42,320 nucleotides of DNA from Deltaproteobacteria bacterium (GTDB lineage: Bacteria; Desulfobacterota; Syntrophia; Syntrophales; UBA2185). Location of the stretch: assembly GCA_026388545.1 (NCBI GenBank), contig JAPLJS010000099.1, forward strand, positions 1 to 42,320. The letters run 5' to 3'. Below, one piece after another: positions 1 to 42,320 of the stretch. The notes under the pieces were generated by a model. It was not told the DNA's origin. It saw only the letters and a list, made by a program, of their open reading frames with translations, and made no database searches. The position numbers and the translations under genes were made by a program. Position 1 is the stretch's first letter. Every line of letters starts with the position of its first letter.

Positions 1-2
1 CT

Positions 3-593
3 GAAACGACCAGGCGCGGTATGATTATCGATCCCGGCGTTAAAGCGAAGCATATTACAGAGGCTGTGGAGGAACTGAACATATCGGTCTCTTTCATTGC
101 ACTTACTCATGTGCATATTGATCACTTTAGCGCTCTTGATATCGTTAAAAATGCCACAAAGGCTCAATTGGCCGCCTTTGATACAAGTACTATAAAAGCG
201 CCCACTAAACCAAGTCAGGTAACAAAAGGATTGGTATTCGTTCCCTTTAAACTACCCTTCCCGCCGGATATATTACTGAATGATGGCGATACCATAGATA
301 TTGACGATTTACACTTTTCGGTACTTTATACACCGGGGCATAGTTCGGATAGTGTTAGTTTTTTTGGTCATGGTATTGTCTTCAGCGGCGACACATTGTT
401 CAGGCGCGGTATCGGTGTAACCCTTCCCGGACTTTTTCCCGGTCATGACCACAAACAATTGAAGGAGAGCATTCACGAAAAATTGCTGACATTGCCTGAT
501 GATACTATTGTTTATCCCGGACACGGTGCAGCCACCACGATAGGAGAGGAACGTCGGCTTAACCGTATGCTTGAATCTGAGGGCAGCATTTAG
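3..593 (+). CDS. Metallo-beta-lactamase-fold hydrolase (glyoxalase II-like), 5' end outside window
   Basis: This is a zinc-dependent hydrolase of the glyoxalase II/YcbL type, probably cleaving a thioester or similar small substrate in the cytoplasm. Counting from the Met at base 21, the metal motif THVHIDH lies at residues 29-35. The later ligands follow in YTPGHSSDS, FSGDTLF and the C-terminal YPGHGAATTIGEE. The reading frame is open to the left edge (ETTRRG before the Met), and the family normally begins about 15-20 residues earlier with a strand leading to IDPG. The gene therefore starts outside the window and the Met at base 21 is internal. It converges with the fructose bisphosphatase gene across a 66-base gap with no clear terminator. 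The fold is sure; the exact substrate is unknown. Confidence 0.9.
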   Translation, partial: ETTRRGMIIDPGVKAKHITEAVEELNISVSFIALTHVHIDHFSALDIVKNATKAQLAAFDTSTIKAPTKPSQVTKGLVFVPFKLPFPPDILLNDGDTIDIDDLHFSVLYTPGHSSDSVSFFGHGIVFSGDTLFRRGIGVTLPGLFPGHDHKQLKESIHEKLLTLPDDTIVYPGHGAATTIGEERRLNRMLESEGSI

Positions 594-659
594 ACCTTTG
601 CGGCTCCGGTTTCTCTCATTTTTACGATTTGAAATTACGATTATGTCCCGATATCTGCT

Positions 660-1607
660 TTAAACCTGAAACTCTCTCGCCTTTTCCACCTCAAAACAGC
701 TCCCGATATATATCGGACACTGCTGATTAAGATCCTCTACCTTGATGGACAGGATATCCTGTTTGCCGTCCGTAGCCTTACCGCCTGCCTGTTCAATGAT
801 AAATGCCATGGGTTGAAGTTCAAACAGAAGCCGTAACTTCCCCTGTGGGCGTTTCTTGAGTGCAGGGTATGAAAAGATACCCCCTCTTTTGATGAGCAGC
901 TGATTGATATCCGGCACGAACCCTCCGCTGTAACGGAGCTTGTATCCTTCCTCCTCCAGGAATTCTACGTACTTGAGGTGTTCCGGGTTCCAGTCTTTTC
1001 TCAATCCTCCCAGACTGTAAATGTCTCCCCGTTCCTTTAAGGTTATGTCTTTCTCTGAAAGAACGTATTCCCCTTCTCTGTTCAAGACAAATTCATGAGT
1101 TCCCTTTCCCGCGGAATAGACCATCGTAATAAGGGGACCATACATAATATACATAGCTGCCACAAGCGTTCTTCTGCCTTCGGCACGCATTGGCTCTTTA
1201 TGAATGCCGATTATTGTTCCTATGGCCAGATTGGTATCCACTAAAGAAGAACCGGCCAGAGGGTCTGCAGTAATGAAATATTTTTCTTCTCCCTTGCCGA
1301 TCTGAATCACAGAATCCTGTTCTTCTGATGCATACGCCCGGACAAACCCTGAATACTGGAGTTGGTTCTTGAGAATTTCATCGGCGTTTCTATCCATAGT
1401 CATTTGCTCTTCACCGTGGCGGAAAAGGCGAATGTTCTTTAAACCGGCCAGTTTCCGGTTTGATTCCTGAACTCTGGCAGAGATGTATTTTCCCATAACG
1501 GCTATTTGCAACATTAACCTGCGCAATTCCGTTTCCACACCTGATTTCCACATATGTCTGCGCAGATCAACGGTAAATTTTGTATAGTCTGAAATACCCT
1601 CTCCCAT
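660..1607 (-). CDS. fbp: Class I fructose-1,6-bisphosphatase homologue with altered metal motif
   Basis: The family removes the 1-phosphate of fructose 1,6-bisphosphate in gluconeogenesis. Family landmarks are all in order: the SEE acidic pair (about residues 95-96), the DPLxGSS loop, RYSGGFVPD, the GGIFSYPALKKRPQGKLR substrate region and the signature LLFELQPMAFIIEQAGG. The loop reads DPLAGSS where the family has DPLDGSS. The codon is GCC (Ala) in place of an Asp that binds a catalytic metal. The Met at 1607 is chosen as start because AAAGGGAT lies upstream of it and a TATAAT box sits at 1626-1631. The longer frame to 1685 would begin upstream of that promoter and adds a stretch unlike the family. 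Length from 1607 (315 residues) is close to usual. Family membership is firm; full catalytic activity is not assured. Confidence 0.88.
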   Translation of the reverse strand: MGEGISDYTKFTVDLRRHMWKSGVETELRRLMLQIAVMGKYISARVQESNRKLAGLKNIRLFRHGEEQMTMDRNADEILKNQLQYSGFVRAYASEEQDSVIQIGKGEEKYFITADPLAGSSLVDTNLAIGTIIGIHKEPMRAEGRRTLVAAMYIMYGPLITMVYSAGKGTHEFVLNREGEYVLSEKDITLKERGDIYSLGGLRKDWNPEHLKYVEFLEEEGYKLRYSGGFVPDINQLLIKRGGIFSYPALKKRPQGKLRLLFELQPMAFIIEQAGGKATDGKQDILSIKVEDLNQQCPIYIGSCFEVEKAREFQV

Positions 1608-1625
1608 GGTCGACCATCCCTTTAA

Positions 1626-1655
1626 ATTATATATATTTTTGTAACAATTAATTGT
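1626..1655 (-). promoter_or_regulatory. Probable fbp promoter with palindromic operator
   Basis: On the minus strand a perfect TATAAT lies at 1631-1626, about 18 bases before the fbp start codon. A perfect 12-base palindrome, ACAATTAATTGT, fills 1644-1655, where a -35 box would be. No good -35 hexamer is visible at 17 bases, which would fit an activator- or repressor-controlled promoter. The role is inferred. Confidence 0.45.
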
Positions 1656-1872
1656 CCTTTTGACAACAGAAAAAAATGGCCACAATAATCGGTATATGCC
1701 GGCGGTTTGTTACAGTGGTGTCCTGAGTTAAATTGGCTGGATGAACTGCCGCATCACCTCAGCCGTTACCTTATAGTATTTTGGATCTTAAAATAATTTC
1801 GGCGCACCGAAACTACTTATTATAGCGATATCATTATGCTTGGGTTGAGAGATTCGGAAACGGAAGGATGGG

Positions 1873-3459
<1,587 letters not shown>

Positions 3460-3490
3460 TTTTAGAACCTCAAAAGCTTTTTTTAACACA

Positions 3491-3517
3491 AAAAACCGGG
3501 CGTATCGGGCCCGGTTT
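3491..3517 (-). terminator. Intrinsic terminator between the island and prfC
   Basis: A perfect 9-base-pair stem (AAACCGGGC at 3493-3501 with GCCCGGTTT at 3509-3517) and a 7-base loop are followed on the minus strand by a T run. It would end transcription coming from the gene at 3584-4783, just before prfC. Confidence 0.8.
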
Positions 3518-3583
3518 GTAGGATTACGTCAATACAATGATTGACAGGCAAAAGTCAATGGTTATTCAGATTGCAAAGATTTC

Positions 3584-4783
3584 CTAATCAAGTACACTAC
3601 CTTGTGGAATGTGGAAAAGACTTTTCAGAACCTCTTCAAAGTAATCAGGCAGGTACCGGTTCCAGAGCTTGATCGGCAATTCTCCCAGTTCAAGCTGTGG
3701 TGTAGAAGGAAACGTGAAAAGATATTCCATAAGATATTCAATATTTTTTGCCAGATGACCGCAATATTGCTGGCGCAAGCGCTGTTCGATGATTCGATCC
3801 TCATGCATACATCGGCCGATTTCACTCTCCAGCATTTCCTCGTAATCGGAAACGATGATTTCCAGACATATACTTTCCTCTCCGGATCGAACAAATTCGG
3901 AGAATGCTTTATTAGAATCTTCCTGGTTAAAGCCCCTGCCCCGCATGATATTAATGATCTTATCGCTTAAGGGCTGAATAAGTATTTCTTCACGGGGCGG
4001 TTTGAAAGATACAATCAGATTTGTGGCGTTATACCTTCCGGCGTGTCGCTCCTCTTCGACGATCTCGCAGTCATCCATATGCTGAAGCAAGGTCAGGAGC
4101 CGGTCCTGTTGCGAATTATCAAGGATTACCTTCATACCCGCCACGTCATTGATTATCATATTTTCAGTATCATGAATCTCCTTTTTTTGTCGTAAATCAT
4201 CAAGCAACCGGTTCTCGGCCTTGAGAAACTCTTCGTTCATTTCTTCCTGAGATGTCAAAAGTTGATTTCGGGAAATACCAAGAATTCTGGCGCGGTCATC
4301 AGCGAGTAAATCGGCATGTTTCCTTATGGTATCGAACATCCTGTCAATAATCTTCCGGGCAGATTTCTCAGCCAGCCTGTGAACACGCTTTATCCTGTAT
4401 GACCCAATATATTCTTCGCTGTCGCCTTGTCGTCGTAAGAATAAAGTCGCATGGAAAGGAGTCTCCCGGTAAAATCGCCCCGGGTCAGCGTAGTAGTTAT
4501 CAATTAACTCATCTATCCGCGCATTGCGGTACGGTGGATTTGTGACAATTATATCTTTCAGATCACTCTTAAGAAACGCAGGCCTCGTGTACAGTTCCTC
4601 TTGGTGTAATTCCCGAAAAACTTTTTCTGAAAATATTTTCAGGTAGCGGGAAACGTATACATTATTGAAATGAACCAGGCGTACAATCGTATCTGCATCG
4701 GAAGGATATACATCACAATACATCCACCGCCGAATGATATCGCTCAAATCATTTCTATGTATGTAGCTGCTAATTGTAATCAT
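3584..4783 (-). CDS. Unknown protein with a possible RelA/SpoT-like synthetase domain
   Basis: I cannot name the family. Residues about 125-310 follow the layout of a RelA/SpoT nucleotidyltransferase: YRIKRVHRLAEKSARKIIDRM (basic substrate loop), INDVAGMKVIL (residues 211-221, like the D-x-x-G-x-R-x-I strand), GRYNATNLIVSFK (like GYxxxH), and ICLEIIVSDYEEMLESEIG (like the EIQIRT...AE segment). Catalytic residues are not conserved well enough to claim alarmone synthesis. An NPPY string at residues 82-85 mimics a DNA-methylase motif, but no SAM-binding motif precedes it. The gene lies 47 bases after the island helicase in the same direction and before a terminator, so it is probably the last gene of that unit. 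There is no good ribosome site; an alternative start is the Met at residue 21. Confidence 0.6.
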   Translation of the reverse strand: MITISSYIHRNDLSDIIRRWMYCDVYPSDADTIVRLVHFNNVYVSRYLKIFSEKVFRELHQEELYTRPAFLKSDLKDIIVTNPPYRNARIDELIDNYYADPGRFYRETPFHATLFLRRQGDSEEYIGSYRIKRVHRLAEKSARKIIDRMFDTIRKHADLLADDRARILGISRNQLLTSQEEMNEEFLKAENRLLDDLRQKKEIHDTENMIINDVAGMKVILDNSQQDRLLTLLQHMDDCEIVEEERHAGRYNATNLIVSFKPPREEILIQPLSDKIINIMRGRGFNQEDSNKAFSEFVRSGEESICLEIIVSDYEEMLESEIGRCMHEDRIIEQRLRQQYCGHLAKNIEYLMEYLFTFPSTPQLELGELPIKLWNRYLPDYFEEVLKSLFHIPQGSVLD

Positions 4784-4830
4784 AATCGTATGCTATTTTT
4801 TCAAGCGTATTTTGACAAACATGAGTTCTT

Positions 4831-7800
4831 CTATGCCAAACCCTCGCTACAGATTATCTTTGGTATAACATGGTCTTCAAATCTCTGACGCCGACGATCT
4901 GACCAATCACGCATACTGTGTTGATGATAAAGGTCTGTCAGTGCTCGTATTAGATGTTCACCCGTCATTCCATTGCGGCGGATACGGTTAAGTTCCCGGT
5001 TGATAGCAGTAGTCATGGGACCACGGAAGGTTTTTTCAAGAATGTTGATTTGGATCTTTACATCCTCATCAGTACTAAGACCAAAGAGGACCCTTAGTTC
5101 ACGGAGGATATATCGCTGTCCTTGGGATAACGACAAGGTATGTTCCCGTTCCGCTTGGCGTTGTTTCACTGTTTCGGCGAACTGGCGTTTGACTCGCATA
5201 ACAGACGCATTATAACCTGATGGAAGTACAAGTCCTTCAATATCAGGCCCACATTTGATGTTACCAAGAATACGTGGGATGTCTCTGGAGGTAATTTCTC
5301 CCTTATCGTTAAGGAGGAATAGCTGCTGATATCGACCAGCCTGGCAGAATACATACAGCCCCTTCGTTACCGAGGGCTTTACCGTACGAATACCATCTCG
5401 TAGGTCTGCAATCCGATCGTATTCCGCAGGATTATCCCGTTTTAATTGCCGCAGGATTTCTTCGGCTTCGTTGAGATCCAGGAATTCCTCTTCTTCATCC
5501 TCAAACAGGGAAAGCTGCCCTCCCTTCTTTTCGTAGATGGCATACATCGCTTCCTCGTTAAGATGTTCTGTTTTGTCCAGAATGGCCGAGTCTTCACCTA
5601 TGGTATCGTGGATCTCCTGGATGCGGTTGTGAAGTTTCTGGCGGAGACCGAGATTGCGTTCGATGCCTGTTTCGGGAAGGAAGTTGAAGCCATAGATCAC
5701 ATCATGTTCCGACCCGATACGGTCAATACGACCAAATCGCTGGATCAGCCGAACAGGATTCCAGTGCAGGTCGTAATTGATGATTTTATCGCAGTCCTGG
5801 AGGTTCAAACCTTCAGCAAGAACATCCGTGGCAATAACAGTCATCAATTCTTTTTCCCCAGCAGTGAAACGATATTCCGGGTTAGCCTTTGGAGCAAATC
5901 GGCCAACCACCTTGGCCTTACTCTTATCTCCACTAAAGATTACATCGATATCCTCCCGCACACCACTTGGATTTAAATTGTCAAAGAGATAGCGTGCTGT
6001 ATCGGCATACTGGGTAAAGATCAGCCGTTTCCCGTCCTTCAGAGGGTTTTCCGTAAGCCTTTTATGCAGAGTCTGGAGCTTCGCATCCTGATCTGGGGTA
6101 ATGGGATTGATGAGCTGCAACATTCTTTCCAGAAGGGAGATGTCATGGGTGATATGTTCCTTCAATCTTGACAGATCAAAATCACTGGCATTATATTTAC
6201 CCGAAACCTGCCGAAGTGCATCCATCAGGTCCTGTTCTTCATCCTGATTAGGTTCATACAAAATAGCCTGTGCATCTTCACCAGCAGGTACGATTCCCTG
6301 GGAAAGGGCCTCTAAAAAACGGCCATGGACCTTCAGCAGACGACGTACTGTTTCTCTGAAGGCATAGACGCTCGATTCAAATCGCTTAAATAGTAAGACT
6401 CGGATCAGGCCACGCAAGTTAGATCCGGCCCGGTGGAGACTGGCATAGGGTTCCTTTTTTTGCTTATCCTTGATTACGTAATGCCATAGGCCGTATCGGG
6501 CATAGGTCAGCTCGTCAGCAGGTGGCTTGACTGGCTGCCCTTTCCGGGCTTTGCCTAAATATCCACGTAATTCATGATAGAGTCCTTGGTAGGTCTCTTC
6601 AATGCTGTATTCGATGGTTTCCAGTTCACGCTTGGGGAAAAACTGGTGCCTACCTCCTACCATGACGTATGCACGACGATGGCCATCCTTATATTCTCTG
6701 AAACGGGATGGATCAATTTGCCGGTGAGTTTCGCTATCAAAACCATACCATCGTAGGATGTGATTACGAGTCCGGCGGATGAGCACATTGGCCAGGAGAT
6801 TCGGAAGGTCCTTTTCCCCCTTTTCAATCAGTCGAAAATACTCCTTCAGGTTTGGCGGATCAATGGGTAGGTCCGTCTTATCGTCCTGGTGAAAGAGCTT
6901 CATTTGATAGTAGACATCCCAAGCACTTTTATTCCTGGGTGTAGCCGTTAGGAAACAGCATTTCTTGCCTGTTTCAAGGAACGCTTCTACGATCTTGTAG
7001 CGCTGGGTGTCTGAATAACGGAAGTTGTGACTTTCATCGACCAGGAGGAAGTCCCGATCCCGATAATTCACATCTTCCTTGAGAAACTGAGCTGGCCGGT
7101 CGTCCCTCTCCTTGAGAAAGCCCATAGACAGGACCTTGGCGTTAAGCTGATAAACCTCGTTGTAGCGTTCCCACATATCCGCCAGAGTAGCTGGACAGAT
7201 AATCAGAGGTCGGGAGTGTTCCACACGCTCAAAGTGTTTGACAATGGCAGCACCGATATAAGATTTTCCAAGACCCACCACGTCGGATACAAAGGCCCCG
7301 CCATAGTCCCGTATGATCTGCACGGCCTGCTTGACAGCTACCTTCTGAAAATCTGCCAGTCTCTTGGTGATTTCGTCATCCCAGAGGATATCCTGATCAT
7401 CGCCACCTTCGATCCGGTCTCTGACGAGCGCATACAGGGTTTTCACGTAGATATCATAGGGCCGGACAGGGGCCATTGCCCAGGACACCTTCATTTCCTG
7501 CATCAGGGTCTCGTCAAACTCCTGCGCCTCCTTCCAGAGATCTTCAAACCACCGTACAAGCTCAGTATGGTTGTCGTTACCCTGAACAATCACATTGAGT
7601 TCCGTGTTGTGGGAGACGCCGGCGAGAGTCAGGTTGGATGAGCCGACCACGGCGATCCCTTCTTCATGTCGATCCACAGGTTTGCCGTTCCGGTCGTAAA
7701 CTTTGCCATAATCGAAAATATAAGCCTTCGCATGGAGACGTCCCTTCGTGTAAATTCGAACCTTGAGGCGCTTTTCTTCGATCATCTGAACAAGGGCTTT

Positions 7801-8166
7801 GACCAGCGTTTCGCCTTCGTCTGTCTGATCCATCAGTTCTATGCCTGATCGGATGCTACTGGTTGTTTCCGTTGACATTTGTTTTATGTCACTTCTTTTT
7901 GGATACCGCTCTGCTTCGACAGCGTCGGCAACCATCTCCAGGCGATGATATCCTTCGGCTAACTGTTCTAATGTTTCACGATTCGTAGTATTGCCAATCA
8001 GGAGTCGTAATTCTTTGATGTTTGCAAGTCGTTCCGAAATAGCGGTCAGACCTGAAAGGAAGAAGTAACCCACAGCAAATCGCGCCGCGTCGCTGGAGTC
8101 AAGAATCCGGTTGATATGATCCACCAGTTTTTCCTGACGGTTGTCAATAATGTCATGGGCAGGCAT
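4831..8166 (-). CDS. PLD-nuclease/SNF2-type helicase fusion, restriction-modification partner
   Basis: This large protein pairs an N-terminal phospholipase-D-type nuclease with a superfamily 2 helicase. The PLD motif is H145-x-K147-x4-D152 (RLHAKAYIFD), followed by GSSNLT at 175-180. The helicase has Walker A GLGKS (298-302), DESH (377-380), TATP (407-410) and the late motifs ATDVLAEGLNLQ and QRFGRIDRIGS typical of SNF2-like enzymes. Proteins of this build commonly accompany Eco57I-like methyltransferases such as the one at 11521-15012, acting as the translocating or cleaving arm of a defence system. The start is supported by GAAGGA, which is embedded in the last codons of the preceding antitoxin gene, leaving a 3-base gap. 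The order antitoxin-helicase implies co-transcription with the toxin-antitoxin pair. Domain calls are firm; the role in defence is inferred from context. Confidence 0.88.
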   Translation of the reverse strand: MPAHDIIDNRQEKLVDHINRILDSSDAARFAVGYFFLSGLTAISERLANIKELRLLIGNTTNRETLEQLAEGYHRLEMVADAVEAERYPKRSDIKQMSTETTSSIRSGIELMDQTDEGETLVKALVQMIEEKRLKVRIYTKGRLHAKAYIFDYGKVYDRNGKPVDRHEEGIAVVGSSNLTLAGVSHNTELNVIVQGNDNHTELVRWFEDLWKEAQEFDETLMQEMKVSWAMAPVRPYDIYVKTLYALVRDRIEGGDDQDILWDDEITKRLADFQKVAVKQAVQIIRDYGGAFVSDVVGLGKSYIGAAIVKHFERVEHSRPLIICPATLADMWERYNEVYQLNAKVLSMGFLKERDDRPAQFLKEDVNYRDRDFLLVDESHNFRYSDTQRYKIVEAFLETGKKCCFLTATPRNKSAWDVYYQMKLFHQDDKTDLPIDPPNLKEYFRLIEKGEKDLPNLLANVLIRRTRNHILRWYGFDSETHRQIDPSRFREYKDGHRRAYVMVGGRHQFFPKRELETIEYSIEETYQGLYHELRGYLGKARKGQPVKPPADELTYARYGLWHYVIKDKQKKEPYASLHRAGSNLRGLIRVLLFKRFESSVYAFRETVRRLLKVHGRFLEALSQGIVPAGEDAQAILYEPNQDEEQDLMDALRQVSGKYNASDFDLSRLKEHITHDISLLERMLQLINPITPDQDAKLQTLHKRLTENPLKDGKRLIFTQYADTARYLFDNLNPSGVREDIDVIFSGDKSKAKVVGRFAPKANPEYRFTAGEKELMTVIATDVLAEGLNLQDCDKIINYDLHWNPVRLIQRFGRIDRIGSEHDVIYGFNFLPETGIERNLGLRQKLHNRIQEIHDTIGEDSAILDKTEHLNEEAMYAIYEKKGGQLSLFEDEEEEFLDLNEAEEILRQLKRDNPAEYDRIADLRDGIRTVKPSVTKGLYVFCQAGRYQQLFLLNDKGEITSRDIPRILGNIKCGPDIEGLVLPSGYNASVMRVKRQFAETVKQRQAEREHTLSLSQGQRYILRELRVLFGLSTDEDVKIQINILEKTFRGPMTTAINRELNRIRRNGMTGEHLIRALTDLYHQHSMRDWSDRRRQRFEDHVIPKIICSEGLA

Positions 8167-8169
8167 GAA

Positions 8170-8484
8170 TTATCCTTCTATTGATTTGCGCGACATTTTT
8201 CGTTTCAATTTCCGTAAATCGTCAACAAGAAAGACATAATTCTTGCCGACCTTATGAAAAGACAGTTTCCCCTCTTTTGCCCATCTTCGTATCGTTATTA
8301 CAGCGACATCCATGTACTCCGCAGCCTCTTTGATGGTAAAGGTCGAAGGAATATCATCAAAAACCTCATCATAGGCGTAATAATCCTTGTCGAAACCTTT
8401 GCGGGCAATGAGTGAGAAAAGCTTTTCCCGTTCTGCAATCGGTAAGGTGATAATATCTTTATAAATTTTCTCTGCCCTGTTCAT
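8170..8484 (-). CDS. HTH (excisionase/MerR-type) antitoxin
   Basis: A 104-residue protein with an N-terminal helical segment (MNRAEKIYKDIITLPIAERE) and a C-terminal winged HTH: STFTIKEAAEYMDVAVITIRR, then WAKEGKLSFHKVGKNYVF (about residues 47-90), as in excisionase-family DNA-binding domains. It overlaps the toxin gene by four bases (ATGA), so translation is coupled. Toxin-first order is that of HigBA-like modules. The expected role is to neutralise the RelE-like partner and repress the promoter at 8779-8807; this follows from gene order, not from direct evidence. Confidence 0.8.
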   Translation of the reverse strand: MNRAEKIYKDIITLPIAEREKLFSLIARKGFDKDYYAYDEVFDDIPSTFTIKEAAEYMDVAVITIRRWAKEGKLSFHKVGKNYVFLVDDLRKLKRKMSRKSIEG

Positions 8485-8768
8485 GGCTGAAACTCCTTTT
8501 TATATTTCTTCAGATCACGATAAAAGTTTTCATGTGTCCCGATCATAATAAAAATCAGATTCGCCTTCGCTACCTCATAGGCGATCAGATACTGCTGTTG
8601 ATGGAACCTGAATTTATGCACCCGAAAGCCGGTCAAGTCACCCTTCTTTTCTGCCCCTATTCCGGGGTTGTCACCGATACCGTCCACTTCATCCTGGATG
8701 GCCAGTTGCAGAGGCAAGGACTGCTTTTTAACAAATCGCCGGAACGCCGGGGCAAACAATTTTTCCAT
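8481..8768 (-). CDS. RelE/ParE-superfamily toxin
   Basis: A 95-residue basic protein with the compact RelE/ParE layout: an N-terminal helix pair (FAPAFRRFVKKQSLPLQLAIQDEV), then strands ending in GFRVHKFRFHQQQYLIAYEV, then LIFIMIGTHENFYRDLKKY. The Y/F-R-D-L-K ending and GTHENFY are usual for this superfamily. Such toxins usually cut mRNA on the ribosome or poison gyrase; which applies cannot be told from sequence alone. It is the first gene after its own promoter and is translationally coupled to the antitoxin. Confidence 0.82.
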   Translation of the reverse strand: MEKLFAPAFRRFVKKQSLPLQLAIQDEVDGIGDNPGIGAEKKGDLTGFRVHKFRFHQQQYLIAYEVAKANLIFIMIGTHENFYRDLKKYKKEFQP

Positions 8769-8778
8769 GATGATCTAC

Positions 8779-8807
8779 CTGATAATATAAATGATCATAT
8801 TTGTCAA
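8779..8807 (-). promoter_or_regulatory. Promoter and probable operator of the toxin-antitoxin-helicase unit
   Basis: On the minus strand a perfect TTGACA (8807-8802) is followed after 17 bases by TATCAG (8784-8779), a weak -10. The palindrome ATGATCAT falls in the spacer, and a related GATCATCAT lies between the -10 and the toxin start. That arrangement suits autoregulation by the antitoxin. It means the helicase can be expressed separately from the methyltransferase genes. Confidence 0.5.
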
Positions 8808-9049
8808 CATTTATCTTCGTTGTTATTCGCTGCTTCCGTCAACCGGTGCAGTTGCAAAACAGCCCCTTTCCCTCCAAACCAACGGCTTTCCAAACCTGCG
8901 GGGTCTCCTTGCAAAGCGCAAGCTGAACCTTCTTGTCGCAACGGCGAATTCCATCCACAATCGTACGGAACATTATCAAATATGCTTTCATAATCTGAAA
9001 AATAATGTCCTTGGCAAATGGCAAGGGACACTTTAGTCGTAAATCCACT

Positions 9050-9111
9050 CTTCTACCAATGGAGGTGGAAGGAGCTCGAAGACCGCTTGAAAAGACGGTC
9101 GCTGTTTTTTT
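9050..9111 (+). ncRNA. Candidate small RNA unit 1 (hairpin plus terminator)
   Basis: The plus strand has an 8-base-pair hairpin, CTTCTACC (9050-9057) with GGTGGAAG (9064-9071). Its AATGGA loop is followed by GGAG. A second hairpin, GACCG (9081-9085) with CGGTC (9096-9100), ends in T7 (9105-9111). No open reading frame with a ribosome site precedes it on this strand. A weak TTGGCA at 9011 could be part of a promoter. The unit resembles the one at 9195-9253 in both sequence and layout. No known RNA family is recognised. Confidence 0.35.
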
Positions 9112-9160
9112 ATCCTTCCCTAAACCACTATCTCCGCTACCGTTACCGTAAAAATTCTTC

Positions 9161-9190
9161 TTGACAACTGATGAAGATCTGTTCCATAAG
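9161..9190 (+). promoter_or_regulatory. Possible promoter of candidate small RNA unit 2
   Basis: A perfect TTGACA (9161-9166) is followed after 18 bases by CATAAG (9185-9190), a four-of-six -10 match. The start point would fall at the first hairpin of the downstream unit, predicting a transcript of about 55-60 bases. Confidence 0.35.
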
Positions 9191-9194
9191 GAAA

Positions 9195-9253
9195 CCATCT
9201 CATCTACCCATGGTAGAAGGAGATGGGCCGACGCTCCGCGTTGGCCTTTTTTT
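9195..9253 (+). ncRNA. Candidate small RNA unit 2 (hairpin plus terminator)
   Basis: The first stem-loop is CCATCTC (9195-9201) with GAGATGG (9220-9226), enclosing TCTACC-CAT-GGTAGA (9203-9217). The second is GGCCGACGC (9226-9234), loop TCC, GCGTTGGCC (9238-9246), followed by T7 (9247-9253), a textbook intrinsic terminator reading rightward. It shares TCTACCnATGG, GAAGGAG and the T7-A-TC end with unit 1 about 150 bases upstream. It abuts the stop codon of the opposite-strand gene at 9252. With no plus-strand gene to terminate, an independent small RNA is the simplest reading. Confidence 0.42.
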
Positions 9254-9734
9254 ATCTGATCCTCTCCTCGTATTTTTTCCTTAATTCTCTTTTTTTGCGG
9301 GGGTACTCAATCCAGAACGATGTGATCAATCTGCGTCTTCCGTCTGGATATTTCTTCATAATCACAACGAAATCAAATTGGTGCAGCCATATATAGGTGT
9401 GTATGTCTTTATCGCCCTCCTCATAGTCCCAGGTCAGCACTTCCGGCTCATCGGGATGCTCGATCATGGACCTGACCCAAGGCAACAACTCCGATCTGCG
9501 CAGATCGGGCAGCCGTTCGCCCGTTGCGGGGTCTTTTCTTGAGGTAAGGTGCCAGAATACTTTCTCCCTGCCATCTTCTTTTTCGGGGAATGACCAGACA
9601 TTGATCCCACGAAAAAAAGGCTGCGACGTGAGGAAATCCTTTTGAAAAATCTCGTATAAAAGGTCGAAGGTATCGTCTTTCCAGGGAGAAACCTGAAATA
9701 TATCCGGCAACCAGTCAGGTCTATCCGGCGTCAT
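9252..9734 (-). CDS. Unknown 160-residue protein in the defence island
   Basis: Family not recognised. The N-terminal half (PDIFQVSPWKDDTFDLLYE, then FLTSQPFFRG) leads to VFWHLTSRKDPATGERLP, LPWVRSMIEHP and VLTWDYEEG. The C-terminal part is FDFVVIMKKY and RRRLITSFWIEYPRKKRELRKKYEE. That ending (hydrophobic strand, Lys-Lys, then L-I-T-S/A-F and a basic tail) is reminiscent of the PBECR/RelE-like RNase folds, but this is a weak resemblance. The start overlaps the DUF3800 stop by four bases (ATGA), so the two are translated together, and it is the last gene before the 480-base gap. A toxin-like role is possible but unproven. Confidence 0.75.
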   Translation of the reverse strand: MTPDRPDWLPDIFQVSPWKDDTFDLLYEIFQKDFLTSQPFFRGINVWSFPEKEDGREKVFWHLTSRKDPATGERLPDLRRSELLPWVRSMIEHPDEPEVLTWDYEEGDKDIHTYIWLHQFDFVVIMKKYPDGRRRLITSFWIEYPRKKRELRKKYEERIR

Positions 9735-10435
9735 AGAGATTCTCTGGGTTTAAAAATAAAAACGTTAAACTTCTTTTCCGACAAGGCAGATGAGATCTTT
9801 AAACTCCGTTCGATTCGATTTTCAATATGTGTGACCACCGCCTCTTTTGCCTGATTTCCCAACAAATCCCGGTTTTGGTAAGATACCGCTCCCAACAGAA
9901 AATCTGCCAGTTGCATCAAGTCCGCTTCATGGGAATGGATGTTCTGAAAATGGCAGATCATCTGATTCGAATGATCGTGAACATTTCGGCATAACACATC
10001 CCGAAGTTTTTGCAGCTTCTTGCGGCTTCGCGTGTCCTTGATATCCAGATATATCCGGTACTGGTCCTGCGGGTTCAGGATTTTTTCCAGCAGGGCAAAG
10101 TACATCTTGTAATAAAAGGTATCATGGGAGCCCTGGTTGAATGCGTCATGATTCAGAAGGGCTTTGTTCTGAACCACAAGCGTTCGGAAATGAAGACATT
10201 CTTCACTGAAAAACCAATCCACCAGTCGTAGATAATAATCGATCCGAGACACCGAGACTTTGGTCCATTTCAATTCACCAGCGGCTCGATAGGTGAATTT
10301 CATCTCCCTTATTGTTGCAGCCAACCGGCCGGCCTCGGAATGGGGACATGAAATAGCCCCAAGAGCCATGATGGGTTGCCGATCATGCTCCAGGTGGCAG
10401 CTCTCGTCGCAGTAGATATTGAATATTTGGTTCAT
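9731..10435 (-). CDS. DUF3800 domain protein
   Basis: The opening NIYCDESCHLEHDRQPIMALGAI is the hallmark of DUF3800, whose conserved acidic residues are arranged like an RNase H-type active site: YCDES near the N-terminus, IYLDIKDTRSR in the middle and HSHEADLMQLADFLLGAV toward the end, where the acidic residue and QLADFL are conserved. DUF3800 genes often sit in defence islands and on mobile elements; nuclease activity is a family-level inference. The Met at 10435 is preferred because GGGG lies six bases upstream. A Met at 10447 is in frame but its ribosome site would touch the start codon. The gene lies about 40 bases after the HEPN-like gene and overlaps the next gene. Confidence 0.85.
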   Translation of the reverse strand: MNQIFNIYCDESCHLEHDRQPIMALGAISCPHSEAGRLAATIREMKFTYRAAGELKWTKVSVSRIDYYLRLVDWFFSEECLHFRTLVVQNKALLNHDAFNQGSHDTFYYKMYFALLEKILNPQDQYRIYLDIKDTRSRKKLQKLRDVLCRNVHDHSNQMICHFQNIHSHEADLMQLADFLLGAVSYQNRDLLGNQAKEAVVTHIENRIERSLKISSALSEKKFNVFIFKPRESL

Positions 10436-10477
10436 TTTTGACCCCATCCACCAATTGCGGCAGTTCTCCCAAGTTTT

Positions 10478-11524
10478 CTAAACGAATTTCTTCGCTATCA
10501 GGTATAGAATGGCATTAACGATCTGATGATAAAGCTTCTGATAATTTTCCTGACAATCAAAGACGTCATTCCAGATCAGGTTATGCCCCGTGGTATTTCT
10601 GAGCTTGCCTGCGGTTCTAAACGCGGTTTCTGCAGTGTCGTCGGTTATGCCACCAAGAATCTCTTCAAGACTGGATGAACGTATTCCACTTACTCGAAGA
10701 GAAAAGTCTTGTTCAAATTCATCAGACCATAGAATATCACCAAGTGTCTCAGGTTTTACTTTTTTGGTTACTTTCGTGATCGTCTTTGTAATATCGGGAT
10801 AGCACGCCTTCAACAGGGACTCAAAGATCAAAGCACCACTAAACAGATGGCCGGTGAACGGCGCAATCGAGCCGCCGATGGCGCTTCTGAGTTGAAGCTG
10901 TGTCAATCGATCTTTAAATTCCATGAGAAATACGTAGAATGCCGTCACAATCGTCCGTTTGGTATTGTCTCTCAGCAGACAACGGACAAAGCGATTTATG
11001 AAATCCTCCAAGGTCCAGTTCTTCTGCCCGGAGATGCTATTAAACCTTTCGAGTTGTTCAAGAAGACAGTCTTTGATTTCAACGATCGTCCGTTGGGCAA
11101 CCTGCTGTTGAGAATCTCTGAAAGTTAGGATTGCAGATCCAGGTAACTGCAACCATTCGTCGGGAGTTCTTGTATGTTGATGTGCACGAATATCCTCCGA
11201 GATAGCGGCGTCAATGTAGAACAGCGCCTTCTCAAAATCCCGGAAATCAAATGCCAGCCAGGACATGTGATAGAAAGGCGTTCCTTTGTGAATCAATTGA
11301 TACTTATCCGGGTCTTCCCTGTGGAGCAGCTTGAGGAGTTCTTCATAATCGCAGAATCGTTCGTAGGGAAAATCGGGGTTGGACGGTACATTTCCAATGC
11401 CGAATTGTTCAAAGAAACTATCGCCGAATGGATGCACATCAGTGACAAGATCTTGATAGGTTTTCTTCACCTCTTCAATGAAAGGAATGGATAGAAATGG
11501 CAGCTGTGTGCGCCTGGCCTTCAT
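10478..11524 (-). CDS. Unknown protein with C-terminal HEPN-like RNase motif
   Basis: Family not recognised. The last third is helical and contains GKLRNTTGHNLIWND; R309-N-T-T-G-H314 fits the R-x4-6-H motif, with the usual polar residue after Arg, that marks catalytic HEPN RNases. The segment upstream (SAIGGSIAPFTGHLFSGALIFESLLKACY, about 214-242) looks like the first HEPN helices of an abortive-infection-type protein, where an Arg-Asn-x3-His helix comes last. The N-terminal 200 residues carry no motif I know. The gene overlaps the methyltransferase stop by four bases (ATGA), so it is translated directly with it. Expected role: RNA-cutting effector or accessory of the methyltransferase system. 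The motif is seen; the function is inferred. Confidence 0.78.
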   Translation of the reverse strand: MKARRTQLPFLSIPFIEEVKKTYQDLVTDVHPFGDSFFEQFGIGNVPSNPDFPYERFCDYEELLKLLHREDPDKYQLIHKGTPFYHMSWLAFDFRDFEKALFYIDAAISEDIRAHQHTRTPDEWLQLPGSAILTFRDSQQQVAQRTIVEIKDCLLEQLERFNSISGQKNWTLEDFINRFVRCLLRDNTKRTIVTAFYVFLMEFKDRLTQLQLRSAIGGSIAPFTGHLFSGALIFESLLKACYPDITKTITKVTKKVKPETLGDILWSDEFEQDFSLRVSGIRSSSLEEILGGITDDTAETAFRTAGKLRNTTGHNLIWNDVFDCQENYQKLYHQIVNAILYLIAKKFV

Positions 11525-14500
11525 TCAACCCTCCCCGATTCGGCACTGATTGCTGTTAGTCCATACAAATGGTTCACCGATTCATTGATTGCCCCTTCAA
11601 GCACTGCGATGTCGGCGTGGGGATCGGTGCGGCGGGCGGCGAGGATCCGGTCGACAAGGCTGACGATTGAGGCCTGTTGCTCGGGGGTGGCATCGGGAAT
11701 GGGGAGTTGTTTCCAATCATCAGGGTAGAGGTGAATGTTGCTTCGGCGGTGGGCGCGGAGGTAGTCGCGGGCGGCGGCGGAGTTCATCACGGCCAGGAGG
11801 TATTTCACGGCGAAGCGGCGGCTGGTTTTTTCGAGATCCTCCCGTCGGGGGAGGTCTGGTCGGGGCGGCCTCTCGCCCCCGTAGCGGGCCGTTTTCTTGA
11901 TCGATTTGTTCCGGACGCCGGCAAGGCTGTGCCAGAGGATGAAGCCTACGCTACTTTCCGAAAAGTGAAGATATTTGTCATCATAACTGACTTTAAGATC
12001 GGAACCTGGACTTCGTTGAGCCAAGATTTTTTCCTCAATATTATACATTTCAGGGAATGTCTTCCTTCGGAACATCGCTGGTGCTCGTTCTGTACCCCAT
12101 TCCAACCATTCAATTGTTAAGGGAAGCCATCGATCTAAATGCTTCCCTTCGACGAAAGGCTTGGGGTGCAATTCATCGCGGTTTGATGCAACAACGTCTT
12201 TCAATTCAAAGGCCCCTCTTGAAATTTTTTCATCGGCGCTGACAGCCATACCGTAGCTGATGTAACAGATATCGGCCAGGGTAAGCGTCGGATTGGCAAA
12301 ATGACTGTTCGCCTCGTCTTCAGGAAAAAATGCTCGGCAGGTCAGGCGCGCTTGTTCATCCGTGGGAAGCAGACGAACGACGCCAAACTCCGGCCCGTGG
12401 AGGCGCCGCTCCGGCCGGTTCCCGGCACCGTCGGCCCTCTGGAAGAGATAGGTAATGTTCCGGACCGCGGCGTCGAAGATCTGAATCCTACTAAAGAAAT
12501 CGAGACGCCGGACACAGGCGTTCTTCAGGAACCACTCCTGGGGCTTCAGGGCGTATTTGGAATGGCAGAAGGCATCGGAGACGATCATCGTCGTGAAGCC
12601 GCCGGGTTTGAGGAGCTGGAAGCCGCGCTCGATGAAGGGGACGTAGAGGTCCCACTTCTCCCAGAGTGTCCGGTAGCGGCCGCTCTGCTCGATGGCCTTG
12701 CGGAGCTTCAGGTGCTCTTCACCGGAGTCGGCCCGGACGTAGGGTGGATTCCCGATAGTGATATCGAAGCCGTCAGCGACGCCGAACATCCATTCGGGAT
12801 CGAAAAAGTCGGCGGCGGTGTTCTGGTCGTAGGGGTCCCACTGGGCGAGCTTTTCGGTCGTCTCGCGTGGGAAGCCGTCCAGTTTTAGCAGCGCCGCAAT
12901 TTCGGACCGGATTTGCTCATCGAGCTTCCGGTATCTGCCCTTTGTTGCCGGGGTGAGGGCGGTGAAGTGCTTCCGCCGGACGTCGGCCAGTTCCTTTTCC
13001 CTATGCTCAATCTCCGGGTTGCGCAGGATGGCTTGGACAGGCTTCTCGACGTCGAGCAGCGTGTTGGCAGCGACAAACTTGGTTTCGAGATTGGGCAGGG
13101 GACGCACGCCAAGATTTGGCGCGTTCGGGTCAATTCGTTGATCCACTATCAGCGAGATGAAAAAACGCATCTTGGCGATTTGAACCGCAATGGGCTGGAT
13201 GTCCACGCCGTAGAGGCAGTTTTCGATCAGGTAGAGTTTGCGCCCGTAATCCAGTTCGTTGCGTTCGAACGCCTCCTCGATACCGACTATCTGCAGTTCC
13301 AGTTCCCTGACTGTCCGCTCGCGGATGGCGGCGTCTTCGATCTTTTCCGCCGTATCGATGGCGTCGCGGACGCGCCGGATCTGCCGCTGCTCCCACTGCT
13401 CGTTGCGCGGATCGAGTTTGCCCAAGATGAACACGAGCTTGTGCAGAATGCCCATCGGGAAAGCACCCGACCCCACCGCCGGATCCAACGCCTTTAATTT
13501 GTCTATCGCGGCGATGAGCGTCTCGGTTTCCCGATCGTCAAAATCATGATCGCTCTCCTCCCACGACGCCAGCCGCCGGAATTTCTTCTCCGTGGCCTCT
13601 GCGTTCTCTGTGATTAAACTCCCTTTCATGAAGGCGATTAGCGTCTCGTCCACCATGTAGTCCACGATTTCGCGCGGGGTGTAGAAAGAGCCGGTCTGTT
13701 TGCGGGCCGTGGCGCCGGTTTCGGGATTGTAAGCGGCGAGCAGGTTCTCGAACACCTTTCCGGAAAGCTCCGGGTCGAGGGCGACTTCCTGCTCGATGGG
13801 CGTGTTTTCCTCAATCGTGAAACGGTATCGTTGAAGGGTGTGGATTAGCCCTCGCACCCGGACCTTCCTGAACTTCTTGTCGCCATAGTCCGCACTGAGG
13901 TCTTCTTCGCGCTCAGATCCGAAGAACAGGAAATCCGGCACAACCGGCTGGCTGTCCGGCCGTCGGGAAAAGCCGTCAATGCGCACGTAACGCGGCCTGG
14001 CACTTTCGCCCAGATCCTTGTCCAGGCACTCGAACAAACCGCCGTTGAGGAAGGGGATGTTCTTAAACATTGCCAGCACCGCATCGGGCTCCTGGAACAG
14101 ATCATGATGCCGGTATAGGCTGTGCGCCATGAAGTTTTGCTCGTCCTTTGCCCAGCCCCGCTTGTCCATCTCGGTATTCAGCGTTGCGAAGAACAGGTTT
14201 TGCAGGATCGCCTTGTAGAAAACCGAATCCTTCCCGGCATTATTGTCTGGAGCGAATCCGTCGAGCAGTTTATCCAAGCGGCGCTGATCGAACAGGACCT
14301 CGGGAATCAGACCTTTTTCCTTCACGAACCAGCAGAAGATCAACCGTGTGATCATGCGTATCACGCCGATATGCTCGTTCCCGTCAGCCTCTTTGGGCGC
14401 ATCTTTGGGAAAACGAACGTGCTTCAGCGCCCAGAAATACCAGTTGGCGAGTTCCTTGTAGAAATCTTTGGTAACCTTTTCAACGTCGAAAGCGTCATCG

Positions 14501-15012
14501 TGGCGTTTTTGAATCTCCAGCGCGGGGATGCTGAACAGTTCTTTCCCAATCGAAACGAGATCCAGCATCTGTAGGCGTTCAGCGGCCGTGCGCAAACCGC
14601 CGTCGGCTCGCACAGTAATCCGGCGGAAAATTCGCCGTTTCTCCGCCTTTTCGTCATACTTGATGTTCAGGAAATGCCAGGAGGATTGTGTTGTGTCGGA
14701 GAAAACGAACAGGCAGTACGGATGCTCGCGGATCAACTGGTTGACGATGGGCCGCTCAAGGTTTCTCTGAAGGCTATCGGACGCCAGGCGGCAATACAAC
14801 ACATGAAACGCATTATCCTCACCCCCGCTCGCAAACAGGATGGGGTCGTCGACCAATGCCTTACGGGCGGAATCCGGCCAGCCGCGCATACTGAGCGGCG
14901 CGTTTTCACGCTCGTAATTCAGCTCCGTCCAGAACAGTTCCTTCAGGGCATCGAGCCCCCGCAGTTGTTCCAGGATTTTCAGTACGGTCTGCTTACGTTC
15001 GAGAACAGGCAT
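11521..15012 (-). CDS. Eco57I-like adenine DNA methyltransferase with target-recognition region
   Basis: A 1163-residue enzyme of the type IIG-like/Eco57I methylase class that would methylate adenine in a specific DNA site. Visible in order: a large N-terminal region without a PD-(D/E)xK I can point to (1-410), GSFYTPREIVDYMV (441-454), the SAM-binding motif I DPAVGSGAF (510-518), the catalytic motif IV NPPYV (755-759), then a C-terminal recognition region ending SNIHLYPDDWKQLPIPD, as in TRDs of this family. It starts with ATG just after AAGGGGGG. It heads a tight operon (ATGA overlap to the next gene). By eye it is clearly richer in G and C than the genes just downstream, which suggests the island was assembled from parts of different origin. 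The helicase at 4831-8166 is the likely partner. Confidence 0.9.
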   Translation of the reverse strand: MPVLERKQTVLKILEQLRGLDALKELFWTELNYERENAPLSMRGWPDSARKALVDDPILFASGGEDNAFHVLYCRLASDSLQRNLERPIVNQLIREHPYCLFVFSDTTQSSWHFLNIKYDEKAEKRRIFRRITVRADGGLRTAAERLQMLDLVSIGKELFSIPALEIQKRHDDAFDVEKVTKDFYKELANWYFWALKHVRFPKDAPKEADGNEHIGVIRMITRLIFCWFVKEKGLIPEVLFDQRRLDKLLDGFAPDNNAGKDSVFYKAILQNLFFATLNTEMDKRGWAKDEQNFMAHSLYRHHDLFQEPDAVLAMFKNIPFLNGGLFECLDKDLGESARPRYVRIDGFSRRPDSQPVVPDFLFFGSEREEDLSADYGDKKFRKVRVRGLIHTLQRYRFTIEENTPIEQEVALDPELSGKVFENLLAAYNPETGATARKQTGSFYTPREIVDYMVDETLIAFMKGSLITENAEATEKKFRRLASWEESDHDFDDRETETLIAAIDKLKALDPAVGSGAFPMGILHKLVFILGKLDPRNEQWEQRQIRRVRDAIDTAEKIEDAAIRERTVRELELQIVGIEEAFERNELDYGRKLYLIENCLYGVDIQPIAVQIAKMRFFISLIVDQRIDPNAPNLGVRPLPNLETKFVAANTLLDVEKPVQAILRNPEIEHREKELADVRRKHFTALTPATKGRYRKLDEQIRSEIAALLKLDGFPRETTEKLAQWDPYDQNTAADFFDPEWMFGVADGFDITIGNPPYVRADSGEEHLKLRKAIEQSGRYRTLWEKWDLYVPFIERGFQLLKPGGFTTMIVSDAFCHSKYALKPQEWFLKNACVRRLDFFSRIQIFDAAVRNITYLFQRADGAGNRPERRLHGPEFGVVRLLPTDEQARLTCRAFFPEDEANSHFANPTLTLADICYISYGMAVSADEKISRGAFELKDVVASNRDELHPKPFVEGKHLDRWLPLTIEWLEWGTERAPAMFRRKTFPEMYNIEEKILAQRSPGSDLKVSYDDKYLHFSESSVGFILWHSLAGVRNKSIKKTARYGGERPPRPDLPRREDLEKTSRRFAVKYLLAVMNSAAARDYLRAHRRSNIHLYPDDWKQLPIPDATPEQQASIVSLVDRILAARRTDPHADIAVLEGAINESVNHLYGLTAISAESGRVE

Positions 15013-15040
15013 CAGCCCCCCTTATGACCGGATTATTGAT

Positions 15041-15059
15041 CTATGTCATCATGTCATAG
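15041..15059. promoter_or_regulatory. Near-palindromic direct repeat upstream of the methyltransferase operon
   Basis: CTATGTCATCATGTCATAG contains two ATGTCAT copies 8 bases apart and is also an imperfect palindrome, 29 bases before the methyltransferase start. It is placed where a controller protein or antitoxin could bind. No clear -35/-10 pair could be assigned. Confidence 0.3.
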
Positions 15060-15312
15060 TTTGAATAAGCCAATTTTCTATTGAAGTGAAGTCCTATTAT
15101 CACGATTTTCATAAGAAATCTATTATGAAGAAAAAAGCTTGATCATTGATGAATACAGGAAGTGCAACCAGGTTCACCCTGAACAGAAAATAGGCTGTTA
15201 GGCCTTCGCATGTTTCGATCCTGTATTCATTAAGTTGCTCCGGAATTACGCATGAACCGGATGAACCACAAATAAATACTTGATATTCAATGTCATTGCC
15301 TTAATTACTTTA

Positions 15313-15445
15313 ACTCCCCTCTTTTTCTAAAGAGGGGTCGGGGGAGGTTTTATGGAACATCTTAAAATCCCCCTGAATCCCCCTTTACAAAGGGGGACGA
15401 AAATATGTCCAAACTCCAGATCCCCCTTTGCAAAGGGGGACGATA
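15313..15445. repeat. Cluster of three dyad repeats (CCCCCTTT/AAAGGGGG type)
   Basis: Three inverted repeats follow each other: CCCCTCTTT...AAAGAGGGG at about 15316-15336, CCCCCTTTACAAAGGGGG at about 15379-15396, and CCCCCTTTGCAAAGGGGG at about 15422-15439. The last two share flanks (ATCCCC... and ...GGGGGACGA). Dispersed dyads of this type are common between genes in deltaproteobacteria. The rest of the 567-base gap 15013-15579 shows no gene. Confidence 0.75.
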
Positions 15446-15579
15446 TTGATAATTTTGAAACAATAAACGTATAATTTGCTTTCATATACCGTGTGTGATA
15501 ATTTTCTAAGGATCGTTGAGAATAGCAATTAAAATATCTGATTAGCATTTTGCTTAAATAATTTCGTAAATACGGTATA

Positions 15580-16287
15580 ATGGATATAAAAAAACGTTTT
15601 ATTATTTTATCGGGACCGTCGTGCGTCGGAAAATCACCACTGCTCAAATCCCTTAAAAGGGTGCATCCGGATATATCCTTTCAGATGCCCATCCTGTACA
15701 CCAGCCGTCCACCCCGGTCTATCGAAACAGAAGGCATCGACTACTATTTTCGTTCCGAGCAGGAAATCATGTCTTTTTCTCCGGACCGTTATATTGTCGG
15801 GAAAACGCGGACCGTCCGGCAGGCCATCGACCTTGAGGAAATGCAGCAGATATTTACCCGTCATGATTTGATTATCCTCGAAATATATCCTACCCTCGGC
15901 AAAGTATTTCAAGATCATCCGTTGATACAGCAGCTATCGGCTGACTTTGAAGTGCGTACCGTTTTCATCAGTCCGGCTACCGAAGACGAAATTCATGCCC
16001 TGCAAATCAACATGGGTTTCCATTCGCCGGCAGAAGCCGCAGCCGCTATTATGCTGCCCAAACTCATTGTCCGTATGCAGCAACAGGGTAATCTGCTTTT
16101 ACCCGAGGTAATGGAGGATCTGCAAATACGCTCAGCCAAGGCATATGAAGAGATCAAGATGGGTGAAAACTATACAGACTGGATTGTCAACCATGATGGT
16201 GAGGATTCACATAACTGGCGTTACACACCTCCTCTCGGTGAAGCGGGAATGACGTTGAGGCGTTTTGTAGACATCCTTCTCAAATAA
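15580..16287 (+). CDS. Divergent guanylate kinase-like protein
   Basis: A P-loop kinase of the guanylate kinase family: GPSCVGKS at residues 12-19, then LYTSRPPRSIETEGIDYYF, matching the GMP-binding TTRPPRxGExxGxDYxF block. At 235 residues it is longer than the usual 205 or so. The residue after GKS is Pro instead of Thr/Ser, and the second half (ISPATEDEIHALQINMGF) departs from the usual lid region. It may use another nucleotide or ligand, so no gene symbol is given. There is no clear ribosome site, and a TATAAT overlaps the start codon, so the start is uncertain, although no other ATG lies before the P-loop. It stands alone between the repeat cluster and the Fe-S gene. Confidence 0.8.
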   Translation: MDIKKRFIILSGPSCVGKSPLLKSLKRVHPDISFQMPILYTSRPPRSIETEGIDYYFRSEQEIMSFSPDRYIVGKTRTVRQAIDLEEMQQIFTRHDLIILEIYPTLGKVFQDHPLIQQLSADFEVRTVFISPATEDEIHALQINMGFHSPAEAAAAIMLPKLIVRMQQQGNLLLPEVMEDLQIRSAKAYEEIKMGENYTDWIVNHDGEDSHNWRYTPPLGEAGMTLRRFVDILLK

Positions 16288-16416
16288 TGGATATACTGTC
16301 TCCCCGCTGGTAGATTTAAAATTATCCTTGACGCTAACAGGTAAAGTCGCTAGTTGTACCCGAAATACTCAAGAGTTCACTTTTAACCTTCCTTAATTTC
16401 ATGAGGTCCATGACGA

Positions 16417-17481
16417 ATGACTCAAGATATTTATGAACGCTTAGCCACACATTTGGATAACCTCCCCGGCGGATTTCCGCGTACGGAAACGGGGGTTGAA
16501 ATCCGTATCCTGAAACGTCTATTCACTGAAGAAGAAGCCCTAATGGCGTGTTATTTACGCATGCTGCCGGAGCCTGTCGAGAGAATCGCGAAAAGGGCCA
16601 ACATGCCGCCGGAGGACCTCGCGGAAAAGCTCTACCGGATGTCGCACAAGGGGTTGATCTACCGCGCCGACCTGCCTGAGGGCAACCGCTACATGGCATC
16701 CCAGTTCGTGATTGGAATATGGGAGTATCATGTCAACGACCTGGACGAAGGATTGATCAGGGATATGAACGAATATATCCCCTCCTTAATGGACACAGCA
16801 TCCAATCTTAAAACCCATCAATTAAGAACCATACCAATCGGGGCCAGCCTGGATGGTCAAGGAGCGGTAATGCCATATGAAGAAGCCCGGAAACTTATTG
16901 AACAGCAGACAAAGATTGTCGTTGCTCCCTGTATATGCCGAAAAGAACATGCCATGATCGGGAAAGGCTGCGGAAAATCGGTTGAGGCCTGTCTTGTTTT
17001 TTCCAGCGGCGCTTACTTTTATGAAAACAACGGTCTCGGGCGTTCGATCAGCCGTGACGAAGCCATTCACATTTTAAATAAGGCTGAAGAGGAAGCCCTT
17101 GTGCTGCAACCAACCAATGCCCAGAAAATCACGAATATGTGCCTCTGCTGCGGAGACTGCTGCCAGATATTGAAAAGTCTTAAGAGGCTCCCCAATCCGG
17201 CTTCGCTTGTACACAGCAATTATTATGTCGGGATTCGGAAGGATGACTGCCTCGGTTGTGAAACCTGCGTAGAACGGTGCCAGATGGAGGCTATTCGCAT
17301 GCAGGATGGGATTGCCGAGGTCAATCTTGACTACTGTATAGGATGCGGCCTCTGCGTCTCTACGTGCAGCGGTAAGGCTATCGATCTCGTCCGTAAAAAC
17401 GAAGAGGATTGTTATACGCCCCCGGCCAGCGTGGTCGAGACATACATCCGCATTGCCCAAGAAAGGGGGTTAATCAAATAG
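16417..17481 (+). CDS. Winged-helix plus multi-[4Fe-4S] ferredoxin-type protein
   Basis: The N-terminal third (about 30-85) looks like a winged-helix module (EEALMACYLRMLPEPVERIAKR, then AEKLYRMSHKGLIYR). It is followed by Cys clusters: C172, C174, C185, C192; then CLCCGDCC at 242-249; then two classical ferredoxin motifs, CLGCETCVERC (278-288) and CIGCGLCVSTC (307-317). The last two should each hold a [4Fe-4S] cluster; the first two may hold another. Proteins of this build occur widely in syntrophic and sulfate-reducing bacteria as cytoplasmic electron carriers of unknown partner. A Gly-rich ribosome site for the next gene lies in its last codons, and the next gene follows after 3 bases, so it is co-transcribed with the flavoprotein. 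Confidence 0.85.
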   Translation: MTQDIYERLATHLDNLPGGFPRTETGVEIRILKRLFTEEEALMACYLRMLPEPVERIAKRANMPPEDLAEKLYRMSHKGLIYRADLPEGNRYMASQFVIGIWEYHVNDLDEGLIRDMNEYIPSLMDTASNLKTHQLRTIPIGASLDGQGAVMPYEEARKLIEQQTKIVVAPCICRKEHAMIGKGCGKSVEACLVFSSGAYFYENNGLGRSISRDEAIHILNKAEEEALVLQPTNAQKITNMCLCCGDCCQILKSLKRLPNPASLVHSNYYVGIRKDDCLGCETCVERCQMEAIRMQDGIAEVNLDYCIGCGLCVSTCSGKAIDLVRKNEEDCYTPPASVVETYIRIAQERGLIK

Positions 17482-17484
17482 AGC

Positions 17485-18057
17485 ATGAATTTACTGGTAC
17501 TCAACGGCAGTCCCCGAAAAAACGGAACGGTTGCAATATTGCTCAAGGCAGTTGCAGATGGTGCATCTGAAAAACACACGGTGGAGTGGATTGATGTATA
17601 CGATCTTAAAATGAAACCATGTATCGCCTGCATGAAGTGCAGACCTGACAAGACATGTGCACTCACCAGTGACAATGCCCATACTGTAGGTCAGAAGATT
17701 AAAAGCGCAGACGGGCTTATCGTTGGTACGCCGACGCACTGGGGAAATATGAGCGCTCCGTTGAAGATTCTGTTCGACCGAAACGTGCCGGTGTTCCTCG
17801 GAGAGCAAACAGCCGGTATCCCCTACCCCCGCCAAAAGGGCAAACTTGCCGTAATTGTGACCGCCTGCAGCACACCGTGGCCGTTCAATTTACTATCAGC
17901 GGCGGGCAGCCGTGGAGCAGCCCGATCTGTATGGACGATCCTCCACTACGGGGGATACAAACTCTTAGGCCAGGTCGTTAAACCCAATACCAGGAGATAT
18001 CCCCAGATAGCTCAAAGTCTCGGGGATAGAGCTTTGAATCTTGGTCGTCGCTTTTAG
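17485..18057 (+). CDS. Iron-sulfur flavoprotein (NADPH-dependent FMN reductase fold)
   Basis: A flavodoxin-like electron carrier. LNGSPRKNGTVAILL (6-20) is the FMN phosphate loop. C46-IA-C49-MK-C52-RPDKT-C58 is the compact Cys motif of iron-sulfur flavoproteins (CxxCxxC then a fourth Cys), which hold one [4Fe-4S] cluster next to FMN. GTPTHWGNMSAPLK is the second flavin-binding segment. It starts 3 bases after the ferredoxin-type gene with AAGGGGG upstream, so the two likely pass electrons to each other or share a pathway. Confidence 0.88.
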   Translation: MNLLVLNGSPRKNGTVAILLKAVADGASEKHTVEWIDVYDLKMKPCIACMKCRPDKTCALTSDNAHTVGQKIKSADGLIVGTPTHWGNMSAPLKILFDRNVPVFLGEQTAGIPYPRQKGKLAVIVTACSTPWPFNLLSAAGSRGAARSVWTILHYGGYKLLGQVVKPNTRRYPQIAQSLGDRALNLGRRF

Positions 18058-18095
18058 ATTTTTCTTGTTACCTGATCGATGGAGAACACCAATCC

Positions 18096-19313
18096 ATGGC
18101 CACAGAAGACCTTTCAAAACTGAAGATAGATAAATCGCTTAAGACCAGCCAACCTGTCTTGCGTACGCGAATCAAGTATTTTGTAATAGCGTTTGTTTTA
18201 ATAGCCATAGCAGGTCTTCTTTATATCACGGGTATTATAACACCTGCCGTTTCCGTTGAGGTGGTCAGTGTATCTCAAATTTATCCTTCCCAGACTTTTA
18301 CCCTTTTAAACGCAAGTGGCTATGTGGTAGCCCAGCGTAAAGCCGCTGTAGCTTCCAAGATCACCGGACGACTCGTCTCACTCTCTGTTTCTGAAGGAAG
18401 CCGGGTAAAGAAAGGCCAGGTCATAGCCCGTTTAGAAAACGAAGATGCCGACGCTTCACGCGAACAGGCCGCGGCCAATCTCAACGCAGCACGTGCAAAC
18501 GTTGAACAAGCCAGAGCCGAATTGAAGGAGGCAAGCCTCACTTTCGAAAGAAACAAGCGATTGATCACGAATGGTTCCATATCACAAGTGGAATATGAGA
18601 ACTCTGAAACTCGCTACAAAAAGGCAAAAGCTGCCGTTGATGGAGCGGAAGCAACGCTTAAGGCAAATTCTGCCGCACTGAGAGGTGCAACTGTTGCCCA
18701 GGAATATGCACTCATCAGGGCTCCATTTGATGCAGTCGTTCTGACAAAAAATGCCGACATCGGCGATATCATTACTCCGCTTGGAGCCGCCGCAAACGCC
18801 AAGGCAGCCGTGGTAACCATTGCAGACATGAGTTATCTTGAGGTCGAGGCAGACGTCTCCGAATCCAACCTTTCACTGATAAAGTCCGGCCAGCCCTGCC
18901 TGATACAGCTTGATGCCTTCCCTGATTCCCGTTTCAACGGAGTTGTCAAGACAATAGTACCGACAGCGGATAGAAGCAAAGCCTCGATCATGGTCAAGGT
19001 TGGTTTTATGGATAATGACACACGCATCCTACCGGAGATGAGCGCCAAGGTTGCCTTTCTCTCCCGTCCGGTCAAATCGGAGGAAATGAAACCGCGTACC
19101 GCATTGAATCGAAATGCTGTGATCAACCGCAACGGCAAAAACGTCTCCTTTGTCGTAAAAGGGGATGAAGTAACGGAAACGATGGTCACTGTCGGGGAAC
19201 AATTCGGAGACATGATTGAAATCCTAAGTGGGCTGAAAGCAGGAGACAGGGTAGTATTAAAGCCTCTTGAGAAGCTGAAAACCGGAACCAAGATCAAAGT
19301 TGCAGAAAAGTAA
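18096..19313 (+). CDS. Periplasmic adaptor (MacA/HlyD-like) of an ABC exporter
   Basis: A membrane-fusion protein that links an inner-membrane ABC pump to the outer membrane. One N-terminal membrane anchor is seen at about residues 28-48. The lipoyl-like half (KAAVASKITGRLVSLSVSEGSRVKKGQVIARLEN) is followed by a long helical hairpin rich in Ala and Glu (about 125-190), then the second lipoyl half (ALIRAPFDAVVLTKNADIGD) and a beta-barrel domain. The stop overlaps the ATPase start by one base (TAATG), so the export genes form one unit; they may also be read from the Fe-S genes upstream. Confidence 0.9.
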   Translation: MATEDLSKLKIDKSLKTSQPVLRTRIKYFVIAFVLIAIAGLLYITGIITPAVSVEVVSVSQIYPSQTFTLLNASGYVVAQRKAAVASKITGRLVSLSVSEGSRVKKGQVIARLENEDADASREQAAANLNAARANVEQARAELKEASLTFERNKRLITNGSISQVEYENSETRYKKAKAAVDGAEATLKANSAALRGATVAQEYALIRAPFDAVVLTKNADIGDIITPLGAAANAKAAVVTIADMSYLEVEADVSESNLSLIKSGQPCLIQLDAFPDSRFNGVVKTIVPTADRSKASIMVKVGFMDNDTRILPEMSAKVAFLSRPVKSEEMKPRTALNRNAVINRNGKNVSFVVKGDEVTETMVTVGEQFGDMIEILSGLKAGDRVVLKPLEKLKTGTKIKVAEK

Positions 19314-20017
19314 TGGAAGATAAAACGCCCGTCGTTGAGATTTCAAACGTAAGCAAGTCCTATCGCCGGGACCATCATGTTTTACAGGTCCTCAGTGATA
19401 TCACATTCAGCATAGCCGCAGGAGAATTTCTGGCGCTCATGGGACCATCCGGGTCGGGAAAGAGCACGCTTCTTAACCTGATTGGCGGAATCGACAAGCC
19501 TGACAGCGGCACGATCCAGGTCGCCGGGGTGGATATCTCGTCGCTCTCTGAAACGGAGCTTGCCGGATGGCGCGCAACCCACGTGGGGTTCATATTTCAA
19601 TTCTACAACCTTATACCTGTTCTTACAGCCCTTGAAAATGTCGAGCTGCCCCTTCACCTGTCGGGGCTGTCCGGAAAAGAGCGCAGGGAGCATGCGGAAA
19701 TGGGACTCAGGGTGGTCAATCTGTTTGATCGTAAAGATCACTACCCAGGCCAGCTCTCCGGTGGCGAGCAACAGCGAGTTGCCATTGCCCGCGCAGTGGT
19801 TACCGATCCGACGATACTGGTAGCAGATGAACCGACAGGTGATTTAGATCGAAACTCTGCCGAAGGTGTGCTGGACCTCATGGAGTACCTCAACAAGGAA
19901 TTTGGCAAAACCATAATCATGGTTACCCATGATCCGAGGGCAGCGAAAAGAGCAAAGGTCATCCGTCAGCTGGAAAAGGGATTTTTGAGCGATGCTGTTT
20001 CTCAAACTCCTCTTTAA
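19313..20017 (+). CDS. ABC transporter ATP-binding protein (MacB/LolD type)
   Basis: The ATPase of the exporter. Walker A is GPSGSGKST, followed by the Q-loop region [21 protein letters not shown], the signature LSGGEQQR, Walker [13 protein letters not shown] and the H-loop MVTHD. The Q-loop sequence FQFYNL plus N-V-E-L-P is the mark of the MacB/LolD class, which powers mechanotransmission of proteins, lipopeptides or lipoproteins. The start overlaps the adaptor gene by one base; its 3' end overlaps the first permease by 26 bases. Confidence 0.95.
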
Positions 20018-21149
20018 AAACGCCTTCCGTCACAGACTGCGAACCGGACTCACAATCCTCGGTATTGCTATTGCCATCCTTGCCTTCGGTATGCTGCGTA
20101 CAATGATAAGTGCCTGGTACGCCGGCGTGGAGGCATCTTCTGCCGGTCGCCTCGTAACCCGAAACGCCATATCCCTTATTTTCCCCCTCCCCCTCAACTA
20201 CAAGGATAAAATCCGTCAGGTCAGCGGGGTGAAGACAGTCTCCTACGGAAACTGGTTCGGGGGTATTTACATCGATGAAAAAAACTTTTTCGCAAACTTC
20301 GCCGTCGAGCCAAAGAGTTATCTTGAACTCTATCCCGAATTTATCCTTCCAGACAACGAGGAAACATCCTTTTTGAGGGATCGAAAGGGCTTCATCGCAG
20401 GTCACAAGCTGGCAGAAAAATACGGGTGGAAGATCGGCACGACCGTAACGCTGAAAGGAACGATTTTTCCGGGAAACTGGGATTTTGTATTACGAGGGAT
20501 CTACCGTGGAAAGGATAAGACCATTGATGAGACCCAGTTTATTTTTCACTGGGACTACCTCAATGAGACACTAAAAAAGACAACCCCCCGGCGTGCCGAT
20601 CAGATTGGCTTTTACATGATCGGTGTAACGCATCCGGACCTTGCGGCTGATGTCTCGGTCTCTATTGACAGCTTATTTAAAAACTCTTTGGCGGAAACAC
20701 TTACGGAAACGGAAAAGGCCTTCGCGTTGACGTTCATCTCCATGACGGAAGCAATTGTGACGGCAATAAGGGTCGTTTCTATTGTCGTAATATTTATTAT
20801 CCTGGTTGTCTTAGCCAACACGATGGTAATGACGACCAGGGAAAGAATCGGGGAGTATGCGGTCTTGAAGACCCTCGGATTCGGCGGCTGGCATCTGGCA
20901 GCTATGATTTTCGGTGAATCCCTCGTGATCACGATTCTCGGGTGCGCCCTCGGGATTGCTTTTACCTTTCCCGCGGCGAAAGCTTTTGGCGACAGTCTTT
21001 CAACATTTTTTCCCATTTTCAATGTCGAACCGAATACACTCATCTTCGATTTCGCTGCTGCCATTGTCGTTGGCCTCATAGCAGCTATAATTCCCACTCA
21101 CAGCGCGATCAAAATTCGTATAGCCGACGGATTAAGGAGGATCGGCTGA
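19992..21149 (+). CDS. FtsX-like ABC permease 1
   Basis: One membrane segment lies near the N-terminus (TGLTILGIAIAILAFGML, about residues 16-33), then a large periplasmic MacB-type domain, then three C-terminal segments (ITAIRVVSIVVIFIILVVLANT, then GESLVITILGCALGIAF, then FDFAAAIVVGLIAAIIP) in the FtsX arrangement. FtsX-type features include TTRERIGEYAVLKTLGF before the third segment. The gene overlaps the ATPase gene by 26 bases and directly precedes the second permease. Confidence 0.9.
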   Translation: MLFLKLLFKNAFRHRLRTGLTILGIAIAILAFGMLRTMISAWYAGVEASSAGRLVTRNAISLIFPLPLNYKDKIRQVSGVKTVSYGNWFGGIYIDEKNFFANFAVEPKSYLELYPEFILPDNEETSFLRDRKGFIAGHKLAEKYGWKIGTTVTLKGTIFPGNWDFVLRGIYRGKDKTIDETQFIFHWDYLNETLKKTTPRRADQIGFYMIGVTHPDLAADVSVSIDSLFKNSLAETLTETEKAFALTFISMTEAIVTAIRVVSIVVIFIILVVLANTMVMTTRERIGEYAVLKTLGFGGWHLAAMIFGESLVITILGCALGIAFTFPAAKAFGDSLSTFFPIFNVEPNTLIFDFAAAIVVGLIAAIIPTHSAIKIRIADGLRRIG

Positions 21150-22316
21150 ATGGCGATTCCCTTTTCCTATAGTCTGCGCAATCTCTGGACGAGACGCCTG
21201 ACAACGTTTCTCACAGCCGGCGGCATGGCCCTTGTTGTTTTCGTCTTTGCCGCAATCCTGATGCTCGCGGAGGGCCTTGAGAAAACACTGGTGGACACAG
21301 GTTTTTACGACAATATCGTCATAATCCGGAAAGGATCGTCGACCGAGGTTCAGAGTGGAATAGAAAGGGAGAAAGCCTCTGTTGTGGAAACCGAACCTGA
21401 GATAGCCATCGGTGCGGATGGCCGGAAACTGTTGGCTAAAGAAATCGTCGTTCTCATCAGTCTTAACAAGCGTGAAAATGGAAAGCCTTCAAATGTTGTA
21501 ATGCGGGGAATCGGACCGAATTCCCTGGCACTCAGACCACAGGTAAAACTCATCGAAGGGCGCCTTCCCCGGTTCGGTTCATCGGAGATAATCGTAGGCA
21601 AGAGTATTTACAAAGGTTTCAAGGAAACAGGGGTCAACGAAGCCATCTGTTGCGGGTTACGGAACTGGAGCGTGGTGGGAATATTTGATGCGGGTGCCAC
21701 CGGGTTCAGCTCCGAGATATGGGGTGATGCAGATCAGCTCATGCAGGCATTCCGAAGGCCCGTATATTCATCCGTAATATTTAAATTACGCAATTCTCAA
21801 GAATTTGATAGAGTAAAGTCGCATATCGAAAATGATCCGCGGCTTTCCCTGGAAGCAAGGCGCGAAACAAAATATTACGCAGACCAGTCCGAAATGATGG
21901 CGAAGTTTCTCCGCATCTTTGGGTGGTCTCTTACCATAATATTCTCCCTCGGGGCCATAATCGGCGCCATGATAACCATGTACGCAGCGGTTTCTACCCG
22001 TACGGGTGAAATCGGAACACTTCGAGCCCTCGGTTTCAGGAGAACAAGTATTCTGATGGCTTTCCTTATGGAATCCCTTATTCTCGGTTTTATCGGCGGT
22101 TGTGTGGGTCTTTTTCTTGCTTCTTTTATGCAACTTATAAGCATATCGACTATGAATTTTCAAACTTTCTCAGAGCTTGCTTTTAGTTTTACTCTAACCT
22201 TTGATATTATTTATAAAGCCATTTTATTCTCCCTGATTATGGGTTTTATCGGGGGTGTTCTGCCCGCCATAAGGGCCTCACGTATGTATATTGTAGATGC
22301 TTTACGTACTGTTTGA
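21150..22316 (+). CDS. FtsX-like ABC permease 2
   Basis: The same fold as permease 1: an N-terminal membrane segment (TAGGMALVVFVFAAILMLAEG), a periplasmic domain and three C-terminal segments, with TRTGEIGTLRALGFRRTSI as the coupling region. A strong AAGGAGG (21134-21140) lies 9 bases before the ATG, inside the end of permease 1. Two different permeases with one ATPase suggest a heterodimeric transporter. It is the last gene of the export unit; no terminator is evident after it. Confidence 0.9.
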   Translation: MAIPFSYSLRNLWTRRLTTFLTAGGMALVVFVFAAILMLAEGLEKTLVDTGFYDNIVIIRKGSSTEVQSGIEREKASVVETEPEIAIGADGRKLLAKEIVVLISLNKRENGKPSNVVMRGIGPNSLALRPQVKLIEGRLPRFGSSEIIVGKSIYKGFKETGVNEAICCGLRNWSVVGIFDAGATGFSSEIWGDADQLMQAFRRPVYSSVIFKLRNSQEFDRVKSHIENDPRLSLEARRETKYYADQSEMMAKFLRIFGWSLTIIFSLGAIIGAMITMYAAVSTRTGEIGTLRALGFRRTSILMAFLMESLILGFIGGCVGLFLASFMQLISISTMNFQTFSELAFSFTLTFDIIYKAILFSLIMGFIGGVLPAIRASRMYIVDALRTV

Positions 22317-22345
22317 TTCATGTAAAACATAAAACCGCAGGATAA

Positions 22346-22438
22346 TACAATCACACATCCACCATAATCTGCAAGAGATGCGGTAAATGCTGCCTTACTA
22401 TTTTCATACCGGTCTCCGATGAGGACATGGAAAGGTGA
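22346..22438 (+). pseudogene. N-terminal remnant of a YkgJ-type Cys-cluster protein
   Basis: An open stretch with no start codon reads TIICKRCGKCCLTIFIPVSDEDMER and then stops. The CxRCGxCC opening plus a nearby P-V-S-D-E-D segment is how YkgJ-family (metal-chelating Cys-cluster) proteins begin, but nothing homologous follows. It is read as a decayed fragment between the export genes and the small gene at 22567. A chance match is possible because it is only about 30 residues long. The rest of 22317-22566 shows no gene. Confidence 0.4.
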
Positions 22439-22566
22439 ATGTACGCCTCATTCCTCAGTTGAGTTTATCCTGAGTCCTTCGAAAGACGCGCCTTGCATCT
22501 GAACTTTTTTACGACGTCGTTTACTATTTAACGTTATCGCTACTTTTTTACGGAGGATTTAATCTG

Positions 22567-22812
22567 ATGTATATCTTCATCTGGCGACACAGCAAAAAAT
22601 ATTCCAGTTGGTCGATGTTTAATGAACCCCATATTTACGACGACAATTATATGCAGGCTGAGGTGGTTGTACTGGCAAACTCCAAAGAAGAAGCCCTGGA
22701 TCTTTTAAGAAAAGAAGATAAATGGAATATCGAAGAATTAAAAAGAATTGAACCAATAACCGTCGCTTTAGATCAACCTTGCGTGGTGAGCAAATTAATT
22801 TATTTTGGATGA
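22567..22812 (+). CDS. Small unknown protein (81 residues)
   Basis: Family not recognised. It starts MYIFIWRHSKKYSSWSMFNEPHIYDDNY and carries AEVVVLANSKEEALDLLRKEDKWNIEEL, a pattern of a strand followed by a helix that is common in small alpha/beta domains where residues recur at the edge (A-x-S-K-E-E-A-L). A strong GGAGG lies about 11 bases before the ATG, which is the main reason to accept the gene. No signal peptide or membrane segment is seen. Confidence 0.7.
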   Translation: MYIFIWRHSKKYSSWSMFNEPHIYDDNYMQAEVVVLANSKEEALDLLRKEDKWNIEELKRIEPITVALDQPCVVSKLIYFG

Positions 22813-22989
22813 TTAATCGCCGGTTGATGTGGTTTATAAAATATTGATTCTTCATCAAACAACTTGAACCATTTGTGGCCATTAAAACTATAAATTTGCC
22901 GGATTTTGTGTTTTACAATTGTATTCTCTATTTTTTTTATACGCTTAACGGTAACGGCATTAGTACCGCAAAATAAAACGTCATATCTA

Positions 22990-23040
22990 TTGACAATGAA
23001 CAGCTTTTTAAATAAGAATAGCTTAATTTGACAAGTGTCA
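22990..23040 (+). promoter_or_regulatory. Possible promoter and operator of the histidine kinase gene
   Basis: TTGACA (22990-22995) is followed after 17 bases by TAAGAA, a poor -10. A perfect inverted repeat, TGACAAGTGTCA (23029-23040), lies between this and the kinase ATG, in a repressor-like position. The rest of 22813-23081 shows no gene. Confidence 0.35.
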
Positions 23041-23081
23041 GGTTGCAATTAATCGCCAACTAAATAGCAGGCAAATACAAA

Positions 23082-24026
23082 ATGAGTGATAAAATCACGC
23101 TCCGTCAACAAATAGAAAAGAATGGCTTGGTATTAATCGCACTTGTTATGGTGATAATCTATTGGGTGCTTGACTCCATGACTGCGTCAGGTCAATTATT
23201 CACACGCTCACTTATTGTGATATTTGTGATTATATATGGATTTTTTACACAAACATTGATCAATTCCCGTAAAGCGGCTCTCGAAGAAAAAGACAGGACC
23301 CAACAGAGACTCATTCAGTCGGAAAGCCTTGCTTCCATCGGGCAGCTTGTTGCCGGAATCGCTCATGAGTTGAATAATCCCTTGGCAAGCACGTCAAGCC
23401 TGATTCAAACAGACATTGAACTGATCAACGAGCAAACGGATAAGAGGGATATTGACAGAGAACTGTTAAAGGATCTTGAATTTTCATTAAAGGAGCTCAA
23501 ACGCGTGGAAATGATCGTAAAAAGCGTTTTGGGCTTGTCGCGCCAGACACAGACCTATGTTGAGGATGTAGATATTAAAACAACCATTGAAGATGCTTTG
23601 AAAGTACTACATAATCAGTATAAATATTCTGAGCTGGTCATTGAAAAAGATTACGAAGAAAATCTACCGAGAGTTAATGGCAACTTCGCCAATCTGGGCC
23701 AGGTATTTCTCAATATAATCAAAAATGCCCTTCAAGCACTCCCTGATGGTAAAGGAACCATATTCCTGAAAACAAGATACATAAAAGAAACAAACAGTGT
23801 TATGATAGAGTGTCGTGACACGGGGGCAGGAATCCCCACCGAGGTCATCAATGATATCTTTAAGCCATTTTTTACCACCAAAGATGTCGGTTCAGGAACA
23901 GGCTTGGGGCTCTACATTTCTCACGAAATTATAAAAAAACATGAAGGTCTTATATCAGTGAGCAGCAAACAGGGCAAGGGTACTACTTTTACGATAGATC
24001 TTCCGGCAAAAGCGAGGGTATCATGA
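23082..24026 (+). CDS. Membrane sensor histidine kinase
   Basis: Two membrane segments (about residues 15-31 and 42-58) enclose a very short loop, so sensing is likely in the membrane or cytoplasm, with no periplasmic domain. HisKA follows with the phosphate-accepting H95 in AGIAHELNNPL. The ATPase domain has FLNIIKNALQAL (N box), DTGAGIP (G1), FKPFFTTK (F box) and GTGLGLYIS (G2). The stop overlaps the next start by four bases (ATGA), making the cyclase regulator at 24023 its obvious partner. Confidence 0.93.
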   Translation: MSDKITLRQQIEKNGLVLIALVMVIIYWVLDSMTASGQLFTRSLIVIFVIIYGFFTQTLINSRKAALEEKDRTQQRLIQSESLASIGQLVAGIAHELNNPLASTSSLIQTDIELINEQTDKRDIDRELLKDLEFSLKELKRVEMIVKSVLGLSRQTQTYVEDVDIKTTIEDALKVLHNQYKYSELVIEKDYEENLPRVNGNFANLGQVFLNIIKNALQALPDGKGTIFLKTRYIKETNSVMIECRDTGAGIPTEVINDIFKPFFTTKDVGSGTGLGLYISHEIIKKHEGLISVSSKQGKGTTFTIDLPAKARVS

Positions 24027-25018
24027 TCAAAATTTTAATTGTAGACGACGAAGAGGGTGTCCGGATTTCTTTGAAAAAAGTTCTTCAAAGAGACGGCTAC
24101 GAAATTATCCTGGCCGAAAATGGTATGGACGCTATTGATTATGTTCGAAATCATATGAACGAAATAGACGCCGTTATATCCGACTTTAAGATGCCGGGCA
24201 TCGATGGCCTTGAAACTCTTACGGAAATAGGTAAATTGAATCCTGAAATTATCAGGATTATTCTGACCGGATATGCAACCCTTGACCGTGCCATTGACAG
24301 CGTTAATTCGGATATTGATGGTTTTTTAACGAAACCCTTTGACAACAACGAAATCAGATTGAAGATCAAGGAATTTCACATCAAAAAGAGGTTGAAACAA
24401 TTCGTGCCATCTCAGGTTCTGAATGAACTACAGAAATTCAGTGAGAACCTGGCGCCCCGAAACCAGAAAGTAACCATTCTTTTCACAGACATCCGCGGTT
24501 TCTCAAAAATAGCCGAAGCGCTGACGCCTCTTGAGCTGTCTGAGCTTCTGAATCTTCATTATTTTTACCCTCTTGATAACATAGTTTTTAAACATAACGG
24601 CACTCTCGATAAACATATCGGTGACAGCATTATGGGAATATTTGGTGCACCTCTCACCCAGGATGATGACGCGAAGAGAGCGGTTGCATGCGCAATTGAA
24701 ATGCGAAATAAAGTGGCTGAAGTAAACAAAGGAATACGCATAAAGAATATGAAGATCCCTGTCGGCTTCGGGATCAGCACAGGTGAGTCCATGGTAGGGA
24801 TTTTTGGCTCTGCAATCAGGAAAGAATATACAGCCCTGGGCAGACCCGTCAATTTAGCGGCGAGACTGGAACGGATTGCCCTTGAAGATCAAATCCTTAT
24901 CTGCAGCAAGACATACGAAGCCGTGAAGGATTTTTTCACGGTCGAGAAGATAGACCACGTAAACCTCAAGGGAATTGAGGGGGAAAGGTCTATCTATAAT
25001 GTTATTGACGTCATTTAG
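24023..25018 (+). CDS. Response regulator fused to a class III adenylate/guanylate cyclase
   Basis: The receiver (1-120) has D8, D9, the phosphate acceptor D54, T82 and K104. The cyclase (about 145-331) has both metal-binding Asp residues, D156 in FTDIRGFS and D201 in DKHIGDSIMGIFG. It also has GFGISTGESMVGIFGS and N277/R281 in LGRPVNLAARLE, the transition-state pair. K197 is a residue associated with ATP selection, so cAMP is the likelier product, but the second specificity position is Thr and not decisive. With the kinase encoded just before, the pair should convert a membrane signal into a cyclic nucleotide. All catalytic residues are present, so it is probably active. Confidence 0.93.
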   Translation: MIKILIVDDEEGVRISLKKVLQRDGYEIILAENGMDAIDYVRNHMNEIDAVISDFKMPGIDGLETLTEIGKLNPEIIRIILTGYATLDRAIDSVNSDIDGFLTKPFDNNEIRLKIKEFHIKKRLKQFVPSQVLNELQKFSENLAPRNQKVTILFTDIRGFSKIAEALTPLELSELLNLHYFYPLDNIVFKHNGTLDKHIGDSIMGIFGAPLTQDDDAKRAVACAIEMRNKVAEVNKGIRIKNMKIPVGFGISTGESMVGIFGSAIRKEYTALGRPVNLAARLERIALEDQILICSKTYEAVKDFFTVEKIDHVNLKGIEGERSIYNVIDVI

Positions 25019-25081
25019 CTCTTTATTCGCTTCTCAACCTTGATGAACTCGTAAAAAGTCAAGACTTAGGAAACATTCATT

Positions 25082-25372
25082 ATGCCTATCAGTAAAATAT
25101 TGAGAGAAAAACGGGAGGAGATCCTCAGAATCGCAACGAAACACGGAGCCCGAAATTTGAGAATATTCGGTTCCTTTGCACGGGGCGAGGAACGACCAGA
25201 TAGCGACATTGATCTACTAGTAGAAATGGAACGCGATCGGTCGCTTCTTGACATCATTGCCATCAAGCATGATCTTGAAGACTTGATTCATCGGAAGGTT
25301 GATGTCGTTACACCGAATGCGATTTCACCATACCTCAGGGAAAAGATTTTAAAGTCTGCTCTATCCTTATGA
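25082..25372 (+). CDS. mntA: MntA-type minimal nucleotidyltransferase antitoxin
   Basis: The antitoxin of an MNT-HEPN module; in this family it adds AMP units to a Tyr of HepT and so silences it. The active-site motif GSFARGEERPDSDIDLLVE (residues 30-48) has the Gly-Ser pair and both catalytic Asp residues (D42, D44). The length of 96 residues is usual. It overlaps hepT by four bases (ATGA). It starts 63 bases after the cyclase, next to a TTGATGAACTCGTAAAAAGTC-like dispersed sequence (25040-25060). Confidence 0.92.
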   Translation: MPISKILREKREEILRIATKHGARNLRIFGSFARGEERPDSDIDLLVEMERDRSLLDIIAIKHDLEDLIHRKVDVVTPNAISPYLREKILKSALSL

Positions 25373-25698
25373 AAGAAGATCTTGTTTATCTTCGCCATAT
25401 TCTCGACGCAATTGAGAAGATTGAATCCTATACCGCGGTAAGTAAAGAAACATTCATGATTACAGCCCACTGGCAAGATGCAACCATCCGCAATTTAGAA
25501 ATTATCGGGGAGGCTGTAAAGCGTCTGAGCGACCCATTCAAACAGAGCAACCCTGAAATACCATGGAGAAATGTGGCAGGCCTTCGGGACGTCTTGATTC
25601 ACGATTATATGGGTGTGGATCTGGAAGTGATTTGGAATGTGGTCAAACGTAACCTACCGGAACTCAAACAAGCCATCCTGAATTATCTCCCCAAATAA
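25369..25698 (+). CDS. hepT: HepT-type HEPN toxin (DUF86)
   Basis: The toxin of the MNT-HEPN pair, an RNase of the HEPN fold. R73-DVLI-H78-D-Y80 gives the R-x4-H-x-Y motif: Arg and His form the catalytic pair and Y80 is the target of AMPylation. RNLEIIGEAVKRLS (41-54) is the other conserved helix of DUF86. The 109-residue length fits. It is expected to be active unless modified by the upstream MntA. Confidence 0.92.
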   Translation: MKEDLVYLRHILDAIEKIESYTAVSKETFMITAHWQDATIRNLEIIGEAVKRLSDPFKQSNPEIPWRNVAGLRDVLIHDYMGVDLEVIWNVVKRNLPELKQAILNYLPK

Positions 25699-25776
25699 AC
25701 AAGATAAGTCACTGCATTATCCGGCAATACCGCTCCCGTTTTTCGCTATAGCGGCAAGGTTATATGGTTTGTCTAT

Positions 25777-25900
25777 GAAGATCAAATCCTTATCTGCAGC
25801 AATACATACGAAGCAGTAAAGGATCATTTCAAGGTTGAAAAGATAGATCACGTAAATCTGAAGGGAATTGAGGGGAAAGGTCTATCTGTAATGTTATTGA
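25777..25900 (+). pseudogene. Decayed 3' end of a second cyclase gene
   Basis: Bases 25777-25900 align with 24884-25008, the end of the response regulator-cyclase gene, from GAAGATCAAATCCTTATC to GTTATTGA, with one base deleted (GGGG for GGGGG). Of the codon differences I counted before the deletion, about seven are silent and three change an amino acid. That is the pattern of a once-functional related gene, not a recent copy. Nothing before 25777 matches the cyclase, so only the tail survives. The region 25699-25776 has no other feature. Confidence 0.75.
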
Positions 25901-25926
25901 TGAGGCATAATCAACGCGGCGATCCA

Positions 25927-27615
25927 CTATTTATCTGTTCCACTAAAGTAAACAACACAATTTTTGTTAGTATCCGTAGTTGTCGCCTGCGTGTAGTTTA
26001 TACTCGAAGGAGAAGATGAAATCGTACAGGCAGCATTGGTAAAGCCTTCTATATTTCCTAAGGGACCGATATTCCCAATGAATGCAGTGTCGAAAACAGA
26101 AGTACATCCGATACCATTTATGCGAAAATAAGCATTCCCCACATTATTCCAAACACCATATCCCCCGCATCCAGACGGTTCTTTTTTAAAATTCATTTTA
26201 AATTGTTTTAATATTACATTTTGCGTTGCGCCACCTGTTGCGGCTGTCCATCCAAAGAAAAAGGTAGTAAAATAATCGTGATAGGTCTGATTTAATTCAA
26301 TTGTTCGCTTCAGTGTAGGGAGATCAGTAGGTAGGGGGGCATACGCAATTTTGGTATTATCGTAATCTGGATAATTTGTAATAACATCCGAACAATCCGA
26401 AATAGTGCACTGCTTTATCCATGAATTGATCGTGTAGAAAAAGTTATTGTTACTGTTCTGAGTATTACTCCTTGTCACCTCTACCCGGAAAGCGTAGATA
26501 TTTGTCGGCGTGTTGCTTAACAACCAATTTGTTTGCGTTGGCCATAAAGAAGAGGCATCGAAATAACTTGCATCAGCGCCATCAGTGGGTCTCCTTGAAT
26601 TTCTCGGTTCAGTTGAAGTATCCGCACCATTATTATGTCTGTTATCATCATAGGTGTTACTCCCGACAGTAGCGGGAGAATGACATGAGCTGATTGTATT
26701 ATCGCCCCAGAAAACATAGGCTATGTGGTTTCTATTGTCAGTCCCATCACGCCTGCTGCCGGAAACACATACGTTCGCCGAACCGAAATTTGCATAAGGA
26801 TCAAATTCAACGGCCACTTTCGGCGGCTGAATGCCCCTTCCTCCTTTTCCGTCTAAAAAACTGGTCCCCGCGGAATCAACACGTGAATCGCCGGCATACC
26901 CCAGCAACTCACCCCTGCCATTATCCCCCCCAACAGAAGTGATACCATTCTTAACATTATTACCATCAACACCATCGCCATTAAAAAAAGTGAATGTAAA
27001 ACCATCTCCTGACGATCCCGTACCGAATTGAAAAACAAAAAAGGCCCGAAAACCTGTCCCAAAATCACATTTGCCATTCTGACAATTTCCTTGAACAGCA
27101 CTCCCTCCATATACGAGAGCGCCAAATTTAGAATACTCGCCTCCACCCAAACTAGCGGTTGTACCCGTTGCATCAACTTGCACAAAAGAAGAACCTGGCT
27201 GATTTCTTGGCGTCATAGCAGCAAAACCAGAAATATCCGGCCGTGAACTGAAACCCGTTTTGGTGATAGAAATTTTTCTTTTCGCTTCAAATGGCGTCCC
27301 CGCATTGACGATGCCTGTTGATGTAATATTGTTTCCAGTGATATCGAGCTGAAATTTATCATTACTTGGCAGTATCTGACCAGACTGGTTTTGTAATGTA
27401 AATATTCTACCATTTGTGTCCTCTATATTTTTAATCAGAGCATAATCTTTCCCCGCCAGGGCAAGGAAATAGGCTCTATTTAAGTTATTAGCGCCGAGTT
27501 CGCCTAAAGCAGCGGATGAACTCATGTAAAGCGCTCCCACAGCTAATGCGGCAATCGTGGTCATGGCGATTATGACATAGGCAATTACATTCCCTTTTTG
27601 ATTTGCAAAGGGCAT
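25927..27615 (-). CDS. MshP/PilX-like minor pilin fused to an L-type lectin-like domain
   Basis: The N-terminus (QKGNVIAYVIIAMTTIAALAVGALYM, about 6-31) is a pilin-type membrane helix of the PilX/MshP kind, without the usual Glu at +5. From about 130 to 480 there is a beta-rich domain with GTGFRAFFVFQFGTG, DGFTFTFFNGD and PPKVAVEFDPYANFG (265-279). The run V-A-V-E-F-D-x-Y/F-x-N is the hallmark of legume-type (L-type) lectins, as are the earlier G-D-G-F-x-F and the Gly-rich stretch between them. Several Cys pairs near the C-terminus fit an exported protein. GGGAGG lies just upstream of the ATG. It is the last gene of the pilus locus, so it may cap the pilus as a sugar-binding adhesin. The lectin call rests on motif recognition. 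Confidence 0.72.
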   Translation of the reverse strand: MPFANQKGNVIAYVIIAMTTIAALAVGALYMSSSAALGELGANNLNRAYFLALAGKDYALIKNIEDTNGRIFTLQNQSGQILPSNDKFQLDITGNNITSTGIVNAGTPFEAKRKISITKTGFSSRPDISGFAAMTPRNQPGSSFVQVDATGTTASLGGGEYSKFGALVYGGSAVQGNCQNGKCDFGTGFRAFFVFQFGTGSSGDGFTFTFFNGDGVDGNNVKNGITSVGGDNGRGELLGYAGDSRVDSAGTSFLDGKGGRGIQPPKVAVEFDPYANFGSANVCVSGSRRDGTDNRNHIAYVFWGDNTISSCHSPATVGSNTYDDNRHNNGADTSTEPRNSRRPTDGADASYFDASSLWPTQTNWLLSNTPTNIYAFRVEVTRSNTQNSNNNFFYTINSWIKQCTISDCSDVITNYPDYDNTKIAYAPLPTDLPTLKRTIELNQTYHDYFTTFFFGWTAATGGATQNVILKQFKMNFKKEPSGCGGYGVWNNVGNAYFRINGIGCTSVFDTAFIGNIGPLGNIEGFTNAACTISSSPSSINYTQATTTDTNKNCVVYFSGTDK

Positions 27616-27618
27616 AGC

Positions 27619-28119
27619 TTATCCTCCCGTTTCCAGGTAGAGATTTACCCGATCAATGAGGTTGATAGGGGTATCTTCAGCACCCTTTAACTGAAGTGTT
27701 ATTTCAATGATCGAAATCGTTGATGAATGGTTAGGCGAAGAACAACTGATATAAGAATTGCAATACGTTAAGTTAAACGAAGTTACGGGCTGAGCCAATG
27801 TATCACCATCTATCAAAAGAGGGCTGTTACCGCCAGCCCAGGATATAGTTATGGCAGGTCCTCCTGAACTTCGTGTGAATGTAATTGAAGTTGCCGTCCC
27901 AGACGTAACCGACTTGATATTGCTGATCTCTTTTTTAAGCCGTGTCATGGCTATTTGACCTTGTTGTGCCGTTGATGAGTTTTTTTTATAAAACACATAC
28001 CCTTTTGATATCTCGAGCAATCCCATACCGGCTATAACACTTATAATCATAATGATTATAAGTGAGGTTATAATCTCAATAAGTGTGAACCCCCGACTAT
28101 TACAGCTAATATTTTTCAT
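27619..28119 (-). CDS. Prepilin-like minor pilin (MshO-like)
   Basis: A type IV prepilin with the processing site RG|FTLIEIITSLIIIMIISVIAGMG after a short basic leader, then KKEISNIKSV and a beta-rich C-terminus (FNLTYCNSYISC). The frame continues up to 28182, but that includes codons overlapping the upstream gene. The Met at 28119 gives a normal 8-9 residue leader and leaves an 11-base gap. Its place fourth in the minor pilin row, just before the MshP-like gene, matches mshO in the MSHA order. Confidence 0.85.
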   Translation of the reverse strand: MKNISCNSRGFTLIEIITSLIIIMIISVIAGMGLLEISKGYVFYKKNSSTAQQGQIAMTRLKKEISNIKSVTSGTATSITFTRSSGGPAITISWAGGNSPLLIDGDTLAQPVTSFNLTYCNSYISCSSPNHSSTISIIEITLQLKGAEDTPINLIDRVNLYLETGG

Positions 28120-28130
28120 CTCACAATAAA

Positions 28131-28721
28131 TTAGTTTGAAATAAATAATGAAGTTATTGTAACGCATGTTTGCGGATCGCAAGGATCATTCTTAATCGTT
28201 ACTTTAAGGATTTTACTCCCACCGGCGGTTTCTACATTAGACGGTAAGGGGAATTGCACAAACTTATTTTCTACTACTCCGTAGGTTCCATAGTTTTTAC
28301 TGTTTATATTGCTTTGTAAATTTGTAAGTGTAAGGAAGGGACCATTTTCAGCAGTCTCTGTCCATGTAATAGTACCATCACTTTTTGTACCACCAGCAGT
28401 GAGAGGCCAGTCTGGTTCATTCGCACCACTTGTACCTGCCGCAGTACACTTATAATAATGCCCATTCCTGATTGTCGGAACGACATAATTACCTACTGCA
28501 TATAACGTCGTACTTCTCCATTTGGGGTATTTATTATAATCCGCCATGATATTTGCCGTGATTTTATTAAGTTCTGTAGTTTTTTGAAATCTTTTGACAG
28601 GGTCGCTGCTCTTTACAAGAGAATCGGAAAGAAAAGTGAGGATCATGGCGCTGAGAATAGCCACGATAACAACGGTAACTATGATTTCAATGAGAGTAAA
28701 CCCAGACTGGTTGCATTTCAT
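28131..28721 (-). CDS. Prepilin-like minor pilin with a carbohydrate-binding-like insert (MshD-like)
   Basis: Processing site SG|FTLIEIIVTVVIVAILSAMI at residues 6-26. Residues about 66-121 hold a compact module: W68, Y74, G77, V80-V81, G87-H-Y-Y90, W105 and W120, in the order W-Y-x-x-G-x-x-V...G-x-x-Y...W...W seen in small chitin- or carbohydrate-binding modules and in phage tail proteins. After it comes a normal pilin tail with a Cys pair (DPCDPQTC). The start overlaps the previous gene by four bases (ATGA). The insert is unusual in a pilin and hints at surface binding. Confidence 0.8.
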   Translation of the reverse strand: MKCNQSGFTLIEIIVTVVIVAILSAMILTFLSDSLVKSSDPVKRFQKTTELNKITANIMADYNKYPKWRSTTLYAVGNYVVPTIRNGHYYKCTAAGTSGANEPDWPLTAGGTKSDGTITWTETAENGPFLTLTNLQSNINSKNYGTYGVVENKFVQFPLPSNVETAGGSKILKVTIKNDPCDPQTCVTITSLFISN

Positions 28722-29200
28722 TGAATAAATCCTGTATTTCTGGTTATTGTAATGGTGCTTGTTTCAGTACCCTGAGCAAGTGTTATGGATATCGTCGTTG
28801 TCCCTGGGCTGCCCCATTTATCAAAAGTTACTGTCGTACCAACCCCGGATGTTATTCTCGTGTTGCCTTGTAGTCTATGTGTGTTATTCGGTGGCGGATC
28901 TTTTACAGGATCAGGTATTTTAACAGGAATCATGACGGAAGCAGCCGAACCATTTTTATATAATATATATGAACTGTCATCGGGAATGTGGATACCCCAC
29001 GTTGTAGTATCGTCATTCAACGCTTGTATCTGCACATAGCGAAGGCTTGCTTTTAAACCGTCTGTCTCAACTATCAATTCGTTTGTGCCCGTCGTCGTAT
29101 ATCGACTCATGACTACGGTGGACACAATAAGAAGCACGACCAGGACAGCCACGATCTCGATCATGGTAAATCCTTGATTATTTGACGCTAATCTTTTCAT
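28718..29200 (-). CDS. Prepilin-like minor pilin (MshC/FimT-GspH-like)
   Basis: The leader is followed by QG|FTMIEIVAVLVVLLIVSTVVMSRYT, the type IV prepilin processing site and hydrophobic helix. The body has GLKASLRYVQIQALND, a pattern of FimT/GspH-type minor pilins. It is first in the minor pilin row and overlaps the next gene by four bases. There is no good ribosome site, so it may be read through from the pilin transcript or use an unseen start signal. Confidence 0.85.
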   Translation of the reverse strand: MKRLASNNQGFTMIEIVAVLVVLLIVSTVVMSRYTTTGTNELIVETDGLKASLRYVQIQALNDDTTTWGIHIPDDSSYILYKNGSAASVMIPVKIPDPVKDPPPNNTHRLQGNTRITSGVGTTVTFDKWGSPGTTTISITLAQGTETSTITITRNTGFIQ

Positions 29201-29317
29201 AAATGCAAATTATTCTTTACAGCTTATAATATCAAGGTTATTTTGCTTTTCAGATTAATACTGAATTGAATATTTTGATAGGATTTTTTTAAATGACGTT
29301 CGTTTAAATAATATTAT

Positions 29318-29346
29318 GGGCAGGGATGGTTGAAACCTCCCTGCCC
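29318..29346 (-). terminator. Strong hairpin after the pilin region
   Basis: GGGCAGGGA (29318-29326) pairs perfectly with TCCCTGCCC (29338-29346), with a further GGTT/AACC inside. The tail on the minus strand is AT-rich without a long T run, so it may be a partial terminator or an mRNA 3' stabiliser. It would let the major pilin be made in excess of the minor pilins downstream. Confidence 0.55.
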
Positions 29347-29412
29347 GCCTTTTCAGTAATACGTTTTTCAGTCTGAAATTCTTATGCAAACAAAAGATGT
29401 ATTTTAATAAAC

Positions 29413-29538
29413 TTAGTCAGTAACTGCAACTGTCCAGTAGTAAGGTTCATTGCTGGTGTCTGTAGGTGCATTTCTTGTAGGGGAATCGTCTGATTCCCCT
29501 ACATATTGCTGTTTTAATGAATGGAATGTTTCTATCAG
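29413..29538 (-). pseudogene. C-terminal remnant of a second MSHA-type pilin
   Basis: An open stretch of 41 codons without a start ends in SDDSPTRNAPTDTSNEPYYW then TVAVTD and a stop. This matches the end of the intact pilin just upstream (TEQPDINTPSSWVLTSVN) in the pattern T-x-x-x-D-x-N/S-x-P-x-x-W-x-V/L-x-x-V. A stop precedes it and no pilin N-terminus is present in any frame between 29540 and 29614. A GTAGGGGAATC/GATTCCCCTAC inverted repeat lies inside it (about 29477-29502). It is best read as the tail of a lost tandem pilin gene. Apart from this and the hairpin, 29201-29614 shows no gene. Confidence 0.55.
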
Positions 29539-29614
29539 TTAGGGAACTGATGATGATATCTCAGCATTCCTGTGCAGATATGATAATCCTTTTCTGTTCA
29601 TTCATAAATAATAT

Positions 29615-29995
29615 TCAATTAACCGAAGTTAAAACCCACGATGAGGGCGTATTTATATCAGGTTGTTCCGTCTTGGTGAATACTACGGTTCTCCCCTTAA
29701 AGGTCACAGGTGCGCCTGATACGATAACTCCCCAATCTGAACCTAAGTCATAAGAAGGAGCCGTATAATTGGCATTCGACCCGGCATCCTGCAATTTACT
29801 CTTTGCAAGTTCCAACCGTTCACGAGCATTCAACTCGGAAACAGCTCCCAGGGCGGCATTTTTTATGGCATCCGTACGCATATCCAGATACTTCGGGATA
29901 GCCACTGCCGCCAGAATACCGAGGATGACGAGGACCGCGATGATTTCGATGAGGGTGAAACCCTTCTGGTTTCTCATTAGACTTTTTGCTTTCAT
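29615..29995 (-). CDS. Major pilin (MshA-like)
   Basis: A 126-residue type IV prepilin: leader MKAKSLMRNQKG, cleavage before FTLIEIIAVLVILGILAAVAIP, then KYLDMRTDAIKNAALGAVSELNARERL, the standard alpha-spine, and a short beta-rich head. The Met at 29995 is chosen because GGGAGG lies 7 bases upstream and the leader then has normal length; the longer frame to 30121 runs through a hairpin repeat and the promoter. A sigma-54-type promoter lies about 100 bases upstream, and the activator gene is the next one upstream. No Cys pair is present in the head, unlike classical type IVa pilins. Confidence 0.92.
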   Translation of the reverse strand: MKAKSLMRNQKGFTLIEIIAVLVILGILAAVAIPKYLDMRTDAIKNAALGAVSELNARERLELAKSKLQDAGSNANYTAPSYDLGSDWGVIVSGAPVTFKGRTVVFTKTEQPDINTPSSWVLTSVN

Positions 29996-30059
29996 TTTGA
30001 CCTCCCGGAATTTTTTATTCCTTATATTTTTTAATTTTCGTTCTCTATTTATTCCTGGT

Positions 30060-30078
30060 TTCCGGATCAAGTCCGGAA
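30060..30078. repeat. CCGGA dyad in the pilin leader
   Basis: TTCCGGA-TCAAG-TCCGGAA forms a 7-base-pair hairpin in the predicted pilin 5' untranslated region. The same dyad, usually flanked by ATGAC as here, is scattered in many bacterial genomes. It could stabilise the pilin mRNA. Confidence 0.6.
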
Positions 30079-30105
30079 TGACATATGGTTTTGATGATTT
30101 AATTA

Positions 30106-30120
30106 GCACCTTCCATGCCA
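30106..30120 (-). promoter_or_regulatory. Sigma-54 (-24/-12) promoter of the major pilin
   Basis: The minus strand reads TGGCATGGAAGGTGC, against the sigma-54 consensus TGGCAYG-N4-TTGC. The essential GG and GC are exactly 10 bases apart. It predicts a start near 30094 and a leader of about 100 bases to the ATG at 29995. The neighbouring gene encodes a sigma-54 activator, which strongly supports the call. Confidence 0.75.
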
Positions 30121-30126
30121 TGATAG

Positions 30127-30156
30127 CAGGGGTCAGGGATCAGGGGTCAGGGGTCA
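30127..30156. repeat. Tandem GGGGTCA/GGGATCA repeat
   Basis: Four near-identical units (GGGGTCA, GGGATCA, GGGGTCA, GGGGTCA) lie between the sigma-54 promoter and the regulator stop. They occupy the place of an upstream activator site, but simple repeats of this kind are also common spacer sequence. Confidence 0.5.
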
Positions 30157-30285
30157 AATACCTGACGAACAATAACATGCTGTAATTATACGATATTGTA
30201 TTTTTTATAAAAAAACGATAAGGAAAATTATTTAACATGTTATGAACATTCAATAATTCAAATTCTACATGTATTGATGGAAAAT

Positions 30286-31617
30286 CTACATTTTTTGTAG
30301 GCTTTTCAGGGACTCCGTGTCGATCTCATGTTTCTTGATTCTGTGCCAGAGGCTTCTCTGGTTAATGCCCAGTAGCTCTGCCGCTTTGACCTGAACCCCG
30401 CCTGTGCGTGTCAAAGCTTCTATGATCATACCCTTTTCAATCTCATCCATACGGTCATCAATTGTCAAAGAATTGAATGAAGACTGATCATGTAACGAGT
30501 CTGCGGTCATGACACCTGCAATGTGTGCGGGAATATGGATCGCTTCAATTGTCTCTGTTTCGGTTAAGACAGTCGCCCTTTCTATAGTATTCTGCAGCTC
30601 TCTTACGTTTCCCGGCCACGAATATCCTGCGATAATCTGAAGAGCCTGAGGTGAAATGTGAACTTGTTTTTGGTTTTTCTCTAAGAAATGATCCACAAGA
30701 TAGGGAATATCCTCTCGTCTTTCTCTCAACGGGGGAAGATAAATAGAAAATACATTGATGCGGTAATAGAGATCTTCCCGAAATTGACCCTGTCTGACCA
30801 TTTCGGGGAGGTTCTTGTTGGTGGCAATGATGAAGCGGACATCTACCTTGATCGTCCGGTTGCCCCCTACCCTTTCAAACTCTTTTTCCTGGAGAACGCG
30901 CAGCAATTTTGCCTGTGTTGTAAGAGGCATGTCTCCGATTTCATCTAAAAATATCATGCCGCCTGCGGCCATTTCAAATTTACCTATTTTCTGAGACGTC
31001 GCTCCCGTGAAAGCCCCTTTTTCATAACCGAAAAGTTCGCTTTCCAGAAGGTTTTCGGGTATGGCCACACAATTGATTTTCACAAAGGGTTTTCCCTTGC
31101 GCAGGCTATGCTCGTAAATACTTGCCGCTACCAGTTCTTTTCCCGTCCCGCTTTCGCCTAAGATAAGAACCGTCGAATCAGTCGGCGCCACTTTCAATAT
31201 CTGCGTAAACAATCCCCTCATGATCTTACTCTGGCCAATTATACCGGGGAAAAGCTCTTTGGCCTCGACTTTGCTCAAAATCGTCGTTATTTGATCAAAC
31301 ACCTGCGTAAATCGTTCGATGTCGTCCTTTGCCTTTACCTCTTCGTCTGCCTGTTTCGGAAAAACAGGCAGACTTTCCGCCATCTTAACAAACCTGTTTA
31401 CCGGTTTTAAGACAACCCAGATGATGAGAAGGCTAATCAGGTATGTTAAAACAACTACGGTGATCCCCCATAGTATAAATGACCATGTCTGACCGGTTAT
31501 CATCTTTCCGTAAGACTGAATCAATCGGTCTGTCAGGATTACCCACAAGAGGGAGAGTCCACTTAAGGTGAATGGAATAATGATATACAAGCTGACTTGA
31601 ATGTATTTTTGTTTCAT
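30286..31617 (-). CDS. Membrane-anchored sigma-54-dependent transcription activator
   Basis: An NtrC-class activator with no receiver domain. Instead, two membrane segments (about residues 10-28 and 47-70) lead into a linker that starts [18 protein letters not shown]-like. The AAA+ domain has GESGTGKE (154-161), the sigma-54-contacting loop GAFTGA (201-206) and Walker [10 protein letters not shown] (221-229). A Fis-type HTH closes the protein ([21 protein letters not shown]). It begins 3 bases after the mshG stop with a poor ribosome site. Its likely target is the pilin promoter at 30106-30120. Direct control of a sigma-54 activator from the membrane, with no kinase, is uncommon. Confidence 0.92.
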
Positions 31618-31620
31618 ATT

Positions 31621-32841
31621 TCAGCGTGCTAATTTTGTTAGATCCCACATGGGTAGGAATATAGCCATGGCAAAAAATCCGACAACCGCGGCAAGACCGA
31701 CAATCAGAACAGGACCGATGAGGTCGGATAACCGCTTCACGGCATAACTGACTTCATCATCGTAATGCAGAGTAACCTGCTTGAGCATATCTTCAATATT
31801 TCCCGTTTCTTCCCCTATGGCAACCATATCGACAACCATGGGAGGGAAATATTTTGCCGCACCGAGAGGGGCAGCAATACCACGTCCCTCCTGAATCTGC
31901 TCCCTGACGCGATCAAATTCACGGGAGATGGCCTTATTGCCGATAACGTCGGATAAAATTTTCATGGAAGTCATAACGGGTACACCGCTCGACTGTAAAA
32001 TACCAAAGATACTGGCAAAGCGGGACATGGCAGCCTTCACGAACAAAGGACCAAGAATGGGCAGGCGGAGGATAATCGTATCTTTTACATAGTGTCCCTG
32101 CTCTGTCTTTAAATAGCTTTTCAGCCCGACGAAGAGCGCAATAACGCCACCGAGTAAAAGATACCAATAGCTTGATAAAAACTGATAAAGCATCATAGCT
32201 ATCTTTGTCGGCAGGGGAAGAACAATGCCCGCCTTGGAAAACATCTCAACAAATTGTGGAACGACAAACGTCAGGAGAACAAAGAAGGCGGCGACAAGGG
32301 CTATCGTCACAATCATTGGATACTGCAAGGCTGATTTTATATCAGATTTTATCCTTGACTCATGTTCAATGATATAGATCAGGCGTTCGAGAGACTCCGG
32401 GACGGAACCACTCATCTCACCGGCCCTTATCATGCTGCAGTAAAGCGGCGAGAAGATTGTGTCGTGTTTTTCCATGGCTGCAGTGAGGGTAAACCCCTGA
32501 TTGATGCTCTGCAACATAGAACCGATGGCTTCTTTTAAAACACGATCCTGCGTTTGCGCCTGCAACACCTGAAGAGACCTGACTATTGGCACGCCCGCCT
32601 TAAACAGTGAGCGAAACTGCTTCGTAAAAAGGATCAGATCCGTAATCTTCACAGGGTTCATTTTCCGGAGAATCCTTGACCATCGGAGAGAACTAATACC
32701 GTACCCCTGTTCTTTCACCTTCGTAGGGATATATCCCCTCTCAGCCAACATACTTGAGGCCTTATCGGGTGACTCCGCCTCGATATCGCCGGTTATGACT
32801 GCCCCATTTTCATTTATGGCTCGAAATGTATAATTAGGCAT
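31621..32841 (-). CDS. mshG: MshG-like inner-membrane platform protein (GspF/PilC family)
   Basis: This is the membrane platform that transmits force from the ATPase to pilin. The N-terminal YTFRAINENGAVITGDIEAES is the start of the family; two T2SSF repeats follow (LFKAGVPIVRSLQVLQAQT, and the second ILQSSGVPVMTSMKILSDV), with three membrane segments, the last near the C-terminus (LIGPVLIVGLAAVVGFFAMAIFLP). A GTG at 32862 overlaps the mshE stop, but the ATG at 32841 with AGGGA upstream starts the protein where the family starts (MPNYTFRA). Confidence 0.92.
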   Translation of the reverse strand: MPNYTFRAINENGAVITGDIEAESPDKASSMLAERGYIPTKVKEQGYGISSLRWSRILRKMNPVKITDLILFTKQFRSLFKAGVPIVRSLQVLQAQTQDRVLKEAIGSMLQSINQGFTLTAAMEKHDTIFSPLYCSMIRAGEMSGSVPESLERLIYIIEHESRIKSDIKSALQYPMIVTIALVAAFFVLLTFVVPQFVEMFSKAGIVLPLPTKIAMMLYQFLSSYWYLLLGGVIALFVGLKSYLKTEQGHYVKDTIILRLPILGPLFVKAAMSRFASIFGILQSSGVPVMTSMKILSDVIGNKAISREFDRVREQIQEGRGIAAPLGAAKYFPPMVVDMVAIGEETGNIEDMLKQVTLHYDDEVSYAVKRLSDLIGPVLIVGLAAVVGFFAMAIFLPMWDLTKLAR

Positions 32842-32858
32842 AATTGCTGATCCCTGAT

Positions 32859-34562
32859 TCACATCATTACTGCTGAGCCCGCTTCCTCAAGGGTGGTAAT
32901 CCCCCTGAGTACCTTGTTGCCGGCATCATATTTCAGGGTTTTCAAGTTACCCGCATCAATAGCTTTACGTGTGATTTCATGAGCAGACTTTTTCTTCATG
33001 ATTAAATCCTGAATCATCTCATCGTTAACAAGAACTTCAAATAAACCTGTTCGTCCCTTATAACCGGTATTCAAACATTGATTGCACCCTCTGCCGCGCT
33101 GAAAATTTGCAAAATCCCAATTTTCAAGGCCCCATGAGGCAAGTATCTTTTCTGGTGGATTATAGGGTTCTCTACAATAAGGGCATACGGTCCGGACTAA
33201 TCGTTGGGCAATACATGCCAGAAGCGTCGAAGCCAAGAGAAAGGGTTCAATCCCCATATCAATAAACCTTGTTATGGCACCTACGGCATCATTGGTATGT
33301 ACGGTGCTCAATACTCTATGACCCGTCTGCGCCGCCTGTACTGCAATAGCGGCTGTCTCGGCATCACGGATTTCACCTACCATAATAATATCGGGATCCT
33401 GACGAAGTATGGATCTGAGACCACTGGCAAAAGTCATTCCCGCTTTCCGGTTAAGTTGAATCTGCCTGATATTATCGATCCGATATTCAACAGGATCTTC
33501 AAGGGTCATTATATTGCTGTCCGGCCGATTAAGTTCATTCAAGACGGCATAAATGCTTGTACTTTTTCCCGATCCGGTCGGTCCGGTACTTAAGATCATC
33601 CCATAGGGTTTTTGTATGATAGATCTGAGCCTTTCACTATCCGACTTGACCATTCCGAGCCGATCCAGGGAATAAACACCGGCGCTCGTATCCAGAAGGC
33701 GCAAGACAACATTCTCTCCATAAATGGTCGGTATGGAAGATACACGGACATTTATTTCTTTCTTTTCCATTCTGAGGGTAAATCTTCCATCCTGCGGCAT
33801 TCTTGTTACCGTAATATCCATGTTGGAAAGTATCTTTATCCTGGCGATAATTGGTAAAAACAGGGCTTTAGGGGGGGATGGCACCTCATGGAGCTTGCCA
33901 TCTATCCGGAATCGAACCTGTATAGTGTTCTTCTGTGGACTGATATGGATATCACTGGCCCCTTCGCGAACGGCCTGAGCAAAAATAGAATTAACGAGCC
34001 TGATAATAGGCGCCTCACCGGCCATATTCTGAAGCGAGGCTAACTGAATGTCTGCAGTATCGTCCTCATCCTTTTCCTTAAAAGGCTGGGCTTCAATCTC
34101 CATACTCTCCAGGACACTACCGAGGCCCGATTGAATACCATAGAGACTGCTTATCAACTGATTCAGTTCACGTTCTGTGCATACTACGGCTTCCACCTCA
34201 CAATTCGTCAGCGTCTCTATGAAGTCCAGTGCATTGATGTCCAGAGGATCCATCATTGCAATTGTCAAAAGACGGCCCCTTTTCCGTAACGGTGCAACCT
34301 GGTGCTTCTGAGCAACTTCTATAGATATTGCCTTTGAGAGTTCAACATCAAAGGGAAACATATCCGGGTGATATTTTCTGAGTCTCAACTGCCGGCCTAA
34401 TACATCGACAATCTGTTGCTCCGTTATGATCCCCCGACGAACAAGATACTGCCCAAGTTTCAGGCCGGCCTTCTCCTGATCGGTAAGAGCCTTGTTAAGC
34501 TGTTCTTCTGTCAGCATATTCTCATCAACAAGCATCTGACCTAGTTTCTTTTTGACTATCAT
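32859..34562 (-). CDS. mshE: MshE-like pilus extension ATPase
   Basis: A GspE/PilB-class hexameric ATPase. The N-terminus has two MshEN-type motifs, KLGQMLVDENMLTEEQLNKA (from residue 6) and LKLGQYLVRRGIITEQQIVD (from residue 34); in characterised MshE this domain binds cyclic di-GMP. The core has Walker A GPTGSGKS (327-334), the Asp box EDPVEYR and Walker B DIIMVGEIRDAET (391-403), and the His box TVHTNDA. A CPYC...CNQC zinc site lies near the C-terminus. AGGAGG lies 3 bases before the ATG. It should power pilus assembly in response to cyclic di-GMP; that control is inferred from the motifs. Confidence 0.95.
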   Translation of the reverse strand: MIVKKKLGQMLVDENMLTEEQLNKALTDQEKAGLKLGQYLVRRGIITEQQIVDVLGRQLRLRKYHPDMFPFDVELSKAISIEVAQKHQVAPLRKRGRLLTIAMMDPLDINALDFIETLTNCEVEAVVCTERELNQLISSLYGIQSGLGSVLESMEIEAQPFKEKDEDDTADIQLASLQNMAGEAPIIRLVNSIFAQAVREGASDIHISPQKNTIQVRFRIDGKLHEVPSPPKALFLPIIARIKILSNMDITVTRMPQDGRFTLRMEKKEINVRVSSIPTIYGENVVLRLLDTSAGVYSLDRLGMVKSDSERLRSIIQKPYGMILSTGPTGSGKSTSIYAVLNELNRPDSNIMTLEDPVEYRIDNIRQIQLNRKAGMTFASGLRSILRQDPDIIMVGEIRDAETAAIAVQAAQTGHRVLSTVHTNDAVGAITRFIDMGIEPFLLASTLLACIAQRLVRTVCPYCREPYNPPEKILASWGLENWDFANFQRGRGCNQCLNTGYKGRTGLFEVLVNDEMIQDLIMKKKSAHEITRKAIDAGNLKTLKYDAGNKVLRGITTLEEAGSAVMM

Positions 34563-34576
34563 GTTCCTCCTAATTA

Positions 34577-34609
34577 TAGGGGACAGGGGTTAGGGACCCC
34601 TGTCCCCTA
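34577..34609. repeat. Long dyad between mshM and mshE
   Basis: TAGGGGACAGGGG (34577-34589) pairs perfectly with CCCCTGTCCCCTA (34597-34609), 13 base pairs with a 7-base loop. There is no T run, so it is not a standard terminator, but it could slow ribosomes or RNases between the two genes. It may belong to a dispersed repeat family. Confidence 0.65.
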
Positions 34610-34617
34610 ATTCTTCC

Positions 34618-36177
34618 CTATCTTGTAAAAAATATCGTATCTTTATCCAATTTTGTGAAAACTTTCGTATTTGACGAAAGTTTCTGCGGTATATTTTTTA
34701 CCACATTTAGGGCTGATTCCGTATCATCATAGCCATCCTTCAAAAATATTGCAAATACCAGCCCCTCACCGACATTCCAGTATGGAAGGAATTTTAGGGA
34801 GGGTAATGTGGATTCATAATTTTTGTATAATTCATATATCTCGTCAACATTAGGGCTATTTGCTAGCTTTACCCAATATTTCCCCTGGGGAAAGGGATCT
34901 GACTTAGCTTGAATAGCCGGGAGTTTGATTGCCTCACCAGCCTTCACGCGATTGAGGTTTTTAATATGCGGATTGGCAAGGGCAACCGCTTTAAGCTGCC
35001 CTGCGTCGAAATCTCCATAAAAGTCATTAAGCATCCGCCACACGGTTCTCCCTTTTTTTAACTTCATCTTTCCCAGAAGGTCGGGCATTGTTTTATTCAC
35101 CTGCGGCGTAATATTTGGGGTTTTTGCTGCTGCTTCCGTTACGGGTGTTTTCGCACTTTGAGCTGGGTCACTCACAACACTTTGCACCGGTACAACAATT
35201 TCCTGAGTTTTCATAATGCCCGCCGGCTCACTCCCGGATTTGTTTTCCAGTATCAGCTCAGGGTAAAATCCTGCAACAGCCGCAATAACAAAAAAAATTA
35301 CCAGTGCCGTTACTGTCACCCATTTTAAGCTTCCCCGTTTAACAGCAGGTACCCGATGTGCACAGGAGCGAACGAGAAACCATCCTGCCTTCGATTTATT
35401 CTGGATGATTAACGCCAGGATTATTTGATGACAAAGTGTCACAACCTTTCTTGGATAACCGCTCGTCGCCAGATATAAGGCCCATAGTCCGGGATAGGTA
35501 AATAGTGAGGGGGCATTGTCCGTATCGCTGGCCTTCGCTATACGGAAGTTCACCATACCCTGAGTCTCCCGAAAATTAAGAGGCTCTAAGAGGTAGTAGA
35601 AGTTGACCCTGTCGGCGAAATTTTTATGTCTTTTAAAGATCTGATCAAATTCACGTTGGGCAAAAATAACTATCTGGAGTAATTTATACTCGTTTGTTTC
35701 GTAATTGAGAAACTCACGCAGTATCTCAAGGCAGAAATCCGGTAGTTTTTGCCCCTCATCAATAATGAGAACAACTATCTTCCCCTCATCAACACCCTTG
35801 CTGAAGAGATAATTTTTTATATTTTCTTTTAGTTGCCATTCGCTGACATTGGCGCCGGCATCGGATACTCCAAAAGTCATTGCCACTGTTGATAAAAATT
35901 CAAGAGGATTTGTAAAAGAAGGATCCAGGAGAAGGTGGGTTTCAATCTGGTTTCTGTCTTCCTCCGACGAGGCAAATTTAAGGATTAACTGCCGGCAGAG
36001 GGTAGTTTTCCCCGTTCCAACATCACCAACCACTACACTTAACCCCCGGCGGAGACGAACGGCAAGTTCAACCTTTTGCAGACAACCTACATGCTTGACA
36101 GATTGAAAAAAAAACTCCGGCTCCGGCGAGTTGGAAAAGGGCTCCTTTTTTAGATTTAAAATCCTGAAATAATCCAT
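34618..36177 (-). CDS. mshM: MshM-like AAA ATPase with membrane segment and LysM-like domain
   Basis: An ExeA/MshM-type ATPase: FFFQSVKHVGCLQKVELAV precedes Walker A GDVGTGKTT (51-59), with Walker B VVLIIDEGQ (135-143) and the arginine-sensor region following. A single membrane segment is at about 286-304 (VTVTALVIFFVIAAVAGFY). The periplasmic part holds a LysM-like module (about 368-428: WRMLNDFYGDF...NPHIKNLNRVKAGEAIKLP), which fits binding of peptidoglycan. The C-terminal 90 residues (GKYWVKLANSPN onward) look like a SPOR-type repeat. Such proteins place the secretin in the cell wall. Confidence 0.88.
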   Translation of the reverse strand: MDYFRILNLKKEPFSNSPEPEFFFQSVKHVGCLQKVELAVRLRRGLSVVVGDVGTGKTTLCRQLILKFASSEEDRNQIETHLLLDPSFTNPLEFLSTVAMTFGVSDAGANVSEWQLKENIKNYLFSKGVDEGKIVVLIIDEGQKLPDFCLEILREFLNYETNEYKLLQIVIFAQREFDQIFKRHKNFADRVNFYYLLEPLNFRETQGMVNFRIAKASDTDNAPSLFTYPGLWALYLATSGYPRKVVTLCHQIILALIIQNKSKAGWFLVRSCAHRVPAVKRGSLKWVTVTALVIFFVIAAVAGFYPELILENKSGSEPAGIMKTQEIVVPVQSVVSDPAQSAKTPVTEAAAKTPNITPQVNKTMPDLLGKMKLKKGRTVWRMLNDFYGDFDAGQLKAVALANPHIKNLNRVKAGEAIKLPAIQAKSDPFPQGKYWVKLANSPNVDEIYELYKNYESTLPSLKFLPYWNVGEGLVFAIFLKDGYDDTESALNVVKNIPQKLSSNTKVFTKLDKDTIFFTR

Positions 36178-36199
36178 TTCCTAATTAATCTCTGCCCCT

Positions 36200-37855
36200 T
36201 CACTTTCCCGTTTCAGGAGCTTTTTCTGATTTCTTATCCGATCCTTCCGGCACTGCGGCTACTTTCTGGACAGGCAATATTGTCGGCGTGATGAATATCA
36301 GAACCTCTTCCATAGATTCTCTTTTCCCCGTTCCCTTGAATAGCCATCCCAGCACGGGGATATCTTTAAATCCGGGGATACCGCTTTCAGAATCCTGACT
36401 TTTCTGCTTGGTCAGTCCCGAAATCACAATTGTTTCACCATCTCTTACAATAAGCGATGTTTCTGTTTGCTTCTTGATAATAAAGGGGTTCCCCTCGACC
36501 TGCCTTGTCATATCGACTTCATCTTTAACCACCTTTATCTCCATTTTGAGATTTTTCCCGTCGATCACATGGGGTTTGATTTCCAGCCTGAGGACGGCAA
36601 TCTCGAATTTCACCGTTTTCGTAGGAGGAGTAATCGTAGTATCAAGCGTCACATAAGGAATTTTTTCACCATTTTCCGTAAAGGCCTTTTGATTATCAAG
36701 GGTAGTGATAGACGGACTGGATAATATGTTCAATTTCCCGTCTTTTTGTAATGCATTCAGTTGCATCTCAAGAATATTCCCCCCAAGGGTTCCGAACATG
36801 AGACCAAGAGTCCCCGCGGCAGATGCCGACATGGTTGCAGGAAAATTTACACCAAACCCCTGACCGCTCAGACCGGGAGAACCATAAGTGGGGGTATAAT
36901 AACCAGCACCTGATATCGGATTTATTATTGACGTGCTTCCAGTTGGAACTTGTGTCGTTCCTCCCGGTGTTACCCACAGATTGTGGTCGCCCAGCCGGGG
37001 ATTGTACATACCACCCCACTGGATGCCGAGATCACGGGCAGTATCTTTAGTTGTTTCCACAATGTTCGCCTTAATCAAAATCTGCGGCGTCGGTTTATCG
37101 AGCCTCTCAATAACAGGAATCATTCTCAGTAAATCATCCCTTATTGCATGAATGATCAGGGAGTTGCTGTGCTCATCCACTCTTATTGATCCATATGGCT
37201 TGCCGTCCTTATCTTTCGTCAGAAATTCCTGAAGATTATCCTTGAGCCCCTTAGCATCGGCATAACTGATGCTGATCACACGGGTCAGCGGCGGTTCCAT
37301 CTGTTTAATGCCCCTCTCCTGGGTTTTTCTCTTCAGATCCTGCTCTATATCATCCGACGTCATAACGCGAATAATGTCGCCCTCCCAGGCATAATTCAAG
37401 CCCTGGTTACGCAGGATACTATTGAATGCCTGATCCCATGGAACGTTCTTGAAATCAACGGTAACATCCCCTTTAACCTCATTCTTGACCAGTATGTTCT
37501 GTCCCTCAATCCGGGCAAGAGACCGGAGAACCGCCTTTACATCAGCCTGGCGCATTTTCAGGCTTATGTTCCCTGTAGGAAGGCGCCTTGCAGGTTTTAC
37601 CACCCTTCCCCCCGGTGAATCAGATTCTCCTTTTTGTTCAACTTCCAGCATACTCATTGTCTTTGGTATCGGCGCCGGCGATTGTCCCGTGTTTGTCTTC
37701 GCCATTTTATCCCATTTCTCAAAGAAAGGATCCTTCTTTACTGATTTATCGCCGGCACAACCCATTATGAGCACTCCCATTAAAAAGACAACGATCAGCC
37801 AGCTAATTCTTTTCCGATGGTGTCTATCAGCCAAGGTCAATCCCCCCTTCCACAT
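36200..37855 (-). CDS. mshL: MshL-like secretin (outer-membrane pilus channel), lipoprotein
   Basis: The outer-membrane ring through which the pilus leaves. A lipoprotein signal (SWLIVVFLMGVLIMGC, Cys33) is followed by an STN-like domain (ISLKMRQADVKAVLRSLARI, then VTVDFKNVPWDQAFNSIL), a secretin N domain (VISISYADAKGLKDNLQEFL) and the secretin core ending in IPGFKDIPVLGWLFKGTGKRE. ATG at 37855 has AGGA 9 bases upstream; a TTG at 37834 after GGGGGG is an alternative that would drop seven residues. Next to mshK and mshM, in MSHA order. Confidence 0.94.
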   Translation of the reverse strand: MWKGGLTLADRHHRKRISWLIVVFLMGVLIMGCAGDKSVKKDPFFEKWDKMAKTNTGQSPAPIPKTMSMLEVEQKGESDSPGGRVVKPARRLPTGNISLKMRQADVKAVLRSLARIEGQNILVKNEVKGDVTVDFKNVPWDQAFNSILRNQGLNYAWEGDIIRVMTSDDIEQDLKRKTQERGIKQMEPPLTRVISISYADAKGLKDNLQEFLTKDKDGKPYGSIRVDEHSNSLIIHAIRDDLLRMIPVIERLDKPTPQILIKANIVETTKDTARDLGIQWGGMYNPRLGDHNLWVTPGGTTQVPTGSTSIINPISGAGYYTPTYGSPGLSGQGFGVNFPATMSASAAGTLGLMFGTLGGNILEMQLNALQKDGKLNILSSPSITTLDNQKAFTENGEKIPYVTLDTTITPPTKTVKFEIAVLRLEIKPHVIDGKNLKMEIKVVKDEVDMTRQVEGNPFIIKKQTETSLIVRDGETIVISGLTKQKSQDSESGIPGFKDIPVLGWLFKGTGKRESMEEVLIFITPTILPVQKVAAVPEGSDKKSEKAPETGK

Positions 37856-37860
37856 GTACG

Positions 37861-38370
37861 TTATTCCTGCAAAGGAACATCAAATTTTGCCCCACTCTTT
37901 TCATTGATAATTACGACTTTGCCCTGATAAATATTTTTCAGGACATATCCCTCGATTTCTAAAGGATCACCGGATTCATACTCGACGCCATTAATGATAG
38001 CGACCTTTTTATTGCTAACTTTCAGATAACCGGAATAAATAAAACTCATTTTTTGCGATGTTCCGCTGCCGGCTTTAGCCGGTTCTTTAAGCTTCACCCA
38101 TTCCCTGAACGATTTTTTGTCATAAAACGGGTCCTTCGTCCATTGGGCTTCAGCACGGCTGACTATATAGGCATCAGCAGCAGAGAGCGATCCTTTCGGC
38201 ATGCTCGCTGTAATATTATTGATGAATGTTTCTAATTCCATAGACTTTTTCCCTATATCAATCACGGCCGATTTTGTTCGCGGCGCGATAAAGAAGTCAT
38301 AAGCAGCATACAGTACGGCGACAACCATCACGGAAAGTATAATGATTTGCTGTTTTGTCAGTTTTGGCAT
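37861..38370 (-). CDS. MshK-like pilus assembly protein
   Basis: A 169-residue protein with one N-terminal membrane anchor (IIILSVMVVAVLYAAYDFF, about 9-27), a helical linker and a C-terminal beta domain: FIYSGYLKVSNKKVAIINGVEYESGDPL, then YVLKNIYQGKVVIINEKSG. That is the small beta-domain of MshK/PilP/GspC-type secretin-linking proteins. AGGGA lies 5 bases before the ATG. Its place between the PilO-like gene and the secretin agrees with MshK. Confidence 0.82.
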   Translation of the reverse strand: MPKLTKQQIIILSVMVVAVLYAAYDFFIAPRTKSAVIDIGKKSMELETFINNITASMPKGSLSAADAYIVSRAEAQWTKDPFYDKKSFREWVKLKEPAKAGSGTSQKMSFIYSGYLKVSNKKVAIINGVEYESGDPLEIEGYVLKNIYQGKVVIINEKSGAKFDVPLQE

Positions 38371-38396
38371 TTTAATCCCTGATCCTTATTCACTCT

Positions 38397-38444
38397 TCCT
38401 TGCCCCTTGAACCTTCTTCCTTGAACCTTGCCCCTTGAACCTTG
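38397..38444. repeat. CCTTGAACCTTGCCCCTTGAA tandem repeat
   Basis: Units of CCTTGCCCCTTGAACCTT and CTTCCTTGAACCTT alternate between the PilO-like and MshK-like genes, in a 77-base gap with no gene. Together with the repeats at 30127-30156 and 34577-34609 it is one of three simple-repeat spacers in the pilus locus. Confidence 0.6.
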
Positions 38445-38447
38445 TTC

Positions 38448-38981
38448 TTAACCAAGCGCCAGCCAAATCTTCATTTTAAATTCCATTGTATCCTCGTTTT
38501 GCTGAATCTGAATTTCTTCAATACGCTCCAGATAGGGTACTTCACCAATACCGATGAGAAATTTGCGGAAATTTAAGAAATCACACCTGACAACTGTATC
38601 AACAAGAAGAAATCTGGGCTCATTTCCTAAGGAATTCAGGTTTGGAGAAACCGAAACTGTATCGATATTGGCTTTTTGTGCTATCTGCCTGAAAGTTGAT
38701 GGAATTGTATCCAGCTGTGTTCGTGGAAGTGGGCTCCTTGCAGGTGCGGGTAAAACCTTCGCATCCCTTGTCTGAGACTTCTTCTGCAACACTTGATAAA
38801 TAGGGTAAAGGCTTTTTTGTTCCTCGATCTGAAATTGAATACTTTTGATCTTCTGATCTAAACGCGCTAAAGAAAACTGGTTCGGAACGATTCCGGCAAA
38901 TACAATAAGCAACACACCCGACAGGCATATCAATGAATAGAGTAAACTGCGCTTTGGAATTATTGCGTATATTTTTCCCAT
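38448..38981 (-). CDS. PilO/MshJ-like alignment protein
   Basis: A 177-residue bitopic protein: a membrane segment at about residues 13-33 (LLYSLICLSGVLLIVFAGIVP), a coiled-coil stretch (LARLDQKIKSIQFQIEEQKSLY) and a ferredoxin-like C-terminal domain, the PilO layout. With the PilN half of its neighbour it would form the inner-membrane ring. The ribosome site is poor and the gap to the preceding gene is 9 bases, so coupling is likely. Confidence 0.85.
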   Translation of the reverse strand: MGKIYAIIPKRSLLYSLICLSGVLLIVFAGIVPNQFSLARLDQKIKSIQFQIEEQKSLYPIYQVLQKKSQTRDAKVLPAPARSPLPRTQLDTIPSTFRQIAQKANIDTVSVSPNLNSLGNEPRFLLVDTVVRCDFLNFRKFLIGIGEVPYLERIEEIQIQQNEDTMEFKMKIWLALG

Positions 38982-38990
38982 GAGAGGATT

Positions 38991-40871
38991 CTAACCTATC
39001 TTCATATCGATAACAAAGCGAAGGACTTCGCTTTTCTTAAAAGGTTCGATGCTGTTCTTCTGCACACTGATCTGACGGAACATTGGTGATGCTTCCAACT
39101 TCATGATATATCCGGCAAGCGTTGATTCAAGATTCCGTCTATCGCCAAAAACAAGCCCCTCAACCACCACGTTTTTTAATTCTTCCTTTACCGCTTCCTT
39201 TTTAGAATCCGTTGCGGGCTCCTTTCCGGAGGGAACAGCTCCCAGAAGATGAGTTTTAAGATTAATGAGACGAATATTTGCCGGGGTCAGTAACGACAAT
39301 TCACTGATAACGGCCATTCCAAGATACCTATCACTGTACACCTTAGACATTTGCTGCTGCTTTCCGGAGCTTGCGACCATCTGGGATATCAAATTCTGAT
39401 CGACACGAGGACTGTACTGCGATACCTGTTTCTCGAGTCCGGCTATTATGGCTTCTTTCTGACCGGCGTCTTGAATCTGATAGAGAAAAAATCCCGAAGA
39501 AATGAATACAGCAACAATAAATACTATAAAAATGATACGATTTGCACGGACGATGTTAGCTGCCTTTTCCTTGTCTTTAAATGTAAATAACAGATTGGGC
39601 GTATAAGCATTATCGGAAAGCGCAAGCCCCAGGGCCGGAATAAGAGCAAGTCTTTCAGAAACAGAAGTTTCTTCTATGCTCTTGGTTTTGCCAGGCATTT
39701 GATAGGTGAGAGGATCCGGCACATCACTTTCAATACCGAGTTGATTACCTATATATTCTATGATGTGCCTTGAAAAATTCATTGCACTCGATACGTGAAT
39801 TTTGGCGACTCTATCATAATTAAGAATAGCCGAATAATATTCGAAAGTTCTCTCTACCTGCCTGATCACCCTTTCTAAGGCTGGTAAAACGGTCTCAAAT
39901 TTTTCTTCTTCTGTAAGCTCAAAGCCGGCGTCCTCCTGCGTTAGGGGCGGGGAATCAGGACTGAGGCTGAAGAGAATCTTCCTCGCCTGTTCCACGTTTA
40001 TTTGTGGCCTCTTTCCTCCCATTTCCGATATGCCTTGCCATGGTCCTGTAAGCTTTTCCAGTAATGATTCAACCATGCTGTTTATTCCCGCTTTAATACC
40101 CCGGGTCATAATAAGCTTCCCCTTGGCATAGATATCAATTCGGGAAAAATCATTTCCGATAAAAAGACCCGCAACCGTACTTTCATCGGCTTGTGGAATC
40201 CATCCGGTTTTGAAGATGTTCTGGATTGCGAACGGCGTAATTGATATGCCGGTCAACGGCAACCCCATTTGGGAGAACATGCCTTTTATCTCCTCGACTT
40301 CCTCCCTTGGCGCCGTATAAACCATAGTCAGCCATTTGCTTATGCCCTGTTCGGTAACTTCTCCCTGAATTTCAAAATCGAATATTGTATCTTTCTCATC
40401 AAAAGGTGTTTCTTTTTTAATTGTCCAATAAACAGCGTTCTCGATCTGTTTTTTTGCTACCTTCGGTATATGGATATGGCGTACATTCACCTTTGCCGCA
40501 GACATAATGGCCCATAGATTCGCATTTCTACAGTTACCGCAAAATTCGTTAATTTCGGATTTTAGAAAATTGATATATTCCGGTGATTTTATAGTGGTTG
40601 TATGGGTGAACGGCACGCTCTTGTAATTGAGCAATTCCCACCGGTTATCGGCCAATCTTGCCGTTTTTACCAACCTCAGGTATTTATGACCAATATCGAT
40701 ACCAATAGTTACTGATTTCTGAACAGAAATCATTTTTGATGCAGTGGATTTAAATCCTTTTTTCGGCGGATCAATTTTCGATTTATCTGCAGACTCATTA
40801 ATATCATTCTTTTTATGACGAATGATATCAAGAAGTCTTTCTGTAGAAGTAATCTCTTTTAAGCGGGACAA
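38991..40871 (-). CDS. Fused PilM-PilN pilus assembly protein (MshI-like)
   Basis: Residues about 50-435 are an actin-like PilM domain: IGIDIGHKYLRLVK at 56-69, IPKVAKKQIENAVYWTIKKETPF, and GLFIGNDFSRIDIYAKGKLIMTRGI as the second phosphate-binding region. A membrane segment at 446-465 follows, then a coiled coil and a PilN-type periplasmic domain (LTPANIRLINLK, then VVVEGLVFGDRRNLESTLAGYI). In most systems PilM and PilN are separate proteins that bind through the PilN N-terminus. The start is a TTG at 40871 with GAGGAG 7 bases upstream. First gene of the pilus operon. Confidence 0.9.
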   Translation of the reverse strand: MSRLKEITSTERLLDIIRHKKNDINESADKSKIDPPKKGFKSTASKMISVQKSVTIGIDIGHKYLRLVKTARLADNRWELLNYKSVPFTHTTTIKSPEYINFLKSEINEFCGNCRNANLWAIMSAAKVNVRHIHIPKVAKKQIENAVYWTIKKETPFDEKDTIFDFEIQGEVTEQGISKWLTMVYTAPREEVEEIKGMFSQMGLPLTGISITPFAIQNIFKTGWIPQADESTVAGLFIGNDFSRIDIYAKGKLIMTRGIKAGINSMVESLLEKLTGPWQGISEMGGKRPQINVEQARKILFSLSPDSPPLTQEDAGFELTEEEKFETVLPALERVIRQVERTFEYYSAILNYDRVAKIHVSSAMNFSRHIIEYIGNQLGIESDVPDPLTYQMPGKTKSIEETSVSERLALIPALGLALSDNAYTPNLLFTFKDKEKAANIVRANRIIFIVFIVAVFISSGFFLYQIQDAGQKEAIIAGLEKQVSQYSPRVDQNLISQMVASSGKQQQMSKVYSDRYLGMAVISELSLLTPANIRLINLKTHLLGAVPSGKEPATDSKKEAVKEELKNVVVEGLVFGDRRNLESTLAGYIMKLEASPMFRQISVQKNSIEPFKKSEVLRFVIDMKIG

Positions 40872-40938
40872 CGCAGAACTCCTCTTTGTTTTTCGATCCC
40901 CCTGCAGATCGTATCATAGTACAGGGCCGGTCACTATC

Positions 40939-41166
40939 TTACTGTCTTTTCTCATTCTTGCTGTTTCGGTAATTATCTAAATGAAGTTTAGCCAGATCCA
41001 TATATTCAACAGGAAAATGTTTCAAAATCCTCACACCGTACTTGATCTCCGGAGGTTCCGGAATGATCCCCTTGTGAATATAATCCCTGATCGTTTTAGC
41101 CGAAACGCCTAATCGTTCCGATGCATCGACAATAGTATAATATGTTTTCCCCTTTACGATAATCAT
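40939..41166 (-). CDS. Small MerR-like HTH DNA-binding protein
   Basis: A 75-residue protein with YYTIVDASERLGVSAKTIRDYIHKGIIPEPPEIKYGVRILKHFP, a MerR/excisionase-like winged helix with no effector domain. ATG at 41166 has AGAGG 7 bases upstream; a GTG at 41172 in frame has no room for one. It lies 67 bases before the pilus operon in the same direction, so it could regulate that operon, though nothing proves it. Confidence 0.75.
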   Translation of the reverse strand: MIIVKGKTYYTIVDASERLGVSAKTIRDYIHKGIIPEPPEIKYGVRILKHFPVEYMDLAKLHLDNYRNSKNEKRQ

Positions 41167-41301
41167 ATACACACCTCTGAGGTCATTCTTTGCATCATTG
41201 GGTAATGTAGCTTGGGTTCGAACATATCACACCTTTCGCACCTGTTCAATATTTTTTTTATCATTTTTACCAATGAATTTATATAACTACTGATAGATGT
41301 C

Positions 41302-41350
41302 GGGCGAGACGCCCAACCTACCCTACGGTAGGACAGGAGTCCCGCCTGTC
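41302..41350. repeat. Triple-hairpin dispersed repeat
   Basis: Three dyads follow directly: GGGCG-AGA-CGCCC (41302-41314), CCTACC-CTAC-GGTAGG (41317-41332) and GACAGG-AGTCCCG-CCTGTC (41332-41350). Elements with this GGGCGAGACGCCC/GGAGTCCCGCCTG content are scattered through many deltaproteobacterial genomes. The rest of 41167-41423 shows no gene. Confidence 0.65.
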
Positions 41351-41423
41351 ATTAATTCTGTAATATTGATGAATGAAATATGATTGGTCTTAAACTGTTT
41401 TCACACTTTTGTGTTGTTCGCAT

Positions 41424-41456
41424 AAAAAAAGGAGAACACCTTTTCCGGTGAACTCC
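41424..41456 (-). terminator. Terminator of the tRNA unit
   Basis: On the minus strand, GGAG-TT-CACC pairs with GGTG-TT-CTCC (41447-41456 and 41431-41440) around a 6-base loop and is followed by T7. It lies 12 bases after tRNA-Cys. Confidence 0.75.
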
Positions 41457-41467
41457 TTATATGCTTT

Positions 41468-41543
41468 TGGAGGCGGCAATCGGATTCGAACCGATGAATA
41501 ACGGTTTTGCAGACCGCTGCCTTAACCACTTGGCTATGCCGCC
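41468..41543 (-). tRNA. tRNA-Cys(GCA)
   Basis: A complete cloverleaf reading from 41543 down to 41468. The acceptor GGCGGCA pairs with TGCCGCC; the D arm holds AGCCAAGTGG; the anticodon loop is CTGCAAA (GCA at 41510-41508); the T loop is GGTTCGAATCC. The discriminator is U, as required for Cys, and CCA is encoded. Confidence 0.96.
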
Positions 41544-41551
41544 AAAAAAAA

Positions 41552-41626
41552 TGGAGCGGGCGAACGGATTTGAACCGTCGACGTCCACCTTGGCAAGGTG
41601 GCACTCTACCACTGAGTTACGCCCGC
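41552..41626 (-). tRNA. tRNA-Gly(GCC)
   Basis: A complete cloverleaf from 41626 down to 41552. The acceptor GCGGGCG pairs with CGCCCGC, the anticodon is GCC (41594-41592) in loop TTGCCAA, the T loop is GGTTCAAATCC, and CCA is encoded. It is 8 bases from tRNA-Cys, so both are cut from one transcript. Confidence 0.96.
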
Positions 41627-41643
41627 TCATATACTGGTTGTTC

Positions 41644-41671
41644 CCTATATCAAATTCAACTGTTTTGTCAA
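41644..41671 (-). promoter_or_regulatory. Promoter of the tRNA-Gly/tRNA-Cys unit
   Basis: The minus strand has TTGACA (41671-41666), 16 bases, then TATAGG (41649-41644). The predicted start is about 10 bases before mature tRNA-Gly. Confidence 0.65.
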
Positions 41672-41689
41672 TAGAAAAACATTAATATT

Positions 41690-42320
41690 TCACTTCGCCT
41701 GAGCATCACCACACTTGTCCAACAGCCATTTTACGGATTCCAAATACGCCGACATTCCATGGAAAAAAATATCATTGTGATTTGCTCCTGGGACTTTCAG
41801 GAATCTTTTATCATGAGATGGAGAGTTCTCAAACAGAAGTCTCCCCTCTGAAAAAGATATAATATGATCATATTCTGCATGAATAATGAGTGTAGGTCTA
41901 TCAAATCCACGGATCTTATCTACGTTACAAAAACCCTGTTCTTCACTGACACCTATCGCTTCCATATTAATTCCCAGGAGTAGAAGTAGCGGACCGGCAT
42001 AAGCAAAGCCGCTTTCAATAATGAGTCCGTCGATATCGTCTTTATAATGAAACGCCAGTTCTAAAGCTGAAGCGCTGCCAAGCGATCTCCCCATTAGTAT
42101 AAACGGACCGGTGTATTGTTTTTCCCGGAGCCATTTTTTTACGTAATCAAATATCACATGACAGTCACGCATTATAGCTGTGACCGTTGGCCTGCCGGTA
42201 GAGAGGCCATAGCCGCGATAATCGACAGGAATGAAATTTATACCAATATCTGTATATAAAACAGCCATATCATTATAATCGGCCACGATCTCGCCGTTGC
42301 CGTGAAAGAAAAGCATGTTG
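41690..42320 (-). CDS. Alpha/beta hydrolase, 5' end outside window
   Basis: A serine hydrolase of the alpha/beta fold, of the group with HGNGE (LFFHGNGEIVADY, oxyanion region) and VDYRGYGLSTGRPT. The nucleophile elbow is GRSLGS (Ser), the acid is in IIHAEYDHII and the His in PGANHNDIF, so the triad is complete. The frame is open to the right edge, and residues before the Met at 42316 (Asn then Met) show that the N-terminus, with any signal peptide, lies outside. The substrate is unknown; related proteins act as esterases or thioesterases. Confidence 0.88.
   Translation of the reverse strand, partial: NMLFFHGNGEIVADYNDMAVLYTDIGINFIPVDYRGYGLSTGRPTVTAIMRDCHVIFDYVKKWLREKQYTGPFILMGRSLGSASALELAFHYKDDIDGLIIESGFAYAGPLLLLLGINMEAIGVSEEQGFCNVDKIRGFDRPTLIIHAEYDHIISFSEGRLLFENSPSHDKRFLKVPGANHNDIFFHGMSAYLESVKWLLDKCGDAQAK

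Follow-up and report, generated by a model that had tools for sequence, protein, structure and literature searches.

A minor pilin with a predicted L-type lectin module in the MSHA-like type IV pilus locus of a Syntrophales bacterium

Beyond a few pathogens, it is mostly unknown how type IV pili pick what they grip. A survey published in 2021 listed more than 1,200 modular pilins in 264 architectures, several of which contain carbohydrate-binding modules; ComZ, CofB and S. sanguinis PilB belong to this group, and an N-terminal motif matching IPR012902 was required for inclusion (PMC8179133). A bona fide lectin pilin is S. sanguinis PilC, which binds sialylated glycans and heparin-type probes (PMC9934059). 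The minor pilins PilX and GspK lack Glu5 and have been placed at the tip (PMC7541494, PMC7248040). In Myxococcus, the Glu5-less PilX was modelled on top of the minor-pilin complex, where it touches PilY1; extended pili contain this complex (PMC7541494). V. cholerae has mshQ behind mshP (PMC4624765).

The DNA analyzed here (the window) is the whole 42,320-nucleotide stretch of contig JAPLJS010000099.1. It encodes a 562-residue protein that probably serves an MSHA-like type IV pilus as a modular minor pilin, displaying an L-type lectin for sugar binding at the tip. The genes of the locus are as follows.

38991..40871, minus strand: PilM/PilN-like protein, MshI slot (PilM model, E 1e-22, below cut-off)
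38448..38981, minus strand: putative MshJ/PilO-slot protein (position only; no family match)
37861..38370, minus strand: putative MshK-slot protein (position only)
36200..37855, minus strand: secretin, MshL slot (PilQ model, 331 bits against a cut-off of 284)
34618..36177, minus strand: AAA ATPase, MshM slot (TIGR03015, E 1e-38, below cut-off)
32859..34562, minus strand: assembly ATPase with MshE-type c-di-GMP motif (PilB model, E 2e-180; NF053729, 63 bits against a cut-off of 38)
31621..32862, minus strand: inner-membrane platform protein of the MshG/PilC/GspF type (GspF model, E 4e-104)
30286..31617, minus strand: sigma-54 activator with N-terminal membrane segments (NifA/NtrC-type models)
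29615..30121, minus strand: major pilin, MshA slot (N_methyl, E 6e-10)
28718..29200, minus strand: first minor pilin, GspH/FimU/MshC slot (GspH model, E 9e-7, below cut-off)
28131..28721, minus strand: second minor pilin, GspI/PilV/MshD slot, with a CBM_5_12-like segment (N_methyl, E 1.8e-8; CBM_5_12, E 0.019)
27619..28182, minus strand: third minor pilin, GspJ/PilW/MshO slot, motif SRG/FTLIE with Glu5 (N_methyl, E 1.5e-5)
25927..27615, minus strand: probable modular minor pilin, PilX/GspK/MshP slot, with a predicted L-type lectin module, 562 residues (intact ORF and homologues)

This gene order is the mshI-to-P order of an MSHA locus, and the c-di-GMP motif of MshE was found above cut-off. 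Because the secretin meets the PilQ cut-off and fails that of the MshL equivalog (TIGR02519, 97.8 bits against 250.2), the locus is called MSHA-like only. The last four genes form a tightly packed cassette, in which the overlaps or gaps between neighbours range from a few to about fifty bases. Glu5 is part of the prepilin motif in the first three products (FTMIE, FTLIE and FTLIE, respectively). The 562-residue protein, encoded fourth after the GspH-, GspI- and GspJ-like pilins and without Glu5, fills the GspK/PilX/MshP slot. The prepilin peptidase PilD and two PilT-type ATPases are encoded elsewhere in the genome.

Some further features of the locus can be recorded at this point. The CBM_5_12-like segment covers residues 68-120 of the second minor pilin (28131-28721 (-)) with an E value of 0.019; in the related locus L008 it is doubled and reaches 2.6e-4, all of these values being below cut-off. 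Two slots of one tip complex may hold sugar-binding modules, i.e. the lectin and the CBM_5_12-like segment. Beside the pilin cassette lie a histidine kinase and a response-regulator/class III nucleotidyl cyclase (23082-25018 (+)), a pair that is kept in about six other genomes, lectin-less ones included, and that is possibly a contact-signalling pair. A toxin-antitoxin type pair of an MNT nucleotidyltransferase and a HepT-like protein (25082-25698 (+)) separates the cyclase gene from the lectin pilin, and its MNT gene is seen again close to the homologous locus L040.

A preliminary description, made from the sequence alone, had read the last gene of the cassette as a pilin helix joined to an L-type lectin-like domain. 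This reading is borne out: the ORF lies at exactly 25927-27615 (-), it is intact, and both modules could be modelled. The protein is divided as follows (the slash marks the cleavage site).

27247..27615, minus strand: pilin module, residues 1-123, KG/NVIAY cleavage, no Glu5, helix 7-62 and four short strands (models and VIA-align)
26176..27246, minus strand: predicted L-type lectin domain, residues 124-480, about 355 residues (VIA-align Z 19.9 to 7elv; Foldseek E 5e-8)
26992..27006, minus strand: DGFTF, residues 204-208; in the alignment, D204 falls on the sugar-binding Asp of legume lectins (Asp conserved in 15 of the 17 homologues)
26725..26808, minus strand: putative metal-binding loop E270-F-D272-P-Y274-A-N276 ... 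D290 ... H297 (alignment of 17)
26221..26253, minus strand: GWTAATGGATQ, residues 455-465, counterpart of the GFSATTG strand of legume lectins (alignment and profile search)
25930..26175, minus strand: Cys-containing C-terminal tail, residues 481-562, about 80 residues (pLDDT below 40; alignment)

The prepilin sequence KG/NVIAYVIIAM occupies residues 7-17, so that the mature protein would begin with N1-V-I-A-Y5 and lack the Glu5 that the other three cassette pilins retain. When residues 1-131 were modelled separately, a 56-residue helix and four strands were obtained. The best eight rows of a VIA-align comparison with this model were all pilins or pseudopilins (Z 8.4-5.5), including the modular pilin ComZ, and the ninth row scored 4.4. 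Foldseek found nothing significant for the pilin module by itself (best E 0.31), so it is VIA-align and the sequence that carry its assignment as a pilin; the fold comparison did not reach an assignment to GspK. The Pfam model N_methyl did not match the 562-residue protein, and scans with Pfam and NCBIfam returned no family at cut-off for either its lectin or its pilin part. PilX_N (PF14341) and T2SSK are likewise not detected in it, and a weak PilX_N match (E 1.3e-4, 22.4 bits against a cut-off of 25.5) is present in the pilin of the relative L041, in which lectin and pilin are separate genes. The PilX/MshP label given in the preliminary description is thus favoured by the gene position, the missing Glu5 and the weak PilX_N match in a relative, but not by any family match of the protein itself. 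With its prepilin helix, modelled pilin fold and additional C-terminal domain, the protein has the predicted make-up of a modular type IV pilin. The tail (481-562) is present in the alignment only in the window protein and its closest relative.

The lectin domain was modelled with AlphaFold2 from an alignment of 17 sequences (the window and related loci), with a pLDDT of about 90 across most of residues 134-210 and 373-475. The best Foldseek matches in the PDB were legume lectins (E 5e-8). In VIA-align, the legume lectin domain of Methanocaldococcus jannaschii (7elv) was matched with a Z of 19.9 and an rmsd of 2.4 over 204 residues; pea, winged bean and other seed lectins, ERGIC-53, SraP and YwfG followed at Z 18-19, covering residues 124-482. 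All 50 matches listed look like L-type lectins, and the model supports an L-type lectin fold specifically for residues 124-480. The comparison with legume lectin folds had been set beforehand as the check that could refute the lectin reading, and it yielded a concanavalin A-like jelly roll. An extent of about 350 residues (130-480) had been proposed for the domain; the fold is indeed found there, but the boundaries are 124-480, followed by the tail of about 80 residues. A LamG- or galectin-type module, as in S. sanguinis PilC, was considered, but the neighbours listed are all of the L-type. A list of neighbours cannot exclude other families, and therefore we claim only the L-type match. Comparison of the domain with viral predicted structures gave low-quality matches only.

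Profile searches lead to the same families. A PDB search with the single protein sequence found nothing, but profiles built from the homologues of the lectin region matched almost only legume lectins (best 2fmd, E 0.006 and 0.0027) and recovered the metal-site stretch in them. The Pfam family Lectin_L-type_dom (PF18483) does not match the window protein; it matches 7 of the 17 homologues (best E 2e-6), below its gathering cut-off of 78.3 bits (e.g. 27 bits).

Legume lectins hold Mn and Ca via E8, D10, Y12, N14, D19 and H24, and their sugar contacts are made by D208, N14 and a loop of glycines (concanavalin A numbering). We take E270, D272, Y274, N276, D290 and H297 to be the equivalents of E8, D10, Y12, N14, D19 and H24. 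Among the 17 homologues (29-72% identity), E270, D272, R288, D290 and H297 are unchanged throughout, as is G229/G230 of the Gly-rich loop. Residue N276 is Asn in 15 of them and A or D in the other two, and D204 is Asp in 15. Judged from the alignment, the domain would thus possess the metal-ligand set of concanavalin A together with the sugar-contact Asp and the Gly-rich loop. Given this conservation and the Pfam and PDB profile matches, DGFTFTF (residues 204-210) and KVAVEFDPYANF (residues 266-277), which had been singled out as a lectin signature, are not chance resemblances, and the predicted metal-binding Asp/Asn expected of such a lectin are in place in the sequence.

Relatives of the protein were missed when contigs were scanned with the single protein; a scan with the alignment found them. 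Full-length homologues with 38-72% identity occur in 5 genomes of the order, and the organism is related to a Syntrophaceae MAG (L037, 71% identity). Of 155 genomes belonging to the order, 21 have the lectin domain, as do 12 of 395 sampled from the phylum. The four-gene minor-pilin cassette is also present in relatives. The lectin is fused to the fourth-slot pilin in the window and in L037-L040, L042-L045, L052, L053, L055, L084 and L085, and it is split off in nine loci (L041, L047, L048, L049, L050, L051, L054, L027 and L031). In all nine, which are those with readable upstream DNA, the lectin gene directly follows a lectin-less PilX-slot pilin of about 315-376 residues where complete; a tenth split lectin (L046) has masked upstream DNA and is not counted here. 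The split lectins begin with an ordinary signal-peptide-like (Sec) start, and in L051 genes for PilT/PilU-type ATPases come next after the lectin. In two genomes of the same family (G003 and G006), the pilin is kept with 53-59% identity over its 118 residues and stops at 121-124 residues; a search of the order found no lectin elsewhere in these genomes. Same-family genomes manage with a lectin-less version (L006, L007), so the pilus can dispense with the lectin module.

A tree of 28 lectin domains requires at least three changes between the fused and the split form, and a topology that unites all split forms in one clade was rejected with modest significance (p-AU 0.023). Being fused in some lineages and adjacent in others is the usual sign of proteins that work together, and this is what the distribution suggests for pilin and lectin. 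Because the Glu5-less PilX of Myxococcus was modelled as touching PilY1 from the top of the minor-pilin complex (PMC7541494), the split lectin would occupy the place expected for PilY1 or MshQ.

The pilin slot also shows other variations. L084:5313-10480 and L085:5631-10756 each have three tandem PilX-slot pilin genes, at least two of them with a recognisable lectin. In L052:8079-11300 and L053:8891-12184, about 400 residues are inserted within the lectin domain of the pilin, and the L052 insert matches PQQ-type beta-propeller models. A single protein of Salidesulfovibrio brasiliensis (L042:3714-5822) combines the pilin helix, an L-type lectin and a second ConA-like module (Laminin_G_3, E 6e-20), and L055:9440-13852 encodes a pilin of 1470 residues with lectin, BACON, PA14, He_PIG, MBG and Gly-rich modules. 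In other genomes of the order (L008, L010, L011 and L012), a different, unassigned C-terminal module occupies this slot, with the motifs GYxLSYDLQxKIK ... AGLxFR. The Rhodocyclales/Sulfuritalea-type proteins of L057-L070 are about 1000 residues long, resemble pilins at the N-terminus and contain the core of a distant L-type lectin (E 1e-16 to 1e-25); the Rhodocyclales protein of L060 keeps the motif as EFDTSRN ... RND ... HH, and in at least this case MSHA-like genes adjoin.

An L-type fold that has lost sugar binding could have been retained to cap the pilus, where it would bind proteins or act as a spacer. L-type folds may bind proteins, as exemplified by ERGIC-53 with MCFD2 among the structural neighbours; moreover, the sugar-contact Asn is altered in two relatives, and the loops of the window family are enlarged compared with plant lectins. 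The invariant E, D, D and H, together with D204 and N276 in 15 of 17 sequences over a range of 29-72% identity, are however what one would expect of a domain that binds metal and sugar, and we consider the loss of sugar binding unlikely. Concanavalin A-like jelly rolls also include glycosidases, so that the domain might be an enzyme such as a glucanase or lyase instead of a lectin. This is very improbable: the structural neighbours listed are L-type lectins and contain no hydrolases, an active site of the E-x-D-x-x-E type is absent from the domain, and the conserved acidic residues correspond to metal ligands.

A different question is where the lectin is exposed. If the cassette formed a pseudopilus as in type II secretion, the lectin would be located in or near the periplasm and handle secreted substrates. 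The GspH-I-J-K order is common to type II secretion and type IV pili (PMC7248040), and models of GspF and GspE score for the platform protein and the ATPase as do those of PilC and PilB. The secretin, however, is above the cut-off of PilQ and not that of GspD, the ATPase has the MshE c-di-GMP motif, the AAA protein and the MshI-to-P order are as in MSHA loci, and PilT/PilU-type genes follow the split lectin in L051. A secretion pseudopilus is thus quite unlikely here. Due to the minor-pilin order shared by both systems, surface exposure of the lectin rests on the PilQ-type secretin, PilT and the type of the locus.

Sugar binding by a pilus-borne module is in our view the best explanation of the lectin pilin. 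The N-terminal helix would insert the protein into the tip complex, and extension of the pilus would carry the lectin module out of the cell, where it could bind sugars on a neighbouring cell, a matrix or a surface; PilT-driven retraction would then draw the cell toward the bound target. From what is known of the families concerned, we infer that the lectin pilin is located at the tip, binds sugars and depends on metal. The fused and split forms suggest an exchangeable sugar-gripping pilus tip. A wider scheme is doubtful as a whole: a metal-dependent L-type lectin would serve as an exchangeable MSHA-like tip adhesin across Desulfobacterota and beyond, either fused or separate like PilY1, it would bind glycans of syntrophic partners in Syntrophales-like bacteria, and the kinase and cyclase would report the contact.

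In these uncultured relatives of syntrophs, which are anaerobes, the presumed extreme-tip slot would thus be filled by a lectin fold whose metal and sugar site is well understood. One cassette that comes in fused, split and lectin-less versions amounts to a natural experiment in which tip function can be compared, and which favours the idea that PilX forms one exchangeable unit with PilY1-like partners.

Among known systems, S. sanguinis PilC resembles the window protein in that a pilin module is followed by a lectin module of the ConA-like superfamily, for which a tip location was proposed (PMC9934059). The PilC module is galectin-like, and the available text describes no legume-type metal site in it (PMC9934059), whereas the window module is of the L-type with legume metal-site residues. 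PilC has Glu5, an Ig-like module and a Gram-positive locus (PMC9934059), while the window protein is a Glu5-less pilin of the GspK/PilX slot in an MSHA-like locus. The L-type lectins (legume seed lectins, ERGIC-53, SraP, YwfG and 7elv) share with the window domain the fold (Z 18-20), the metal-ligand set, the sugar-contact Asp/Asn and the GxTxxTG strand; the window lectin differs in its structural sequence identity of only about 14-21%, its much longer loops, its extra cysteines and its attachment to a pilin. PilX with PilY1 and MshP with MshQ are similar to the split relatives, as a PilX-slot pilin is followed by a large secreted protein, but unlike PilY1 and MshQ the partner is here an L-type lectin, which in the window is fused to the pilin. 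As the window protein is not matched by N_methyl, the Pfam model of IPR012902, its lineage would escape the modular-pilin survey (PMC8179133). The preliminary description knew of no such protein in an MSHA locus, and a limited search of the open-access literature found no description of a type IV pilin bearing an L-type lectin or of such a lectin in an MSHA locus; the novelty is nevertheless partly reduced by PilC (PMC9934059) and by the survey (PMC8179133). Lectin-bearing modular pilins are therefore already known, and what is new is the L-type lectin, either as a fusion to the PilX-slot pilin or as a split neighbour gene.
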